Assembly (NCBI RefSeq): GCF_002100115.1
Contig: NZ_ANBM01000005.1
Location: 124,001 to 188,000 of the forward strand
From: Anaerovibrio sp. JC8
GTDB lineage: Bacteria > Bacillota > Negativicutes > Selenomonadales > Selenomonadaceae
DNA: 64,000 nt
Direction: 5' to 3'
The first letter of the stretch is position 1, and each line of letters starts with the position of its first letter. The position numbers and the translations under genes are program-made. Shown here in pieces: positions 1-64,000 of this stretch. The notes below the pieces were generated by a model. The model was not told the origin of the DNA. It was given only the letters and a program-made list of their open reading frames with translations, and did no database searches.

Positions 1-1414
1 GATTCTTCTTTTCCAAAGCTGGCATCCGATCACGAATGGATCTTTCAGCAATGGTTGGTAAGCTTCTGCCCTTGGTCATGCCGGCGAAGAACAGCGGCAA
101 ATGACGGATGTACTTGCCTGACTTAAATGGTGCCTGACCAACGGAACCGGCCTTCAGCAGCAGCTTGTGGAACAAGCCTCTGTCGTTGAGTACGTTGTCA
201 AAGAAGGACTTATCCATTGAAGGAACACCATGCTTCTTAACATATCTATTTCTCAGTTCATCAATGAGGTCCGGAATTGGAATCTTACCAGGACAAACCG
301 TAGTACAGGTCCGGCAGCCAATACACAGATCGGAGAACTGACTAAAGTTTTCAATACCATTTAAGAGACCTGTAAGGATTGCACCAATACCACCGGAGTA
401 GATATGGCCATATACGTGGCCGCCTACCAGGGTCCAGATTGGGCAAACATTCAGGCAGGATGCACAGCGTACGCACTGATAAACCTGCTTCATAACAGGG
501 TCATGAGCAGCCTCAAGACGGCCGTTATCCAAGAGGATTACGTACTGCTTTCTGTCCTCCTCTACCCACTTGCCATCCTTCTTGTACATAACAGGAGTAG
601 GACCATCAATCATTGTCATGTAGCTGGTCATCTTCTGGCAGGTACCATTACGAGGCAGCAGGCGCAGGATCTTGGCTGCATCCTCTGTCTTAGGAATTAA
701 CTTTTCATAACCAATAAGTACAACATGAATTCTAGGAAGAGTAGTTACCAGACGGGCATTACCCTCATTGGTAACAAGGCCGATGGCACCATTTTCTGCA
801 ATACCGAAGTTTGCACCGGTGATACCCATATCAGCCTGAAGGAACTCCTGACGCAGGGTCTGGCGGGCCTTCTGAATCATGTATGGAATGTCTTCGCCCG
901 GAACCTCCTCCTGGAGCTCCTTCTCAAACATTTCCGCACACTGATAACGGTTCAGATGGATAGCAGGCATAACCATGTGGGATGGCTTCTGGCCTGCAAT
1001 GGCAATCATCCACTCACCAAGGTCGGTTTCCTTGACACGGATGTCGTTGTCGGTAAAGCACTCGTTCAGATGAATTTCCTCGGATGCCATGGACTTGGAT
1101 TTTACAACTCTCTTGACACCATTTTCCTTACAGATCTGAATGAGGAATTTCTTTACCTCATCTCCATCCTTTGCTCTAAATACTACACCACCACGGGCCT
1201 TGACATTTTCTTCGAACTTGTCAGCCAGCTCGTCAATGTGGTCAACTGCATCAGCCTTCATGCAACGCAAGTTTTCACGAAGCTCTTCAATATCCTGACC
1301 GGCATAAGACTTAAGACGGGAACCTGGATACTGATCTGCAAAGCGTGACAATGCATCCTGCATTATGTCATCTTGAAGCTTTGACTTTATTTCTCTTTTC
1401 AGATCACGTGCCAT
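1..1414 (-). CDS. lutB: LutB-type lactate utilization iron-sulfur protein (3' part beyond the left edge)
   Basis: Part of the LutABC complex that oxidises L-lactate to pyruvate in the cytoplasm. About 471 residues are visible. An N-terminal LUD domain is followed by two ferredoxin-like 4Fe-4S motifs, CVRCASCLNVCP and CIGCRTCTTVCPGK, then the LutB-type C-terminal region, which runs off the window. The ATG (1412-1414) shares a base with the TAA of lutC (TAATG), so translation is coupled to lutC. Family identity is clear. lutA would be expected further left, which cannot be checked here. Confidence 0.93.
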   Translation of the reverse strand, partial: MARDLKREIKSKLQDDIMQDALSRFADQYPGSRLKSYAGQDIEELRENLRCMKADAVDHIDELADKFEENVKARGGVVFRAKDGDEVKKFLIQICKENGVKRVVKSKSMASEEIHLNECFTDNDIRVKETDLGEWMIAIAGQKPSHMVMPAIHLNRYQCAEMFEKELQEEVPGEDIPYMIQKARQTLRQEFLQADMGITGANFGIAENGAIGLVTNEGNARLVTTLPRIHVVLIGYEKLIPKTEDAAKILRLLPRNGTCQKMTSYMTMIDGPTPVMYKKDGKWVEEDRKQYVILLDNGRLEAAHDPVMKQVYQCVRCASCLNVCPIWTLVGGHVYGHIYSGGIGAILTGLLNGIENFSQFSDLCIGCRTCTTVCPGKIPIPDLIDELRNRYVKKHGVPSMDKSFFDNVLNDRGLFHKLLLKAGSVGQAPFKSGKYIRHLPLFFAGMTKGRSLPTIAERSIRDRMPALEKKN

Positions 1415-2028
1415 TACTTAGCCCCCCCTTCGTTCTCTACAGCGATTACAATGAGCTTGTTAGGGCCATGAACACCAAGGCTCAATACACGCTCAATATC
1501 TGCTGTACGGCTTGGGCCAGTAACAAATCCGCAATAGCCTTTCGTGAAGACCTTGCCAATAATCTGGCAGGCAGTTGTGATGTTTTCTACCATATAATTG
1601 GCATTTACGAAAACAACATTTACAAACGGAAGCATACTGGTTACTCTTGCTTCATATGAAAAATTATCAACAACAAGACTTCCGGACTCTCCTACACCAA
1701 ATTCGGCTGTTGAAATGCCAACATCCGCGCTGGCAGCATGTTCAGCAATGTCGAACTTTTCAGTGTATACCTTTGTCCCATCTGCATCCAATCTGGAGTA
1801 GATCCCCTTCAATGCCGGATTTTCATCTCCACCAACGGCAATGATTTCCTTTGGGGCATACTCTTTTAACACTTCCTTGAGTTTTGCCTCACCTGCTGCA
1901 TAATCAGCTACCTTATATACCTGAGCAGCTGCAGCTGTGGCATTTGCCTCAAAGTCGGCCCAGTACTTGGCATCTACCAATCCATTGATAAACGCCTTTT
2001 CCGGCCAGTTAACACACACCTTTTCCAT
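1414..2028 (-). CDS. lutC: LutC-type LUD domain lactate utilization protein
   Basis: 204 residues, the usual length for LutC, the third component of the LutABC lactate oxidation system. The C-terminal half carries the LUD signature GPSRTADIE followed by GVHGP. It is first gene of the minus-strand lut unit here and overlaps lutB by one base. A GAAAGGAG ribosome site lies at about 2035-2042 and a perfect-consensus promoter is further upstream. The divergent lactate permease supports lactate as the substrate. Confidence 0.92.
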   Translation of the reverse strand: MEKVCVNWPEKAFINGLVDAKYWADFEANATAAAAQVYKVADYAAGEAKLKEVLKEYAPKEIIAVGGDENPALKGIYSRLDADGTKVYTEKFDIAEHAASADVGISTAEFGVGESGSLVVDNFSYEARVTSMLPFVNVVFVNANYMVENITTACQIIGKVFTKGYCGFVTGPSRTADIERVLSLGVHGPNKLIVIAVENEGGAK

Positions 2029-2069
2029 TAGATACTCTCCTTTCAGAGAAATTCATCCAACAAAATCAT

Positions 2070-2085
2070 CAAACCATTTCTATTC
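2070..2085. repeat. 16-bp direct repeat, copy 1 (candidate operator at the lutCB start site)
   Basis: CAAACCATTTCTATTC occurs here and again at 2331-2346. This copy lies at and just downstream of the inferred lutC transcription start, where a bound repressor would block transcription. Function is inferred; the exact repetition is seen. Confidence 0.6.
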
Positions 2086-2092
2086 ACGTTTT

Positions 2093-2121
2093 ATTATAAT
2101 ATCGTACAAATCGTCTGTCAA
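2093..2121 (-). promoter_or_regulatory. Consensus sigma-70-type promoter of lutCB
   Basis: On the minus strand TTGACA (2116-2121) is followed after exactly 17 bases by TATAAT (2093-2098). Both hexamers match the consensus perfectly. Transcription would start near 2086, about 58 bases before the lutC ATG. Such a strong promoter probably depends on a repressor, and the nearby repeat at 2070-2085 is a candidate operator. Confidence 0.85.
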
Positions 2122-2330
2122 TAGGATTAAATAATCTAAAATCAATGCTAAAATTCGTTTTAATTAATATTTTATTGAAAAAATTATTCAGACAATTTTC
2201 TACATTTTTCTTGATTATTACAAATTTATCCCATATAATTATCATAACAATTGAATACGTTATTATATTTTTTATAGGCGTATATGGAAATCATCTTACA
2301 AATAGCCGTTCATTCATTTCAGTGAACAAG

Positions 2331-2346
2331 CAAACCATTTCTATTC
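2331..2346. repeat. 16-bp direct repeat, copy 2 (candidate operator at the permease promoter)
   Basis: Second exact copy of CAAACCATTTCTATTC, in the same orientation as the copy at 2070-2085. It covers the -35 position relative to TATAAT at 2360-2365, the likely -10 of the permease. One regulator could therefore control both divergent units. Confidence 0.6.
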
Positions 2347-2358
2347 GGCTTAAGTAAC

Positions 2359-2382
2359 ATATAATGAATCTTTTCATTATAT
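2359..2382 (+). promoter_or_regulatory. -10 region and perfect inverted repeat upstream of the lactate permease
   Basis: ATATAATGAA and TTCATTATAT form a perfect 10-bp inverted repeat around a TCTT loop, and the left arm contains TATAAT (2360-2365). No good -35 is seen. The repeat may be an operator overlapping the -10, or a hairpin 14 bases before the ribosome site. The rest of 2122-2330 is AT-rich with no gene seen. Confidence 0.5.
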
Positions 2383-2410
2383 ATGAATGAAATGCAAGGA
2401 GATGATATAT

Positions 2411-4045
2411 GTGTTAGCAATTATTGCCGCAATACCAATTATACTTACCATCATATTAACGGTAGGTGTAAATATGCCAGCTAAAAAGGTACTGCCAATC
2501 GCCTGGTTATCCATCTGTTTGATTGGTCTGTTCTACTGGCAGATGGATTTGCTCCATGTTACAGCTTATACCATAACCGGTTTCCTGGGGTCCATTGATA
2601 CCCTGCTGATAATCTTCGGCGCTATTCTTCTTATGAATATGCTGAACGAAGCCGGGGCAATGCACAGAATCGAGTCGATGTTCAACGGTATCTCCGAGGA
2701 TGCCCGCATTCAGCTGATTATCGTTGGTTATGCACTCTCAGCATTTATCGAGGGTGCTGCAGGCTTCGGTACTCCACCGGCTATCTGCGCACCACTGCTG
2801 ATTGGTCTTGGCTTCCCTCCAATGGCAGCAGCAGTTTCCTGTCTGATCCTGGATTCACCTCCAGTATCCTTCGGTGCAGCCGGTACACCAACCAACTCCG
2901 CAGCCGAGATTTTGAAGGACACACTCCCTACTATCGGAGTTACTGACCTTGAAGCGTGGAAGCTTGACTTGTCTTGGGCTACTGCAGTTGGTCTTGCAGC
3001 TGGTACTTTCTTTGTTATTATGGTAGTTTTGGCAATCGTAACCAAGCAGTACAGCGAAGAAAAGTCTTTCTTCAAGCATTCCCTGCCAATGGTTCCATTC
3101 GTATTGTTCACTACTGTAGTATTTGACGTTGTTTATCTCATCGTTGCAAGATTCATCGGTTCCGAGCTGGTATCCATCTGTGCCGGTGCTGTTACTATCT
3201 TCGCAACCCTCGGTGCGGCCAAGGCCGGGTTCCTTGTACCAAAAGAAACATGGCGTTTCCCTGGTACTGAGCGTAAGGCAGAGGCTACCGCAACTACTGA
3301 TGATAAACCATCCATGTCCCTTTTGAAGGCCTGGACTCCTTATCTTCTCATCGCTCTCTGGCTGGTACTTACCAGAATTCCGGAAATCGGTCTTAAGGGT
3401 ATCATTACCAGCTTCGTATTCTCCATGAACAACATCATGGGCGTTGAAGGTGCCGGCTTTGCCATGAAGTATCTCAACAACCCTGGTTTGTTCCCATTCG
3501 TTTTAGTCGTACTAATTTCCATACCGTTCTATGGCTTAAGTGCAACACAGGTAAAGGGCATCGTAAAGAAATCCTACAATCAGCTCTACGGTGCAACCAT
3601 CGCCCTGCTCTTCGGCTTTGCAATGGTTTACATTTATCGTTACTCCAATGCCAACCCATTAGGCTGGGATTCCATGCTGGTATCCATGGCCAAGGGTATG
3701 GCTGATCTGGCTGGTGCCAACTATGTATTCGTTGCTCCATTCATTGGTACCATCGGTGCATTCATGTTTGGTTCCAACACAGTATCCAACATCATGTTTA
3801 CTCCGCTCCAGTTTGAGACTGCAACCATCCTGAACATTCCTCAGGTATTTATCGTTGCTCTCCAGAACCAGGGTGGTGCCGTTGGTAATATCGTCTGCAT
3901 CAACAATATCGTCGCGGTGTGCGCTACCACGGGCATAATAGGTGCCGAAGGTAAGATGATAAAAGCCGCTGCGTTGCCGTGGGTAATATGGTACGTTGTA
4001 CTGATGGCGGCAATGCTTGGTGCAGTAGCTCTAGGAATAATATAA
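2411..4045 (+). CDS. lctP: L-lactate permease (LctP/LldP family)
   Basis: Integral membrane lactate permease with about a dozen or more hydrophobic segments across some 544 residues. Conserved LctP features include the [16 protein letters not shown] stretch and the glycine- and asparagine-rich FGSNTVSN and QNQGGAVGN motifs near the C terminus. An ATG at 2387 is in frame, but AAGGAG (2396-2401) lies 9 bases before GTG 2411, so GTG is the better start; the ATG at 2402 touches the ribosome site. It diverges from lutCB, so uptake and oxidation genes probably share regulation. Confidence 0.92.
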
Positions 4046-4144
4046 ATAATCCCAATTTTGGTAAAGCAATCTTTAGATAGTAGGTGGCCTGCCACCCCGA
4101 TGGGTCACTTATTATAGATATTCCCTTTATCTAACAACCCAAAT

Positions 4145-4177
4145 AAAAACGCGCTGTCTCCCCGACAGTGCGTTTTT
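4145..4177 (+). terminator. Intrinsic terminator after the lactate permease
   Basis: The arms AAAAACGC-G-CTGTC and GACAG-T-GCGTTTTT pair around a TCCCC loop and are followed by TATTTT. It lies about 100 bases after the permease stop. Confidence 0.85.
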
Positions 4178-4198
4178 ATTTTCGCAAGAATCTATATA

Positions 4199-4339
4199 AA
4201 GTAATGGTGGAGATCCATGTGCGGAACGCTCTCGCTCACTAGTTTACATAACGGATACTAAGTTCATTCTTCGCTTTCAGCTTGAATTCACTAAGTACCG
4301 ATGTAAACTACGTCCGCCCATAGACCTCCCCCATTACTT
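4199..4339. repeat. 141-nt imperfect palindromic element (long hairpin)
   Basis: The whole 141 bases fold on themselves. The outer arms AAGTAATGG (4199-4207) and CCATTACTT (4331-4339) are perfect. The next arms GGAGATCCATGTGCGGAACG and CGTCCGCCCATAGACCTCC pair with few mismatches. The inner arms TAGTTTACAT and ATGTAAACTA are perfect. No ORF is present. It lies between two terminators facing it from both sides, so no neighbouring gene needs it. It may be a miniature mobile element, a REP-like repeat or a structured RNA. Confidence 0.6.
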
Positions 4340-4359
4340 CAAAACTTTTCCACATAATA

Positions 4360-4392
4360 AAAGGACTACTCCCATAAAAGAAGTAGTCCTTT
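4360..4392 (-). terminator. Terminator of the tgt-yajC-secDF operon
   Basis: AAAGGACTACT and AGTAGTCCTTT form an 11-bp stem just after the secF stop. T-runs on both strands suggest it works in both directions. Confidence 0.85.
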
Positions 4393-4403
4393 TTTGTTAT
4401 CTA

Positions 4404-5360
4404 TTATGCTTCAGTAGCTGCTGGCTTATGTCCAGCACCATTCTTTTTGCTTTCTGCAATATTACGCATGGTTACCCACAATGGGCTTGCAATAAATATT
4501 GAGGAATAGCAGCCGCTGAAGAAGCCGCACAGCAGTGCAAAGGCGAAATCCTTGGTGGTATCGCCGCCGAACCAGTACAGTGCAAAGGTAGTAAACAAGC
4601 AAGTAAACACTGTGTACAGGGAACGGGTCAGGGTCTGGTAAATACTGCGATTTGCCAGCTCATACAGGTCACCGCCACGACGGAAGTGAAGCTTCAGATT
4701 CTCTCTGATACGGTCGAAAATTACGATGGTATCATTGATGGAATAACCAACGATGGTCAGTACAGCCGCTACAAAGGAGCTGTCCACCTGCTTCTGAGTG
4801 AAGGAGAAAATACTCAGTACAATCAGAATATCATGTACCAGGGCCAATACCGCAGACACACCGAAGCGCCACTCAAAGCGGTAGGATACGTACATAATAA
4901 TCAGTACCCAGGAAATCAGGGTTGCCATAACGGCATCCATAATCAGCTCGCCACCGATGGTAGCACCAACCTTCTCCTCACGGAGTACAGTGTAGCTGCC
5001 CACATCCTCCTTAAGGGTGGCCATAACCGCCTTGCGGTCGTTCTCCTCCAGGTCAATGGTACGAATCATAACATCCTTGGAGGCCTCTACATTGGTAACA
5101 TCACCGGATAACTGAATAGTTGCATTATCCAGATTGTACTTTCTTAAGGAATCACGAATTTCAGGAAGGGTTACTTCCTTTTCAAAACGCATGTCGATAA
5201 TGGTACCACCGGTGAAATCAATACCGAAGTTAAAGCCATTGGTGAACATACTGAAAATACCAGGAATGATAATAAGCAGGGAAATGGCGAACCAAATCTT
5301 GGAACGACGCATTATATCAAACGGAATATTAACCTGCTGTTCAACATACTTCTTAGCCAA
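4404..5360 (-). CDS. secF: Protein translocase subunit SecF
   Basis: 318 residues. Membrane subunit of SecDF, which uses the proton gradient to help complete Sec-dependent export. The conserved GIDFTGG motif near residue 50 and the VGYSINDTIVIFDRIREN segment in the membrane core identify SecF. Six membrane segments and the periplasmic loop are at the usual places. The start overlaps the end of secD by 8 bases, and an operon terminator follows directly. Confidence 0.96.
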   Translation of the reverse strand: MAKKYVEQQVNIPFDIMRRSKIWFAISLLIIIPGIFSMFTNGFNFGIDFTGGTIIDMRFEKEVTLPEIRDSLRKYNLDNATIQLSGDVTNVEASKDVMIRTIDLEENDRKAVMATLKEDVGSYTVLREEKVGATIGGELIMDAVMATLISWVLIIMYVSYRFEWRFGVSAVLALVHDILIVLSIFSFTQKQVDSSFVAAVLTIVGYSINDTIVIFDRIRENLKLHFRRGGDLYELANRSIYQTLTRSLYTVFTCLFTTFALYWFGGDTTKDFAFALLCGFFSGCYSSIFIASPLWVTMRNIAESKKNGAGHKPAATEA

Positions 5361-6606
5361 GCTTGGTCACCTCCTCCTTCTCCTGTCCTACATTGCTGAT
5401 ACCATAACCGTAGATAGCAGGATTCTTGAAGAGATTTGCTGCAATCAGGTTCTTACACATGAACTGGGTAAGAGTAATAGCAGTGAACATGGACAAAACA
5501 ACACCGAGGCCAAGGGTAATGGCAAAGCCCTTGATACTACCGGTACCAAAGCAGAACAATACTGCAGAGGCAATAATAGTAGTGATGTTGGAGTCAAAAA
5601 TTGTAGTAAATGCACGCTCAAAACCGGCATCCATAGACAGACGCATGGTCTTTCCTGTGCGGAATTCTTCCTTAAAGTGCTCGAATATCAGCACGTTGGC
5701 GTCAACCGCCATACCGATGGACAGGATAATACCAGCCACACCCGGCAAGGTAAGGGTTGCATCCAGCATCTTCAGGCTGAAGAGCAGAATGATAACGTAA
5801 GCCATAAGGGCAATATCTGCAATAAGGCCTGGCAGACGATAGAACAAAATCATAAACAGTACTACGGCACCAAGACCGATAGCAAAAGCGTATACGGACT
5901 TATCCTTGGAATCCTGACCAAGGGAAGGACCTACAGTACGGGTCTCAATGATGTTAACCTTAACCGGCAGAGAACCACTTCTCAGGAGAATAGCCAGATT
6001 GTGGGCCTCCTCCAGGGTCTTGTTACCAGTGATAACAGCCTTGCCACCCATAATTGGCTCGTTTACACGAGGGTTGGTAAGCACTTCACCATCCAACAGA
6101 ATGGCAATATTACGGCCTACATTCTTGGTGGTCAAATCAGCGAACTTTTCGCCGCCCTCCGGGCTGAACTCCAGCTCAACCAGATTCTGGCCCTGCTGGT
6201 CAGTCTGCTCACGGGCATCCTTCAAATCAGTACCAGTGAGAACAGTCTCACCCTTGTCATTCTTGAACTCCAGCATTGCGGTCTTACCAATAACCTGGAT
6301 TGCCTTATCTGGGTCCTTGATACCCGGCAGCTCAATAATGATACGGCGCTCACCCTGACGCTGTACAATTGGCTCTGCCAAGCCCAACTCATTAACTCGC
6401 TTCTCCATGATACGCACTACGCGATCCATGGCATCACCATTAACTGGTGCTTCCGGGGTGTCCTCAGCTTCCAGTACCACATGGGTACCGCCCTGCAGGT
6501 CAAGACCCTGTCTGATGGACTTTGCCAGCGGACCAACAAAAGCAAAGAACACGGTGACAGTGATGACAACAGCAGCCAGAAGCTTTAATAAACTATCCTT
6601 TCTCAA
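5353..6606 (-). CDS. secD: Protein translocase subunit SecD
   Basis: 417 residues, partner of SecF in the export motor of the cytoplasmic membrane. QGLDLQGGTHVVLE follows the first membrane segment, a P1-type periplasmic domain comes next, and the core membrane motif GMAVDANVLIFEHFKEE is present. The start is TTG (6604-6606) with AGAAGGA 9 bases upstream; the nearby ATG is out of frame and soon meets a stop. Compared with E. coli SecD it is the shorter Gram-positive-like form. Confidence 0.95.
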   Translation of the reverse strand: MRKDSLLKLLAAVVITVTVFFAFVGPLAKSIRQGLDLQGGTHVVLEAEDTPEAPVNGDAMDRVVRIMEKRVNELGLAEPIVQRQGERRIIIELPGIKDPDKAIQVIGKTAMLEFKNDKGETVLTGTDLKDAREQTDQQGQNLVELEFSPEGGEKFADLTTKNVGRNIAILLDGEVLTNPRVNEPIMGGKAVITGNKTLEEAHNLAILLRSGSLPVKVNIIETRTVGPSLGQDSKDKSVYAFAIGLGAVVLFMILFYRLPGLIADIALMAYVIILLFSLKMLDATLTLPGVAGIILSIGMAVDANVLIFEHFKEEFRTGKTMRLSMDAGFERAFTTIFDSNITTIIASAVLFCFGTGSIKGFAITLGLGVVLSMFTAITLTQFMCKNLIAANLFKNPAIYGYGISNVGQEKEEVTKLG

Positions 6607-6632
6607 CTACCTTCATCCTTCTTTCAAGTATA

Positions 6633-7223
6633 TTATTCGGAACATTTTATAATTCCATTATGTAATAGAAGATAATCCACGGGAATATCGTGGTCCATAA
6701 CCTTGATCTCCTCCAGCACCTGACTCTCGTAGGCCACGGCCACCAGGGCCGCCTTGGGGATTTTTTCAAGGAATATGTCATAATATCCGCCGCCCATACC
6801 GATGCGATGACCCTTTCGATCAAAGGCCGTACCAGGCACCACCACAAAATCAATCTCCTGTGGGCTTACCTCCTGGTAGCTTTCCTCACTGACGCTGAGT
6901 ATATCAAAGGCCCCCGGCGTCAGCTCACTCAAGGCACGAACTCTGGCCGCAGTCATAATCCGGCTTTGGGGCTCCGCAATATAGGGAATGCAGAGCTTTT
7001 TTCCGTCCCTTAGGACCTGCTCCATGATTTCCGTGGTATGGACTTCATCCTCCAGTGAAACATAACAAAAAACGCAGGATGCCTTTTTATATAGCTCAAA
7101 ATCCTTCAATAATTCAGCTATGCAATGACTCTCCGCATCCCGCTGCTCATGGCTCATGGCCCGCCGTTTGGCTAAAGCATTCCGCCTGAGCTCTTTTTTT
7201 AATAACATGAGGTCATCACTCAT
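6633..7223 (-). CDS. 5-formyltetrahydrofolate cyclo-ligase
   Basis: 196 residues, FTHFS/YgfA family. It converts 5-formyl-THF and ATP to 5,10-methenyl-THF, salvaging folate in the cytoplasm. The family signatures DFVVVPGTAFDRKGHRIGMGGGYYD (in two overlapping blocks) and the basic N-terminal KKELRRNALAKRRAM are seen. The start overlaps the yajC stop by one base, so it is coupled into the translocase operon. Its place between yajC and secD is unusual; these genes are normally adjacent. Confidence 0.92.
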   Translation of the reverse strand: MSDDLMLLKKELRRNALAKRRAMSHEQRDAESHCIAELLKDFELYKKASCVFCYVSLEDEVHTTEIMEQVLRDGKKLCIPYIAEPQSRIMTAARVRALSELTPGAFDILSVSEESYQEVSPQEIDFVVVPGTAFDRKGHRIGMGGGYYDIFLEKIPKAALVAVAYESQVLEEIKVMDHDIPVDYLLLHNGIIKCSE

Positions 7224-7561
7224 TATTCTTTATCCTTTGCTTCCTCAGTGGTGGACTGAACAGGCTCACTGCTCTCCTTCAGCTCCTCCTCTGTAACAAA
7301 GGCAGTAGCTATCATTGGCTTGGCCACCTCAATAACTACACCCTCGGCAACCTCCAGCATAACAGTGGTCTCCTTTACCAGGTCCACCCTGCCGAAAATG
7401 CCGCCACGGGTAACAACCTTGGTTCCCCGCTTCAGCTTGGACACCATATCCTGCTGTCTCTCCTGCTGCTTCTTCTGTGGACGGTAAAGCAGTACATAAA
7501 ACAGGATAACCATCAGGATTATAGGTGCTGCATTACCGAGACCAAAGAAATCTTCCCCCAT
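7223..7561 (-). CDS. yajC: Preprotein translocase accessory subunit YajC
   Basis: 112 residues. One N-terminal membrane helix is followed by the family motif YRPQKKQQE and a small basic domain with GGIFGRV. YajC is the accessory partner of SecDF. It sits between tgt and the folate enzyme, as in the common queA-tgt-yajC-secDF order. The C-terminal tail of about 30 residues is acidic and low in complexity. Confidence 0.95.
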   Translation of the reverse strand: MGEDFFGLGNAAPIILMVILFYVLLYRPQKKQQERQQDMVSKLKRGTKVVTRGGIFGRVDLVKETTVMLEVAEGVVIEVAKPMIATAFVTEEELKESSEPVQSTTEEAKDKE

Positions 7562-7573
7562 TAAAATACCCCC

Positions 7574-8719
<1,146 letters not shown>

Positions 8720-8820
8720 TCATTAGTATTTATATAGGCATTTATACATACCCTAACTGAAATATCATAACATAAAAAGCCTGTTCTTTCAACAATGGCT
8801 AAAAGAACGAAACTACATGA

Positions 8821-8857
8821 AAAATCGGACTTCCACCGAAAGGCAGAGGTCCGATTT
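8821..8857 (-). terminator. Bidirectional terminator after the MFS gene
   Basis: AAAATCGGAC and GTCCGATTTT pair around a partly paired loop, followed on the minus strand by TTTTTC. It lies just after the MFS stop codon. Confidence 0.8.
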
Positions 8858-8871
8858 TGTATGCAATGATA

Positions 8872-10044
8872 TCACACTTCTCTATATGGAGTGCGTACAA
8901 TCATGAAAATGGCCAAAAAGACCGGAACAATGCTTATTAAAAGGGCTGTTTCCAGGCCGATATAATCACCCAGCACAGCAGTGACCGCCGCACCGATACT
9001 GCCAATACCGTAGCAAAGGCCCATCATCATGCCGCTGGCCACACCGATGAACTGAGGCATCAAGTGTCCCGTCCACACAATGGAGCTGGGCTGCGGTGCC
9101 ATCAGCAATGCACCGGCAAAAAACAGGGCAATAATGGCCAATATGCTGGTATTAGGCATCAAGAAGAAATACACCACCGGAATAATGGCCAGCACCAGAG
9201 AATAGGCCATAACCTTCTTGTGGTTGGTTCTGTCCCCTATTTCACCGCCAAAAAGTCCACCAATGGCTGAACCTACCAAAAATACTCCCAAAAGAGTACC
9301 GGACATAACAGCAGATATACCCTTGCTCTGCATCAGCAAAGGCAAAAAGGTTACCACCGATACATGGGTCCAGCAGCGAAAGCCCATGGCCAGATTAAGC
9401 CGCACCACATCAATATTACGCAGGATACTCTTAAAGTCAGTTTCTACCGCTTCATCAGAAGGCTTGTCGCTTTTTGAAGGCAAATTCCACAAATTGGTGA
9501 AGATATAGGCCGCCGCCAGCAGCACCCCCGGAATAATCAGCACAGGCAGGCTCTCCAGCGGAAAGCGGTCCAAAAAGGCCACCACCAGCACCGGAGCCAG
9601 AGCAAAGCCGATATTGCCCCCGGCCACATAAATGGATACGGACCGGCCCATATTCATCTTACTGCTGACCTTACGCAAAAGTGAGGTCCCCAGAGGATGA
9701 TAGGCAGATACCGCCACGCCCAAAAGGGCACACAGAAGGAAAAGCACCAGCTTGTTGGGGGCATAGCCCACAACGCACATAAAGACACCAGACAGGGCCA
9801 CCGCATACACCATGCTTCGGCTGAAGTTATGCTTATCAAAGATATAGCCGAAGATTGGCTGCAGCAGATTGGCTGTTATGGACAGCACCATAACCAGCAG
9901 GCCGCACATGGTCAAGGACATATCCATCCTAACCATGATTATCGGCAGCAGCACCGGCAGAAAATTATTGTAAAAATCTATCATAAAATGACCGCCGGCC
10001 AGAAGCAATACTCCCGTCTTTGGCCCACATTTAATTTCGCCCAT
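8872..10044 (-). CDS. MFS transporter, fosmidomycin-resistance (Fsr)-like
   Basis: About 390 residues with 12 predicted membrane segments. The N-terminal helix with GGHFMIDFYNNFLPVLLP and the YHPLGTSLLRKV loop resemble the Fsr branch of the major facilitator superfamily, whose members export fosmidomycin and related compounds. A longer in-frame start at 10071 exists, but GAGG (10053-10056) lies 8 bases before the ATG at 10042-10044, which I prefer. Natural substrate is unknown. It follows dnaE at a short distance and may be cotranscribed with it. Confidence 0.82.
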   Translation of the reverse strand: MGEIKCGPKTGVLLLAGGHFMIDFYNNFLPVLLPIIMVRMDMSLTMCGLLVMVLSITANLLQPIFGYIFDKHNFSRSMVYAVALSGVFMCVVGYAPNKLVLFLLCALLGVAVSAYHPLGTSLLRKVSSKMNMGRSVSIYVAGGNIGFALAPVLVVAFLDRFPLESLPVLIIPGVLLAAAYIFTNLWNLPSKSDKPSDEAVETDFKSILRNIDVVRLNLAMGFRCWTHVSVVTFLPLLMQSKGISAVMSGTLLGVFLVGSAIGGLFGGEIGDRTNHKKVMAYSLVLAIIPVVYFFLMPNTSILAIIALFFAGALLMAPQPSSIVWTGHLMPQFIGVASGMMMGLCYGIGSIGAAVTAVLGDYIGLETALLISIVPVFLAIFMIVRTPYREV

Positions 10045-10091
10045 GTAAATAACCTCAACTTTCTCTAGCATTTATCTGGACTTATCAGAAC

Positions 10092-13000
10092 CTATCTGGT
10101 CTTTACGCAATCATCACCCAAAATTTCCTTTAACAGTGACAAGGCTTCCTCGGAGCCATCTATCCACATAGACTGCTCCGTTTTAATAACCTTCTTGCGC
10201 GCAGAATAATAAATATATACAACGTGATCGCCCTGATGGGTAGTCAGCACATCCTTTACAGCCTTATACACTGCGTCATTTTCATGAGCCGCACTGATGG
10301 CCAGGTAAATATCCGGCTTATAATCCCTTAGCAGACAAACTCTGTCAGCCAATACCTTGATACCCTCATCAGTATAATTAACCTTGCCGCCGATCATGAC
10401 TGCCGAATCAGGCTCCAATGCATTAACGCAACTATAGAACACCTTTGGGAATACCACCACCTCAATGGAATGGGAGAAATCCTCCACCTCCAGGAAGCAC
10501 ATGGTGTCACCCTTCTTGGTGGCAATACGCTTGGCACTAACTATCATGCCACCCAGCTTCACATTCTTGCCGTCCTTGACCTTTCCGGCCAAAATATTGC
10601 TTATACCGGTAAAGCCCTTGAGAGTATCACCATATTCATCCAAAGGATGGCCTGTAATGTAGAAGCCGGTGATTTCCTTCTCCCACATAAGCCGGGTACT
10701 GTTATCCACCTCAGGAATATCCTGCAGCTTCACCTCAGTTACAGTGTTCAGCTCCTCTTCGTCAAAGAGGCCCATCTGTCCGGTAGCCTTATCCTTCTGT
10801 GCCACCGTCGCAGCATCAACAGTCTGGGATAACACATCCAGCAGCTGGGACCGCCGAGCCCCAATGGAATCAAAGGCACCGCATTTAATCAGGCTTTCAA
10901 TAACCCGCTTGTTAATGGTCCGCATATCTATCCGGCTGCAGAAATCCATCAATGACGTAAAAGGACCACCATTGTTGCGTTCCACTTCCAGATTAATAAG
11001 GGCCGCCTCACCAACGTTCTTTACCGCTGCCAAGCCAAAGCGAATAGCTGAGCCATCAACGCTAAAGTTGGTGGAGCTGGCATTTATATCCGGTGGCAGC
11101 ACAGCAATGCCCATGCGCCGGCACTGCTCAATATAAACACTGACCTTGTCGGTGGTATTCATAACACTGGTCAGCATGGCCGCCATAAATTCCTCAGGAT
11201 AATTGGCCTTTAGATAAGCTGTCTGCCAGGCCACATAAGCATAAGCCGCACTATGGGATTTATTAAAGCCATAGTCAGCAAAATGAGTCAGCAAGTCAAA
11301 TATCTTATTGGCCAGCTCCCCATCAATGCCATTCTGCTCACAGCCCTTTAAGAAATTTTCCTTCTGGGCCATCAGAATGGCCGCCTTTTTCTTACCCATG
11401 GCACGGCGCAGCAAATCCGCTTGTCCCAAGGTAAAGCCAGCCAGCACCTGCACTATCTGCATAACCTGTTCCTGATAGAGCACCACGCCAAAGGTTTCTT
11501 TCAGAATAGGCTCCAACAGTGGGTGCATATAGGTTACTTCCTTGGTGCCATGACGACCAGCAATAAAGTCATCCACCATGCCGCTGCCCAGTGGACCCGG
11601 GCGGTACAGGGCCACCAAAGGAATAAGGTCTGTAAAGCCTTCCGGCCGCAGTTCCTTAATTATATTGGTCATGCCGCTGGATTCCATCTGGAACACCGCG
11701 CTGGTATAACCGTTGCAGAGAAGCTCCGAGGTCTTTTTGTCCACCAATGGAATAGTGCGCAAATCAACATCAAGGCCCCGATTTTTCTTGATATTCTTAA
11801 TGGCATCATCCAGCACCGTAAGAGTACGCAGCCCCAGAAAATCCATTTTTAACAGGCCCAACTCCTCCACATGGTCCTTAGGATACTGGGTTACCAAAGT
11901 GCCGTCAGATACCATTACCGGCAAATAATCAGTCAAAGGATTGCGGGCTATCACTATACCCGCCGCATGGGTGGAAGAATGACGTGGCAGTCCCTCTACC
12001 CCCATGGCATAATCCAGCAAACGATGCACTTCAGGAGATTCCTCATAAAGAGTCCGCAGCTCCTTGGTGCTGTCAATGGCCTTCTGAATGGTTATGCCCA
12101 ATTCTTCCGGTACCAGCTTGCTTACCCGCAATACGTCACTATATGACATATCAAGGGCCCGGCCCACATCCTGAATAGCACCCTTGGCCGCCAAGGTACC
12201 AAAGGTGGCAATCTGGGCCACATGGTCCTCACCATAGCGACGTTTTACATAATCAATAACCTCTTCACGACGGACATAACAAAAATCCACGTCGATATCC
12301 GGCATGGTTACGCGCTCAGGGTTCAAAAAACGCTCAAAGAGCAAGGAATATTTTAATGGGTCAATATCCGTAATTCCCAGTAAATAAGCTACAATACTGC
12401 CAGCCGCCGAACCACGCCCCGGGCCCACCGGAATCTGTTGGCTGCGGGCATAATTTATAAAGTCCCATACAATAAGGAAATAGCTGTCAAAGCCCATGGT
12501 GTGAATAACACCCAGCTCATACTCCAGCCGATCCCGCACCTCTTTGGTTTCCTCCGGATAATGGGAAGACAGATTGTCCTCACAGAGCTTTCTAAGATAC
12601 TGCTCATCCGTCATCCCCTCCGGCAATGGGAACCGTGGCAAATGGCGGCTCTCAAAATCAAATTCAACGTGACAACGCTCTGCTATTTTAACAGTATTGG
12701 AAAGAGCCTCCGGATACTCCGGAAACAGCTGGGCCATTTCTTCCGGACTCTTCAAATAAAAGTCGCTGCCAAAAAACTTCATCCTGCCTGGATCATCCAC
12801 GGTTTTCTTCATCTGAATGCATAAAAGAATATCATGATACTCACTGGCCTCACGGGTCAGATAATGAGCATCATTGGTGGCTACCAGGCCAACGCCGTAT
12901 TTACGGGCCAGCTCAACAAGACCTTCATTGGCCTTATGCTCCTGCTCCATGCCATGGTCCTGAATCTCAATAAAGAAATTCTCCTTGCCAAAAATATCCA

Positions 13001-13514
13001 AATAATCCTGAAGGGACTTTTCCGCTCTACTCATGTCCCCACGCAGAATCCAGGCGGGAATTTCCCCGGCGATGCAGGCACTGAGACAGATAATTCCCTC
13101 ATGATACTCCCGCAGCAGCTCCTTGTCTATACGAGGCTTATAGTACATACCCTCAATGTTGGCCTTGGACACCAGCTGCACCAGATTCTTGTATCCAGTC
13201 TGATTTTCCGCCAGCAAAATCAGGTGATAATACTTGGTACCATCTACCTCAAAGGTCTCCCGACGGTCCCGGGGAGCCACATAGACCTCACAGCCAATAA
13301 CAGGATTAATCCCTTCAGCCTTGGCCGCCTTATAAAAATCGATAACACCAAACATATTGCCATGGTCAGTAATGGCCAGGTGCTTCATCCCCAGCTCCTT
13401 GGCCCGCTTCACCAACGGCTTTATCCTATTAGCACCATCCAGCAAACTGTACTCTGTGTGTACATGTAAGTGGGCAAAATCTATATTATTGTTCTCAAGC
13501 ATACTTTCTTCCAT
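10092..13514 (-). CDS. dnaE: DNA polymerase III subunit alpha (DnaE)
   Basis: 1140 residues, the full length for replicative DnaE. The N-terminal PHP domain begins FAHLHVHTEYSLLDG. The polymerase core contains GPGRGSAAGSIVAYLLG and the catalytic PDIDVDF aspartates. Helix-hairpin-helix and OB-fold regions follow. The motif QMGLF near residue 910 looks like a beta-clamp-binding site. The start ATG has GGAGG 7 bases upstream. The C-terminal OB/tail end is shorter than in E. coli, as is normal for this group. Confidence 0.96.
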   Translation of the reverse strand: MEESMLENNNIDFAHLHVHTEYSLLDGANRIKPLVKRAKELGMKHLAITDHGNMFGVIDFYKAAKAEGINPVIGCEVYVAPRDRRETFEVDGTKYYHLILLAENQTGYKNLVQLVSKANIEGMYYKPRIDKELLREYHEGIICLSACIAGEIPAWILRGDMSRAEKSLQDYLDIFGKENFFIEIQDHGMEQEHKANEGLVELARKYGVGLVATNDAHYLTREASEYHDILLCIQMKKTVDDPGRMKFFGSDFYLKSPEEMAQLFPEYPEALSNTVKIAERCHVEFDFESRHLPRFPLPEGMTDEQYLRKLCEDNLSSHYPEETKEVRDRLEYELGVIHTMGFDSYFLIVWDFINYARSQQIPVGPGRGSAAGSIVAYLLGITDIDPLKYSLLFERFLNPERVTMPDIDVDFCYVRREEVIDYVKRRYGEDHVAQIATFGTLAAKGAIQDVGRALDMSYSDVLRVSKLVPEELGITIQKAIDSTKELRTLYEESPEVHRLLDYAMGVEGLPRHSSTHAAGIVIARNPLTDYLPVMVSDGTLVTQYPKDHVEELGLLKMDFLGLRTLTVLDDAIKNIKKNRGLDVDLRTIPLVDKKTSELLCNGYTSAVFQMESSGMTNIIKELRPEGFTDLIPLVALYRPGPLGSGMVDDFIAGRHGTKEVTYMHPLLEPILKETFGVVLYQEQVMQIVQVLAGFTLGQADLLRRAMGKKKAAILMAQKENFLKGCEQNGIDGELANKIFDLLTHFADYGFNKSHSAAYAYVAWQTAYLKANYPEEFMAAMLTSVMNTTDKVSVYIEQCRRMGIAVLPPDINASSTNFSVDGSAIRFGLAAVKNVGEAALINLEVERNNGGPFTSLMDFCSRIDMRTINKRVIESLIKCGAFDSIGARRSQLLDVLSQTVDAATVAQKDKATGQMGLFDEEELNTVTEVKLQDIPEVDNSTRLMWEKEITGFYITGHPLDEYGDTLKGFTGISNILAGKVKDGKNVKLGGMIVSAKRIATKKGDTMCFLEVEDFSHSIEVVVFPKVFYSCVNALEPDSAVMIGGKVNYTDEGIKVLADRVCLLRDYKPDIYLAISAAHENDAVYKAVKDVLTTHQGDHVVYIYYSARKKVIKTEQSMWIDGSEEALSLLKEILGDDCVKTR

Positions 13515-13646
13515 GCTTAATCCTCCACTATTTACTCATCTTATTATTATACCCTATATGTAGATATTTTGCCCTCATTATTTATAATCTTAAAAGCTAA
13601 TACACCAGTGCCCCTGCCCCTGAACGCACTATCTTATTTTGTTTAC

Positions 13647-13681
13647 ATAATAACAAAGGGCATGTGCAATATACTGCACAT
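13647..13681 (-). promoter_or_regulatory. Island promoter/operator copy 1 (ATGTGC-N8-GCACAT plus TATTAT)
   Basis: A 20-bp inverted repeat (13662-13681) is extended by GGG/CCC arms to 13658-13685. On the minus strand TATTAT (13647-13652) begins 11 bases after the TTGCAC part of the repeat. The same geometry recurs at 15.87, 19.4, 22.8 and 24.6 kb. It lies 133 bases upstream of dnaE and after the PD-(D/E)XK gene, for which the extended stem followed by TTTGTTATT could also act as terminator. The rest of 13515-13805 holds no gene I can support. Confidence 0.6.
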
Positions 13682-13805
13682 ACCCAAATTGAATCTAATC
13701 TTTTTAATTTTGAATACATCAATATTCTTTATATGTTGGCTGCTCAGAAATACAGTTTTATTTCGTACAAATACCAAACATGCCACGACAACTGTATTAA
13801 TTCTA

Positions 13806-14927
13806 TTAAAATATACAAACAAGTGGATTATCCTCGTCAGGATCTACAAAAGCAATATTGAAAATGTATTCCTCTCCTCTAACTTTTTCCTTAATACAAA
13901 TCTTTCTTCTAGTATCGTCTTTGATAAATTCTTTAAAACTATCTTTTTCATTTAAAATGCCTTCTATCTGTGATGGATTTAACATATTCTCCAATGAATA
14001 ATCACTATCATACAGATACTTGTAAAAAGATCTTTTCATCGATTTTACTTCGGATTTAGTATCTTTATCGCCATCCAATGATGGTGTATAAGAGTAACTG
14101 ACAATATAAATTTGTGGCTTATCTGATATCATATCCACAGTATTTACACCATATAGCGGGTTTTGGGGATCAATTATCCCTAATTCAATATTTGATTTAA
14201 TCATTTCAACCAATTCATGTCTCAACTGATTGGTATATGAAGCAGTATTATATAAATACCGTAGAAAATCAGCAATATGACTTACAACACCACTTCCATA
14301 TTTGACTTTTCGATGCTTAGCAATGTAAAGATTTTTACTCAATTCCTCATATTCTTCTTTTTTTTCTCCATAAGTTTTTCCGTTCAGCCCTTTAAAGCTT
14401 CTATTCGTTACCTTTAACTCAATAAGTGCAACATCATGTTTCCTCTCTTTATTCAATTTACGATTTATAGCAATCATATCGAATCGTCCACAAGGATTAG
14501 TTTTATCAATGTATTCCATGTCAATGTAATACCAATCATCCAAAACCTGGTTCGCGCCATTCATAAGCCATTGCTGACATATTTTTTCCCGTCTTTTTTT
14601 CCGATCGTGTCCTCCAGAAACATGCTTTTTGATTTGCCTACATATAGTCTCAAATGAATCCTGTAAAACATCAAATGTCATTTCTTTTTTAGAATCATCA
14701 TCTTCAACATAATAACGATCCGTCTCGTAAATTGTATTTCCTTCCTTTTCGGTAAGTTTAAATGCACACATCCCCTTGTAATATAACTCTAGATAATCTC
14801 TTCTAAATCCAACAAAAAACACCCTGTTTCCTTGCTCGTCTGTCTCAAAACACTTTTTTACAAGATATTTGTATTCATCTATATGATTGTTTTTAAGATT
14901 ATCCAATAGTTTTTCGCAAGACCTCAT
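13806..14927 (-). CDS. Uncharacterised protein with a PD-(D/E)XK nuclease-like core
   Basis: 373 residues, no named family recognised. Around residues 155-185 the pattern GRFDMIAINRK, a short spacer, then DVALIELKV gives the D-Xn-ExK active site of PD-(D/E)XK nucleases, with beta strands before and after. The N-terminal 130 residues hold charged stretches (GGHDRKKRREK) and the C-terminal third is acidic. AGGAGGGG lies 6 bases before the ATG. It is the last gene of a unit with the pentapeptide protein and a small membrane protein. A DNA-cleaving defence effector is plausible but inferred. Confidence 0.7.
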   Translation of the reverse strand: MRSCEKLLDNLKNNHIDEYKYLVKKCFETDEQGNRVFFVGFRRDYLELYYKGMCAFKLTEKEGNTIYETDRYYVEDDDSKKEMTFDVLQDSFETICRQIKKHVSGGHDRKKRREKICQQWLMNGANQVLDDWYYIDMEYIDKTNPCGRFDMIAINRKLNKERKHDVALIELKVTNRSFKGLNGKTYGEKKEEYEELSKNLYIAKHRKVKYGSGVVSHIADFLRYLYNTASYTNQLRHELVEMIKSNIELGIIDPQNPLYGVNTVDMISDKPQIYIVSYSYTPSLDGDKDTKSEVKSMKRSFYKYLYDSDYSLENMLNPSQIEGILNEKDSFKEFIKDDTRRKICIKEKVRGEEYIFNIAFVDPDEDNPLVCIF

Positions 14928-15006
14928 TAAATACCCCTCCTAAATTACTGATTACTAAATACATCTACAATTGTATATTCTACAGTCACTACTCATTTCC
15001 TTTTTT

Positions 15007-15159
15007 CTAAAACCAATCATGAAACGGTGCATCATCATCCCAGAACAGCAGCCAGAACAGCACTATCTCCCCCAATGAGGCTGAGCGTAAACCGGACCAA
15101 AGAAGCCAAACACATAAAACCGACAATGCCAGCCAAATTATTAATATCAGCAATAACAT
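15007..15159 (-). CDS. Small membrane protein, 50 aa
   Basis: A short reading frame too small for routine calling. It starts MLLLILIIWLALSVLCVW, a clear membrane helix, with a second hydrophobic stretch EIVLFWLLFW and an acidic, aromatic tail DDDAPFHDWF. AGGAG lies 9 bases before this ATG; a longer start at 15168 overlaps the ribosome site. It lies between the pentapeptide protein (34 bases away) and the PD-(D/E)XK gene (79 bases away) on the same strand. The good ribosome site and tight packing argue that it is real. Confidence 0.6.
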   Translation of the reverse strand: MLLLILIIWLALSVLCVWLLWSGLRSASLGEIVLFWLLFWDDDAPFHDWF

Positions 15160-15193
15160 TTCATCCATCTCCTAACACCCGGTCATTATCATC

Positions 15194-15820
15194 CTAGTTA
15201 TCTTCCATCTTCATCATTGCTTCACACATATCGACAACAACCAAGAATTCCTGCCTATACTGACCTTCAGGATACTCTTCATCAATATGTTGTTTGAATT
15301 CTTCAAGTGTTCCTTCCCAATCGCTTGTAAGCCAATCGCGCCTGATTAAATTGTCATCAATGTAGCATACAACATATTCTTTTTGACTTCCTACCGGACC
15401 GACCTGCAAAATCCTGGATGGCAGTTTAGCTGCGGTTAAATTGGTTCCATTTAATAAAGCACCACGCAGGTCAGTATTGCTCAGGTTGGCATCATGCAGA
15501 TTAGCCCCATCAAAAACAGTATTACAAAGGGTCGCCCCCTGAAGATTGGCCGACCACATTTCGGCCCTATTCAGGATACTTTCACTCAAATTGGCTCCAC
15601 GCAAATCAGCTTTATCCAGGAAACAAAAACTCAAATCTGCTCCACTCAGATTAGCCCCCTGCAGATTGGCCCCCCTCAGGTCAGCATAACACAAATCAAA
15701 TCCACACAAGTCTGCTTCACTCAGGTCAGCTCCAGAAAGGTCAGCTTTTTCTCCACCAATTTCACCTATAAGCCATTTTTCATGACGTTCTAAAATCTCC
15801 TGCAGTTTATCCTTATCCAT
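15194..15820 (-). CDS. Pentapeptide-repeat protein
   Basis: 208 residues. Residues about 25-130 consist of tandem A(D/N)LxX repeats (ADLSGADLSEADL, GANLQGANLSGADL and so on) that should form a right-handed quadrilateral beta helix. The last 75 residues form a separate non-repeat domain rich in acidic and aromatic residues. Such proteins can act as DNA mimics or scaffolds, but no role is shown here. First gene of the unit leading to the small membrane protein and the PD-(D/E)XK protein. The shared island operator lies about 60 bases upstream. Confidence 0.88.
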   Translation of the reverse strand: MDKDKLQEILERHEKWLIGEIGGEKADLSGADLSEADLCGFDLCYADLRGANLQGANLSGADLSFCFLDKADLRGANLSESILNRAEMWSANLQGATLCNTVFDGANLHDANLSNTDLRGALLNGTNLTAAKLPSRILQVGPVGSQKEYVVCYIDDNLIRRDWLTSDWEGTLEEFKQHIDEEYPEGQYRQEFLVVVDMCEAMMKMEDN

Positions 15821-15865
15821 AGAAATTTCCCCTTTCCCAAAACCATGACATTCACTTTTGTTTTT

Positions 15866-15904
15866 ATAATATCAAAGGGCATGTACAAAATATTGCACAT
15901 GCCC
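15866..15904 (-). promoter_or_regulatory. Island promoter/operator copy 2 (upstream of the pentapeptide gene)
   Basis: The 20-bp core at 15881-15900 is ATGTAC-AAAATATT-GCACAT on the plus strand. On the minus strand TATTAT (15866-15871) follows TTGTAC by 11 bases. Flanking GGGC/GCCC extends the stem to 28 bases, so it may also terminate transcripts from the ADP-ribosylglycohydrolase gene, which ends at 15921. Confidence 0.7.
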
Positions 15905-15920
15905 AATTTAAATATATCTA

Positions 15921-16733
15921 TTATTTTGCTCCAATTTTATATTGCTCAAAATCTGTCATTATACCGAGAAATTCTTCTGGCAGTCTGCTTTCACATTCCT
16001 TTTTCATTTCATCAGGGACGCCATACATTGCTTCGCCTACCGAACCCGCTATACAGGTCAGCGTATCACAATCACCACCAAGGGATACGGCATTTCTAAT
16101 AACATCCTCAAAATCCGTCCCTTCAAAAAATGCCGTCAGTGCTTCCGGGACAGTTTCCTGACAGCTTTCCACATGATGATATGTCGGCCGGATATCATCA
16201 AGGGTGCGTGAAAAAACATAGCCATAGTTTTCAACAATATACTTCTTTATTTCACCCTTGCTGCTGCCTGTACGAGCCATATATATTGCTGACGCTATGG
16301 ACTCAGCCCCCTTTATTCCTTCTGGATGGTTGTGGGATATTTCAGCAGACCATCTTGCCACTTCTTTTGTCATCTCCAATGAGTCAAAGGACCAACCAAT
16401 GGCAGAAACCCGCATGGCAGCTCCATTCCCAAAGCTGTTATAAGGCTGAGGATTTGGTAATCTTAACCACCTTGCAAACATACCCCCATAATCCCTGACA
16501 GCATATCTGTTGCCAATATCCTGCATACACGTAATAAATGCTTTTTTCATTGTTACTTCGTCCGAATCAGTTCCCACTGTCATTATCCCCTTGGCTATTG
16601 CCAGGGTCATTGCCGTATCATCTGTGTATCTGACCAGCTTCCGGGGATCAAACAGAATAAAGTCCTTTGATTTATTCCCCCGATCAAACTCATAAGGTGC
16701 GCCTATCATATCACCTAATATTGCTCCATACAT
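15921..16733 (-). CDS. ADP-ribosylglycohydrolase (ARH/DraG family)
   Basis: 270 residues. Family enzymes remove ADP-ribose from proteins or related conjugates with two bound metal ions. The metal-site motifs are present: GAILGDMIGAPYE at the N terminus, RYTDDTAMTLA near residue 35, and SLGGDCDTLTCIAGS near residue 220. The ATG directly follows the TAA of the tandem DnaA-like gene (TAAATG), so the two are translationally coupled. No ADP-ribosyltransferase is visible nearby, so the substrate is unknown. Confidence 0.9.
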   Translation of the reverse strand: MYGAILGDMIGAPYEFDRGNKSKDFILFDPRKLVRYTDDTAMTLAIAKGIMTVGTDSDEVTMKKAFITCMQDIGNRYAVRDYGGMFARWLRLPNPQPYNSFGNGAAMRVSAIGWSFDSLEMTKEVARWSAEISHNHPEGIKGAESIASAIYMARTGSSKGEIKKYIVENYGYVFSRTLDDIRPTYHHVESCQETVPEALTAFFEGTDFEDVIRNAVSLGGDCDTLTCIAGSVGEAMYGVPDEMKKECESRLPEEFLGIMTDFEQYKIGAK

Positions 16734-18035
16734 TTACCTTTTCTCCCCCCATATATCCTGAACATTGTTGTCCAGTTTCTCTTTCAGCCTGTACCTGTTC
16801 ATATTCACTACCACTCCACCAGAAAATCTGGAACGAAGTTCTTCTAACAATCCTCTTGACTTATAAGGTGGACAATCTCCAGAAATAACTATCTGATTAT
16901 TTGCGTCCATCACAGCATCAAAGATATTGCGTAATCCTTCCTGAATTGGCAGTCTACGACTGCATAACTGAATATCATCCAGAAGTAAAAGGTCCGCATT
17001 TCTATACTTTTTTAAAAATATTTCTATTTTATTATCACGAACAGAACCAATTAATTCCTCTGTAAATTCCCCTCCAGTGGTATAAACTACTGCTTTCTCT
17101 GGATTATTCTTCTTGAACTCATCACCAATATCATGCAATAAATGTGTCTTACCTGCACCTGTATCTCCGTACAAATAAACCGGATTATATTTTCCTCCAG
17201 GATTAGCAACCACCTCAGAGATTAAGAAATGTGCAAAGTTTGAAGTTTTATCTTCGTTTATTTCATTTTTTGTGTCAACTTGTGGTATAACATTTCCGCT
17301 GGAATTAGCTAAAAATCCTTGCAATGCCTTAGCCGCCAGATCAGTTGTTATATCAGATTGCAGCAACTCAGCATAGCCCATCACTGTTTCTAAGACACCA
17401 TTTAATTCTCGCATATTACTGTCTATATTGTTAGCAAGATACTGAATAACATCATCACCTACATTGATATTTTTTATTTCAGCCTTGCCTTTTAAAAAGG
17501 CAATCCTTGTTTCCAAATCTGGCTTGTGAATCACTGCTATTGACTTACTGGACAATTTGATATGTAGATTTTTCTCCAACCATTTTTTCTCATCATACTT
17601 TTTGCCAATCATATTATGTGGGCAATTACCAGAAAAAACTATCCGACCATTCGCTTTCTTCATCTCATTAAGGATAAGTAATAGTTCTTTCGTAGTCCTT
17701 TGGCGATAAACTAACGATTGAATTTCATCCATAAGTAAAAGGCTTACATTGCTGTACTTTAGCCTAAACTTATCCATATTGTTGTCTCTCAAAGCGTTAA
17801 CCATTTCTTCTGTAAATTGCTGTACAGTTGTATAAATCACTTTATTATCTGGATTCTTTTTTATGAACTCATTGCCTATAGCACGCAATAAATGAGTCTT
17901 ACCAACGCCTATACCACCGTACAAATAAATTGGATTATGTTTTATGTCTGGATTAGTGGCCATATCAAAAGCTAATGAATATGCCATGCGATTAGAGCTG
18001 CCAACAGTAAATTGATCAAATACATATTTTGTCAT
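16734..18035 (-). CDS. Tandem DnaA-type AAA+ ATPase without a DnaA DNA-binding domain
   Basis: 433 residues, two DnaA-like AAA+ modules. Module 1 (about 1-235) starts YVFDQFTVGSSNR, has Walker A GGIGVGKTHL, Walker B LLLMDEIQSL, sensor 1 RIVFSGN, PDLETRIAFL and sensor-2-like NMRELNGVL. Module 2 (about 255-433) has GDTGAGKTHL, LLLLDDIQL, QIVISGDCPP and the arginine-finger box LRSRFSGG, then stops before a lid. DnaA domain I and the domain IV helix-turn-helix are absent. AGGAGG lies 8 bases before the ATG. It sits between the MBL and ARH genes with gaps of 3 and 0 bases. Function unknown; it could act on DnaA, or as a nucleotide-driven switch. Confidence 0.85.
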   Translation of the reverse strand: MTKYVFDQFTVGSSNRMAYSLAFDMATNPDIKHNPIYLYGGIGVGKTHLLRAIGNEFIKKNPDNKVIYTTVQQFTEEMVNALRDNNMDKFRLKYSNVSLLLMDEIQSLVYRQRTTKELLLILNEMKKANGRIVFSGNCPHNMIGKKYDEKKWLEKNLHIKLSSKSIAVIHKPDLETRIAFLKGKAEIKNINVGDDVIQYLANNIDSNMRELNGVLETVMGYAELLQSDITTDLAAKALQGFLANSSGNVIPQVDTKNEINEDKTSNFAHFLISEVVANPGGKYNPVYLYGDTGAGKTHLLHDIGDEFKKNNPEKAVVYTTGGEFTEELIGSVRDNKIEIFLKKYRNADLLLLDDIQLCSRRLPIQEGLRNIFDAVMDANNQIVISGDCPPYKSRGLLEELRSRFSGGVVVNMNRYRLKEKLDNNVQDIWGEKR

Positions 18036-18038
18036 TTG

Positions 18039-19313
18039 TTAATCCTCCTGTAACTTCGACTTTAGCTCTTCGGAAATGTTCAACGCCCTAAAGCCAGCGA
18101 CGTTTTCCGTATGTATCGGCCAGATTTTGTGGGTGGGATTCACCTTGTTTATTACCTGCTCGATTAGCTCAGTGAAGGCGTGTCCGCTGGTGTGCTTGGA
18201 AAAAGCGTTATATTTCTTGCAAAATGCAGCCAGCTTTTCATCATAAGCCTGATTCTCCGGATTCAAATAGCCATCCCACATGGAATAAATCAATTCCGGC
18301 TTAGTGTCCGAAAGCTCATCCATAACCCGCTCATAATGCTCTGCTTCCCTGACTACTGCCACAAAGCCCTTTTTCCGCATTTCTCTTATGATGTTTAGGG
18401 CCTGTGTGTTATCCGCTCCTTCTTTGTCAGATATAAACGGTAATGGCTGTACATTGTAGAAATTATACATGGAAGTGTGCCATCTTTTGCCGGCCTGTCT
18501 ATATACTTTAAACTGCTGCAAAATATACTTGTTGGCATACATTTTTATCCCATTTTTCCTGGCAGCCTGATAAAAGCTGGCCAGACTGTCTGCATTGGTG
18601 GAAGAAATCCTGAGAAAAATATGTCTATGTTCCTTGAAATACTCAGTGGCCCAAGCCATAAGGTCTTTCTCTGAAAAACGCTTTTCCTGGGACCGTTCCC
18701 CCATCATTGTGCCTTCAATAATAAGGTCATCCACACGTCTGCCATCCTTCAGGATATGTTTTTCTATAACCTCCAAAATGATATTTCTGTCCCCATTTTT
18801 GCCCTTCTTATGTCCACGATGGCCATGGTCCCGAAAATCCCCTGTGTACAGGATATTCCTTCCATCAGCTTCCACAAGATACATAAGGGCATCATAAGCG
18901 GAATGATCCACTGCAAAGCCGGTTACCACCACATCGTCATTTATTGCAATAGACTCGTTGACTTCTACAAATTTAATCGTCCCCTTGGTCAGCCGTGCTT
19001 TCATTGAATTAACTGTATCCCAGTCATGAAGTGCTTTACGGATATTAAGCAAAACCTTAAAGGTAATCCTTCCCATATACATGATCACATCATCAGGAAT
19101 CTCCATAAAACGGCCAATATGGTCCCCATGATAATGAGTGAAGAATACAGCATCCACCCTTTCCTTGTCCCAGTCATACTTTATGTTGGTGGTGTCCTTT
19201 GCTCCAGGCAGACTCAGTCCAAAATCTATCAGTATTTTTGTTTTTTCTGTTGCAAGCTCCGTGACACAGCCACCTATTCTGTCCTCGTTATATATTTTGA
19301 TGCTGCAAGCCAT
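18039..19313 (-). CDS. Metallo-beta-lactamase-fold hydrolase, RNase J/beta-CASP-like
   Basis: 424 residues. Metal-binding motifs: FFTHYHGDHIG (HxHxDH), GFAVDHSAYDALMY, YTGDFRDHG, and a C-terminal HTSGHA followed by IHTEN. This order resembles beta-CASP enzymes such as RNase J, which cleave nucleic acids. An in-frame ATG at 19346 exists, but GAAGGGGG lies 7 bases before the ATG at 19311-19313, which is preferred. It is first gene of the MBL, tandem DnaA-like, ARH unit and has the shared island operator about 90 bases upstream. Nuclease activity is inferred. Confidence 0.82.
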   Translation of the reverse strand: MACSIKIYNEDRIGGCVTELATEKTKILIDFGLSLPGAKDTTNIKYDWDKERVDAVFFTHYHGDHIGRFMEIPDDVIMYMGRITFKVLLNIRKALHDWDTVNSMKARLTKGTIKFVEVNESIAINDDVVVTGFAVDHSAYDALMYLVEADGRNILYTGDFRDHGHRGHKKGKNGDRNIILEVIEKHILKDGRRVDDLIIEGTMMGERSQEKRFSEKDLMAWATEYFKEHRHIFLRISSTNADSLASFYQAARKNGIKMYANKYILQQFKVYRQAGKRWHTSMYNFYNVQPLPFISDKEGADNTQALNIIREMRKKGFVAVVREAEHYERVMDELSDTKPELIYSMWDGYLNPENQAYDEKLAAFCKKYNAFSKHTSGHAFTELIEQVINKVNPTHKIWPIHTENVAGFRALNISEELKSKLQED

Positions 19314-19362
19314 TTGTTTTCCCCCTTCGTTTTTTTGGCTTTTCATGGATGTCCACTGAAAA

Positions 19363-19405
19363 GCACATCTATTATGTTGAGCTTAGTCTAACACAATAGA
19401 TGTGC
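19363..19405 (-). terminator. Terminator after the WYL gene, overlapping the MBL promoter
   Basis: GCACATCTATT and AATAGATGTGC form an 11-bp stem followed on the minus strand by TTTTC. One arm lies inside the island operator copy 3, upstream of the inferred start site. The hairpin can therefore form only in read-through RNA from the WYL gene, not in RNA from the MBL promoter. Confidence 0.65.
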
Positions 19406-19419
19406 AATATTTTGTACAC
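19385..19419 (-). promoter_or_regulatory. Island promoter/operator copy 3 (upstream of the MBL/DnaA-like/ARH unit)
   Basis: On the minus strand GTGTAC-N8-GCACAT (19400-19419) differs from the consensus at one end base. TAGACT (19385-19390) lies 11 bases after TTGCAC, the same spacing as at the other copies. No separate -35 is visible, which would fit activator-dependent transcription. Confidence 0.7.
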
Positions 19420-19446
19420 GGAGTGATTATTATTAATTTTTAAAAA

Positions 19447-20451
19447 TTATTTGCAGTATTTTTGCCACATATTTTCCACATCTTTCCGAAGCTGATCGCG
19501 CAATTCCTTTGGCCTCAACACCTCAACATTTGGCCCGTATTGCAAAGCCCAATACCTGATGGCACTTTCGTTACACTTTACCCGGATAACAATATAGTCT
19601 TCCTTCTCTTCTTCGATGGTAAAATCCTTACCGAACCAGTCAACCAAATCTCCCATCCTGTTCGGTTGGGTCTTTATCCATACCGGAACAGTTTCACCAC
19701 TGAACATATAAATGTGTTCCGCCATGTGTTTAGGCAAATCCAATTTTTTACCATGAGCCAACTCTGGTATTTCTTCTTCCTTTTTTCTTGACGCAGCAAG
19801 GATTTCTATCTTCGTCATTTTATCAATGCGCAGATGAATAAGATTATCATGCCCATCCATATTACCAATAAGATAAAAGCGGCCGTTATTTGCTACCATC
19901 TGATATGGGTTAACTACATAAGGCTCGTTCTTCTTCGGATGCAGCTTTTTATCAAGGCCCATTTCATTGAAAATAAACTGGATTTTCTTCTCTTGTTCAA
20001 TGGCTGCATTTATCACATCCACCACCTGGGCGACTGCTTCATTATCCGTATGACTAAGGGATGGAAGATTACATACATGGGTCACTTTTTTCTCGAAATT
20101 TTTACTGGCAAATCTCTGGAGTTTTTTTATTAAAGCCTTAGCCTGCTGCTGAGAAATGGTTTTTGAAAACAACACACTATCCACCAGCATTCTGAGCTCC
20201 CACTCCTCAAAGGTCCGTTGGAGCCAGTATCCTTTTCCGCTTATATGCACAATCTTCCGATCAAATGGGTCAAAATAATCATTTAAATCATCCAAAACCC
20301 GGCCTACTGTACGCCGGTCACAAATAATACCATATTCACTTTGCAATTTTTCTATTATATCGCATTGTCTCAGCTGGGTATTCCTATCTGTGTATTTTTG
20401 CAATATATCCAAAATATACAGATTAATAAGTCTTTTATTTCCTGTTTCCAT
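19447..20451 (-). CDS. WYL-domain transcriptional regulator
   Basis: 334 residues. The N-terminal 80 residues form a winged helix-turn-helix (QCDIIEKLQSEYGIICDRRTVGRVLDDL). A WYL domain covers about 140-230, with the family-typical VNPYQMVANNGRFYLIG, and a WCX-like C-terminal segment follows. WYL regulators often control defence islands and respond to nucleic acid or nucleotide ligands. It has its own transcript, flanked by terminators, and carries no copy of the shared island operator upstream. It is the leading candidate for the protein that binds that operator. Confidence 0.88.
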   Translation of the reverse strand: METGNKRLINLYILDILQKYTDRNTQLRQCDIIEKLQSEYGIICDRRTVGRVLDDLNDYFDPFDRKIVHISGKGYWLQRTFEEWELRMLVDSVLFSKTISQQQAKALIKKLQRFASKNFEKKVTHVCNLPSLSHTDNEAVAQVVDVINAAIEQEKKIQFIFNEMGLDKKLHPKKNEPYVVNPYQMVANNGRFYLIGNMDGHDNLIHLRIDKMTKIEILAASRKKEEEIPELAHGKKLDLPKHMAEHIYMFSGETVPVWIKTQPNRMGDLVDWFGKDFTIEEEKEDYIVIRVKCNESAIRYWALQYGPNVEVLRPKELRDQLRKDVENMWQKYCK

Positions 20452-20577
20452 ACTATCCCCTGCCTTTAGTTAATAAAATCCATTTCATAACGGTTAAATA
20501 TTTATTATCTTTATATTATCATTGCAGCTAAGTCTTGAAAATACCACTATTAGTAAAAATTTGACCACCATAAAAAC

Positions 20578-20615
20578 GGCCCACCAGAGTGATTCATAAC
20601 ACACTCCAATGGGCC
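20578..20615 (-). terminator. Terminator after the CbxX-type AAA+ gene
   Basis: GGCCCA and TGGGCC arms, extended by paired GAGTG/CACTC, followed on the minus strand by GTTTTTATGG. Confidence 0.75.
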
Positions 20616-20655
20616 ATCAATTCATTTACCTATGCAAATCAGCCACCTTCCTATA

Positions 20656-22710
20656 TCACACAAACCCGATTGCAGTCTTAGGCTTTTTGTACATCTTTTC
20701 TGCATTTACAGAAAAATCATCTGCCATAAGAGATGTTAGATCCTTACGGCTGATCTTTTTGCCATTGGACTCCTTTATAAGTCTGTCTGACTGCTTCATC
20801 ATGGCCTGTTCCAAGAGATTTCTGGCAAAGCGCCCATTGCCAAATTCCGATTGTCCGCAGGCACATTTAAATATATCCAGGCACTTTTCCCGTACCTCAT
20901 CATTAATTTCATACCCCTTGTTTTTTACCATAAGCTCAAGAATTTGAAGCATCTCCTCGGCATTATAGTCAGGAAAATCCAAATGAAAAGCAATACGGCT
21001 TCTCAGCCCTTCATTTTCCGCCAAAAACTGTTCCATTCTATCAGGATACCCGGCAAAAATAACAATGACGTCATCCCGTCTATTCTCCATTTCCTGCACA
21101 ATAGTATTAATGGCCTCCGCCCCAAAGGAATTTGTATAATTATCTACCAATGCATAGGCCTCATCAATGAATAATATACCTCCCTTGGCTTCACGGAACT
21201 TTTTCTGCACTATCTGAGCTGTCCACCCCACATATTTACCTACAAGATCCGCACGACCGCACTCCACAAAATGCCCCGTCTCCAATACACCTTCCTGCTT
21301 CAGGATTTCCGCCATAAGGCGGGCAATCGTAGTTTTGGCACTGCCCGGATTGCCGGTAAAAATCATGTGCTGGGATACTTTGTAGTTATCCAGCCCCAGC
21401 TTGCTTCTGGACTGTCTGATTTTGGCAGTATTAATAATCTGGTCCACCAATGCTTTTATATCCGCAAGCCCCACCATATTCTGCAGTTCCTCATAAGGCT
21501 TGTTTTCTTTCTTCTTTTCCCTAACAGCAACCTTCTCCACTGATTTGTATGCCTTGTAGGCCTTGCTCTTCAGCCCATTGCTAAACCATTTATTATAAGT
21601 TTTGTATACTTCAGTTGCCGTAAAGGTCTTGGTTTTGGTCGGTAAAGCCTTTTCCAGTTCCCCACGGGAAGCCTTGAATTGTGATTTCTTCGTCAGCTTT
21701 TCCAAGTAATTAACTGCCTGCTCCTTGTCTCCCCTTCCTTCACAGATTTCTATCAGGTGTATATCATCCTGTACAGCTGCAATAAGGCCTTTACTAAACC
21801 CAGGATTTTCCGAAAGCTGCACAAAAAAGCAAAGTGTATACATCTGGTTATCTACCACTGTCTTTGCAATAAAATCTACAACCTCCCGATATGCAGAAGC
21901 GTACACTCCGTGGTCTTCATCAGTACCACTCATATCAATCGCCACAGCCGATCCCCTGCCCAATTCAAACATTTGCTGGAAATCTTCATCACCGGAGCAA
22001 TGCTCACTAATTTTATTAACGTAGCTTACCCGTCCTCCCAAAAGTCGGTTATTTGCCTTCAATGCAAAAACAAGCAGGCTAATAATATCATTGGCAGCCT
22101 GTACCGTTCCTGCCGTGATAACATAATGTACAGGATTACCATAATATTTCTTTTCATTCTGGCTGGAATAAATTCTGTCAATCTCCTCCAACAGGCTTTT
22201 GTCAGCCATAATATCATCAGCAAAAGATTTAAGTTTCCTTTTGGTGATGTCCTCCTGCTCATATACCCGTTCCTGAACCTGAAACCTTCTGTTTTCAAGA
22301 TAATCCAGTCCCAGCTTGTTTGCTATATTCCATCCACTATAAAAGTCCCTGTCATTGGCCTTATCAAGAAGTTTATTAAATTCTTTTGCAGAAATTTCGC
22401 GGATATTTTCCACTGCCACATTTTTAACGGCATAATTATCCAAAAAATGATTCTTAATCCACTTCTCACAGTCTTTTAAAGTAACCTTTTCCAAATTGCA
22501 GGCAAAAACCATCTCCCAGTGTCCATATTCACCATTTACGGCAGCGACACTCAGGTTGTCATCCAAGCCGCAGCGAACCCCAAGGCCATCGTTGGCGTCA
22601 TTAATAATCCGGCAAATTCTTTTATCATCAATTGCAGGATTCAGGGTTTCCTTATCGTTCTTTTGAGTCCGCAGAGATTCATATCTCAATTCAGCTTTGT
22701 AAATAATCAT
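20656..22710 (-). CDS. CbxX/CfxQ (SpoVK)-type AAA+ ATPase with a large unknown N-terminal region
   Basis: About 684 residues. The C-terminal third (about 410-650) is a CbxX-type AAA+ domain: ELQNMVGLADIK, Walker A GNPGSAKTT, Walker B ILFIDEAYAL, sensor VIFAGYPDRM and arginine finger GLRSRI. The first 380 residues match nothing I recognise. Related ATPases remodel partner proteins (rubisco, type VII secretion substrates). An in-frame ATG at 22725 overlaps the ribosome site; GGAGG (22719-22723) is 8 bases before the ATG at 22708-22710, which is preferred. Its own promoter carries the shared island operator. Confidence 0.85.
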   Translation of the reverse strand: MIIYKAELRYESLRTQKNDKETLNPAIDDKRICRIINDANDGLGVRCGLDDNLSVAAVNGEYGHWEMVFACNLEKVTLKDCEKWIKNHFLDNYAVKNVAVENIREISAKEFNKLLDKANDRDFYSGWNIANKLGLDYLENRRFQVQERVYEQEDITKRKLKSFADDIMADKSLLEEIDRIYSSQNEKKYYGNPVHYVITAGTVQAANDIISLLVFALKANNRLLGGRVSYVNKISEHCSGDEDFQQMFELGRGSAVAIDMSGTDEDHGVYASAYREVVDFIAKTVVDNQMYTLCFFVQLSENPGFSKGLIAAVQDDIHLIEICEGRGDKEQAVNYLEKLTKKSQFKASRGELEKALPTKTKTFTATEVYKTYNKWFSNGLKSKAYKAYKSVEKVAVREKKKENKPYEELQNMVGLADIKALVDQIINTAKIRQSRSKLGLDNYKVSQHMIFTGNPGSAKTTIARLMAEILKQEGVLETGHFVECGRADLVGKYVGWTAQIVQKKFREAKGGILFIDEAYALVDNYTNSFGAEAINTIVQEMENRRDDVIVIFAGYPDRMEQFLAENEGLRSRIAFHLDFPDYNAEEMLQILELMVKNKGYEINDEVREKCLDIFKCACGQSEFGNGRFARNLLEQAMMKQSDRLIKESNGKKISRKDLTSLMADDFSVNAEKMYKKPKTAIGFV

Positions 22711-22771
22711 ATTGCCCGCCTCCATCTAATAGCAGCCATATTTTCAAATATCCTCTTTTTCTTTTGTCTGT

Positions 22772-22806
22772 ATTCTACAATATTGGATGTACAATATTTT
22801 GTACAT
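22772..22806 (-). promoter_or_regulatory. Island promoter/operator copy 4 (upstream of the CbxX-type gene)
   Basis: The best copy: GATGTACAA-TATT-TTGTACATC is a perfect 9-bp inverted repeat. On the minus strand TAGAAT (22772-22777) begins 11 bases after TTGTAC. It lies about 75 bases before the ATG and directly after the terminator at 22828-22870. Confidence 0.78.
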
Positions 22807-22827
22807 CGCAATAAAAAAATGAAAAAA

Positions 22828-22870
22828 GCACATCCATCCTGCTAAACTGAGTCTAACAAAATAGATGTGC
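22828..22870 (-). terminator. Terminator after the AlbA_2 gene
   Basis: GCACATCTAT and ATGGATGTGC arms with a G-T pair, followed on the minus strand by TTTTTTC. The loop contains TTAGACTCAG, similar to the loop of the terminator at 19363-19405, so the two are relatives. Confidence 0.8.
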
Positions 22871-22895
22871 ATTACATGCGACATATCGCTATTTC

Positions 22896-24263
22896 CTATT
22901 TTTCGGGGTTCCTAACATACACTGTTTGTTTACCTCGGCCCATTGGCATTATACGCCCCTGCTCCTTCAGTTTTCTCAATATTCTGGTTGCAGTGGACAG
23001 GCTCACTCCCAGCTCCTTTTCCACTTCCAGGCGGGTAAGCTCCCTCCTTGTATTGAACATATCCAATACCCTCGTATATACGTCATTATCAATATACGTG
23101 GTCCTATATGTTCCCGGTGCTTCCGTAACCATCTGTTCCCTGCCCTGATAAATTAAGTTCGGCAGTAAGACCTTAAATATGCCCTCAACTGCCACAAAGG
23201 ATGGCTGAAAGCCATGGGCATTGTATATATCTGACCCGGTGTCCCTGTTGGCATAACCCGCCTGCATTTTGCTGAAGCCGGTGCCATACATTTCAATCAG
23301 CTTCAGACGATAAAAAATGTTGGCCAGCTTGGGATTACGGCAGGCCGATACACCACTCAGGGCCATTTCAAGGGTAATATCTCTTGGCAGGCCACCATAA
23401 GATAATATCTCTATCCTATCAGCGAAAATGCTAACCTTCGTGCTTACAGACAGCGAAGAATAATCCCTATGAACCACTGCATTAATTAATGCTTCCCGCA
23501 AGGCCACCGGCGGATAGCTTCTCTGATCATGGCGATACAGACCATTAAAGGACGCCGCGGTATGGTTATTAAGCTCCAAATAACTATAAGCATCGTTCAT
23601 CTGCTTGAATACTGATCCGGAAAATTCTTTACGGTCCTGAAAATCCAGGCAATCAGTACCACGAAAAACTGCGCCTTTTATGATGTGGGGACATTGATCA
23701 GATACCAGCAACCCAAGATTGGTGTACATTCCATCACTGTTGGTAATACCCAGGGACTGCATTTGAACCTTGGATAAATCAATGTTCCTTTTCGAAAATT
23801 CCTCCATCATTTGCTTAAAGGTGAGCTCCTGATCAACTGAAAGCATATCCTCATAATTTCCCAGAGAATCACTTATCATTTTCCTTATCAGGTATATGCT
23901 GGCGGGATTGGAAGCTGAGCCATTGCGGATATATACCCCATTGGATGTGAGTCCTTTATCTTTAAGATAGTAGGGACGGTCCGGCCCCTTCTGAATAGTT
24001 GCCTCCACCACTTTTTTACCATCAAAATCCTTGACAGCGCAGGATATAAATCCCATGATATCCGGTCTTACGTTATCTCTGGCACAGTTTATTACTGACA
24101 GCATCACATCATCTGGACTGTCTACACCTGTTACAGTCCCCGTGTCATCTACGCCGATGTAAATTGTCCCGCCCATGGAATTGGCAAAGGCCACTATTTC
24201 CTTGCGAATCCCTTTGGTAAACTCTCTCTTCAGCTCAACAGTGCCGCTCTCCGTAAACTTCAT
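22896..24263 (-). CDS. AlbA_2 (Schlafen-like) domain ATP-binding regulator
   Basis: About 455 residues. Residues 5-130 form an AlbA_2/Schlafen AAA_4-type domain (ELKREFTKGIRKEIVAFAN, GGTIYIGVDDTG). A HATPase-like region around 250-330 has ALREALINAVVHRDYS and IEILSYGGLPRDI. A C-terminal winged helix (RLEVEKELGVSLSTATRILRKLKEQG) is present. Such proteins are usually regulators. A GTG at 24275 is in frame, but AAGGTGG lies 8 bases before the ATG at 24261-24263. It has its own promoter without the shared operator, so it is a second candidate regulator of the island. Confidence 0.87.
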   Translation of the reverse strand: MKFTESGTVELKREFTKGIRKEIVAFANSMGGTIYIGVDDTGTVTGVDSPDDVMLSVINCARDNVRPDIMGFISCAVKDFDGKKVVEATIQKGPDRPYYLKDKGLTSNGVYIRNGSASNPASIYLIRKMISDSLGNYEDMLSVDQELTFKQMMEEFSKRNIDLSKVQMQSLGITNSDGMYTNLGLLVSDQCPHIIKGAVFRGTDCLDFQDRKEFSGSVFKQMNDAYSYLELNNHTAASFNGLYRHDQRSYPPVALREALINAVVHRDYSSLSVSTKVSIFADRIEILSYGGLPRDITLEMALSGVSACRNPKLANIFYRLKLIEMYGTGFSKMQAGYANRDTGSDIYNAHGFQPSFVAVEGIFKVLLPNLIYQGREQMVTEAPGTYRTTYIDNDVYTRVLDMFNTRRELTRLEVEKELGVSLSTATRILRKLKEQGRIMPMGRGKQTVYVRNPEK

Positions 24264-24287
24264 TCTCCCCACCACCTTTCTGATTAA

Positions 24288-24316
24288 ATTATATTCTTTC
24301 TAGTCATTCTATTCAA
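24288..24316 (-). promoter_or_regulatory. Promoter of the AlbA_2 gene
   Basis: On the minus strand TTGAAT (24311-24316) and TATAAT (24288-24293) are separated by 17 bases. It gives a short leader of about 20 bases before the ATG at 24263. Confidence 0.75.
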
Positions 24317-24365
24317 GTCATGAATATTAAAAAGCACACCTATACCATACAATCAATGCTTTTTC

Positions 24366-24564
24366 CTACCAAAAAAAGAGCAGTGCAAATGCCCTGCTCC
24401 AATACCCCTTTCCCGCATACCGACCAGTTAACCTGTCCTGATGAGATTGCGGAAATGTATCCAAATTTAATATTACTTGTTTAATCCTGTCAATCTGCCC
24501 CTTGGCATTCTCCGGAGATAGTTTATCTAGTGCTATAGCCAATTACTTTTTCAAATGAACTCAT
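24366..24564 (-). pseudogene. Frameshifted small gene (about 65 codons if repaired)
   Basis: GGAGGTG lies 7 bases before an ATG. The frame opens MSSFEKVIG and meets a stop after 13 codons. Removing one G of the GG in GTAATTGGCTATAGC restores a continuous frame: MSSFEKVIAIALDKLSPEN, then about 45 more residues ending YWSRAFALLFFW at a TAG. The frame's end overlaps the terminator at 24378-24399. The strong ribosome site and the long alternative frame suggest a recent single-base change or a sequencing error. No family recognised. Confidence 0.6.
24378..24399 (-). terminator. Terminator of the frameshifted small gene
   Basis: GAGCAG and CTGCTC arms around a ten-base loop, followed on the minus strand by seven T. 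It is a near-copy of the terminator at 24666-24687. Confidence 0.8.
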
Positions 24565-24617
24565 TTTAATGCACCTCCATAAATTGTTAATTTTCTTATC
24601 TTCTTGGCTATATCGTA

Positions 24618-24655
24618 GCAAAAGTAATGTACGCAATTACGTACATTACTTTTGC
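24618..24655 (-). promoter_or_regulatory. Island promoter/operator copy 5 within a 38-bp palindrome
   Basis: A perfect 16-bp inverted repeat (24618-24633 with 24640-24655) is centred on ATGTAC-N8-GTACAT (24627-24646), the same half-sites and spacing as the other copies. On the minus strand TACGAT begins 11 bases after the GCGTAC that sits where TTGYAC lies elsewhere. The frameshifted small gene starts about 55 bases downstream. Confidence 0.65.
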
Positions 24656-24665
24656 AAACAAAAAA

Positions 24666-24687
24666 GAGCAGTGCAAATGCACTGCTC
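24666..24687 (-). terminator. Terminator of the 41-aa ORF
   Basis: GAGCAGTGCA and TGCACTGCTC form a perfect 10-bp stem with a two-base loop on the plus strand, then a T-run on the minus strand. The stop codon of the 41-aa ORF overlaps its first bases. Confidence 0.85.
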
Positions 24688-24812
24688 TAGAAATCATCAA
24701 GCTTTAATGCCTGGTTGCTTTTGTACTGCTTGATCATGAACTCTTTCTTCAGTGGGTTAAATGTTTTCCCATAATTAAAGTGGACTCCTTCCTGGTAACT
24801 CCATTCCTTCAT
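24687..24812 (-). CDS. Small ORF, 41 aa, function unknown
   Basis: Starts MKEWSYQEGVHFNYGKTF and ends QALKLDDF; basic in the middle, with no membrane segment. An in-frame stop just upstream fixes the longest possible start. No clear ribosome site is seen, which lowers confidence. It ends exactly at a strong terminator of the same type as that of the frameshifted gene. It may be a real small protein or the remnant of a larger gene. Confidence 0.4.
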   Translation of the reverse strand: MKEWSYQEGVHFNYGKTFNPLKKEFMIKQYKSNQALKLDDF

Positions 24813-24862
24813 ATTTTACTATAAAAGATTTTTTTCTACCATTCCGTGTTCACTTTTAGAGT

Positions 24863-24882
24863 AGCATCAATATTTTGCACAT
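24863..24882. promoter_or_regulatory. Degenerate half-copy of the island operator
   Basis: AATATTTTGCACAT on the plus strand matches one half plus the centre of the shared 20-bp motif; the other half is changed and no -10 is found at the usual distance. It lies about 50 bases upstream of the 41-aa ORF. Probably a decayed site. Confidence 0.4.
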
Positions 24883-24894
24883 AGATATAAAAAA

Positions 24895-24933
24895 ACATCC
24901 ATATTGCTGGTGTATTGACAGCAATATGGATGT
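24895..24933 (-). terminator. Terminator of the MNT-HEPN pair
   Basis: ACATCCATATTGCTG and CAGCAATATGGATGT form a perfect 15-bp stem followed on the minus strand by a run of T. It lies about 40 bases after the HEPN stop. Confidence 0.9.
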
Positions 24934-24973
24934 GCCATGATTTTTATTTCTTATCATCGAACGAACATTTCCA

Positions 24974-25375
24974 TCATAATATTTTTTCCTTTGCTAAATA
25001 TTCACCTATACATTCTACAAAACATTCCGCCTGCTCAATCTGTTTTTCTGCATCCTCCTTCGAAGCAATAAAGAAATCCAGATAGTCAGCCTTCTCTCTG
25101 CTTTCAGAAGAATATTTGATAATTTTAGATAATTCTTTCGTAAATACTCCACTTTTTACATAGTTTTGGTTGAAATATGAAATTACTCCACTATGCTTGC
25201 TGCTATCAAAGCCATCTAGGGCACAAACAGCTCTAATTGCGTGAAATATTGCATAATAGGCCCGATTAAGGGCATTTTTATACCTTCCATTATCAAACAT
25301 TAACTTTGCGTCTGCAATATTTTCAAGACTGGTTTCATATCTATATTTGGATAATTCCTCTATGCTGCCTTCCAT
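24974..25375 (-). CDS. HEPN-domain toxin of a MNT-HEPN pair
   Basis: 133 residues, all-helical HEPN domain (PF05168-like). The segment NRAYYAIFHAIRAV holds the R-x6-H ribonuclease motif. HEPN toxins cleave RNA and are neutralised by the partner nucleotidyltransferase, in known cases by adenylylating a HEPN tyrosine. The start overlaps the end of the MNT gene by 16 bases, the usual coupling for the pair. Confidence 0.87.
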   Translation of the reverse strand: MEGSIEELSKYRYETSLENIADAKLMFDNGRYKNALNRAYYAIFHAIRAVCALDGFDSSKHSGVISYFNQNYVKSGVFTKELSKIIKYSSESREKADYLDFFIASKEDAEKQIEQAECFVECIGEYLAKEKIL

Positions 25376-25902
25376 AAAACAATACCCTCTTTTTCAATAT
25401 TTTTATAAAACGGCAATGAATTTTTCCACTCCAAATAATTTTGGATTTCAATAGGAATAACAGATAACGATACAGCCAAATCTAATTCATAATCTACAAC
25501 AATGTCTATCATTTTATCATGTTGCTCTTGGCTGATATCTGCTTTTAATATAAGGGCGATATCAACATCAGAATCAGCACTTTCTTCGCCTCTGGCATAA
25601 GAACCATATAAAATAATTTTATCGACGCTATCACCATATATGCCATGAATATCATAACACATTTTAAGAAGTGCCTTCATCAATGTTGGATAGTTTTTTC
25701 TGATGGTCATTTTCTTCCGCCAATTACGATAATTGCCATTTTTTATCCGCTTATCCGATGGATATTTCTCGCTTTTAGGAATAATCCACTGATTGCCCAA
25801 TTTTTCTCCGATTAAAGTGCCATTTATGAGCATACGTCTAATATTTCCGCTATCTCTTCCAGTTAAATTGGCATATTCAGTAACAGTATAATAATCCACC
25901 AT
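25360..25902 (-). CDS. MNT-type nucleotidyltransferase antitoxin with an N-terminal HTH
   Basis: 180 residues. The C-terminal domain carries the nucleotidyltransferase signature GSYARGEESADSDVDIAL (GSx10DxD). The first 50 residues, YTVTEYANLTGRDSGNIRRML, form a MerR/excisionase-like helix-turn-helix, which most MNT antitoxins lack, so this protein may repress its own promoter. AAGGAGG (25911-25917) is 8 bases before the ATG at 25900-25902; a longer frame to 25953 would include the promoter and is rejected. First gene of the pair. Confidence 0.87.
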   Translation of the reverse strand: MVDYYTVTEYANLTGRDSGNIRRMLINGTLIGEKLGNQWIIPKSEKYPSDKRIKNGNYRNWRKKMTIRKNYPTLMKALLKMCYDIHGIYGDSVDKIILYGSYARGEESADSDVDIALILKADISQEQHDKMIDIVVDYELDLAVSLSVIPIEIQNYLEWKNSLPFYKNIEKEGIVLWKAA

Positions 25903-25924
25903 AAAAAGCACCTCCTTTTTTCTA

Positions 25925-25953
25925 ACATTAACACAGTATCGTGTAAATGTCAA
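25925..25953 (-). promoter_or_regulatory. MNT-HEPN promoter with an internal inverted repeat
   Basis: On the minus strand TTGACA (25948-25953) and TAATGT (25925-25930) are 17 bases apart. The spacer contains TTTACAC-N6-GTGTTAA, an inverted repeat with one mismatch that overlaps the -10. This is where an autoregulating antitoxin would bind. Confidence 0.7.
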
Positions 25954-25968
25954 AATTATAATTAATCA

Positions 25969-26010
25969 AAAAAACACATCCATCTTGCCAATACAGCAAA
26001 ACAGATGTGC
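25969..26010 (-). terminator. Terminator after the Mrr-like gene; copy of the rbsK terminator
   Basis: CACATC-TGTTTTGC and GCAAGATGGATGTG arms with a T-run. It is identical to 27217-27258 except for one base, so the Mrr-like gene is flanked by 42-bp direct repeats. Confidence 0.85.
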
Positions 26011-26047
26011 TAAGTTATTTTCAATGTACTCTTTTACTTGTTCTACC

Positions 26048-27082
26048 TTAAAACGCCTTATTAATATCAAGTAATCCAATATCTATCAACATTCTGGCAA
26101 AATCATTGCCATTTACTAACCGAACACCATACTCGGCAGCCAATATTTTAGCTCGGTCTGTAAACGAATCTGCTGAACTTATTACCCATGTAGCATAAGT
26201 GCAACCTTCATCACCAGTTTCTTTTTGATCTTTGTATCTTTTAATTTGCTCCACTGACCATTCATCCGTATCCCCTTCATGGTGTTTTGCCTGAACATAT
26301 ACTGTAAATTTTAAATTATCAAACTCAGCAATGATATCCGCATCAGCTCCATCAACCTTACCCGCTTCATTTTTAGCAGGTATCCATACTAAGCTTGCAC
26401 CACATTTTTCAAGATACCATTTGATTATTTTTTCAAATTTACTATCATCTAAATTTTTAACAATAGATTGCTTGACCTGGATAACAAGGTCATCTATGGT
26501 TTCTTCATATAACAGTATTGGCTTGTTATTTATGCCTGCTTGAATACCATCCTCTACATTAGCTTTTATATCAGTTATATCAGCTGTTGTTACTCGTATT
26601 TTCATCCTTGAAACAAATTTGGAGTCAACAAAACTTCTCGGAACATTTTTTACAATCGGCTCCACCTTTATGTAAAACCCTAAATCAATACAACGATTAT
26701 TTGTGTCATCATATATTCTATGTTCTTTCCATGTTAATTTATTATTCCCCCATGCAGTCTTGACCGTAGACATTATTGTTTCTAATTCTGAAATAGATTT
26801 TGCCAATTCTACAACCTTAAATACTGAAAATTTACCACCGTACAAAGGCACAACAACTGTGTCACCAATATTCATTTTAGCAAAATACCATATCGACCAC
26901 CTAGAACGCGAACAGCCTGTAGTAATCTCCTCAAATTTTGCCATGTTCCCTTCTATCACTGCATCAAGTATATCAGTACCTGCAAAATATCCCCAGCCAA
27001 GTGTAAGATAACCACTCTCAAGCAAACTGTATGAAACATAATCTTCATGAGATATTCTGTGCAAATAATATCTTTTGTTCAT
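26048..27082 (-). CDS. Mrr-like restriction endonuclease with an EVE/PUA-like N-terminal region
   Basis: 344 residues. The C-terminal domain (about 195-335) begins FEKIIKWYLEKCGASLVW and has DGADADIIAEF followed by FTVYVQAKHH, the D-Xn-QxK site of Mrr-type nucleases. The N-terminal half contains FAKMNIGDTVVVPLYGGKFSVFKVVE, typical in shape of EVE/PUA-like domains that read modified bases. Together this suggests a type IV enzyme that cuts modified DNA. GGAGG lies 6 bases before the ATG. It is a single-gene unit between two near-identical terminators. Confidence 0.8.
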   Translation of the reverse strand: MNKRYYLHRISHEDYVSYSLLESGYLTLGWGYFAGTDILDAVIEGNMAKFEEITTGCSRSRWSIWYFAKMNIGDTVVVPLYGGKFSVFKVVELAKSISELETIMSTVKTAWGNNKLTWKEHRIYDDTNNRCIDLGFYIKVEPIVKNVPRSFVDSKFVSRMKIRVTTADITDIKANVEDGIQAGINNKPILLYEETIDDLVIQVKQSIVKNLDDSKFEKIIKWYLEKCGASLVWIPAKNEAGKVDGADADIIAEFDNLKFTVYVQAKHHEGDTDEWSVEQIKRYKDQKETGDEGCTYATWVISSADSFTDRAKILAAEYGVRLVNGNDFARMLIDIGLLDINKAF

Positions 27083-27216
27083 TTTCTTCCTCCATTTAAT
27101 TTTGTTTACATTTTAGTAATATTTTTTTATCCATTTGATGTATTACTTCTACGTTCATTAGCAAAACCCTTTTCCCAATCTCTTATTTAATCACTGTTTC
27201 TACACTTTTTTCCAAC

Positions 27217-27258
27217 AAAAAACACATCCATCTTGCCAATACAGCAAAACGGATGTGC
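27217..27258 (-). terminator. Terminator of the ribose/sugar operon (after rbsK)
   Basis: GCACATCCGTTTTGC and GCAAGATGGATGTG arms around a short loop, then a T-run on the minus strand. It lies about 20 bases after the rbsK stop and marks the right border of the accessory island. Confidence 0.85.
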
Positions 27259-27275
27259 ATTTTAATTGATGCTAT

Positions 27276-28187
27276 TTATTTCTTCAGCTTATCGAATTCT
27301 TCTCTGGTGAGATAGGAATCCTGGGTTCCCTTGCGGGTTACGCTGAGGGAAGCATACTGGGAGGCTTCCTTCATGGCCTCTGGAATATTCTGGGTGCGGG
27401 AGTAGTTTTCCACGAAGCAGCCGATAAAGGAATCACCGGCGCCGGTGGTGTCTACAGCATCAACCTTGACAGCAGGCACTACCAGATAATCTTCCTTGGT
27501 GAGCCACATGGAGCCCTTGGAGCCCATGGTAACGATTACGTTCTTCAGGCCCTTGTCCACCAGAGTCTGGGCAGCTGCCTTAATCTCCTCCAGAGAGTTG
27601 GTAGGCATGCCAGTCAAAATGGACAGCTCTGTTTCGTTTGGAACGAAGAAATCACAGAGGCAGGCCTTCTCAATGGACAGCTCCTTGCTGGCAGGTGCCG
27701 GATTCAGGAGTACAGGCACATTGTGCTTCTTGCCCATATCAATTGCGGCATAAACGGTTTCCAATGGAACCTCCAGCTGCAACACGATAAGGCCACATTC
27801 CTTCAGGGCATCCTCGGCATCCTCAATAACCTCCGGCGTGAGGCAGGCGTTGGCGCCCTTGTGGATGAGAATGCGGTTCTGGGAGGACTCATCAACCAGG
27901 ATAGTAGCTACACCGTTGGCTACCCCGGTGGCAGTCCACACATACTCGGTATCGATGTTATTTTCCAGGAAATTGTCCATGGACTTTTCCCCGAAAAGGT
28001 CATCACCAATGGCGGTTACCATCATAACATCAGCACCCAGCTTGCCGGCAGCTACGGCCTGATTGGCACCCTTTCCGCCGCAGGCGGTGTGGAAGCCAGT
28101 GGCCTCTCTTGTTTCACCGGCCTCTGGAATTTTGTCGGTATAGGATACAACATCCATGTTTGTTGAACCGATAACAGCAATTTTCAT
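27276..28187 (-). CDS. rbsK: Ribokinase
   Basis: About 303 residues, PfkB family. Phosphorylates D-ribose to ribose 5-phosphate. The N-terminal GGKGANQAVAAGKLGA and the C-terminal DTTGAGDSFIGCF (catalytic Asp, anion hole) are clear. GTG at 28196 lies in the ribosome site; AAGGTG followed by ATG 28187 is the better start. Last gene of the long sugar operon. Confidence 0.94.
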   Translation of the reverse strand: MKIAVIGSTNMDVVSYTDKIPEAGETREATGFHTACGGKGANQAVAAGKLGADVMMVTAIGDDLFGEKSMDNFLENNIDTEYVWTATGVANGVATILVDESSQNRILIHKGANACLTPEVIEDAEDALKECGLIVLQLEVPLETVYAAIDMGKKHNVPVLLNPAPASKELSIEKACLCDFFVPNETELSILTGMPTNSLEEIKAAAQTLVDKGLKNVIVTMGSKGSMWLTKEDYLVVPAVKVDAVDTTGAGDSFIGCFVENYSRTQNIPEAMKEASQYASLSVTRKGTQDSYLTREEFDKLKK

Positions 28188-28197
28188 ATATTTCACC

Positions 28198-29202
28198 TTA
28201 TCTTTTTAGTTTACCGACGCTGCCCCTTACCACCAGATCATTGTAGAGTCTGGTGCAGGAGTGAGCCTCGTCACGGTTTTGAATCTGCTCTACCAGCCGG
28301 CGCACTGCCAGGCGGCCCATTGCCTTAATGTCCACACTAATGGTAGTCAGACCCGGAGAGAAAGCCTCTCCTAATGTAATATCATCGAAGCCGATAATGG
28401 ATATATCCTCAGGAATGGAATAGCCATTCTTCTGCAAGGCCTGCATGGCCCCCAGAGCAATCATATCATTATCAGCAAAAAATGCGGTAGGCATTTCCCG
28501 GCCTTCTGCAATATAACGGTTCAGCCCTTCAAAGGCACCTACTACAGAGGGTTTTACATTAAATACCAGATTTTTGTCCAGGGTCAGGCCATTTTCCCAC
28601 AGAGTCCGGCTAAAGCTGCGGCCTCTGGCAATAAAGTTTCTGATACGGGTATCCCCCTGAAGATAGCCAATCTTGGTATGACCGTTCTCCAGCAGAAAAT
28701 TTACTGCCTTTGTTACGGAGTCCTCATTATCCATGAGCACCGTATCAAAGTTGAGGGATTCAAAGTAATTATCTACCATAACCAGCGGTATATGGGCATC
28801 CGTAAAGAGTCGGGCATCCTCCTCCGTCATCTCGGTGCCCACCAGCAGTACCGCTGATACAGTGTCATTTAACAACTCCCGGACATTGTCCTCAAAATCA
28901 CTATGATGTCGGTAAAGATTAACAATAGAAACATCGTAGCCCGCCCGCCTGCTTTCGGCCTCTATGCTGTCCAGCAAGGTGGAAAAAAATGGTGATTCAG
29001 TAAAAACCTCTCCACTGTCGCGGTAAGTAACCATTTTGATACGCTTGATCTTTTCATCCTTGATATACCCGTTTTCCCGGGCTATCCTGATAATCCGCTC
29101 AGCCGTATCCTTGTTTACTCCCCGCTTGTTACTAAGGGCGTTGGAAACCGTTGCTACAGAAAAACCAGATAATTCACTGATTTTCTTTATATTTACCTTC
29201 AT
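28198..29202 (-). CDS. rbsR: LacI-family regulator (RbsR-like)
   Basis: 334 residues. The N-terminal LacI helix-turn-helix (KKISELSGFSVATVSNALSNKRGVN) is followed by a periplasmic-binding-protein-like sensor domain. It lies inside the operon between rbsD and rbsK, so it is probably the autoregulated ribose repressor. A candidate LacI-type operator with an AAACGTTT core lies upstream of rbsB. AAGGGGA is 8 bases before the ATG. Confidence 0.9.
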   Translation of the reverse strand: MKVNIKKISELSGFSVATVSNALSNKRGVNKDTAERIIRIARENGYIKDEKIKRIKMVTYRDSGEVFTESPFFSTLLDSIEAESRRAGYDVSIVNLYRHHSDFEDNVRELLNDTVSAVLLVGTEMTEEDARLFTDAHIPLVMVDNYFESLNFDTVLMDNEDSVTKAVNFLLENGHTKIGYLQGDTRIRNFIARGRSFSRTLWENGLTLDKNLVFNVKPSVVGAFEGLNRYIAEGREMPTAFFADNDMIALGAMQALQKNGYSIPEDISIIGFDDITLGEAFSPGLTTISVDIKAMGRLAVRRLVEQIQNRDEAHSCTRLYNDLVVRGSVGKLKR

Positions 29203-29215
29203 AGCAACAGTCCCC

Positions 29216-29611
29216 TTAGAATACTACGCCAGCCCTCAAAATAACATTTGCATAAGGACTAAACTCACCTGTGCGGATAGCAAACTTAACCTGTGCAGAG
29301 AACTCCTTTAAAGCATCGTGAGGCATGGATTCATGCTCAATGCCAGGGAGCTTCTCACCCACATAAGCCTTAAGCTGCGGATTTTTGTCATCCATTTCAT
29401 CAGCCAGATAATAGTATTCAACCTCCATCTCAGTAAGCAGGGCATCAAGAGTCTGCTTAAAGGTTGGAATACCAGGAACCAGTGCCATATCTACAATAGT
29501 AACGCCCTCCGGAATAGGCATTCCGGCGTCACCAATCATTACAAGATCCTTATGACCCAATCCTGCCACCAGATAGGAAAGGTCAGCATTTAAAATTCCG
29601 GTCTTTTTCAT
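29216..29611 (-). CDS. rbsD: D-ribose pyranase
   Basis: 131 residues, normal for RbsD, which converts beta-ribopyranose to ribofuranose for the kinase. Starts MKKTGILNADLSYLVAGLGH and carries the GDAGMPIP motif and the C-terminal TGEFSPYANVIL. Its presence is the strongest evidence that the transported sugar is D-ribose or a close analogue. Confidence 0.95.
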   Translation of the reverse strand: MKKTGILNADLSYLVAGLGHKDLVMIGDAGMPIPEGVTIVDMALVPGIPTFKQTLDALLTEMEVEYYYLADEMDDKNPQLKAYVGEKLPGIEHESMPHDALKEFSAQVKFAIRTGEFSPYANVILRAGVVF

Positions 29612-29645
29612 AATAATCGCCTCGTAGCTTTCTGCTGTCTAATTA

Positions 29646-30683
29646 TTAGTCCTTGGATTCGTTACGTGCCTGGAGAGCCATCTTGGCTTCCATGTTACGC
29701 TGGAACTGGTCAATGATAACGGCCAGGATAATAACCAGGCCCTTGATGATCATCTGCCAGAACTCGGATACACCGCACATAACCATACCATCGGAGATGA
29801 CGCCGATAACGAATGCACCGACGATAGTACCGCCAATGGTACCGATACCACCGGCCATGGAAGTACCACCAAGTACTGCCGCAGCGATGGCGTTCATTTC
29901 CCAAGTCTCACCGGTTGCCGGATGAGCTGCTTCCAGCTGGGAAGCGGTAATCAGACCTACGATAGCAGCACATACTGCAGAGAAAATATATACGAGGATT
30001 TTAACCTTGTCTACCTTTACACCGGACAGCTTGGCAGCCTTCTCGTTACCGCCGATGGCGAAGATATGCCAGCCGAATACGGTCTTTTTCAGGAGAATGT
30101 GGGCAATGATGGCAATAACTACCAGAATCAATGCACCAACAGGGATTTCAGCGATACGGCTTCCGAAGAAGTTAAATCCCGTATTGCCAAGGGCCTCATT
30201 ACCAGCCAGGCTGGAATAGGTTGCACCATTGGAATGGAGCATTGCCCAACCACGGGCCATGTACATGGTACCCAAAGTTGCGATAAATGGTGCTACGCCA
30301 AACTTGGTAATGATGATACCGTTGAGCCAACCAATGAAGGCACCGACGATAATGGTGAGAATAACTACCATTGGAACGCTGAAGTAAAGGGTTACGCCAG
30401 CAAACTGGAGAGTTACACCATTCTGTATCATACCGCCGGCAATCATGCCGGCCAGACCAACCACGGCACCTACCGACAGGTCGATACCGCCCGTAATAAT
30501 TACGTAGGTCATACCGATAGCCAGAATACCATACAGTGCTACGTGCTTAGCCAACAGCAGCAGGGTATTGGTTGAAAGGAAATTTTCATTTGCAATGCTG
30601 AAGAAAATCAGCAAAAGTACCAGAACAATCAAGGTACGGCCCTTCAGGAGGGTCATCATCATTGATGTTTTATCTTTAAACAT
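29646..30683 (-). CDS. rbsC: Ribose ABC transporter permease
   Basis: 345 residues with about 10 membrane segments. RbsC-type motifs GITYVIITGGIDLSVGAVVGL-like near residue 65 and GGTSMAGGIGTIGGT near 275 are seen (spelled GMTYVIITGGIDLSVG here). It forms the membrane channel used by RbsA and RbsB. It lies 20 bases after rbsA. Confidence 0.94.
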   Translation of the reverse strand: MFKDKTSMMMTLLKGRTLIVLVLLLIFFSIANENFLSTNTLLLLAKHVALYGILAIGMTYVIITGGIDLSVGAVVGLAGMIAGGMIQNGVTLQFAGVTLYFSVPMVVILTIIVGAFIGWLNGIIITKFGVAPFIATLGTMYMARGWAMLHSNGATYSSLAGNEALGNTGFNFFGSRIAEIPVGALILVVIAIIAHILLKKTVFGWHIFAIGGNEKAAKLSGVKVDKVKILVYIFSAVCAAIVGLITASQLEAAHPATGETWEMNAIAAAVLGGTSMAGGIGTIGGTIVGAFVIGVISDGMVMCGVSEFWQMIIKGLVIILAVIIDQFQRNMEAKMALQARNESKD

Positions 30684-30703
30684 TTTAAGTTATCCACCCT
30701 TCT

Positions 30704-32257
30704 TTAATTCTTCTTCCCAGTGTTATGTCCCTCATAGGAAGCCATAACCAGTCTGTCCTCAGTGATTTCATCGCCTGCCAGCTCAGCAGTCTTGATACCG
30801 TTGGAGAGAACGATGATGCGGTCTGCAATGGATTTAATCTCCTCCAGCTCAGAGGAAACAACCAGCAGGGAAAGACCGGCATCTGCAAAGTGATTCATGA
30901 TTTCAAATACATCGGTCTTGGCACCGATATCGATACCACGGGATGGCTCATCCAGAAGAAGAATCTTTGGATTAGTCATGATACCCTTACCAATTACTAC
31001 CTTCTGCTGGTTACCACCAGACAGGGAAAGAATTGGCAGGCGCTTATCAGCAACCTTGATGTGGATTTCGTCGATAATTTTGTCAATATTGGCTTCTTCC
31101 TCATTGCTCTTGAGGAAAATACCCTTGGCATATTTTTTCAGGCTGGACAGAGACAGATTCTTGCCGATATCCATGGTCTGCACCAAACCCTCACGCTGTC
31201 TGTCCTCTGGGATAAGGGCAAAGCCGCGGTCAATCTGCTCGGTGATGCTCTTGATTTTCAAGGTTTCACCGTTCAGGATAACCTCGCCGGTGTGCTCCGG
31301 ACGAAGACCCATAATGCACTCAAAGACCTCAGTACGTCCGGCACCCATAAGACCGTAAATACCAAGAATTTCGCCCTTCTTCAGCTTGAAGCTGACCTTA
31401 TCAAGAAGCCAGCCGCCACCCTTTTTAGGCAGAGACAGATCCTTGACCTCAAGAACAGTCTCCCGCTTGGACCAATCAATGTCGCCGGCCCGCTTAGGAT
31501 AGCTCTTGCCCTTACCTACCATCTTCTGAACAATCCAGGAAATATCAATGTCCGCAACGGCTGCGCTGTCCACCAGCTTACCATCACGGAGAACGGTTAC
31601 ATAGTCACCGATCTGCATGATTTCCTCCAGACGATGGGAGATATAAACGATGGAAATGCCCTCAGCTGTCAGCTCACGCATGATCTTAAAGAGAACCTGT
31701 ACCTCCTGCTCACTAAGAGAAGAAGTCGGCTCGTCCATAATCAGAATCTTCAGATCCTCCTGAATAAGATTACGGGCAATCTCAATCATCTGCTGCTGAC
31801 CTACGCGGAGGTCACCTACGATAGTATAAGGATCAATCGGATGCTGGAGCTTGTCCATTATCCGCTTGGTTTCCTGAATGTGGTATGCATTGTCAATGCC
31901 AACGGCGCCCTTTTTGCGCTCCTTGGCCATAAATATATTCTGGTATACTGCCAGATTTGGGAACAGATTCAGCTCCTGATGGATAATACCGATACCATGC
32001 TCTCTGGCCTCAGTAACGTCATCAAAATGAACCTTCTCCTCACCCATGAACAGCTCGCCCTCAGACTCCTGCTCAATGCCGGCGATAATTTTCATAAGAG
32101 TGGATTTACCCGCACCATTCTCACCAATGAGTACGTTTACCTTGCCCTTGTACACATTGAAGGAAACCTCATCCAAGGCCTTGGTACCAGGATAAATCTT
32201 GCTGATTTTCTCAGCGTGAAGGCAAACATCAGGCCCATTTGTTATATTGACTGCCAT
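30704..32257 (-). CDS. rbsA: Ribose ABC transporter ATP-binding protein
   Basis: 517 residues with two ABC domains. Domain 1 has Walker A GENGAGKST, signature LRVGQQQMIEIAR and Walker B ILIMDEPTSSL. Domain 2 has a degenerate Walker A (GLMGAGRTE), signature LSGGNQQKV and ILLLDEPSRGID. This asymmetric pair is normal for RbsA/MglA proteins. It energises ribose import. Confidence 0.95.
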   Translation of the reverse strand: MAVNITNGPDVCLHAEKISKIYPGTKALDEVSFNVYKGKVNVLIGENGAGKSTLMKIIAGIEQESEGELFMGEEKVHFDDVTEAREHGIGIIHQELNLFPNLAVYQNIFMAKERKKGAVGIDNAYHIQETKRIMDKLQHPIDPYTIVGDLRVGQQQMIEIARNLIQEDLKILIMDEPTSSLSEQEVQVLFKIMRELTAEGISIVYISHRLEEIMQIGDYVTVLRDGKLVDSAAVADIDISWIVQKMVGKGKSYPKRAGDIDWSKRETVLEVKDLSLPKKGGGWLLDKVSFKLKKGEILGIYGLMGAGRTEVFECIMGLRPEHTGEVILNGETLKIKSITEQIDRGFALIPEDRQREGLVQTMDIGKNLSLSSLKKYAKGIFLKSNEEEANIDKIIDEIHIKVADKRLPILSLSGGNQQKVVIGKGIMTNPKILLLDEPSRGIDIGAKTDVFEIMNHFADAGLSLLVVSSELEEIKSIADRIIVLSNGIKTAELAGDEITEDRLVMASYEGHNTGKKN

Positions 32258-32272
32258 TTGCAGTTGCCTCCT

Positions 32273-32914
32273 TTACTTAACAATTAATTCTGCTGGGGTA
32301 ACGAGAATTTCATCTGGCTTATCTACAGTGAATGCACCAGTGAATTCAATAGTCTTGCCCTGGAGCTCAGTAACCTTTGCCGGAGCAATAACATCCTTTG
32401 CTACAACATCGTGAATGCTCTGGGATATTTTAGCCCAATCAACCTGATTGGTGTAATCTTCATACTTAATAAAGCTGAGGCTGTCACGGATAGCAGCACC
32501 CTTGAATACGCTGCCGATCTGGAGCTTAACCAAAATAGGACCGCTGTAGCCTTCCAGCTGAACAGTCATATAACCAGCTTTCTTTTCGGTGTTAATCTCG
32601 GTAACCTGGCCCTTGCCCTTTACCACAAAGCTCAGCTCACCGGAATCACCCATGGAATATTTGCCGTACTTGCTTGCTACGGACTTGAAGTTGCCATTTG
32701 CCTCGTTCAGAAGCTTTGGCAGCTCTACTGCCTTTTCCTTCAGCTCAGGAACCGCCTGGGACGCCCAAATAGCCTCAACGGATTCAGCAGCATTAAATGC
32801 CTTGTTGCCGGTAATTTCATCCTCATGACCGATCTGCACAACCTTTACGCAGCCAGTAAGAGAAAATACCATTACCAGACAGATCATTAAAACTAAACTA
32901 ATTCTCTTCTTCAT
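32273..32914 (-). CDS. DUF2291 family lipoprotein
   Basis: About 213 residues. The signal peptide MKKRISLVLMICLVMVFSLTGC ends in a lipobox Cys, so it should be a membrane-anchored lipoprotein outside the cytoplasmic membrane. DUF2291 proteins are often found inside rbs-type sugar transporter operons; their function is unknown. AGGAG lies 9 bases before this ATG, which is better than the in-frame start at 32938. Confidence 0.87.
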   Translation of the reverse strand: MKKRISLVLMICLVMVFSLTGCVKVVQIGHEDEITGNKAFNAAESVEAIWASQAVPELKEKAVELPKLLNEANGNFKSVASKYGKYSMGDSGELSFVVKGKGQVTEINTEKKAGYMTVQLEGYSGPILVKLQIGSVFKGAAIRDSLSFIKYEDYTNQVDWAKISQSIHDVVAKDVIAPAKVTELQGKTIEFTGAFTVDKPDEILVTPAELIVK

Positions 32915-33004
32915 AATTGTGTACTCCTCGTTTTCCAATTTTCTAAGGAAAGAGGGTGAACCGCCTATTGTCCACCCTCACCTTTGCTCTTTATACCTTA
33001 AGAA

Positions 33005-34045
<1,041 letters not shown>

Positions 34046-34082
34046 TTATCAGGTTTAGGCTCCCTGCTAAATCCAAAGATTA

Positions 34083-35567
34083 TTATGTACGAGCCAATGT
34101 TCTCCTAATTGAGCTCTTCCAACCCGATTTAAGTTGGTCTCTACGGTCCTGGCCCATACCCGACACATAACTAATTCGAGATATGGAGCCAAAAACCTTC
34201 TTATTTTCATAAATTCCTGCAGAAATTCCCGCGGCATAGGCTGCGCCAATGGCTGACAGCTCTTCCACATCAGGAACCTCCACTGGCCTGTCCAGAATAT
34301 CCGCCTGGAACTGCATGAGGTAATCGTTTCTGGTAGGACCTCCATCAACCCGCAGGCCCTGAAGCTCCTTGCCCGACTCCTCCTCCATCAGCTCCGCAAT
34401 GTCGGAAATCTGATAAGCTATGGAATCCACAACAGCCCTTACCAGCTCTGCCTTACCAGTGACACGGGTAATTCCGGTAAACATACCAGTTGCCTCGCTG
34501 TCCCAATAAGGTGCGCCCAAGCCGGAAAAAGCCGGTACAAAATATGTTTTGTCTGCCGGGTTGGACTTCTTGGCCAACTCAGCAGTTTCCTTGGCACTTT
34601 CAATTAGCTCCACATTGTCCTTGAGCCACGAAATGGAAGCGCCAGTGTAATTTATATTGCCTTCCAATACGTATTCCGGCTTACCATCAAGGCTCCAGGC
34701 CAGGGAGGTCACCAGTCCTTTTTTACTTTGAATTGGCTTTTCGCCAATATTCATCATAACTGAGGATCCAGTGCCATAGGTGGCCTTTATCATGCCGGGT
34801 GTATGACAGCCCTGGCCATAAAGGGCTGCATGTGAGTCGCCGAATACTCCATGAATAGGAACCGGCTTCTCAAACAGGCCCTCAAAATCAGTCGTGCCAT
34901 ACAGTGCATTGGAATCGCAAACCTCAGGCAGGGCCGAAGCCTTTAAGCCGAAGGCGTTGCATATTTCTTCATCCCACTTAAGGGTGTTGATGTTAAATAA
35001 CTGTGTACGGGATGCGTTGGAGAAATCCGTCTTATGGGCTTTTCCCCCGGTCAGCTTGTAAACCAGCCAACTGTCCATGGTACCTACCGCCAGCTTGTCA
35101 GCCGCCAGCAGTGATTTCGCCTCACCTACATTTTCCACAATCCAGGCCAGCTTGGCCCCGGAAAAATACGGAGATAAAGGAATTCCCGTATGGTCCTTAA
35201 CCCTGTCGCCAAAGCCGTCATGGTCCAGCCGCTGGCAGATAGCCGCGCCTCTGGCACATTGCCAAACTATGGCGTTGTATATAGGCTCTCCGTTTTCCCG
35301 GTTCCAGGCCATGGCCGTTTCCCGCTGGTTGCTGATACCCACGGCCGCAATGTCCTTGCTGTCCACCTTGGTTTCAGCCAGCAGCTCCTTGGTTATCTCC
35401 AGCAGATTGTGCCAGATTTCCATAGGATCATGCTCTACCCAGCCCCGGTCATCGATTATCTGACGATGGCCTTTATCCACCCGGCATATGGCCTTGCCCT
35501 CATTATCGAAGAGCAACACCTTGGTACCCTGAGTGCTTTGGTCAATTCCTAAAATATACTTTGCCAT
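34083..35567 (-). CDS. FGGY-family carbohydrate kinase
   Basis: 494 residues. N-terminal phosphate motif GIDQSTQGTKVLLFD and C-terminal ATP-binding region GLRVDGGPTRNDYLMQFQADIL with GAAYAAG identify the FGGY family. The sequence is glycerol-kinase-like, but the context (isomerase, transketolase, ribose transporter) points to a pentulose or similar ketose. It is the fourth gene of the operon, one base after the transketolase C-terminal subunit. Exact substrate unknown. Confidence 0.88.
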   Translation of the reverse strand: MAKYILGIDQSTQGTKVLLFDNEGKAICRVDKGHRQIIDDRGWVEHDPMEIWHNLLEITKELLAETKVDSKDIAAVGISNQRETAMAWNRENGEPIYNAIVWQCARGAAICQRLDHDGFGDRVKDHTGIPLSPYFSGAKLAWIVENVGEAKSLLAADKLAVGTMDSWLVYKLTGGKAHKTDFSNASRTQLFNINTLKWDEEICNAFGLKASALPEVCDSNALYGTTDFEGLFEKPVPIHGVFGDSHAALYGQGCHTPGMIKATYGTGSSVMMNIGEKPIQSKKGLVTSLAWSLDGKPEYVLEGNINYTGASISWLKDNVELIESAKETAELAKKSNPADKTYFVPAFSGLGAPYWDSEATGMFTGITRVTGKAELVRAVVDSIAYQISDIAELMEEESGKELQGLRVDGGPTRNDYLMQFQADILDRPVEVPDVEELSAIGAAYAAGISAGIYENKKVFGSISRISYVSGMGQDRRDQLKSGWKSSIRRTLART

Positions 35568-35568
35568 A

Positions 35569-36498
35569 TCAGAGCTGCTCCGTAACGGTTTTCACAATAC
35601 CCTCGGCATCAAGGCCGTAGTATTTGAAGATTTCTCTTGATTTGCCGGTTACCACCGGAGCATCTGGCAGAGTCAGATTTACTACCTTTACTGGAGCGTT
35701 GGCAGCGGTAATCTGTGCCACCATGGAGCCCATGCCACCATACATGGTGTGCTCCTCTACAGTAACGATAAGCTTGGTTTCCTTGGCTGCCTTAATGATT
35801 GCGTCCTTGTCGATAGGCTTTACGCAATACATATCCAGAACCCTGGCGGAAATACCCTTGCCAGCCAATTCCTCGGCTGCTGCCTTGGCATCCCCTACCA
35901 GCTCGCCACAGGCTATGATGGTAACATCACTGCCATCCTTTACCAGAGTGGCTTTATCAAGTTCAAAAGGAACATTGCCTTCCTCGTATACATCCTCAAC
36001 GGCGTTACGGCCGATACGGATATAGGCCGGCTTTTCGTCCTTCAGTACGCTTCTGATGAGCTTCTCGGTCTGGAAGCGGTCACTTGGGAGATATACCCGC
36101 ATATTAGGCATGGAGCCCATAGTTGCAATATCTGTAGCAGAATGATGGGTCATTCCCAAGGCGCCGTAGCTGACGCCACCGCTGATGCCGATAAGCTTTA
36201 CATTTGTATTGGAATAGGCCACATCCACCTTGGCCTGCTCCATACTTCTGGTAGAAAGGAAGCTGGCTGGTGATACAGCAAATGGCTTCTTGCCACAGGC
36301 TGCCAGTCCGGCAGAAATACCCACCAGATTCTGCTCAGCAATACCTACCTCCACGAACTGCTCCGGACGCTGCTCAGCGTAGGATTTCATGCCCGCAGAG
36401 CCTCTGGAGTCACTGCACAGTACGATAATATCCTTATCCTTTGCAGCTTCTTCCAGCAATACATCATTTATTACCTGCTTGTTAGCTATCTTGTTCAT
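35569..36498 (-). CDS. Transketolase, C-terminal subunit
   Basis: 309 residues, pyrimidine-binding and C-terminal domains of a split transketolase. FVEVGIAEQNLVGISAGLA holds the catalytic-cofactor Glu; the swivelling C domain has VTVEEHTMYGGMGS. With the N-terminal subunit it should transfer two-carbon units between pentose-phosphate intermediates. The start overlaps the N-terminal subunit gene by 4 bases (ATGA), so the two are made together. Confidence 0.93.
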   Translation of the reverse strand: MNKIANKQVINDVLLEEAAKDKDIIVLCSDSRGSAGMKSYAEQRPEQFVEVGIAEQNLVGISAGLAACGKKPFAVSPASFLSTRSMEQAKVDVAYSNTNVKLIGISGGVSYGALGMTHHSATDIATMGSMPNMRVYLPSDRFQTEKLIRSVLKDEKPAYIRIGRNAVEDVYEEGNVPFELDKATLVKDGSDVTIIACGELVGDAKAAAEELAGKGISARVLDMYCVKPIDKDAIIKAAKETKLIVTVEEHTMYGGMGSMVAQITAANAPVKVVNLTLPDAPVVTGKSREIFKYYGLDAEGIVKTVTEQL

Positions 36499-37313
36499 AA
36501 CTGGGCCCTCCTCTCATCAAGCTCCTGAAGTGCCTGCTTATATTCAGCCTCAGTAGGAACCTTGTGATGCCATGCTGCCTTGTTTTCAATAAAGGAAACG
36601 CCACAGCCCTTGGTGGTGTTGGCAATGATAACCGTAGGCTTGCCCTTGGTCTTTTTTGCCTCCTCCACTGCATCATCGATGGCCTCCATGTTATTGCCAG
36701 GAATGGAGATTACATTCCAGCCGAATGCTGCCCAGCGCTCTTCCTGGTCATCAGCGTTCATAACTTCCTCAGTGGTGCCGGAAATCTGCAGACGGTTTCT
36801 GTCCACAAAAGCCGTAAGATTGTCCAGCTTGTAATGAGCACCGGCATTCACTGCCTCCCAGTTGGAGCCCTCAGCCATTTCGCCGTCGCCCATTACGGCA
36901 TAAACCCGATAATCCCGCTTGTCCATCTTGCCTGCCATAGCCATACCCACAGCTACAGACAAGCCATGACCAAGGGAGCCGGTATTCATTTCCACACCGT
37001 TAATCTTGTTGTTTGGATGGCCGATGAATTTTGACAAGTACTTGGAATAGGTATCAAACAATTCCTTCTTGTCAAAGAACCCCCGGTCAGCCAGGACACA
37101 GTAAAGAGCTTCTACAGAATGGCCCTTACTGAGAACAAAACGGTCACGGTTCGGATCCTCCATCTTGTCCGGGTCCACGTTCATCTGCTTATAGTACAGG
37201 TCTACCAAAATGTCGGTAACACTGAGGTCGCCGCCAATATGGCCACAGCCTGCGCTATAAATCAGCTCAACAATATCCTTGCGGATATCCAAAGCCTTTG
37301 CCTCAAGATTCAT
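36495..37313 (-). CDS. Transketolase, N-terminal (ThDP-binding) subunit
   Basis: 272 residues. The pyrophosphate-domain ThDP motif is seen as MGDGEMAEGSNWEAVNAG with the downstream N. The SAGCGHIGGDLSVTDIL and LSKGHS motifs near the N terminus are typical of transketolases. It is the second gene of the operon, 2 bases after the isomerase stop. Confidence 0.93.
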   Translation of the reverse strand: MNLEAKALDIRKDIVELIYSAGCGHIGGDLSVTDILVDLYYKQMNVDPDKMEDPNRDRFVLSKGHSVEALYCVLADRGFFDKKELFDTYSKYLSKFIGHPNNKINGVEMNTGSLGHGLSVAVGMAMAGKMDKRDYRVYAVMGDGEMAEGSNWEAVNAGAHYKLDNLTAFVDRNRLQISGTTEEVMNADDQEERWAAFGWNVISIPGNNMEAIDDAVEEAKKTKGKPTVIIANTTKGCGVSFIENKAAWHHKVPTEAEYKQALQELDERRAQL

Positions 37314-37315
37314 AA

Positions 37316-38716
37316 TTACTCACCTCTCAAATAAGCCTTTACCTCTTCCTCAATTGGGTCGTAAAGATCCGGCTTTACCCCAATATATTTACATGCCTCG
37401 TAAAGTACAGGCACAACATTCTTGTGAATACCTACACAGTGGTGAATATAAGGGCCTTCAACAACCTTGGCCTCCAGACGCTTGATGTTCTCTACCTCAA
37501 TCCAGAGATAGGTACCCATGCAGCGTGGGCCCTCAACGCCCTTGGCATTGCCCAGGAGCATGGAGTACTCGCCGTTGTCGCCATCAAAGCGGCACAGGGT
37601 AACATCACCATGACGGGCCTCAGCAGTCAGGGAACCAGGATGGTCAAAAGCTAATGGATAAGTAAGCTGAGCCTTTTCCTTGGCAATGGAAATTGGCCAT
37701 GGACCGCAGTGCTGCAGAAGCTCACCATTTTCAATATCAGGATGACGAATAGTCCAGTCAGCGAAGAAGGAACGGGTTTCACCCATGCCGGCTGCCTCCA
37801 CCAGAAGGGCGGTAATGGCACCGTGAATATCAGTTTCGCAGACTACCGGAATACCCTCGTCATTTAACAATGCATTGGCTGCACATGGCATAATGCCCAG
37901 CTCAGACTGGAGTGCGTTCCAGCACTGAATAGCTGCTGCATTGCAGCCATATTTCTTGATAAGGTTGGACATGCCCACCTTAAGGGCTGCTACGTTCTCA
38001 AGCTCGTCGTCCTTAACCTTGATTTCCATCTTCTCGCGGCAGTATGCCACTACCTTCTGGACCTCGGTGCCCTCTTCCTTGGCTGCCTTTACGGCATCCA
38101 TAAGCTCAGGCATAGGAATTGGTGACAGCTGAATGTTGAACTTTTCCAGCAGCTCGCCTTCGTTGCACATGGTAGTCCAGAAATCATACGGACGTGGTGC
38201 AATCTGAAGGATTCGGATACTTCTAAAGGTCTTTACAATATTGCAGACTGCCAAAAAGTCCTTGATTCCCCGCTCAAACACCGGGTCACTGAGACGGCAG
38301 TTGGTCATATATGTAAATGGCACCTGAAAACGACGGAGCACCTTGCCTGTTGCAAACAAACCGCACTGAGTATCACGGAGTCTGACACCGTTTGGCTCCG
38401 GGCGTTCATCCAGTGGACCCCAGAGAAGAACCGGAACGTTCATGTCCTTTGCCAGACGGGCACACAAATACTCAGTACCAAAATTGCAATGAGGCAAAAA
38501 TAATCCGTCGATCTTTTCTTTCTTAAATTTCTCTACGATCTTTAAGCGATCGTTCTCATCGTAGAGCAGCCCCTCCTCGTTAATATCATCGATATCAACG
38601 AAATCAACGCCCAACTCCTCAAGGCGCTGACGGGTTAATCCACGATACTTTACTGCATCTGGAGCACTGAAGATACTGCGTCGTGTAGGCGCATAACCTA
38701 ATTTGATTTTTACCAT
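37316..38716 (-). CDS. L-fucose/L-arabinose isomerase-family protein
   Basis: 466 residues, first gene of the sugar operon. Resembles the fucose isomerase superfamily: an N-terminal Rossmann-like part (VDFVDIDDINEEGLL), GCNAAAIQCWNALQSELGIMPCAANALLNDEGIPVVCETDIHGA (in short blocks, holding metal-ligand Glu and Asp) and a C-terminal His in GPYIHHCVG. It would interconvert an aldose and a ketose, which the FGGY kinase then phosphorylates. AGGGGG lies 7 bases before the ATG. Substrate unknown. Confidence 0.85.
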   Translation of the reverse strand: MVKIKLGYAPTRRSIFSAPDAVKYRGLTRQRLEELGVDFVDIDDINEEGLLYDENDRLKIVEKFKKEKIDGLFLPHCNFGTEYLCARLAKDMNVPVLLWGPLDERPEPNGVRLRDTQCGLFATGKVLRRFQVPFTYMTNCRLSDPVFERGIKDFLAVCNIVKTFRSIRILQIAPRPYDFWTTMCNEGELLEKFNIQLSPIPMPELMDAVKAAKEEGTEVQKVVAYCREKMEIKVKDDELENVAALKVGMSNLIKKYGCNAAAIQCWNALQSELGIMPCAANALLNDEGIPVVCETDIHGAITALLVEAAGMGETRSFFADWTIRHPDIENGELLQHCGPWPISIAKEKAQLTYPLAFDHPGSLTAEARHGDVTLCRFDGDNGEYSMLLGNAKGVEGPRCMGTYLWIEVENIKRLEAKVVEGPYIHHCVGIHKNVVPVLYEACKYIGVKPDLYDPIEEEVKAYLRGE

Positions 38717-38747
38717 GTCATTTTCCCCCTATAAAATAACACACATA

Positions 38748-38919
38748 ATTATATCTAAATTTTTAGTTTCCCTTTTATTGGGTATCTTCCTTACCCTATA
38801 CATTCTCTCTTTTTTTACACTCTTATTATAGCATTTGCTATATAAATTTTTCAATAAAATTTTAGTAAATTTATCGGTATTTTTTATTGTTTACCCCGTT
38901 TTTGGGTATGTTTTGGGTA
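38748..38919 (-). promoter_or_regulatory. Regulatory region of the sugar operon with repeated GGGTA motifs
   Basis: On the minus strand TATAAT (38748-38753) is a good -10 without a clear -35. Upstream, GGGTA-N7-TACCC (38780-38796) is an inverted repeat centred near -47. Farther up, TTTTGGGTAT occurs twice in tandem with an 11-base period near 38900-38920. These are candidate operators for an unidentified regulator. The rest of 38717-38985 is AT-rich with no gene. Confidence 0.5.
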
Positions 38920-39078
38920 TTTTCAACTTGGTTTTAGGATTAATTCATGGGTTGTGGCTAAATAGTTTTATGTGTCTACAATTTTTATATAAAAATCCTC
39001 TCTAAAATTTTATAAATAATTTTATATAAAATTATGCATATTCCCCTTCTATTCCTAAAACAGCCAAATTTGACCAGG

Positions 39079-39223
39079 ATACCCGTAAATGTTATCCTTA
39101 TTCTAGTTTTGTACATTGCTAACATTTGCCAGACTTCCTCAAAAAGAGGAAGATAAGCAACCTTAAAGCTCTGGGTAAACTCGACTAGATTCAGCGGAAA
39201 CAAAAATCTCCACTGAATAAGTC
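39079..39223. other. Structured non-coding region with three hairpins
   Basis: Three inverted repeats lie in a row: AAATGTTA with TAACATTT, CTTCCTC with GAGGAAG, and GACT-GATTCAG-GGA with TCC-CTGAAT-AGTC. The last ends just upstream of the rqcH ribosome site (TGGAGG). A minus-strand frame of 80 codons covers it but lacks a ribosome site. It could be an RNA leader, a small RNA or a dispersed repeat. I do not match it to a known riboswitch. Confidence 0.45.
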
Positions 39224-39248
39224 TCATTATATATGGAGGTACGCTCTT

Positions 39249-41006
39249 ATGAGTTTAGATGGTATTTCTATGCATCCGTTGGCCATAGAGCTGGATAGGG
39301 CCATAACCGGCGGACGTATAGACAAGATTAATCAGCCAAATAAGCAGTCGGTTATTTTATCCGTAAGACAGCCGGGCAAAAATTATTTGGTTCATATTTC
39401 GATAAATCCCCAGAACCCTGCCGTTCATATTATAGAAAAGGCACCGGACAACCCTCCGGAGCCACCTATGTTCTGCATGGTTCTGCGCAAGCATATAGAA
39501 ACTGCCCGCATTGCCCGGGTGTATCAGCACAGCCTTGACCGCATTATTATTTTGGATATGGACGTACTGGCCGCCGGAGGACAAATTGTCACCAAATCAC
39601 TGGTGATCGAGCTCATGGGCAAGTACAGCAACATTATCCTGACACAGGATGATAACATCATTGATGTACTGCGCCGGGTAGGAGCCAATTCCAGCCGTAT
39701 AAGAACAGTGCTGCCGGGAGATCCGTATGTTTTCCCACCAATTCAGGATAAGATGGATCTGCTGGAGTGTCCTATGGACAATGTGGTGGCTTCCATAAAG
39801 AGCAAAGGCGAATTAAAGCTCAGCAAGGCCATTCTCGATACCTGTCTGGGCTTTGGCCCGGTTACGGCCAAGGAAGTGGCCTTTGCCGCCGGCCTGCCCC
39901 ACAACCAGCTGGTCAGTGAGCTGGAGGAAAGTGATTTTTCTTCTCTTAAGGATGCATTGACAGAAATTACAGGGGCCTTTAAGGAGCCATGTGGCGAAGC
40001 CTGTCTGGTAATCGATGCCAACAGGAAGCTGCTGGCCACTGCCTCCTTCCCTCTCCACTACTACATAAATGATACGGTACTGACCTTTGATACCATCAGT
40101 GAGATGCTGGCCAAGGCCTCCAGTATTGCCGGAAGCTTCCAGCTGCCGGACCGGGACCGCTTCAAGAAGCTTATCAAAAACGAGCTGAACCGGGCCGAAA
40201 ACAAGGTGGATAAGCTGAAGGGCGATATTGCCGCGGCGGATAATGCCGAGGAATACCGCATTAAGGCGGATAATCTTATGACCTACCAGTATCAGCTGAA
40301 GGACAGGGAGGATGCCGTAGTTACTGTTGTGAACATCTACAGCGAAGCCGGTGAAAGCATTGATATTGCCATGGACCAGCGGCTGTCCGTCAGCGAAAAT
40401 GTTCAGGCCTACTACAAAAAATATGACAAGCTGAAGCGTGGCAAGGAGCTGCTGGAAAAGCAGCTGGAGAAATGTCTGGATGATATAAAATATCTGGCCT
40501 CCATAGAGACTTCTTTGGAAGCCTCTACCAGCCTTGCGGAAATCAATGATATTAAAACAGAGCTTATTACCAATGGCATCTTGCGGGAAAACCTGAAGAA
40601 GCATGCTTCCGTAAAGCAGTCCCAGCCATTTAAGTTCACTGCCCCGGACGGCACTGTTATTCTGGTGGGCAAGAACAATTACCAGAATGACCGCCTCACC
40701 TTCAAGATCAGCAATCCGGGAGACATCTGGCTGCACACTCAGGAGATTCCCGGTTCCCACGTTATCATCCGCTGTGACGGTGAGGACCCATCCGAGGACA
40801 CGCTGCTGCTGGCCTCCTATCTGGCAGTTCATTTCAGTCAGGCTGCCAACTCCTCCAAGGTGCCGGTGGACTACACCCGCTGCCGTTTCGTCAAGAAACC
40901 GGCAGGAGCCAAGCCGGGCTTCGTAATCTTCACCAACCAAAATACCCTCTATGTCACCCCGGAGGACGAGGTCCTGAAGCCGGTTCTTTTGCAGGAAAAT
41001 CAATAA
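39249..41006 (+). CDS. rqcH: RqcH (NFACT family, Rqc2 homologue)
   Basis: 585 residues. Binds stalled 50S-peptidyl-tRNA complexes and directs alanine tailing in bacterial ribosome quality control; older names are FbpA or fibronectin-binding protein. NFACT-N at the N terminus (IELDRAITGGRIDKINQPNK), helix-hairpin-helix and coiled-coil middle, and a C-terminal NFACT-R domain with DIWLHTQEIPGSHVII. TGGAGG lies 8 bases or so before the ATG. Single-gene transcript ending in a bidirectional terminator. Confidence 0.93.
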   Translation: MSLDGISMHPLAIELDRAITGGRIDKINQPNKQSVILSVRQPGKNYLVHISINPQNPAVHIIEKAPDNPPEPPMFCMVLRKHIETARIARVYQHSLDRIIILDMDVLAAGGQIVTKSLVIELMGKYSNIILTQDDNIIDVLRRVGANSSRIRTVLPGDPYVFPPIQDKMDLLECPMDNVVASIKSKGELKLSKAILDTCLGFGPVTAKEVAFAAGLPHNQLVSELEESDFSSLKDALTEITGAFKEPCGEACLVIDANRKLLATASFPLHYYINDTVLTFDTISEMLAKASSIAGSFQLPDRDRFKKLIKNELNRAENKVDKLKGDIAAADNAEEYRIKADNLMTYQYQLKDREDAVVTVVNIYSEAGESIDIAMDQRLSVSENVQAYYKKYDKLKRGKELLEKQLEKCLDDIKYLASIETSLEASTSLAEINDIKTELITNGILRENLKKHASVKQSQPFKFTAPDGTVILVGKNNYQNDRLTFKISNPGDIWLHTQEIPGSHVIIRCDGEDPSEDTLLLASYLAVHFSQAANSSKVPVDYTRCRFVKKPAGAKPGFVIFTNQNTLYVTPEDEVLKPVLLQENQ

Positions 41007-41021
41007 AATAGGACAAACAAA

Positions 41022-41064
41022 AAGGACAACGCACGTCAGTGTAAATACTGAATGCGTTGTCCTT
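41022..41064. terminator. Bidirectional terminator between rqcH and the DUF6056 gene
   Basis: AAGGACAACGCA and TGCGTTGTCCTT form a 12-bp stem, with T-runs on both sides. It serves the convergent rqcH and DUF6056 units. Confidence 0.9.
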
Positions 41065-41098
41065 ATTTTTATGCTCATTTAGTCAAGAACGAATACGA

Positions 41099-42772
41099 TT
41101 ACCGATTGTTATCATCCTTATTGACCTTAATATCCTCCAGGCCATAATACTTACATAGTCCACCCTTTGTTACGCTGTTATCGAAATCCACAAAGAACAC
41201 ATGGCGCAGAGCCCGATTAGTCATCTTAATCGGCTCCATGTAGGCAATCGGCTCACCCTTGGTCACGGTTTCCTCCACAATTTCTATGCGGGCATTATGC
41301 TCCTGCTGCATGGTGTACATGACCACCGTAGCGGCAGAAATGGTGAACAGGCCAATGCCAAAAGCACCGGCATACAAAAGCTTCTCCGTGTACTGCTCAT
41401 AGTACTGACGGATAATTGGTTCCCTTAAAACCGCCAACGTAGCAATAATAATCATGCACACTGAGCTGAAGGTTGCACGGGCCGGGAAGGTCGGTGCCGC
41501 CAGCATAACCATGTTGTTTAACAGGGCCAGGGCCAGCATAATTCCTGCATAACGAACAGACTCATAACGGTTCCATACTTCTCTGGCCTTCACATGCTGG
41601 GAAAGGAGCTTTATATTTTCCCCGGAAAGTCCCAGCTTTTTCTTGGCTACACCGTAAATCAGGAAAATTATAAACCAGTAAATGGCCATTTCCTCAAAGC
41701 CCCGGAAGATATTATTTACTTTGTCCAGCACCTTAGGGTCCGTCAGTCCAACCGGCACCATGACGCCGCTATACAGGGCATCTCTGAGAGCCCAGGCCAC
41801 AAAGCTGCCATTAAAGTAGGACACCACCAGAAGTATGATAAGCCCAAGTAAAATCCACTGACCAGTGGTGATTTTTCCATCCACTTCTTTGAGGGCTATT
41901 CCCTTCTCCTGGGCCATTTTGATTTTAAAAATCCGCCATGCTATCAGAAGAATCAAAATCATTGGCAAAATGTAGAGAACCATCTCACCGTTGCCGGCAA
42001 ACTGGTTGCCAATATGGGTAAGAATTCCCTTGCCCTGCCCCTGATCATCGTAACGGACGAAATTACCCGGTGCAGCCACCAGCCCCACCAGACCAATTAA
42101 GGCGCCTACACAGCCTGACAGCATCCATGCAGGCATATTGCCATTTTTCTTCATATACCAGCTGATGAGGGCCGACAGCCCCACCACGGTTACCGCCAAA
42201 TTCTCCACTGACCAGCCGGCAATTACGCCAAACAGGAGCATTGGCAGAAGCATCCAGCCACCAAGGACTGATTCGCCTTTTTTCAAGGAAAGATTATATG
42301 GAAGTAAAAACAGGGCAACTGGCACCGCAGACCACAAATATACGGTGGAACCGCTTTTCCAGATAGCCACCTCGCCAAAATGTGGGAAGGACAGCCAGGC
42401 CAACAGGCTGGCAATGGCCACCATAACCGGCTCCTTGGTAAGGGAAGTATCCCGGCGGGCATGAAAATAAATCAGAACCACCAAAGCCACAAACATCAAG
42501 GCATTGGCAATATCAAACCAGATTTTCCCCAGCCACAGAAACAAATCCAGACAAAATACCGTGACCATACGGCCGCCATGCAGCATGTAATGCATATAGC
42601 AGGAATACAGCACATCACTGAAATTCTCGATGTGCACAGCCGTAGTATAAATCATGGAATAATCGTAATCATCACGATGCAAAGGCATCAATATATTAAG
42701 CATCAGCATCAGCAGAAAAAGCGCTGTCAATATCAGGCCTGTCTGCCAAACGTAATTTTTAGTCTGGGACAA
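41099..42772 (-). CDS. Multi-spanning membrane protein, DUF6056/GtrC-like
   Basis: 557 residues with about 12 membrane segments. The first extracytoplasmic loop has HRDDYDYSM and a later GGRMVTV, a pattern seen in DUF6056 and lipid-linked glycosyltransferases of the GT-C type, where the paired Asp is catalytic. It follows a GtrB-like glycosyltransferase by 13 bases, so it probably transfers the sugar from a polyprenyl carrier to a surface glycan. Inferred from context. Confidence 0.72.
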   Translation of the reverse strand: MSQTKNYVWQTGLILTALFLLMLMLNILMPLHRDDYDYSMIYTTAVHIENFSDVLYSCYMHYMLHGGRMVTVFCLDLFLWLGKIWFDIANALMFVALVVLIYFHARRDTSLTKEPVMVAIASLLAWLSFPHFGEVAIWKSGSTVYLWSAVPVALFLLPYNLSLKKGESVLGGWMLLPMLLFGVIAGWSVENLAVTVVGLSALISWYMKKNGNMPAWMLSGCVGALIGLVGLVAAPGNFVRYDDQGQGKGILTHIGNQFAGNGEMVLYILPMILILLIAWRIFKIKMAQEKGIALKEVDGKITTGQWILLGLIILLVVSYFNGSFVAWALRDALYSGVMVPVGLTDPKVLDKVNNIFRGFEEMAIYWFIIFLIYGVAKKKLGLSGENIKLLSQHVKAREVWNRYESVRYAGIMLALALLNNMVMLAAPTFPARATFSSVCMIIIATLAVLREPIIRQYYEQYTEKLLYAGAFGIGLFTISAATVVMYTMQQEHNARIEIVEETVTKGEPIAYMEPIKMTNRALRHVFFVDFDNSVTKGGLCKYYGLEDIKVNKDDNNR

Positions 42773-42785
42773 AATGCTACACTCC

Positions 42786-43763
42786 TTAATTCTTAGTTAC
42801 CTCCGGCTTTCTCACCGGACTGTCATATATAACCTTAATGCCGTTATATTCATCCACCAGATACACCGGACGATGCTTGCTCTCAGTAAACACCCTGCCC
42901 AGATATTCACCGATAATACCCAGAGAAAGCAACTGTACGCCGCCCAAAAACAGCATAACAGTAATCAAGGTTGGATACCCCGCCACCGGGTCACCATAAC
43001 ACAGGGCATTAAACAGCACGAAGCACATATACCCCAAGGCAAGAACGGAAACACCAAGACCAAGCATAGTAGTCATTCTGAGAGGTGCCGTAGTAAAGGA
43101 GGTTATACCCTCTATGGCCAGATTGCACAGTGACAGATAATTCCATGTGGTTTTGCCATAGGCCCGAGGCTGAACCTGGAAAGGGATTTCCTTTTTCTTA
43201 TAGCCCACCCAGGTGTACATTCCCTTGGTAAACCGCTGATTCTCACGCATCAGCCGCAGAGCCGCCACACAGCGTTTATCCAAAAGACGGAAGTCGCCTA
43301 CATCCCGCTGCAGCTTGTACTTGGACACGGAGTCCATGCCCTTGTAAAACAGGTTGGCCGCCGTGCGCTTCAGCCAGGCCTCATCCTGTCTATCAGTACG
43401 CTTGGCACAAACATCGTCATAGCCCTTATGCCACCAGTCTATCATTTCCGGAATCAGCTGTGGTGGGTGCTGCAGGTCAGCATCCATAATTATCACCGCA
43501 TCCCCCTCGGCATAATCCAAGCCAGCCATCATGGCAGGCTCCTTGCCGAAGTTCCGGGAGAGGCTGATGTAGGACACATCACTATGATTCTCAGCCAGAT
43601 TCCGTATCTTTATCAGAGTTTCATCAATACTGCCGTCATTTATAAACAGATAGTGAAATTCACAATCCTTTATATCCTTTAAGACATCGGACACCACCGT
43701 ATAAAATTGTTCCACGCCCTCCTGCTCGTTATAGCAGGGAACTATGATAGTTATCTTATCCAT
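42786..43763 (-). CDS. GtrB-like polyprenyl-phosphate glycosyltransferase (GT2)
   Basis: 325 residues. The cytoplasmic GT2 domain begins ITIIVPCYNEQEGVEQF and has the nucleotide-sugar motif IIMDADLQHPPQLIPEM (DxD-type) and acceptor-site TDRQDEAWLKR. Two C-terminal membrane helices anchor it. Such enzymes load a sugar onto undecaprenyl phosphate. Middle gene of a three-gene unit with ChbG-like deacetylase and the DUF6056 protein. Confidence 0.9.
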   Translation of the reverse strand: MDKITIIVPCYNEQEGVEQFYTVVSDVLKDIKDCEFHYLFINDGSIDETLIKIRNLAENHSDVSYISLSRNFGKEPAMMAGLDYAEGDAVIIMDADLQHPPQLIPEMIDWWHKGYDDVCAKRTDRQDEAWLKRTAANLFYKGMDSVSKYKLQRDVGDFRLLDKRCVAALRLMRENQRFTKGMYTWVGYKKKEIPFQVQPRAYGKTTWNYLSLCNLAIEGITSFTTAPLRMTTMLGLGVSVLALGYMCFVLFNALCYGDPVAGYPTLITVMLFLGGVQLLSLGIIGEYLGRVFTESKHRPVYLVDEYNGIKVIYDSPVRKPEVTKN

Positions 43764-43779
43764 TGTTGCCTTTGTCTCC

Positions 43780-44640
43780 TTAGCCTTCCATCACCAAAGA
43801 ACGGAAATTGGTTATTTTCACCTTATTTTCTTCAATAAGCTTAATGATAGCCGGGGATGTCATGGCTTTAAATTCCGCCTCAAAATCGTGGTCCCAGCCT
43901 GTCTCAGGAATAAGCTGACCGTTATGGGTGCCCGGGTGCATCATAACCTCGGTAACTCCCGGCTTCAAATCACGGATAACACCGGCAAGGTTCTCCTCAG
44001 TTACGGCTTCTCCCGCCACAATGCCCGCAAAATAATCCGGAGTAGCCACGCCTCTCGCCTTGGCCTTACTGCCTGCCATCATAGCCAGAGTCCCCAGTCC
44101 CAGACGGCCAATAAGCTGACCAATGCCCCCAAACTCACCACTGAACAGTGGAGCCTTGGGAATGCGGACTGCCTTGATGCCTGCTTCCTTTACCAAATCC
44201 AGAACCACATTGATTACCCCAGGCAATGTATGCATGTGCTGATGGCTGTCTGCATGGGTCAGACTAAGTCCCGTATTCTGCATTTTTCTGAGCTGGGCAC
44301 CAAGCTCTGCCCGTACCTCCTGCATATTTACGCTGCCAGAAACCAGCTTTTTTACAAAGGCTGAATGGTCATCCACAAAAACGCCTTCCTCCGTTACCAG
44401 AGAAGGAATCTCCTTGGGAGGCAATACAGGAAAACCATTTACCAGAGTAAAATGGATACCGACCCCCAGCTCCGGATGGCGCCGACCAATGTCCACTGCC
44501 GAATCAAAGGCTTTTGCTCCCGGCATAAGAGTGGCAGACCGCAGTATTCCCTTTTCTGTTGCCTGCTCCACCGCCTTATTAATCAGCTCATGACGGCCAA
44601 AATCATCGGCATTTACAATCAGTTTTTTCAAATATCTCAA
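43780..44640 (-). CDS. ChbG/HpnK-family carbohydrate deacetylase (YdjC-like)
   Basis: 286 residues. YdjC-fold motifs: LIVNADDFGRHELINKA with the Asp pair, GVGIHFTLVNG, THADSHQHMHTLPGV with metal-binding His residues, and MMHPGTHNG. The family removes acetyl groups from N-acetylated sugars. The start appears to be TTG (44638-44640) with a weak ribosome site; another TTG is three codons inside. It heads the glycan-modification unit and may trim the sugar placed by the GtrB-like enzyme. Confidence 0.87.
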   Translation of the reverse strand: MRYLKKLIVNADDFGRHELINKAVEQATEKGILRSATLMPGAKAFDSAVDIGRRHPELGVGIHFTLVNGFPVLPPKEIPSLVTEEGVFVDDHSAFVKKLVSGSVNMQEVRAELGAQLRKMQNTGLSLTHADSHQHMHTLPGVINVVLDLVKEAGIKAVRIPKAPLFSGEFGGIGQLIGRLGLGTLAMMAGSKAKARGVATPDYFAGIVAGEAVTEENLAGVIRDLKPGVTEVMMHPGTHNGQLIPETGWDHDFEAEFKAMTSPAIIKLIEENKVKITNFRSLVMEG

Positions 44641-44744
44641 TCCATTCTATAGAAACTCAATTAAAACTCAATGTCTAACCAAGTTATTATACCGCAGTTA
44701 GTCCATTTTTTCCATTTTATGGGGAAATATTATCAAATTCAAAA

Positions 44745-44766
44745 GGACGGTCCCTAAGGCCGCCCC
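44745..44766 (-). terminator. Terminator after rarA
   Basis: GGGCGGCC-TTAGGGACCGTCC forms a short GC-rich stem followed on the minus strand by TTTTG. It lies just after the rarA stop. Confidence 0.65.
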
Positions 44767-44775
44767 CAAAAACTA

Positions 44776-46104
44776 TTATTTATACCGCTCCGGCCAGCAG
44801 GCCTTCAGATATTCGCTGATTCTGGCTTCCCGTCCGTTGGAGGTCGGGTGATAATAAGTAGTCCCCTTCATGGCTGTCGGGAGATACTGCTGCTTCACAA
44901 AATGATACGGAAAATCGTGGGCATATTTATAATTAATTCCATGCCCCAGCTTTGCCGCCCCTTTATAATGGGCATCCCGCAGATGCTCCGGAACCACACC
45001 ACAGTCCTTGTGCCTTACATCAGCCAGGGCCGCATCTATAGCCATATAAGCCGCATTGCTCTTTGGTGCGGAAGCCACATAGGTTACGGCTTCTGCCAAA
45101 GGAATTCTGGCCTCCGGCATGCCCACAAACTGAACCGCCTGCACTGCTGCCATGGCCACCACCAGGGCAAAGGGATCCGCATTACCCACATCCTCTGCTG
45201 CACATATAGCCACCCGACGGGCAATGAAATTCAAATCCTCGCCACTGGCCAGCATCCGGGCCAGATAATGAATGGCCGCATCTGGATCACTTCCCCGCAT
45301 GCTCTTAATAAAGGCCGACACCGTATCATAGTGATTATCGCCCTTTTTATCATAGCTTTGGATACGCTCTCCCAAAATAGTATGCAGCAGCTCCATGGTA
45401 ATTTCACTGCCATCATCCACCATGGCAGCCGCCTGCTCCAGCAGATTCAGGGCCATACGGCCATCACCGCCGGAAAGCTGTGCCATGGCATCAACAGCCT
45501 CTTCGCTGGCTGTCAGCTTACGATTGCCCAGGCCCCGCTCCTTATCGTTTAAGGCCTGATTCAGCATCTTGGCCAAATCCTTGTCCGATAAAGCCGACAG
45601 TCGAACGATACGCACCCTGCTCAAAAGCGCATGATTTACCTCGAAAAAAGGATTTTCCGTGGTAGCACCTATCAGAATAAGCCGCCCGTCCTCCACATAA
45701 GGAAGCAACACATCCTGCTGGCTCTTATTGAAGCGATGTATCTCGTCAATGAATACGATGGTCCGCTTCTGATAAAAACGGCGGGCCTCCGCCGCTTCAT
45801 CCACAATTTTGCGTATGTCACCGATACCAGCCGACACTGCGTTTAATTTTTTAAAATTACTGTTGGTAAGAGTGGCCACCATCTGGGCCAGGGTGGTTTT
45901 CCCCGTACCCGGCGGACCATAAAGAATCATGGAAGGAAGCTGGTCCTTCTCTATCATCTTTCTAAGGTATTTTCCCTTGCCCACCGCATCCTCCTGACCG
46001 ATAAACTCGTCAAAATTACGGGGCCGCATACGCTGGGCCAAGGGTTCATACTGTTTACTTTCGCTCTGCTCAGCCGCAGCAAATAAGTCCATACCTAACT
46101 CCAT
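44776..46104 (-). CDS. rarA: Replication-associated recombination protein RarA (MgsA)
   Basis: 442 residues, AAA+ clamp-loader-like ATPase acting at stalled forks. N-terminal LAQRMRPRNFDEFIGQ, Walker A GPPGTGKTT, Walker B VFIDEIHRFNKSQQD, sensor 1 GATTENPFFEV, and the tetramerisation region at the C terminus ending in the family-typical YHPTSNGREARI. Either of two ATGs five codons apart could be the start. Ends 10 bases after dut, so it may be read with miaA-hfq-dut. Confidence 0.95.
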   Translation of the reverse strand: MELGMDLFAAAEQSESKQYEPLAQRMRPRNFDEFIGQEDAVGKGKYLRKMIEKDQLPSMILYGPPGTGKTTLAQMVATLTNSNFKKLNAVSAGIGDIRKIVDEAAEARRFYQKRTIVFIDEIHRFNKSQQDVLLPYVEDGRLILIGATTENPFFEVNHALLSRVRIVRLSALSDKDLAKMLNQALNDKERGLGNRKLTASEEAVDAMAQLSGGDGRMALNLLEQAAAMVDDGSEITMELLHTILGERIQSYDKKGDNHYDTVSAFIKSMRGSDPDAAIHYLARMLASGEDLNFIARRVAICAAEDVGNADPFALVVAMAAVQAVQFVGMPEARIPLAEAVTYVASAPKSNAAYMAIDAALADVRHKDCGVVPEHLRDAHYKGAAKLGHGINYKYAHDFPYHFVKQQYLPTAMKGTTYYHPTSNGREARISEYLKACWPERYK

Positions 46105-46113
46105 ATTGTTCCC

Positions 46114-46572
46114 TTACTTTCCTGTGGAACCAAAGCCACCTACTCTGTCAGCACCAACGCCGGCCTCGTCACCGTCCACGGTGAGATACTTGTAGAATAT
46201 CCCCTGCGCCACCCGGGTTCCCTTGCCGATAAAAAAGTCCTTATCCCCGTGATTTATAAGAGGCACCATAATATGCCCCTCATTGTCCGGATTATTGTAA
46301 TAATCCGCATCAATAATGCCCTGGCTGTTGATGCAGGAAATGGAATTTTTAATGGATATGCCGGAACGGACATGGATGCCCAAATACTCGTCGGGCTGCA
46401 TATATGCCTTCAGCCCGGTAGGAACCAGCACCACCTTATGAGGTACCAGAGTCACATCCTCCGCCGCCTCAATGTCATACCCGGCACTGCGGCCTGTCTT
46501 GCGCTTTGGCAGATTTATGTTTTTGCCTTTATAGGTGCTTACCACCTGAAAGCCTCTGTTTTTCTCTGTCAT
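46114..46572 (-). CDS. dut: dUTP diphosphatase
   Basis: 152 residues, normal for trimeric dUTPase, which keeps uracil out of DNA. Conserved motifs: SAGYDIEA, RSGISIK, GIIDADYYNN, GKGTRVAQGIF and the C-terminal GVGADRVGGFGSTGK. A longer in-frame start at 46701 would overlap hfq by over 100 bases and is rejected; this ATG is 7 bases after the hfq stop. Confidence 0.94.
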   Translation of the reverse strand: MTEKNRGFQVVSTYKGKNINLPKRKTGRSAGYDIEAAEDVTLVPHKVVLVPTGLKAYMQPDEYLGIHVRSGISIKNSISCINSQGIIDADYYNNPDNEGHIMVPLINHGDKDFFIGKGTRVAQGIFYKYLTVDGDEAGVGADRVGGFGSTGK

Positions 46573-46579
46573 ACACTGA

Positions 46580-46819
46580 TCAGTCTTTCTTTTCCCCGGT
46601 AATATTTTCGACAGGGCGTCCCATGGTAATGGTAGAAATGGCATGCTTGTACACCATCTGCTGCTTGCCCATGGAATCAATGATAACTGTAAAGTTATCA
46701 AACCCCTTTACAAAGCCCTTTATCTGAAAGCCATTAACCAGATGAATAGCCACCTGAATATTCTCCTTGCGCACCTGATTTAAGATACTGTCCTGCAAAT
46801 TAATTACCTTTGATGTCAT
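46580..46819 (-). CDS. hfq: RNA chaperone Hfq
   Basis: 79 residues, Sm-like hexamer that pairs small RNAs with mRNAs. Sm1 motif [19 protein letters not shown] and the Sm2 YKHAISTI are clear. GGGGG is 8 bases before the ATG at 46817-46819; ATGs nearer or within that site are rejected. The gene follows miaA directly, the usual miaA-hfq order, and its presence implies Hfq-dependent regulation in this organism. Confidence 0.96.
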
Positions 46820-46833
46820 AACCATAACCCCCA

Positions 46834-47772
46834 TTATCTCTTAAAAAATCTAGCTATGTTCCAGGAAACATTATCAATAAGTCCCCGTTCTCTATATAGC
46901 ATAGGATGATACCAATGCACATAAGGCATTTTTCTATACCAGGTCAGCTGCCGCTTGGCAAAATGTCTGGTCCCCTTTTTTATCTCATCCACTGCCTTCT
47001 CCAGGGTATCAGTTCCCTGAATATATTTAACCATTTCCTTGTAGCCAATACCCTGCATGGCCTGGCTGTCCGGGGAGATACCGCTGTCCAGCAGCTGGCG
47101 AACCTCCTCCACCAGCCCCTTGGCCACCATTATGTCTACCCGCCTGTTTATTCTATCATAAAGGTCGGAGCGCCGCCAAATAAGACCTGCCACATAGGCA
47201 TCATAAACCAGCTCACTTTCCTTTTCAGTGGAAATCTGCTCTCCCCCTAAATGATACACTTCCAAAGCCCGGATAACCCGCCTAAAATTATTGGCATGTA
47301 TCCGTTCTGCTGCCTCGGGATTTACTTCCCGCAGCATGTCATGAATATACTGATTGCCCTTCTCCTCCGCCAGCTTCTCCAGCTTCATCCGATAAGCCTC
47401 ATCCCCGGCGGTTTCATTAAACTGATACCCCTCCAGCAATGACTTGATATATAAGCCTGTACCCCCGGCGAGGATAGGCACCTTGCCCCTGCTGTTGATT
47501 TCAGTAATCAGCGGCTTTACCCGTTCAATGAAATCAGCAACATTAAAGGACGCATCCGATGGCAAAATGTCAATCATGTGATGGGCTATTCCGTCCCGTT
47601 CCCGCATGTCTGGCTTGGCAGAACCAATATCAAAGCCCTTGTAGACCAGTTGGGAATCCCCGGAGATAATTTCAGTTTTAAACTGCTTGGCCAGCTCAAC
47701 AGCAAAGCCTGTCTTGCCGGAAGCAGTCGGTCCCAGCACCACTATCAGCTTTTCTCTCTGTTCCTTCGCCAC
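46834..47772 (-). CDS. miaA: tRNA dimethylallyltransferase
   Basis: About 312 residues. Adds the isopentenyl group to A37 of tRNAs that read UNN codons. P-loop [31 protein letters not shown] with catalytic Asp, and [13 protein letters not shown] are present. GGAGG lies 7 bases before GTG (47770-47772), preferred over the ATG at 47790 inside the leader. First gene of miaA-hfq-dut. Confidence 0.95.
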
Positions 47773-47808
47773 GATGCATCCTCCATACAAAAATCATTAA
47801 TAATAAAA

Positions 47809-47844
47809 GGACTACTGCTATAAATATACCACAAGCAGTAGTCC
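47809..47844 (-). terminator. Terminator of dapB-asd
   Basis: GGACTACTGC and GCAGTAGTCC form a perfect 10-bp stem followed on the minus strand by TTTTATTATT. Confidence 0.88.
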
Positions 47845-47878
47845 GTGAAAACAATTTAAAGTTAATTCCTAATGGATA

Positions 47879-48916
47879 TTAAGCCTTAATCATATCATGC
47901 TCAATCATGTATTCTGCAATCTGGAGGGCATTGAGAGCTGCACCCTTGCGGATCTGGTCACCGCATACCCAGAAGTTCAGACCATGGTCAATGGAATAAT
48001 CCTTGCGGATACGGCCTACCTCTACATCATCCTTGCCGGAGGTCTCCAATGGCATTGGATATTCCTGCTCGTCAGGATTATCTCTGAGGGTAACACCAGG
48101 GAACTTGGCCAGAACCTCCCGGGCCTTCTCCACAGAAACCTCGTCCTCAAACTCCACGTTTACGGACTCGGCATGGCTGCGGTATACAGGCACGCGGATA
48201 GTAGTAGCAGTAATACGCATATCCTGGTCATTCATGATTTTCTTGGTCTCGTCGATCATCTTCATCTCTTCCTTGGTGTAGAGATTTTCCTTGAAGACAT
48301 CGATCTGAGGAATCAGGTTGAAGGCAATCTGATAGTGCTTCTTCAGTGCAGCACCTGGCAGAATGTTGGCCACAACCTCCTTGCCCTCGTTGATATCCTT
48401 AACCTGCTGCTCCAGCTCAGCCATAGCTTCCTTGCCACCGCCGGATACAGCCTGATAGGTGGATACAACCACACGCTTAATCTTGGCTACATCATAAAGA
48501 GGCTTCAGAGCCATAACCATAATAATAGTAGAGCAGTTTGGATTGGCAATAATGCCCTTGTGCCAGGAAATATCCTCAGGATTTACCTCCGGCACAATCA
48601 ATGGAACCTCAGGGTCCATGCGGAAGGTACTGGAATTATCAATAACGATGGCACCAGCCTTGGCAGCAGCAGGACCAAGGGTCTTGCTGATGGAACCACC
48701 GGCAAACAGTGCAATATCTACATCATTGAAGGAGTTCTCTGTAGCTTCCTCAACGGTATATTCCTTGCCCATAAACTGGATTTTCTTGCCGGCAGAACGC
48801 TTGGATGCAAGCAATTTTAGATTGGCAAACGGGAACTTGCGCTCCTCGATAAGATTCAAAAACTCCTGTCCAACGGCACCAGTAGCACCCAGAATGGCAA
48901 CATTGTAATTCTTCAT
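47879..48916 (-). CDS. asd: Aspartate-semialdehyde dehydrogenase
   Basis: 345 residues. Reduces aspartyl phosphate to the semialdehyde for lysine/diaminopimelate, threonine and methionine. N-terminal NADP motif GATGAVGQEF, catalytic Cys in NPNCSTI, and the substrate region RVPVYRSHAESVNVEF. It follows dapB by 27 bases. The pair feeds cell-wall diaminopimelate synthesis. Confidence 0.96.
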   Translation of the reverse strand: MKNYNVAILGATGAVGQEFLNLIEERKFPFANLKLLASKRSAGKKIQFMGKEYTVEEATENSFNDVDIALFAGGSISKTLGPAAAKAGAIVIDNSSTFRMDPEVPLIVPEVNPEDISWHKGIIANPNCSTIIMVMALKPLYDVAKIKRVVVSTYQAVSGGGKEAMAELEQQVKDINEGKEVVANILPGAALKKHYQIAFNLIPQIDVFKENLYTKEEMKMIDETKKIMNDQDMRITATTIRVPVYRSHAESVNVEFEDEVSVEKAREVLAKFPGVTLRDNPDEQEYPMPLETSGKDDVEVGRIRKDYSIDHGLNFWVCGDQIRKGAALNALQIAEYMIEHDMIKA

Positions 48917-48943
48917 ACTTATATTTCCCCCTTAAAATGGACC

Positions 48944-49735
48944 TTAATCCATAAACTTATCCAACCCAATAATGAGACCCTTGTGACCCAAAATACTCTT
49001 TGCTGCCAGACAAACTCCCGGCATAAAGGATTCACGGTTCAGAGAATCGTGGCGAATGGTAAGGGTCTGACCCAGACCACCGAAGATAACCTCCTGATGG
49101 GCCACATAGCCTGGCAAGCGGACACTGTGAATATGCATGCCATCCACATCAGCTCCCCGGGCCCCGGCAACCTTTTCCTTTTCCTCAGGATTACCCTGTA
49201 CATGGGCCTTGCGCACCTCGGAAATCAGGGCCGCAGTCTGCAGTGCAGTACCGGATGGAGCATCCAGCTTCTTGTCGTGGTGAAGCTCAATAATCTCCAC
49301 CTCCGGCATATATTTGGCTGCCTGCTTGGCCATCTGCATCATGAGAACAGCACCGATGGCAAAGTTTGGCGCAATGAATACCGGAGTATCGTTGGCCTCA
49401 GCCAGTTTGGCCAGCTCCTGCTTCTGTCCATCGGACAGGCCGGTAGTACCAATTACTGGTGCCACTTTATTATTAAGGGCCACCTGGGCACTGCCAAACA
49501 CCACATCAGGAATTGTAAAGTCCACCATTACCTGTGGCTTTACAGCATCAATAGTAGCCTGTAAGTCCTTGGTAAAGCTGACACCGCACTTGGCCAAGCC
49601 AACTGTTTCTCCCGCATCACCTTCACCTACTATATCAACGGCGCCCACCAGCTCCAGGTCCTTATCCTCAAGAACGGCCTTTACCACTGCCTGGCCCATG
49701 CGGCCGTAGGCACCATTTACCAATACTTTTATCAA
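48944..49735 (-). CDS. dapB: 4-hydroxy-tetrahydrodipicolinate reductase
   Basis: 263 residues. NADPH motif VNGAYGRMGQAV at the N terminus and catalytic ELHHDKKLDAPSGTA (HHxxKxDAPSGT) are present. A longer frame to 49825 exists, but GGAGGGG (49743-49749) is 7 bases before a TTG at 49733-49735 which starts exactly at the conserved region. First gene of dapB-asd, divergent from the TtcA-like gene. Confidence 0.93.
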   Translation of the reverse strand: MIKVLVNGAYGRMGQAVVKAVLEDKDLELVGAVDIVGEGDAGETVGLAKCGVSFTKDLQATIDAVKPQVMVDFTIPDVVFGSAQVALNNKVAPVIGTTGLSDGQKQELAKLAEANDTPVFIAPNFAIGAVLMMQMAKQAAKYMPEVEIIELHHDKKLDAPSGTALQTAALISEVRKAHVQGNPEEKEKVAGARGADVDGMHIHSVRLPGYVAHQEVIFGGLGQTLTIRHDSLNRESFMPGVCLAAKSILGHKGLIIGLDKFMD

Positions 49736-49890
49736 AGTACAACCCCTCCGTAAAATTATGATTGTCCACTGCTGACGCATATAGACATCACATAATATTT
49801 TATATACAATGGTACTGTTTGGCAAGAAAAATTTCGTATTTTTCCATTTGCAGAGTACAAGTGTCTACTTCAAGAAAGGTTGCGTTACAT

Positions 49891-50688
49891 TTGAGAATAA
49901 ATCTTCCCCAACTTTATTTCAGTAAGCTGATGCGGGCCATTACTGAATTTGAACTTATTGAAAACGGGGACAATATAATGATTGGCGTATCGGGGGGCAA
50001 GGACAGCATCTTTTTGGCCTACGCCATGGCCATGATGAAGCAGCGGCTGAAAAAGGATTTCAAGCTGAAGGCCGTTACCATTAATCCCATGTTTTCCGAT
50101 AACTTTGGCGACGGAGTGGAGCGTATCCGTGCCTTCATGCAGGAGCTGGATATTCCCTTTGATACCATTGATGTTGATATTGCAGGAACCATCGAGGCCC
50201 AGAACGGCAAGGACCCGTGTTATTCCTGTGCCTTCTTCCGTCGGGGCGCAGTAAACCGCTTTGCCAAGGAGCATGGCTGCAACAAGGTAGCCTACGCCCA
50301 TCACCATGATGATGCGGTGGAAACCTTCTTCATGAGCCTGCTGTATTCCGGCCAGATTCACACATTTACCCCAAAAACTTATCTGGATAAAATGGACGTT
50401 ACAGTTATCCGTCCCCTGGTGTACTTTAGGGAGCAGGAAATCATTGATGCCATTGAATATCACGGTTTTAAGCCTGTGGCATCCCCTTGTCCTTATGACG
50501 GACACACCATCCGCCAGACCGTCAAGGAGCTTATACAGACCATGAGCAAGGATAATCCTCAGCTATATCCCCATCTTGCCTCCGCCATGAGGGAAAATGC
50601 CGTGGGAGAGCTATGGCCGGCTCCAAAAAACCGCCAGGAAATGAAAAAAGCCTATTACAGTTATATGTATGGGAATAATAATGGCTGA
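49891..50688 (+). CDS. TtcA-like PP-loop ATPase (tRNA thiolation family)
   Basis: About 265 residues. The PP-loop GVSGGKDSIFLA near residue 30 binds ATP, and paired Cys in CYSCAFFRRG plus SPCPYDG resemble the TtcA/TtuA group, which uses an iron-sulfur cluster to make 2-thio bases in tRNA. The start is uncertain: TTG 49891 with AGAAAGG upstream is offered, GTG 49861 and a longer ATG at 49762 are alternatives. Exact target base is unknown. Confidence 0.8.
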   Translation: MRINLPQLYFSKLMRAITEFELIENGDNIMIGVSGGKDSIFLAYAMAMMKQRLKKDFKLKAVTINPMFSDNFGDGVERIRAFMQELDIPFDTIDVDIAGTIEAQNGKDPCYSCAFFRRGAVNRFAKEHGCNKVAYAHHHDDAVETFFMSLLYSGQIHTFTPKTYLDKMDVTVIRPLVYFREQEIIDAIEYHGFKPVASPCPYDGHTIRQTVKELIQTMSKDNPQLYPHLASAMRENAVGELWPAPKNRQEMKKAYYSYMYGNNNG

Positions 50689-50712
50689 ACATACTGCTTT
50701 TCAGCATACAAA

Positions 50713-50745
50713 AAGGACTGCGACATTTTTATGTCTGCAGTCCTT
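50713..50745. terminator. Bidirectional terminator
   Basis: AAGGACTGC and GCAGTCCTT stem between the convergent TtcA-like and EAL genes, with T-rich tails on both strands. Confidence 0.88.
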
Positions 50746-50757
50746 TCTTATATTGTC

Positions 50758-52386
50758 TTATTGTGCTGGATTCAGCATCTTCTCGTAGTCCTCTACGCAA
50801 AGCGGTCGGCTGAAATAATAGCCCTGTATCATATCGCAGCCCAGATCCTTTAAGATATCCACCTGGAATTTTTCTTCTATGCCCTCGGCCACAGTCTTGA
50901 TGCCCAAATCCTTGGCCATCATCATCATATAGCGGACAACGGCAAGATCCTGATTGGACATATTGAGGGTCATGGAATCAAAGAAGCTCTTGTCAAACTT
51001 CAGGATATCCAGCGGAATTCTGTTCAGAAGCCCCAAAGAGGAACAGCCTGTTCCAAAATCATCCATGGCAATCTTGAAGCCCAGCTTGTGAATCTCATTA
51101 ATAAAGTCTATTACCACATCTTCATCAGTACCAGTGGAGCTTTCCAGAATCTCAAACTCAATCAGATCCTGCGGTATATCGAAGAGAAACAGCTTTTCCT
51201 TTACAAACTGCAGATATCCTGCCCCGTTCTGCATGGTTGGTCGGGTCACATTTACGGAAATCGGATGGATTTCCAGTCCCTTGGAGCGCCACTCACAAAT
51301 GTTCTGGCACACCAAATCCATTACGTGCATATCCAGACGCACTGCATTGCCATCCCGTTCAAACAAAGGAATAAATTTCCCCGGCGGCATAAAGCCCATT
51401 TCGGCACTGTTCCAGCGGATAAGGGCCTCCGCACCACCATGGACGGCCTTGTCCCCTCCAATATAGAACTTTGGCTGATAATACATCATGAATTCGCCAC
51501 GTTCAATACCGATAAGGAAGGCATCCTCAATTTTCTTGTCCTCAAAAAGCTCCCGGCGCATGCTCTCGTCAAAAAGATGAACAGTGTTGATATTTTCGCT
51601 CTTGCCCCGTTTCCTGGCAATATTGGCATCATCCGCAAATCTGGCTGCCAGCTCCCGACATCTTTCCTGAAGCTCCTCTGGGGTACACCCCGCCAAATCA
51701 TTGCGCAGATCCTTGGCACAAATACGTATACCACCGGCGGAGAAGGAAATCATGTGGTTATATATGCCACCATTTAAATCTCCTTGAATATCCTCGTCAT
51801 TGGTGGAAAGCAAATCGATGGACACATTATCAAGTATGCTGCGAATACGTCTGTAATCGCTGTCCCTATCCTGACTCTTCAAAAGCAGATAGAAAACATC
51901 ATCATATATACGGTAGCACTGCTCCCCTTCCTTAAGGTTATTGGAAAGCATTTCACCCACCATGCGGATAATCTTTGTACCACCGGCAAATCCAAATACG
52001 TCATTTACAGTCTTGAACTTATCAATATCCAGGGTCACCATAATGTAATCCTGGTTATCGTCGCCTTGAGAAAGAAGATCCAAAAAATCCTCATTGTACC
52101 CCACTATGCTTGGCAGCTGGGTAACATGATCCTTTATATCACGCTCATGATACTCATGGAGTCTCTTCTTTTCCGCCAGTATGGAATAGCCGGCATTAAT
52201 GGCCACCAGCAAAAATACAACCACCAGGCCCTTGTTTAAATAGTTGGCCACGGCCAGGGATTCAGCCTTTGGCAAAACCGACATCAGCTGAAATTCCATG
52301 TAGTTGCTGAGAGCAAAAAGCACAACGCTGGTAAGAATAGCCAATATTATAATCATGTTGCTTCGCTGCTTTAAAATCTTTATCAT
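50758..52386 (-). CDS. Degenerate GGDEF plus EAL domain c-di-GMP phosphodiesterase
   Basis: 542 residues. Two membrane helices lie within the first 75 residues. The GGDEF domain (about 100-250) has YRIYDDVFYLL where GGDEF should be, so it is probably inactive as a cyclase. The EAL domain (about 285-540) keeps EALIRW, SVNVTRP, EILES, DDFGTG, LKFDKSF and AEGIEE, so hydrolysis of c-di-GMP is likely. The ATG overlaps the TGA of the MFS gene (ATGA); a frame to 52446 is rejected. Links an efflux pump to c-di-GMP signalling. Confidence 0.9.
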   Translation of the reverse strand: MIKILKQRSNMIIILAILTSVVLFALSNYMEFQLMSVLPKAESLAVANYLNKGLVVVFLLVAINAGYSILAEKKRLHEYHERDIKDHVTQLPSIVGYNEDFLDLLSQGDDNQDYIMVTLDIDKFKTVNDVFGFAGGTKIIRMVGEMLSNNLKEGEQCYRIYDDVFYLLLKSQDRDSDYRRIRSILDNVSIDLLSTNDEDIQGDLNGGIYNHMISFSAGGIRICAKDLRNDLAGCTPEELQERCRELAARFADDANIARKRGKSENINTVHLFDESMRRELFEDKKIEDAFLIGIERGEFMMYYQPKFYIGGDKAVHGGAEALIRWNSAEMGFMPPGKFIPLFERDGNAVRLDMHVMDLVCQNICEWRSKGLEIHPISVNVTRPTMQNGAGYLQFVKEKLFLFDIPQDLIEFEILESSTGTDEDVVIDFINEIHKLGFKIAMDDFGTGCSSLGLLNRIPLDILKFDKSFFDSMTLNMSNQDLAVVRYMMMMAKDLGIKTVAEGIEEKFQVDILKDLGCDMIQGYYFSRPLCVEDYEKMLNPAQ

Positions 52387-53747
52387 ATGGAAGTTTGCCC
52401 CTCCTTCTTTTTTCTGGCCAAGGAAGCCATTATGCCGAAAACACAAATAAATGAGAAAATCCTGAATATCATCTGAATGGCCTCCAACAAGGCCTCATTA
52501 TCTGCACCGGTCACTGACTGAACCGCATTTACATCCATGATAATGGTTACTATGGCCATCGAAAAGGCCTGGCCAATAAGCCTCATGGTAGCCAGCAGGG
52601 AAGATGCGGTACCATAATACTTAGGCTGGCAGGCTCCTAAAATTGCATTGTTGTTCGGTGAGGAAAATAATGCAAAGCCTATACCAATCACCATCAATAT
52701 CAGCCCCACAAGCACCAGGGAGCTGTCCCTGTGAAGCCACGACAGGGCAAACAGTCCCACGCTGTTAATAGCCATTCCCACGGAAGCAACTACCCCCGGA
52801 TCAATTCTGTCAGATAAGGCCCCGGCCTTTGGTGACAAGGTAGCCATCATAAAGAACTGCAGCAGGATGACACCACCGGCCACCGTGGCACTCAGACCAC
52901 AGATAACCTGCAAATACATGGATACCAAAAAGCTGATTGCAAAGGTTGCGGCATAATGGAGCATAGCCGCCAGATTGCTGCATGTAAACACCCGGTTTCC
53001 AATAAACAGATTTACATCCAAAATAGGGTGTTTGGTCTGACGCTCCACATATATAAATACTCCCAAAGCCACCAAACCGGCAATAAAGAGATAAATTCCC
53101 AGAGTATCCGTAATTTTCGAAAAACCATACAGAATCATGGGTATGGTTATCATATAGCAGAAGCTGCCCTTATAGTCAAAGGGTGCCCCCCTGTCTCCAT
53201 ACCATTCTTCCTTTACACGGAGCATGAAAATCAGCCCCGAAGCTGCCACAGCTCCCGTAATCAGAAAAAACCAGCGCCAGCCCAAATACTCACATATCAG
53301 ACCGCCAAGGGCCGGTCCACAGGTCAGCCCCACGTAAACCGAGGCTGTCTGATACCCCAAAATGCGTCCCCGCTCCTTTTTGTCAAACACCGAAGCCAGT
53401 ACTGCCATTCCGGGGCCAAAAACCATGGCCATGAGCCCCCCCTGTATAAATCGTATATCCATGAGAAAATCTATAGAGGGGGCAAAGCCTGCAATAAGCA
53501 ATGTAATGGAGAACATGACTATGCCGATTTTATAAAGCCGCTTTCTTCCTAAAATATCGGCCGCCTTGCCCAGGGGCAGATTAAATATGGCTGAACCAAA
53601 CAAATAGGCCGCTGCTACCCAGCTAAGGTCCCCTGTCATAGCATCAAAATCCCGACCTATGGAAGGAAGGGCCACGTTAATGCCACTGCCCACCATGGAG
53701 CCAATGAAAGATGTTATCATAACTGCATATAAAACGTACTTCTGCAA
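52383..53747 (-). CDS. MFS efflux transporter, DHA2 (EmrB/QacA) type
   Basis: 454 residues with 14 predicted membrane segments. Motif A-like LGKAADILGRKRLYKIG and motif C-like GYQTASVYVGLTCGPALGGL are typical of drug:proton antiporters. The start is TTG with GGGGG 8 bases upstream. It is cotranscribed and translationally coupled with the EAL protein. Substrate unknown. Confidence 0.87.
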   Translation of the reverse strand: MQKYVLYAVMITSFIGSMVGSGINVALPSIGRDFDAMTGDLSWVAAAYLFGSAIFNLPLGKAADILGRKRLYKIGIVMFSITLLIAGFAPSIDFLMDIRFIQGGLMAMVFGPGMAVLASVFDKKERGRILGYQTASVYVGLTCGPALGGLICEYLGWRWFFLITGAVAASGLIFMLRVKEEWYGDRGAPFDYKGSFCYMITIPMILYGFSKITDTLGIYLFIAGLVALGVFIYVERQTKHPILDVNLFIGNRVFTCSNLAAMLHYAATFAISFLVSMYLQVICGLSATVAGGVILLQFFMMATLSPKAGALSDRIDPGVVASVGMAINSVGLFALSWLHRDSSLVLVGLILMVIGIGFALFSSPNNNAILGACQPKYYGTASSLLATMRLIGQAFSMAIVTIIMDVNAVQSVTGADNEALLEAIQMIFRIFSFICVFGIMASLARKKKEGQTSI

Positions 53748-53844
53748 GTCATCATCCCCCGTACTTCTCTTAAGTATAATTTTACAATAAATTAAACTAA
53801 TATTCTACGATATTAAGGAAATAGATTTGTTTACTTGCAAAAAA

Positions 53845-53872
53845 ATACCAGGCTACTGGCATAGCCTGGTAT
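53845..53872 (-). terminator. Terminator after the chemoreceptor gene
   Basis: ATACCAGGCTA and TAGCCTGGTAT form an 11-bp stem followed on the minus strand by seven T. Confidence 0.9.
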
Positions 53873-53890
53873 AAAAATAATTATACGGAA

Positions 53891-55846
53891 TTAATATTTA
53901 AACTTGCGGGCCTCCACATTAAGCTCCTCTGCCAGCTCAGCCAGTGAATGGGCTGCTGCAGCAATTTCTTCGTTGGAAGCGGACTGTTCTTCTGTAGCTG
54001 CCGAAATTGTCTGGATTTGACGTGAAGTATCACGGCTAACCTTATCAATGGATTCAACGGCATCTACTATGCTATTTGCACCATCGGATACAGTGCTAAC
54101 AGAAGAATCAATTTCCGTCATCTGATCGCTGATATTGCCAACCTTATTCATGATAGCCCGGAACTGCTCACCTACGTTGCGGATGGCTTCAATACCTTCC
54201 TTAACATCATTGGTACCAGTTTCCATGGTCTTAACAGCCTTTTCGGTCTCGCCCTGAATACCGCCAATGCGGGTTCTGATTTCTTCCGCAGACTCCTGGG
54301 ACTGCTCAGCCAGCTTGCGAACCTCCTCTGCTACTACAGCAAAGCCACGTCCTGCCTCGCCAGCACGGGCTGCCTCAATAGCTGCATTCAATGCCAGGAG
54401 GTTTGTCTGTTCAGAAATAGCGGTAATGGCATCTACAATCTCACCAATCTGCTGTGATTTCTCACCCAACTGAGCAACAACAGCAGCAGACTGAGTAACG
54501 CTCTGCTCGATGTTGTTCATCTTGGATACAGCATCTTCCATCAGTCTTTCACCCTTTTCTGCAGCCTCTGCAGTGGAATTGGTGGCCTCTGTAACCTTCT
54601 TTGCCTTTTCAGCCATGCTGTTGATATCATTGTATACCATATCAACATTATGCTTGGCGGTATCAATGTCCATAAGCTGACTTTCAGTACCATTGGCTAC
54701 TTCGCCTACAGTCTCAGCCACATTTACGGAAGCATCTGCAGACTGGCTGGCATTGGCCGTAAGCTCCTCAGAAGCATTTGCCACCTTGCTGGCTGTCTCG
54801 GTAATTTTCTTAATAGTACCTCGCAAATGATCCTGCATCCTATTGAAGGAATTTGCCATATCTCCCAATTCATCACCAGAAGTTACATCTACATGGCGGG
54901 CATTGAGATTACCAGCTGCCATGCCTTCAATTGCAACCTTCAAGGAACCTGCCACAGACTGGAGCTGGTTACCAAACATCATGCAGGCGGCAAGAATAAG
55001 GAGAATACCAATTATGGAAACAACGATAAACTTGTTACGCAGGGAGGTAACAGGAGCAAAAACAACATCCTTGCTTACAACTACAGTTGCAATCCAACCG
55101 GTGGTGTCCAAGGTGGAATAGGCTATTACATCATCGCCATCTACAAAGAAGCCTTCACCATTCTTTGTCATCTCAGCAAAATGACTACCCCAATGCTTTT
55201 TATCTACTTTTTCCAATGGAGCTGTATCATCATTGGCACCAATAATAACACCAGACTGTTCAATAATATAGCCTACGCCTTCACCACGATACTTAAAATC
55301 CTCAACCATTTCTTTTACGCGGGCAATCTGCACATCTTCACAGATAGCACCGGTAAAGCCACCCTCACCAAAAAAAGGTGTAATACAAGAAATAACCAAG
55401 GTATGGGTAATGGCATCCTCGTATGCCTCGGTTACAAAGGTTTTCTTTTCGCCCATGGCCTTTTTGTACCAAGGTCTGGTGGTAGCATCAATTACACCGG
55501 TGATATCGCCGTCCTTGAAGCTCATCAAGGCACCATCCTTATGGGCTGCAATCATACCCAAAATAGTAGGATCATCGCCACCCATGGCCAGATTACTCTT
55601 GGTCATAACAGCCTCATGGGAACCGCCGGCACTGGTTATAACCTGGCCAGCAGCCGTGGACATGGATTTACGTCCTTCTACCCACTCACCGATTTCACCC
55701 TTTTCAGCCTGAACCACGGCCACCAGCTCTGCCTCAACGCTTTCTTCCACTGTATTATTGGAGGAAACTAAGCCCACAATGGAGATAATTGCCATCAGCA
55801 GGCCACAGCCCACAGCAAGCAGAGCAAATTTTTGTTTTAATCGCAT
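53891..55846 (-). CDS. Methyl-accepting chemotaxis protein with a dCache-type sensor
   Basis: About 651 residues. An N-terminal membrane helix, a periplasmic dCache-like sensor (about 40-280, with [21 protein letters not shown]), a second helix, a HAMP domain ([19 protein letters not shown]) and a long coiled coil follow. The conserved signalling tip is [32 protein letters not shown] (in two blocks here). AAGGTG is 7 bases before this ATG, preferred over the ATG two codons upstream. Single-gene unit; implies motility. Confidence 0.93.
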
Positions 55847-55989
55847 ACTCATTCACCTTCCTAGATAAAATGATTAACCAAGATAGTTGCATTAACAAAC
55901 TTTTTCCTTACATCTTCTATAATTCGACACATTAGTTATAATTCCTTTAAATGAGTCCAATCAATTTTAACTTTTAAAAAGTACACAAA

Positions 55990-56030
55990 AAAAGCTGGAA
56001 AGCATTGAATTATCAAAGCTTCCAGCTTTT
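55990..56030 (-). terminator. Terminator of alaS
   Basis: AAAAGCTGGAA and TTCCAGCTTTT form an 11-bp stem with T-runs, just after the alaS stop. Confidence 0.88.
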
Positions 56031-56045
56031 TAAAATCATTATATC

Positions 56046-58670
56046 TTAGCCAACCTGAGCGGTCAATACTTCAATAGCCTTTTCCAAAGCAGCATTCAAA
56101 TTCTCCGGCTTCTTGCCACCGGCCTGGGCCATATCTGGACGGCCACCGCCGCCACCGCCTACAACAGCAGCAGCTTCCTTGATAACCTTTCCGGAATGGG
56201 CACCCTTGGCCACAGCCTCCTTGGAGGCCTTAACTACCAGGTTCACCTTGTCACCATTAACAGTACCAAGTACAACTACACCGTTGGTAATCTTCTCGCA
56301 GGTCATATCAGCAATGCTTCTGAGGTCATCCATATCAGCAGCCTGTACAGCGGCAGCAATTACACTAACCTCGCCCACAGTCTTAACCTTGTCGGTGAGA
56401 GCCGCAGCATCAGCCTTGGCCTTTTCTGCATTGATAGCATCCAGCTGCTTCTGGAGCTCCTTGGCCTGGGCAGCCAATGCCTCAACATGGGATACCAGCT
56501 CGTCCTCACGGCACTTCAGGGCAGCCGCAGCATCAGATACCATCTTGGCCTTGTTATTGGCATATTCCAGAGCCGCACGGCCGGTAATAGCCTCGATACG
56601 GCGTACACCTGCAGCAACACCGGTCTCGGATACAATCTTAAAGAGGCCAATCTGACCTACATTCTTAACATGGGAACCACCGCAGAGCTCCATGGAGAAG
56701 CCAGGAACGCTTACCACGCGGACAACATCGCCGTACTTCTCGCCGAAGAGGGCCATAGCACCCTTTTCAACAGCAGCATCCTTGGACATTTCCTCGATAA
56801 CCACGTCGGTACCCTTGAGGATTTCGTTGTTTACCAGCTCCTCTACATCAGCCAGCTGCTGAGCACTTACTGGCTCAAAGTTGGTGAAGTCAAAGCGGAG
56901 TCTGTCGCCATTTACGGAGGAACCAGCCTGGTTAATCTGGTCACCTACTACAGTCTTCAGGGCTGCCTGCAGCAGATGGGTAGCAGTATGGTTACGGGCG
57001 GAGGACAGCTTCTCAACCTTGTCCAGCTTAATCTGAACCTTGTCCCCTACCTTCAGCTGACCCTCTTCAACGTAAGACTCATGGTAAATAGTGCCATCTG
57101 GCAGTTTCTTGGCATTGGTAGCCTTAATACGGCCCAGCTCGCTGATGAACAGACCAGTATCACCTACCTGGCCGCCGCCCTCTGCATAGAATGGGGTAAC
57201 AGACAGGATAATGCCTGCTTCCTCGCCATCCTGAAGGGAATCAACCAGAACGCCATCCTTCCAGATAGCCACAACCTCAGCCTCAGTAGCAGTTTCATCA
57301 TGCTTCAGGGCTGCAGTATCAATATTTTTCAAATCTGGTACAGCAAAACGCTGATTTTCTGCACGGGCAGCTCTTGCACGGTCACGCTGCTCCTGCATTT
57401 CCTTGTCGAAGGCATCCTTATCGAACTCGATGCCATTCTCCTGCAGAATTTCCTCAGTCAGCTCCCAAGGGAAACCAAAGGTATCATAGAGCTTGAAGCT
57501 CAATGCACCATCGAGAACCTTCTTGCCGGCAGCCTTGGTCTCAGCCATATAGCCGTCCAACAGCTCCAGGCCCTGCTCCAGGGTAGCGGAGAAGCGGTCT
57601 TCCTCAAGGGAAATAACCTTCTTGATATAATCCTGCTTCTGGGCCAATGCCTCGAAATCGCTGGCACCGTCATAAATCTTGCAAACAGCATCCACTGCAC
57701 CCTCAAGGAACTTGTCCTTGATGCCCAGCATGCGGCCATGACGGATAGCACGACGGAGAATACGGCGCAGTACATAACCACGGCCCTCGTTGGAAGGAAG
57801 AATACCGTCCATAATCATGATGCTCATGGAACGGGCATGGTCAGCAATAACCTTCAAGGATACATCCTTGTCTGCATCCTCACCGTACTTCACACCGGAA
57901 ACCTTGGAAGCATACTCGATGATTGGGAACAGCAGGTCAGTCTCGAAGTTGCTTGGTACACCCTGGATTACAGAAGCAATACGCTCCAGACCCATACCAG
58001 TATCAATATTCTTGTTTTCCAAATCGTTGTACTGACCATCCTCAGTACGATCAAACTGGGTAAATACGTTGTTCCAGATTTCCAGATAACGGTCGCAGTC
58101 ACAGCCTACAGCACAGTCAGGGCTGCCACAGCCGCGCTCCTCACCCAGATCGAAATAAATCTCGGTATCAGGACCGCATGGACCAGGGCCGATTTCCCAG
58201 AAGTTATCATCCAATGGAACGATGTGTGTTGGGTCGAAGCCAGGCTGCTCCTCCCAAATCTTGCGTGCCTCATCATCCTTTGGATAAATGGTAGCCCACA
58301 GCTTGTCCTTTGGCATTTCCAGAACCTCAGTAAGGAACTCCCAAGCCCAAGGAATAGCTTCCTTCTTGAAATAATCGCCGAAGGAGAAGTTACCCAGCAT
58401 CTCAAAGTAAGTCTGATGACGGGCTGTGCGGCCCACGTTCTCAATATCACCAGTTCTGACACAGCGCTGGCTGGTGGTGATACGGTTGCGTGGCGGCTTA
58501 ACCTTGCCGGTAAAATATGCTTTAAATGGTGCCATACCAGCACCAATCATTAACAAAGTTGGATCATTTTCAGGAATCAGAGAAGCACTTGGCAATCTCA
58601 AGTGGCCTTTCTTTTCAGCAAAGAAAGTAAGATAAGCTTCTCTAAGCTCATTACCTGTCATTTTCTTCAA
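56046..58670 (-). CDS. alaS: Alanyl-tRNA synthetase
   Basis: 874 residues, full length. The class II core begins MTGNELREAYLTFFAEKKGH, the editing domain has HTATHLLQAALK and CGGSHV for zinc binding, and the C-Ala domain ends with a GGGGGGRPDMAQAGG stretch. The start is TTG (58668-58670) with GGAGG 9 bases upstream; the ATG three codons inside is 18 bases from the site. No T-box leader is visible upstream. Confidence 0.97.
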   Translation of the reverse strand: MKKMTGNELREAYLTFFAEKKGHLRLPSASLIPENDPTLLMIGAGMAPFKAYFTGKVKPPRNRITTSQRCVRTGDIENVGRTARHQTYFEMLGNFSFGDYFKKEAIPWAWEFLTEVLEMPKDKLWATIYPKDDEARKIWEEQPGFDPTHIVPLDDNFWEIGPGPCGPDTEIYFDLGEERGCGSPDCAVGCDCDRYLEIWNNVFTQFDRTEDGQYNDLENKNIDTGMGLERIASVIQGVPSNFETDLLFPIIEYASKVSGVKYGEDADKDVSLKVIADHARSMSIMIMDGILPSNEGRGYVLRRILRRAIRHGRMLGIKDKFLEGAVDAVCKIYDGASDFEALAQKQDYIKKVISLEEDRFSATLEQGLELLDGYMAETKAAGKKVLDGALSFKLYDTFGFPWELTEEILQENGIEFDKDAFDKEMQEQRDRARAARAENQRFAVPDLKNIDTAALKHDETATEAEVVAIWKDGVLVDSLQDGEEAGIILSVTPFYAEGGGQVGDTGLFISELGRIKATNAKKLPDGTIYHESYVEEGQLKVGDKVQIKLDKVEKLSSARNHTATHLLQAALKTVVGDQINQAGSSVNGDRLRFDFTNFEPVSAQQLADVEELVNNEILKGTDVVIEEMSKDAAVEKGAMALFGEKYGDVVRVVSVPGFSMELCGGSHVKNVGQIGLFKIVSETGVAAGVRRIEAITGRAALEYANNKAKMVSDAAAALKCREDELVSHVEALAAQAKELQKQLDAINAEKAKADAAALTDKVKTVGEVSVIAAAVQAADMDDLRSIADMTCEKITNGVVVLGTVNGDKVNLVVKASKEAVAKGAHSGKVIKEAAAVVGGGGGGRPDMAQAGGKKPENLNAALEKAIEVLTAQVG

Positions 58671-58766
58671 AACAATCTACCTCCAAAGAATATGTAAATT
58701 ATTAAGTATTCACACTAACTTTAAGATTATACCATATTTATTGGCCAATATGAAGATTTACACAAA

Positions 58767-58800
58767 AATAACTGCCGCATACAAGTATACAGCAGTTATT
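58767..58800 (-). terminator. Terminator after the orphan hsdS
   Basis: AATAACTGC and GCAGTTATT arms with TTTTTG on the minus strand. Confidence 0.85.
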
Positions 58801-58824
58801 GATATTCCCGAATTTACAGTGGTA

Positions 58825-59883
58825 TCACTGTAATATCTCTTTTACCAGATTAATGGCTGCTTCCTCACTGGAATCGTTGGTGCCCAGCTCTCCCCGGAAG
58901 GCCCGGGACAGAATGGCTTTTTTGATGATTCCGATGGAAGCAAGGGACTGCTCACAGGAAGCATTTACAGTACGCTCCTTGGCCAACAGATTACGCAATA
59001 TAGATGATATTTCCTGCTGCTCATGCATAGTAGGAACAGAAACCTGTATATCCTGCTTTTCCTCCAACGCCAGTGTTTCCTCAACGGGCTGGGAATCAGT
59101 CTCCTGGGAATCAGCCTCCGGCTGTTCAACACAGTCTGACTTCTTCAGCCACTCCCTAAAAGGCTCATAAATATCCTCTGAGTCAAGGGATTTGGTGCAC
59201 CAGCCATCGATTGAAACACCTTTGATTTTCCGCCAAAAAGAGGTCAATTTTCCGGTTACGCCACCATGGATAATGGCCTTTTTCCGCAGCTCTGCCCCAT
59301 CCAATACACTTTGGATTTTTTCCTCTGCCGCATTCAAATCAGCAAGCATAGGCTCAATAAGTGAGGCAATCCGCTTCTGCTCAGGCACAGGTGGCAAAGG
59401 AACAGGCATATTGCCCAAGGCCTTGCCGGCAAGCTGTATTGGCTTGGAGCTGCTTGCATTCTTGTACAGATAATCCTCAAAATTAAGAATCAAAAATTTG
59501 GTATACATACTATCAACAGCATTGCTTCTGATGGCGTTCATTCCACGGCCCAGACAATACTCCTTGTCTGCTACTACAGGCTTTCCAAGAATTACCTTGG
59601 CAGAAATCACCACATCCCCGGCCTGGGCCAATCTGGCAGCCGCCTTGGTATATTTTTCCGTCTCTATGGAATTATCCTTAAGCTCTCCCGCTCCGCTTAT
59701 TACAGGAATACAGGAGGCATCCTCAGTTATATCATCTTTTTTGGGAGACTGCCCCAATATAATATCACAAACGCTTCCAAGTTTTGCCCAGCACCAGTTT
59801 TCCGGTATCTGATATGGCTGCTCCTCCACCGGCACCAGGGCATCCTGAAGCTTCTCTTCTAAAGTCAGTTGTTTTTTTGCCAT
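58825..59883 (-). CDS. Orphan type I restriction specificity (HsdS)-like protein with one TRD
   Basis: 352 residues. Residues about 22-185 form one target recognition domain starting YQIPENWCWAKLGSVCDI and ending NMPVPLPPVPEQKRIASLIE, then a conserved helix. In place of a second TRD there is a short acidic linker (DSQETDSQPVEETLALEEKQD) followed by a second conserved helix (VPTMHEQQEISSILRNLL). No HsdM or HsdR is present. It would need to dimerise or act with partners elsewhere. It is preceded by a 51-aa acidic protein gene 7 bases away. Confidence 0.83.
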   Translation of the reverse strand: MAKKQLTLEEKLQDALVPVEEQPYQIPENWCWAKLGSVCDIILGQSPKKDDITEDASCIPVISGAGELKDNSIETEKYTKAAARLAQAGDVVISAKVILGKPVVADKEYCLGRGMNAIRSNAVDSMYTKFLILNFEDYLYKNASSSKPIQLAGKALGNMPVPLPPVPEQKRIASLIEPMLADLNAAEEKIQSVLDGAELRKKAIIHGGVTGKLTSFWRKIKGVSIDGWCTKSLDSEDIYEPFREWLKKSDCVEQPEADSQETDSQPVEETLALEEKQDIQVSVPTMHEQQEISSILRNLLAKERTVNASCEQSLASIGIIKKAILSRAFRGELGTNDSSEEAAINLVKEILQ

Positions 59884-59890
59884 TTCTATA

Positions 59891-60046
59891 TTATCTCTCC
59901 AAAGATTCCAGGGTATTTACTACAGCTTTCATCAGGTTAGCAGCCTGCTCCAGCTGCCCAGCCGCCTCCCGTACAGCCTCCAGCGGATCAGGAAGCTCCT
60001 CAACAGCCACCCCGTTATCTATGTTCAAGCTCTCATCATTTTCCAC
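59891..60046 (-). CDS. Small acidic coiled-coil protein, 51 aa, upstream of hsdS
   Basis: GTG start (60044-60046) with GGAGGAG 7 bases upstream and a clear promoter. The frame begins MENDESLNIDNGV and continues with a heptad-like helix, EAVREAAGQLEQAANLMKAV. Strongly acidic, no membrane segment. It ends 7 bases before the HsdS ATG, so the two are cotranscribed. It could bind the HsdS helices or be an antirestriction-like cofactor; this is inference. Confidence 0.65.
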   Translation of the reverse strand: MENDESLNIDNGVAVEELPDPLEAVREAAGQLEQAANLMKAVVNTLESLER

Positions 60047-60082
60047 GTATCTTCTCCTCCATAATCATAAATGCTACCCTTT

Positions 60083-60111
60083 ATAATAATATATGTAATT
60101 GAATTTGACAA
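60083..60111 (-). promoter_or_regulatory. Promoter of the small acidic protein and hsdS
   Basis: On the minus strand TTGTCA (60106-60111) and TATTAT (60083-60088) are 17 bases apart, giving a leader of about 30 bases. Confidence 0.7.
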
Positions 60112-60134
60112 ATAAAGTTGTACCATAAAAAGAC

Positions 60135-60169
60135 AAATGCCGCTGACTCAAATTGAGCCAACGGCATTT
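60135..60169 (-). terminator. Terminator after the Cys-rich small protein gene
   Basis: AAATGCCG and CGGCATTT outer stem with inner CTCAA/TTGAG pairing, followed on the minus strand by GTCTTTTT. Confidence 0.85.
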
Positions 60170-60195
60170 CCTTTAGGAATTTTCAGTGCAATAAA

Positions 60196-60384
60196 TTACA
60201 TTTCCTTATGAAAACCGCAGCCATCAAAAGGTGCCTTGTCAAGCTGGGCCATCTGCGGACAGCGGCATTTACCATTACCCTGCTCGTACTCAATCATGGT
60301 TTCGTAGGTATCAATATAATGATGCTCCCCTCCCCAATATCTGCAGCTTGCACAAACCGTGGTTTCCTTATTAATTGTAGCCAT
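60196..60384 (-). CDS. Small Cys-rich protein, 62 aa, zinc-ribbon-like
   Basis: AAGGAGG lies 7 bases before this ATG; the in-frame start at 60417 is rejected. Cys pairs CASC near residue 10 and CRC near 40, plus a late Cys and His, suggest a metal site. Sequence between them is HHYIDTYETMIEYEQGNGK. Single-gene unit with its own terminator. No named family recognised. Confidence 0.7.
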   Translation of the reverse strand: MATINKETTVCASCRYWGGEHHYIDTYETMIEYEQGNGKCRCPQMAQLDKAPFDGCGFHKEM

Positions 60385-60528
60385 ATAAATTCCTCCTTGC
60401 CCGTATAAAATAATCACATTTGAATTTCAGCTTTCATCATTATTATACAAAATCCGCACAAAATATTATTAAACTGCTGGTTAAAATAATGCCCATCCAA
60501 ATATAGTGCCCCAAAATGTAAAGAAAAA

Positions 60529-60546
60529 AGCAGCCCGAAGGCTGCT
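60529..60546 (-). terminator. Terminator after the 42-aa ORF
   Basis: AGCAGCC-TTCG-GGCTGCT stem with a TTCG tetraloop on the minus strand and a run of six T. It lies directly after the 42-aa ORF. Confidence 0.88.
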
Positions 60547-60552
60547 TAAAAA

Positions 60553-60681
60553 TCAAATTATAAGTTTCTGGGTAATAGATTTAAAAAACTCTTTGCTCCA
60601 AATTTCGATAGAATCCGGATTACGAACAAATGGCAATACATCTTCTTTGGCCTGTGAATAATCAATGATTACAATTGCCAT
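60553..60681 (-). CDS. Small ORF, 42 aa, possible toxin-gene remnant
   Basis: Starts MAIVIIDYSQAKEDVLPFVR and ends at a TGA just before a strong terminator. No good ribosome site is seen, and an in-frame stop lies nine codons upstream. The segment KEDVLPFVRNPDSIEIWSKEFF recalls the C-terminal end of AbiEii-type nucleotidyltransferase toxins, from memory only. It may be the remaining end of such a gene. Confidence 0.35.
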   Translation of the reverse strand: MAIVIIDYSQAKEDVLPFVRNPDSIEIWSKEFFKSITQKLII

Positions 60682-60746
60682 ATTATTATGGCTGTAGTAG
60701 GATTATGATAGCGATGCAATACAAAGCAATACATTTGTGAGGTATT

Positions 60747-61469
60747 ATGATTTCTAAAATAAAATTGCCAGGAATGACAATAGAATATACTGGTAAGATT
60801 CCAGATAACCAGCTGGTACTTGTTGGGGGTGGCAGGCAACCCGACAGACAGTGGCTAAAGACAGTAGCCACTGACAAGGAGCTGTGGTGCATTGACCACG
60901 GGATGGATATTTGCCATGAGCTGGGTCTGGTGCCGAAATATTTGCTGGGAGATTTTGACAGCTGTGCTTCTGATAGCCTGACTTGGGCAGAAGACCACGG
61001 AGCAATAATTGAGCGTTTTAATCCCCAAAAAGACTTTACGGATACCCAGGCGGCTCTTGCCAAGGCAAAAGAAGATGACCATTACACCATACTAACGGGT
61101 GCCCTGGGAAAACGCTTTGATCATACCTACAGCACAGTATATTCCTTTGGATATTCGGGAATCAAGGGCTGTATTGCCGACGAACAGGAGACTGTATTAT
61201 TCCTCCACGACGGAGAGACTATCTCCATAACCTTGGACCACAACCCAAAGGCCATTTCCCTGCTGCCTATTACTGACACCATGCAGGGTGTTACCACCCG
61301 GGGACTGTACTGGGAACTTAAGGATGCCGAGCTGACCCAAAGCAGGCCTTATGCTGTCAGCAATATTCCAGCCCATAATACGGACCATACCGCTGCTACA
61401 GATGCCGGCACCTTTACTGTGTCAATAGCCAAAGGCATTTTGGCCCTATACATCTGCCAGACAGAATAA
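60747..61469 (+). CDS. thiN: Thiamine pyrophosphokinase
   Basis: 240 residues. Makes thiamine diphosphate from thiamine and ATP. Conserved ICHELGLVPKYLLGDFDS, PQKDFTDTQAAL and GALGKRFDHT motifs are clear. GAGG lies 4-5 bases before the ATG, rather close. ThDP is the cofactor of the split transketolase encoded at 35.6-37.3 kb. Single-gene unit with a terminator. Confidence 0.92.
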   Translation: MISKIKLPGMTIEYTGKIPDNQLVLVGGGRQPDRQWLKTVATDKELWCIDHGMDICHELGLVPKYLLGDFDSCASDSLTWAEDHGAIIERFNPQKDFTDTQAALAKAKEDDHYTILTGALGKRFDHTYSTVYSFGYSGIKGCIADEQETVLFLHDGETISITLDHNPKAISLLPITDTMQGVTTRGLYWELKDAELTQSRPYAVSNIPAHNTDHTAATDAGTFTVSIAKGILALYICQTE

Positions 61470-61508
61470 TATACCGACTCAATTTACTATATTTTTACAA
61501 TAAAAAAG

Positions 61509-61556
61509 CCCTATAGATAGACTTTGGATACGTACGGGAACAGTCTATTTATAGGG
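61509..61556 (+). terminator. Terminator after thiN
   Basis: CCCTATA-G-ATAGACT and AGTCTAT-T-TATAGGG form a long stem followed by ATTTTTTG. The remaining stretch to 61750 is very AT-rich and holds no gene. Confidence 0.88.
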
Positions 61557-61753
61557 ATTTTTTGTTTCACTCTAACTTTAATTATACCACATAAGTTAAT
61601 TAATAACAAATTATGTCTTCCCCGCCTCTGTTTGTAGTATATTTTTAATACAAATGTATCTATGATAATTATTTTTTCCTAAAATAATTACAATTAACTC
61701 TACTTTTCATAAATATTTTTTGATATTTTTACAATTTTTTATTATAATTCTAC

Positions 61754-61791
61754 TTGACATTTAATCATACAAGTACTATGCTTTGCATAGT
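61754..61791 (+). promoter_or_regulatory. Promoter of the aminotransferase operon with a -10 palindrome
   Basis: TTGACA (61754-61759) and TATGCT (61777-61782) are 17 bases apart. ACTATGC-TTT-GCATAGT (61775-61791) is a perfect 7-bp inverted repeat over the -10, a likely repressor site. Confidence 0.75.
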
Positions 61792-61823
61792 ATATATATA
61801 TGTTTTATAAGGGAGTGTTGTTT

Positions 61824-62888
61824 ATGGATATCAAAATTCAGCGTACCACCAAGCCAAAAACAAAACCGGACCAAAAGGCCCTGGGCTTTGGCAAATATCT
61901 CACTGACCACATGTTCCTGATGGACTACAATCCGGAGCAGGGCTGGCATGATTTCCGCATAGTTCCATACGGACCTATTCCCATGGAGCCGGATGCCGTG
62001 GCACTCCACTATGCACAGGAAACCTTTGAGGGATTAAAGGCTTACCGTTATCCAGATGGTTCCGTTCATCTCTTCCGTCCGGATATGAACGCCAAGCGTT
62101 TAATCAACTCCAATAAACGCCTTTGTATGCCGGAGGTTCCGGTGGAGCTTTTTGTGGAGGCTTGTAAGGCCATTGTCCGCGTGGATGAGGACTGGGTACC
62201 ATCCGAGCCTGGCACTTCCCTTTATATCAGACCATTTATGTTTACCAGCGAGGGTCAGATTGCCCTGCATAACTGCACCCGCTTCACCTTCGCCATCATT
62301 CTCAGCCCTGTAGGAGCTTATTTTGCCGAGGGTATCAATCCTGTAAAGATTTTGGTTGAGGATGAATATGTCCGGGCCGTAAAGGGTGGCACTGGCTTTG
62401 CCAAGTGCGGTGGCAACTATGCCGGAGCCATGATTGGCCAGGAAAAGGCAGAAAGATTGGGCTATTCCCAAGTGCTGTGGCTGGATGGTGCTGAACGCAA
62501 ATATGTGGAGGAAGCCGGTGGCATGAACTTTGTTTATTCCATTAATGGCGAATTCTGGACCGCCCCAACAGAGGGCACTGTTCTTCCTGGTATTACCAGA
62601 GATTCCATTCTCCACATTCTCCGTGACTGGGGTGTAACTGTCCGTGAGGAACGCATGGACATTGATACCCTGATGGCTGCCGGCCACGATGGCTCCCTGA
62701 AGGAAGCCTTTGCCTGCGGTACTGCGGCGGTAATCTCCCCGGTAGGTGCCCTAAACTACAAGGGTGATGAGGTTACCATCAACGATTTCACCATTGGTGA
62801 GCTGACCCAGAAGCTCTACGATTACCTCACCGGCATTCAGTGGGGCAGGGAAGAAGACAAATATGGCTGGACAGTAGCCATCAAATAA
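61824..62888 (+). CDS. ilvE: Branched-chain amino acid aminotransferase
   Basis: 354 residues, BCAT type II (fold IV, PLP). Makes or degrades leucine, isoleucine and valine with glutamate. ALHYAQETFEGLKAYRYPDG, the KGGTGFAKCGGNYAGA segment with the PLP Lys, and GTAAVISPVG are conserved. AAGGGAG lies 8 bases before this ATG; the start at 61800 is rejected. First gene of a unit with the cyclase-family gene. Confidence 0.95.
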   Translation: MDIKIQRTTKPKTKPDQKALGFGKYLTDHMFLMDYNPEQGWHDFRIVPYGPIPMEPDAVALHYAQETFEGLKAYRYPDGSVHLFRPDMNAKRLINSNKRLCMPEVPVELFVEACKAIVRVDEDWVPSEPGTSLYIRPFMFTSEGQIALHNCTRFTFAIILSPVGAYFAEGINPVKILVEDEYVRAVKGGTGFAKCGGNYAGAMIGQEKAERLGYSQVLWLDGAERKYVEEAGGMNFVYSINGEFWTAPTEGTVLPGITRDSILHILRDWGVTVREERMDIDTLMAAGHDGSLKEAFACGTAAVISPVGALNYKGDEVTINDFTIGELTQKLYDYLTGIQWGREEDKYGWTVAIK

Positions 62889-62967
62889 CAATAACTGATA
62901 ATCAACGTTTATTTTAATGATGCAAGAGGCTTTCACCCCCTATGCGCATTTTTTAGGAGGAATAATT

Positions 62968-63738
62968 ATGGCTAACAATGAATTATGGAAACTGGTTGCA
63001 GATTTAAAGGGTCCTAAGTATAAGTGGGTAGACCTGACTCATGAGCTTAGCCCGGAAACACCCCACTGGTATGGCTTTAAGCCGCTCCAGCAGGACCTGT
63101 TGTTTGATTATCTGGATGGTACAGCAGAAGACAAGCTGGCCCCAATGCGGGTTTATCAGTACAGCGTGGCCGGTCAGTACGGCACCCATGTAGACGCTCC
63201 TGTACACTTCCACGACAAAGCCCGTTCCCTCAGTGAAATAGAGGTTGATGAGCTGGTATTCCCACTGGTGGTTATTGATAAATCTGCTGAATGTGCCGCT
63301 AATCCTGATTTTATTCTTACCATTGATGATATCAAGGCCTGGGAAAAGGAATATGGCAGGATTCCAGAGGGTTCCTTTGTTGCCTTCCGCTCCGACTGGT
63401 ACAAGAAGTCCAATCTGGACAATCCGGATGAAAATGGTGTGCCTCACTATCCTGGCTGGGATGTGGCGGCCATTAAATGGCTGGTGGAAGAGCGCAACAT
63501 TGGTGCCATTGGCCATGAACCGGCTGATACTGACCCTGGTTTCGTAACCACCAAGGAGGGTGCTTACCCATATCCAGGTGAACAGTACATCTTATCCGTG
63601 GACCGCTTCCAGATTGAGGTTATGCGCAATCTGGACCAGCTGCCACCAACCGGGGCCATTATCGTAACCGCATTCCCACGATTAAAGAATGCACCAGGCT
63701 TCCCAGCCCGTGCCTTTGCCATTGCACCTGTTGAATAA
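62968..63738 (+). CDS. Cyclase-family (kynurenine formamidase-like) hydrolase
   Basis: 256 residues. The metal-binding motif GQYGTHVDAPVHF (HxGTHxDxPxH in form) and the late GHEPADTD and EQYILSVDRF segments identify the cyclase/KynB superfamily of metal-dependent amidohydrolases. AGGAGG is 7 bases before this ATG; the frame to 62917 is rejected. It follows the aminotransferase by about 80 bases. Substrate unknown. Confidence 0.85.
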   Translation: MANNELWKLVADLKGPKYKWVDLTHELSPETPHWYGFKPLQQDLLFDYLDGTAEDKLAPMRVYQYSVAGQYGTHVDAPVHFHDKARSLSEIEVDELVFPLVVIDKSAECAANPDFILTIDDIKAWEKEYGRIPEGSFVAFRSDWYKKSNLDNPDENGVPHYPGWDVAAIKWLVEERNIGAIGHEPADTDPGFVTTKEGAYPYPGEQYILSVDRFQIEVMRNLDQLPPTGAIIVTAFPRLKNAPGFPARAFAIAPVE

Positions 63739-63770
63739 ACTTTTATCTCGTTTTGAAAAGGAGACTTGAT

Positions 63771-64000
63771 ATGGCACTGAAATTTGATGAGCAGCTTTCC
63801 CGGCTGCAAAAGCCTGACCGGGCAGAAATGACCGATGAGGAATACAAGCTCTTTGACAAAAATGTCAAAGCCATGATGAAAAACTGGGGCTTCATTAATA
63901 ATCTGTTTAAGATTTTGCCCCTTAATGCCAAGGAATACATCGGTTTTCTGAACCTCAAGCAGTCACTGTACAATGACACCTGCTATCTCACCGATGCCCA
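63771..64000 (+). CDS. Carboxymuconolactone decarboxylase-like protein (5' part, right edge)
   Basis: The first 76 residues are visible. They start MALKFDEQLSRLQKPDR and continue with helical segments (KAMMKNWGFINNLFKILPLN) like the N-terminal part of CMD/AhpD-related proteins. AAGGAG lies 7 bases before the ATG. It follows the cyclase by 32 bases, so it is probably in the same unit. The catalytic Cys region would lie beyond the edge. Confidence 0.6.
   Translation, partial: MALKFDEQLSRLQKPDRAEMTDEEYKLFDKNVKAMMKNWGFINNLFKILPLNAKEYIGFLNLKQSLYNDTCYLTDA

Follow-up and report, generated by a model that had tools for sequence, protein, structure and literature searches.

Background

The closest published idea to the locus described here is that of the predicted ARG-centric systems (Iyer, Burroughs and Aravind 2022, PMC9503650). 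According to that account a WYL or Nudix regulator is present in over 42% of such systems and a coupled phosphatase in a little over 55%, and the paper names DraT-DraG and DarT-Macro as ADP-ribosylation pairs. Two WYL proteins, CapW (PMC9122588) and BrxR (PMC9122601), are described in the respective papers as binding palindromic or inverted-repeat sites ahead of a defence operon.

The window, ie the whole stretch of 64,000 nt analysed, comes from Anaerovibrio sp. JC8 (contig NZ_ANBM01000005.1). An initial annotation had proposed that three of its genes may form an undescribed system, one that matches none already named. That expectation held, in that PADLOC 2.0.0 gave only generic or partial hits to parts of the unit, the best being to WYL (5.8e-29), mad8 (3.6e-11, the DnaA protein) and LmuA (5.4e-5, the MBL), with no match for the glycohydrolase. 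No published account of the island or its operator was found in the open-access literature subset.

Results and Discussion

The operon and its neighbours

The features of the locus are as follows, with the type of evidence in brackets.

18039..19313, - strand: leading gene of the trio, for a beta-CASP metallo-beta-lactamase (MBL) predicted to be a nuclease (Pfam, profile, motifs)
16734..18035, - strand: tandem DnaA AAA+ protein (Pfam, alignment, motifs)
15921..16733, - strand: ADP-ribosylglycohydrolase of the DraG/ARH3 type, motifs intact (Pfam, structure relatives, motifs)
13806..14927, - strand: MPN (our own name), PD-(D/E)XK-like nuclease family (conserved residues, structure model)
15194..15820, - strand: pentapeptide-repeat protein, co-directional with MPN (Pfam)
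19447..20451, - strand: WYL/WCX transcription factor that may regulate the island (Pfam WYL 2.4e-9, WCX 2.6e-8)
20656..22725, - strand: CbbX/SpoVK-like AAA+ ATPase (Pfam, sister copies)
10092..13514, - strand: dnaE, the housekeeping gene that anchors the hotspot
19400..19419: candidate operator preceding the MBL-DnaA-glycohydrolase unit
15881..15900: candidate operator upstream of the pentapeptide-MPN unit, also terminator-like
22787..22806: candidate operator preceding the AAA gene; its palindrome is perfect and has no T run
13662..13681: candidate operator some 150 nt ahead of dnaE, which resembles a terminator as well

The three genes lie on the - strand in the order MBL, DnaA-like, glycohydrolase, with gaps of 3 and 0 nt and the WYL gene adjoining, exactly as first annotated. 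A single shared promoter had also been claimed; it is plausible, but a promoter scan gave promoter-like matches only at chance level (48 found, 49.2 expected). The longest open reading frame of the MBL runs from 18039 to 19346. The better start, already chosen in the initial annotation, is at 19313, where AAGGGGG precedes it. A HEPN gene is also found near the trio. Copies of the AAA gene, 87-88% identical, occur in four sister genomes, and in three of these they adjoin dnaE or lie within about 3 kb of it.

The MBL gave a Pfam match to Lactamase_B_2 (3e-10) and a sub-threshold match to RMMBL, and a profile comparison matched the greater part of the protein to EF2904 (2az4, 2.9e-39), to RNase J and to Cas14. 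Nine residues (H71, H73, D75, H76, H148, D170, E211, H389 and H412) are invariant in 16 aligned MBLs, the window's included; we take these to be the HxHxDH motif, the further metal ligands and the beta-CASP motifs. The beta-CASP assignment of the initial annotation is thereby borne out, and the protein is a predicted beta-CASP nuclease. Its structural relatives are mostly RNases. Its identification as LmuA of Lamassu was rejected, as the PADLOC match covers only 75 residues. The third gene is an ADP-ribosylglycohydrolase, as had been proposed: the Pfam match is to ADP_ribosyl_GH (3.4e-34), the motifs GDMIG, TDDT and GGDCDT are all present, and its structural relatives are ARH3/DraG structures. 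No ADP-ribosyltransferase was recognised by Pfam among nine window proteins. DUF3990, a family that weakly matches ADP-ribosyltransferase-like proteins, has no gene in the window genome at 1e-8.

The tandem DnaA-like protein

The description of the second gene product as a tandem DnaA-type ATPase was correct. Bac_DnaA matches it in two stretches (1.6e-84), and the Walker A and Walker B motifs are each present twice. The first module (about residues 1-245) contains Walker A/B and a lid with NMREL but no SRF; the second (about 250-433) contains Walker A/B and SRF, and stops before the lid. The SRF arginine finger of the second module and the lid of the first may constitute two complementary half-sites. 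As both Walker motifs are kept, the protein is not a dead ATPase. A DnaA-box-binding domain was not seen in the alignment, where the first module ends after its lid and the second before it, and is absent among the 25 listed of 39 Pfam families. A role as the host initiator was rejected, a separate match of dnaA length being present at G000:C2. An unrooted tree of accessory DnaA proteins leaves it undecided whether the window modules arose from the local dnaA.

In the family genomes no other DnaA match at 1e-30 covers both modules. When plasmids were searched with the tandem protein, both halves fell on one stretch of about 630-790 nt in 20/20 listed matches (of 54), and a single stretch of that size was found in 18/20 listed phage matches (of 38 records); such matches are consequently to a single DnaA. 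In two Staphylococcus phage records the match spanned 1.05 kb.

Distribution of the MBL and of the trio

A search of contigs with the single MBL protein found no relative, a profile search of the contigs found at least 61 MBL loci, and the phage collection gave no MBL match. Relatives occur in Clostridia, Bacteroidota and alphaproteobacteria. The set used below contains 68 loci: nine from the family besides the window, seven of nine plasmid matches, 51 of the 61 loci named by the profile search, and the window. Left out were L098 and L124 (on the same contigs as L016 and L017), L148, in which the ORF caller found no MBL, the partial, weak or distant matches L146 and L150-L155, and two plasmid matches; L141, L144 and L145 were kept though they hold only part of the MBL. 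Open reading frames came from a simple longest-ORF caller, which places some starts too early.

The initial annotation had proposed a three-gene system, a claim that absence of the gene order from all other genomes would refute. The exact triad is in none of the 67 other MBL loci, many of which are cut by contig ends, and among 151 family genomes only that of the window passes 1e-15 for both the MBL and this glycohydrolase. The narrow claim therefore fails, since the gene order is not conserved elsewhere, and the conserved trio was rejected. The closest MBL relatives among the matches listed, L120 and L179, are both 63% identical; in the fetched stretches neither these nor the same-genus locus L017 has a DnaA-like gene, a glycohydrolase, a close WYL homolog or the palindrome, and so none of the four is obligatory.

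The individual trio genes do recur near the MBL. A DnaA-like protein is encoded within 10 kb of it in 6/68 loci (that of L119 having canonical dnaA length), with examples in Lachnospiraceae. More than one PF00308 gene was found in five of 44 MBL genomes, and in four of these five an extra copy is about 13 kb or less from the MBL, with distances taken by hand. A glycohydrolase is within 10 kb in 9/68 loci, a count which includes the window and one 68-aa fragment and excludes an 87-aa cluster member in L135. It is immediately beside the MBL in L130 and L138 and nearby in others; those in other clades are not close relatives of the window's, whose own subfamily is present in 45 of the 151 family genomes.

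A more frequent partner is MPN, which was omitted from the initial annotation and is better conserved beside the MBL than the trio genes. It is present in 28/68 loci, the window copy being 3.1 kb downstream of the MBL. The family has no Pfam match, yet E114, D150, E170 and K172 are invariant in 23 homologs of low identity, giving the pattern E, D, ExK. A structure model (pLDDT 78.9, pTM 0.83) was compared using VIA-align, in which all the following scores were below 8: McrC, Z 7.3 (134 residues aligned, 3.8 A); HamA, 6.3 (190, 5.2 A); EndoMS, 6.0 (108, 3.3 A); and SduA, 5.8 (157, 4.8 A). Foldseek gave no match at E <= 0.001, and no sequence relative was found in the PDB, where three matches had E values of 0.22-0.36. 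Residues about 5-105 gave VIA-align rows to YjbR, CyaY and frataxin with Z up to 7.1.

A palindrome shared by the units

The 2.68-Mb genome contains four copies of the palindrome TGTRCA-N6-TGYACA, every one lying within the island and 60-150 nt upstream of a gene start; allowing up to two mismatches returns the same four. The copy at 19400-19419 is ahead of the first trio gene and that at 15881-15900 is past the third. In the fetched loci which bear a WYL gene a spacer of 6 gave 17 matches with at most one mismatch (16 distinct, as L160 repeats L099), compared with two or fewer for each of the other spacers between 0 and 12, and the reversed palindrome gave none in the fetched loci. The palindrome recurs in Lachnospiraceae islands whose WYL regulator belongs to the same family as that of the window, and it is a candidate operator. 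Two of the window copies (15881 and 13662) also resemble terminators; a terminator role alone was rejected, there being no T run after the copies at 19400 and 22787. Nine genomes of the genus which lack the AAA gene contain 22 further exact palindromes, and five more lie outside islands in the other seven.

A parallel trio and other replication proteins

In a sister species (L175) the same hotspot upstream of dnaE has an operator at 12132, followed by genes for an HD protein, a shortened DnaB (DnaB_C, 4.8e-60) and a glycohydrolase 49% identical to the window's, with gaps of 26 and 56 nt. A homolog of the pentapeptide-repeat protein sits between the MPN and AAA genes there. The suggestion that replication proteins are combined with ADP-ribose chemistry, made originally for the one operon, gains support from this parallel trio, from the Lachnospiraceae DnaA-like genes, and from mini Pol III alpha genes without catalytic aspartates, which are found near the MBL in two phyla. 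Taking the dnaE product of the window as reference, D406, D408 and D558 are lost in 7/7 aligned mini-polymerases (those of L118 and L119 being near-identical) and the flanking core blocks remain. From L118 and L123, 88 leading residues were trimmed because the caller starts too early. The roles of these conserved copies without active sites are likely binding ones. Two further Pol-like proteins are outside this alignment, one in L091 (597 aa) in which no PDxD was seen and one in L107 (138 aa) with PDIE. The larger PolC-like proteins of L097, L174, L175 and L179 keep PDID, and FtsH-like neighbours of the MBL keep Walker A and HEAGH in 7/7 cases.

The trio is one configuration of a modular island of gut bacteria in which genes are swapped. 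The island combines nucleases and an ADP-ribose-removing enzyme with shortened, in some cases dead, relatives of the host replication proteins, and a single common switch probably governs it.

Possible mechanism and alternatives

The island looks like an undescribed antiviral defence. The reading we tentatively favour, possible though short of likely, is a modular conflict island under WYL control in which replication mimics, accompanied by nucleases and an ADP-ribose eraser, would serve as baits or sensors; we infer the repression by WYL, the bait function, the nuclease coupling and the phage trigger. The WYL protein would repress the units through the palindrome until a nucleic-acid or nucleotide ligand arising from phage attack frees it. 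The tandem DnaA protein would mimic host DnaA and draw to itself those phage proteins that capture, modify or inhibit the initiator, and the ATPase state of the mimic might then arm or steer the nuclease effectors, the MBL and MPN. The glycohydrolase would remove ADP-ribose that phage enzymes place on the mimic or on the genuine replisome, and so reset the sensor. Against this reading count the uniqueness of the exact trio, the low frequency of glycohydrolase and DnaA-like genes near the MBL, the Walker motifs kept in the tandem DnaA, the motifs kept in the FtsH-like and larger PolC-like proteins, the palindromes outside the islands and in genomes without the AAA gene, the terminator-like form of two window copies, and the integrase of L179. 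A more specific and somewhat doubtful form of this idea, drawn by analogy with the integrated decoys of plant immunity, is that WYL-switched, partly dead mini replicas of host replication and perhaps division proteins (the DnaA pair, shortened DnaB, dead Pol III alpha and FtsZ relatives) bait phage takeover proteins and are wired to the beta-CASP/PD-(D/E)XK pair, with the eraser keeping bait and replisome clean.

The same genes could serve ARG-centric repair without any bait, the glycohydrolase reversing the ADP-ribosylation that a virus imposes on host proteins, the DnaA-like ATPase acting as chaperone or remodeller of modified proteins, the nucleases forming a second line and the WYL protein sensing released ADP-ribose. 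Repair of this kind has been predicted for operons with an ADP-ribosylglycohydrolase, a WYL/Nudix regulator, phosphatases, chaperones and REases (PMC9503650), and the window supplies an intact-motif glycohydrolase, a WYL protein and a PD-(D/E)XK-like gene in a genome without DUF3990 at the threshold above. We regard it as unlikely, because the glycohydrolase is less of a conserved core than MPN (9/68 against 28/68 loci), the dead mini-polymerases are left unexplained, and neither MBL, metallo-beta-lactamase nor DnaA appears in the main text of PMC9503650. A module for replication or maintenance of a mobile element is likewise improbable. Here the nucleases, together with the truncated relatives of DnaA, DnaB, Pol III and FtsZ, would work for a plasmid or integrative element or be left over from one, with the site upstream of dnaE as its landing place. 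Butyrivibrio plasmid pCY186 has WYL, MBL, DnaX, DnaA/Hda-like and replication-initiation genes within 17 kb, and in L179, from a viral-contig collection, a Tn916-type integrase is beside MBL, MPN, split DnaB_C and PolC-like genes. However, polymerases that have lost their catalytic residues are unlikely to carry out any replication, the tandem DnaA has no recognised DNA-binding domain, and no integrase was found among the nine window proteins scanned with Pfam.

Chance accretion in a defence hotspot, with the three genes co-transcribed but having no joint function, would account for the uniqueness of the exact triad and for a glycohydrolase subfamily that is common in the family and yet shared with the MBL in no other surveyed genome at 1e-15. 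It sits poorly with gaps of 0 and 3 nt, with the parallel HD-DnaB-glycohydrolase trio behind the same palindrome in the same hotspot, and with the other glycohydrolases beside the MBL in other clades (three loci within 10 kb against about 0.25 expected among 44, a small value counted by hand), and we consider it distinctly unlikely. Least probable of all is a response to RNA damage, in which the MBL is an RNase J-like RNase, the WYL protein senses RNA fragments and the glycohydrolase clears ADP-ribosylated RNA ends within RNA repair against ribotoxins. The RNase relatives of the MBL and the nearby HEPN gene would fit, as would the same-genus locus L081, whose WYL protein belongs to the same family as that of the window and in which RtcB, an RF-1-domain protein (presumably PrfH-like) and a DnaA-like ATPase lie behind the same palindrome. 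Against it, RtcB was within 10 kb of the MBL in 0/68 loci (one query, E 1e-8), and the recurrent MBL neighbours are paralogs of DNA-replication proteins.

With the candidate operator, the Pfam-less partner nuclease family, the parallel trio and the conserved polymerase copies that lack active sites, what was a single unusual operon becomes a family open to testing. If the mimics of the favoured reading are baits, core-replisome decoys are among the means by which bacteria resist viruses, truncated housekeeping genes in such islands would be explained, and the predicted idea of defence by ADP-ribose erasure would gain a defined protein target.

Comparison with known systems

Like the ARG-centric systems as published, the window has an ADP-ribosylglycohydrolase without a recognised coupled ADP-ribosyltransferase, together with a WYL regulator, a restriction-type nuclease and variable modules. 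It differs in that the beta-CASP MBL and its PD-(D/E)XK-like partner are the more recurrent pair in these loci, and in its mini-replisome proteins and tandem DnaA, neither of them mentioned in section 3.8 of PMC9503650. No coupled phosphatase was recognised by Pfam among the nine window proteins, whereas an HD protein is coupled in L175; the ARG-centric chaperones (vWA, SseB, TY-Chap) have no Pfam match in the window, although TY-Chap models may be outside Pfam. The eraser belongs to the DraG fold family, as in the DraT-DraG and DarT-Macro pairs named in that paper, but no writer is recognised in the operon and DUF3990 is absent from the genome.

The MBL shares the MBL and beta-CASP domains and the metal and motif residues of EF2904 (PDB 2az4), RNase J and Cas14. 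It is shorter than RNase J and, unlike all three, is island-borne beside PD-(D/E)XK-like genes. As in DnaA and Hda, the second protein is built of DnaA-type AAA+ modules, but it has two per chain, with no DNA-binding domain seen and with SRF and lid divided between its halves. The arrangement of a WYL protein with palindromes before operons resembles CapW in CBASS and BrxR in BREX as described in those papers; the effector genes here are others and, in contrast to both, one candidate site sequence is common to islands of two bacterial families.

Conservation of the trio

The Anaerovibrio sp. JC8 genome (2.68 Mb in 33 contigs; the window is G000:C5:124001-188000) carries these features in the window:

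18039-19313, - strand: metallo-beta-lactamase of beta-CASP type (MBL), first gene of the trio
16734-18035, - strand: tandem DnaA protein with two DnaA AAA+ modules
15921-16733, - strand: ADP-ribosylglycohydrolase, motifs intact, ARH3/DraG relatives
13806-14927: window member of the MPN family (our name for a partner family of MBL)
13662, 15881, 19400 and 22787: copies of the palindrome ATGTRCAAWATWTTGYACAT

The trio lies entirely on the - strand with intergenic gaps of 3 and 0 nt, and a WYL/WCX regulator gene on that strand precedes the longest MBL reading frame by 100 nt; on these points the initial annotation was borne out. The metal and beta-CASP residues of MBL are unchanged across 16 aligned sequences. 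Its relatives in the PDB are EF2904 (2az4), RNase J and Cas14, and PMC3095777 lists 2az4 among structures that combine MBL with beta-CASP. The two DnaA modules, D1 and D2, are 45% identical over 126 residues; both have Walker A and B, D1 with a lid containing NMREL and without SRF, D2 with SRF and ending before the lid. SRF is the arginine-finger motif.

The trio had also been put forward as a possible three-gene system, and conservation of that kind was not found. In none of the 67 other MBL loci (n = 68 with the window; many end at contig edges) do a DnaA-like gene and a glycohydrolase both lie within 10 kb of MBL, whatever the order. Among 151 family genomes surveyed at a cut-off of 1e-15, MBL occurs in 9 and the window-type glycohydrolase in 45, the two together only in the window's own genome, and at 1e-30 no second DnaA match spanning both modules was obtained. 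The trio is a local assembly within a larger modular island, which is probably under WYL control; the earlier reading made a real observation and pointed to the right area, but set the limits too narrowly.

The nearest MBL relatives (L120 and L179, 63% identical) and the same-genus locus L017 lack a DnaA-like gene, a glycohydrolase, a close WYL homolog and the palindrome within the stretches fetched, so the island modules are optional. The L120 genome does have DnaA-like genes, but on a different contig (L161), where 2983-5115 encodes a 710-aa protein that resembles both the DnaA module and the CbbX-like AAA product. L179 (IMGVR_UViG_3300028886_002124) is a viral-collection contig and also carries MPN, a split DnaB_C, a PolC-like gene and a Tn916-type integrase.

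Palindrome distribution

With up to two mismatches, the palindrome occurs four times genome-wide, always within the island; chance expectation in the window is 0.00 (for a slightly longer pattern). Each copy lies 60-150 nt 5' of a - strand start, ie of dnaE, the pentapeptide-MPN unit, the MBL trio and the CbbX/SpoVK-like AAA gene (20656-22725). In 1.39 Mb of fetched loci TGTRCA-N6-TGYACA was found 17 times and the reversed control 0 times, and spacers other than 6 (range 0-12) gave at most 2 matches. When intergenic regions were scanned with one mismatch allowed, the 11 loci that encode a close homolog of the WYL protein gave 17 matches in 29.5 kb (16 distinct sites, L160 being a repeat of L099; control 0) and the remaining 75 loci gave 6 in 156 kb (control 1), all 6 in L082 and L083, two islands from the same genus that carry DnaA-like and AAA genes. 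Sites are at or before the WYL-MBL unit (L018, L132, L128), the AAA gene (window, L082, L083, L132), a DnaA-like gene (L081) and FtsH-like genes (L081, L099); those of L132, L099 and L018:5945 have one mismatch. Sixteen genus genomes contain 54 exact palindromes against 2 for the control. By hand count, 27 of the 32 in the seven genomes with the AAA gene are in AAA or DnaA-like islands; the nine genomes without it hold 22. CapW (PMC9122588) and BrxR (PMC9122601) are earlier cases of WYL proteins that act at sites of this kind.

Upstream of dnaE and of the pentapeptide gene, a 61-bp repeat (13637-13697 and 15856-15916, 84% identical) contains the palindrome together with an A+T-rich segment. 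A similar site precedes dnaE in G008 (one mismatch) and G015, so control by the island switch may extend to the replicative polymerase. A second hairpin family, GCACATCY...GATGTGY (22828-22870, 25973-26011, 27222-27258, 19360-19405), occurs at island gene ends, mostly followed by T runs and nearly identical at 25969 and 27217; these are probably terminators. The 32-bp palindromes CTCCCAGRTGATT...AATCATCTGGGAG (L081:5876, 8337; L082:2796, 6209), near-identical in two genomes and each just 5' of TGTRCA-N6-TGYACA, are perhaps terminators of the preceding unit.

The same-genus island L081 contains RtcB, an RF-1-domain protein, NT5C, genes resembling DnaA and FtsH, a homolog of the WYL protein and two exact palindromes: a set for RNA repair, whose switch may be of the same type. 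In the window, a HEPN gene (Pfam) overlaps with another whose product shows, by eye, a nucleotidyltransferase-like motif (24974-25953), perhaps an MNT-HEPN toxin-antitoxin pair; an AlbA_2/Schlafen-type protein (22896-24275) lies beside it.

Partners of MBL

A same-strand neighbour lies within 100 nt of MBL in 64 of 68 loci. MPN is within 10 kb in 28 and directly adjacent in 18, an association spanning Clostridia, Bacteroidota and alphaproteobacteria; in the window it sits 3.1 kb downstream, beyond the DnaA, glycohydrolase and pentapeptide genes. In 23 aligned members, none with a Pfam match, Y49, E114, D136, E138, D150, E170 and K172 are invariant, giving an E-D-ExK pattern. A structure model built from this alignment (pLDDT 78.9, pTM 0.83) ranks PD-(D/E)XK nucleases high, all at Z below 8 (McrC 7.3, HamA 6.3, EndoMS 6.0, SduA 5.8), with a YjbR match to the N-terminal part (Z 7.1); Foldseek returned nothing at E <= 0.001. 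At these values a PD-(D/E)XK fold is a tentative assignment for MPN. Further partner families occur at other loci, some with ELK-like motifs by eye. An FtsZ C-terminal-domain-like protein (Pfam) follows a nuclease-like partner at L016:11031-11768, and by clustering only the partner at L089:8236-9351 seems to carry a fused FtsZ-like part.

Apart from the window, 8 loci have a glycohydrolase near MBL (in L090 as a 68-aa fragment); in L130 and L138 the two genes are adjacent and share a strand. PF03747 is present in 26 of 44 MBL genomes (42 match rows in about 152 Mb); by hand arithmetic, one would expect a copy within 10 kb of MBL in about 0.25 loci, and 3 were observed (L106, L130, L138). The link is modest, and the cases from the window's family, L016, L087, L088 and L089 may represent one inheritance.

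Replication-protein paralogs occur within 10 kb of MBL as DnaA-like (6 loci; the L119 protein is as long as canonical DnaA), Pol III alpha-like (11, counting the window's genuine dnaE), FtsH-like (7), DnaX-like (2), FtsZ-like (1) and DnaB-like (1) genes; 16 of 68 loci have at least one replication, FtsH- or FtsZ-like paralog, window and L119 counted. More than one PF00308 gene (1e-15) was found in 5 of 44 MBL-locus genomes, with an extra gene within about 13 kb of MBL in four of the five (distances by hand). Seven mini Pol III alpha proteins (L018, L099, L125, L133 from Lachnospiraceae; L118, L119, L123 from Bacteroidota, L118 and L119 near-identical) align across the conserved core; all have lost both PDID aspartates and lack the segment holding the third of these catalytic residues. 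PDID is kept in the larger PolC-like proteins (L097, L174, L175, L179), and Walker A and HEAGH in 7/7 FtsH-like neighbours, so active-site loss is a trait of the small polymerase copies. The mini genes of L118, L119 and L123 are about 0.8-1 kb upstream of MBL. In an unrooted domain tree with weak inner branches, the window's DnaA modules join same-genus accessory DnaAs (support 0.94), and the accessory DnaAs of Lachnospiraceae cluster with full-length ones from genomes of that family (0.86); the two accessory sets thus seem to be of separate origin.

The dnaE hotspot

The AAA gene adjoins dnaE (10092-13514, - strand, in the window) in sister genomes G006 and G008 and is about 2.4 kb away in G015. 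Outward from dnaE, G015 (L175) has MPN, pentapeptide, AAA, WYL, a PDDEXK_4 protein, glycohydrolase, a shortened DnaB_C and an HD protein. The HD, DnaB_C and glycohydrolase genes share one direction, are separated by 26 and 56 nt, and follow an exact palindrome at 12132; over 263 residues the glycohydrolase has 49% identity to its counterpart in the window. One hotspot has thus twice brought together a hydrolase from a metal-dependent superfamily (MBL or HD), a truncated replication ATPase and an enzyme that removes ADP-ribose, each time with another replication protein. In the dnaE stretches fetched from G002 (only 4.3 kb) and G013:C5, the palindrome and these genes are absent. In the hotspot of sister species, DUF3990 (a weak ADP-ribosyltransferase-like match) is paired with an overlapping second gene (L174:6909-8244, with a helix-turn-helix in the second gene; L178:3949-5266); DUF3990 is absent from the window genome.

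Discussion

The observed anatomy, repeated associations and palindrome distribution are best explained by a WYL-controlled modular conflict island, with replication-protein mimics as putative baits or sensors beside predicted nucleases and an ADP-ribose eraser. The WYL protein would repress the island units, the replication-protein copies would serve as bait, the ATPase would be coupled to the nuclease, and phage would be the trigger. A search of the open-access literature found no published description of the island. It looks like a variant of WYL-controlled conflict islands, and would be categorically new if the bait reading is true. The eraser's part is modelled on the anti-ADP-ribosylation logic predicted for ARG-centric systems (PMC9503650, section 3.8); what is added here is a proposed target, the replisome and its copies.
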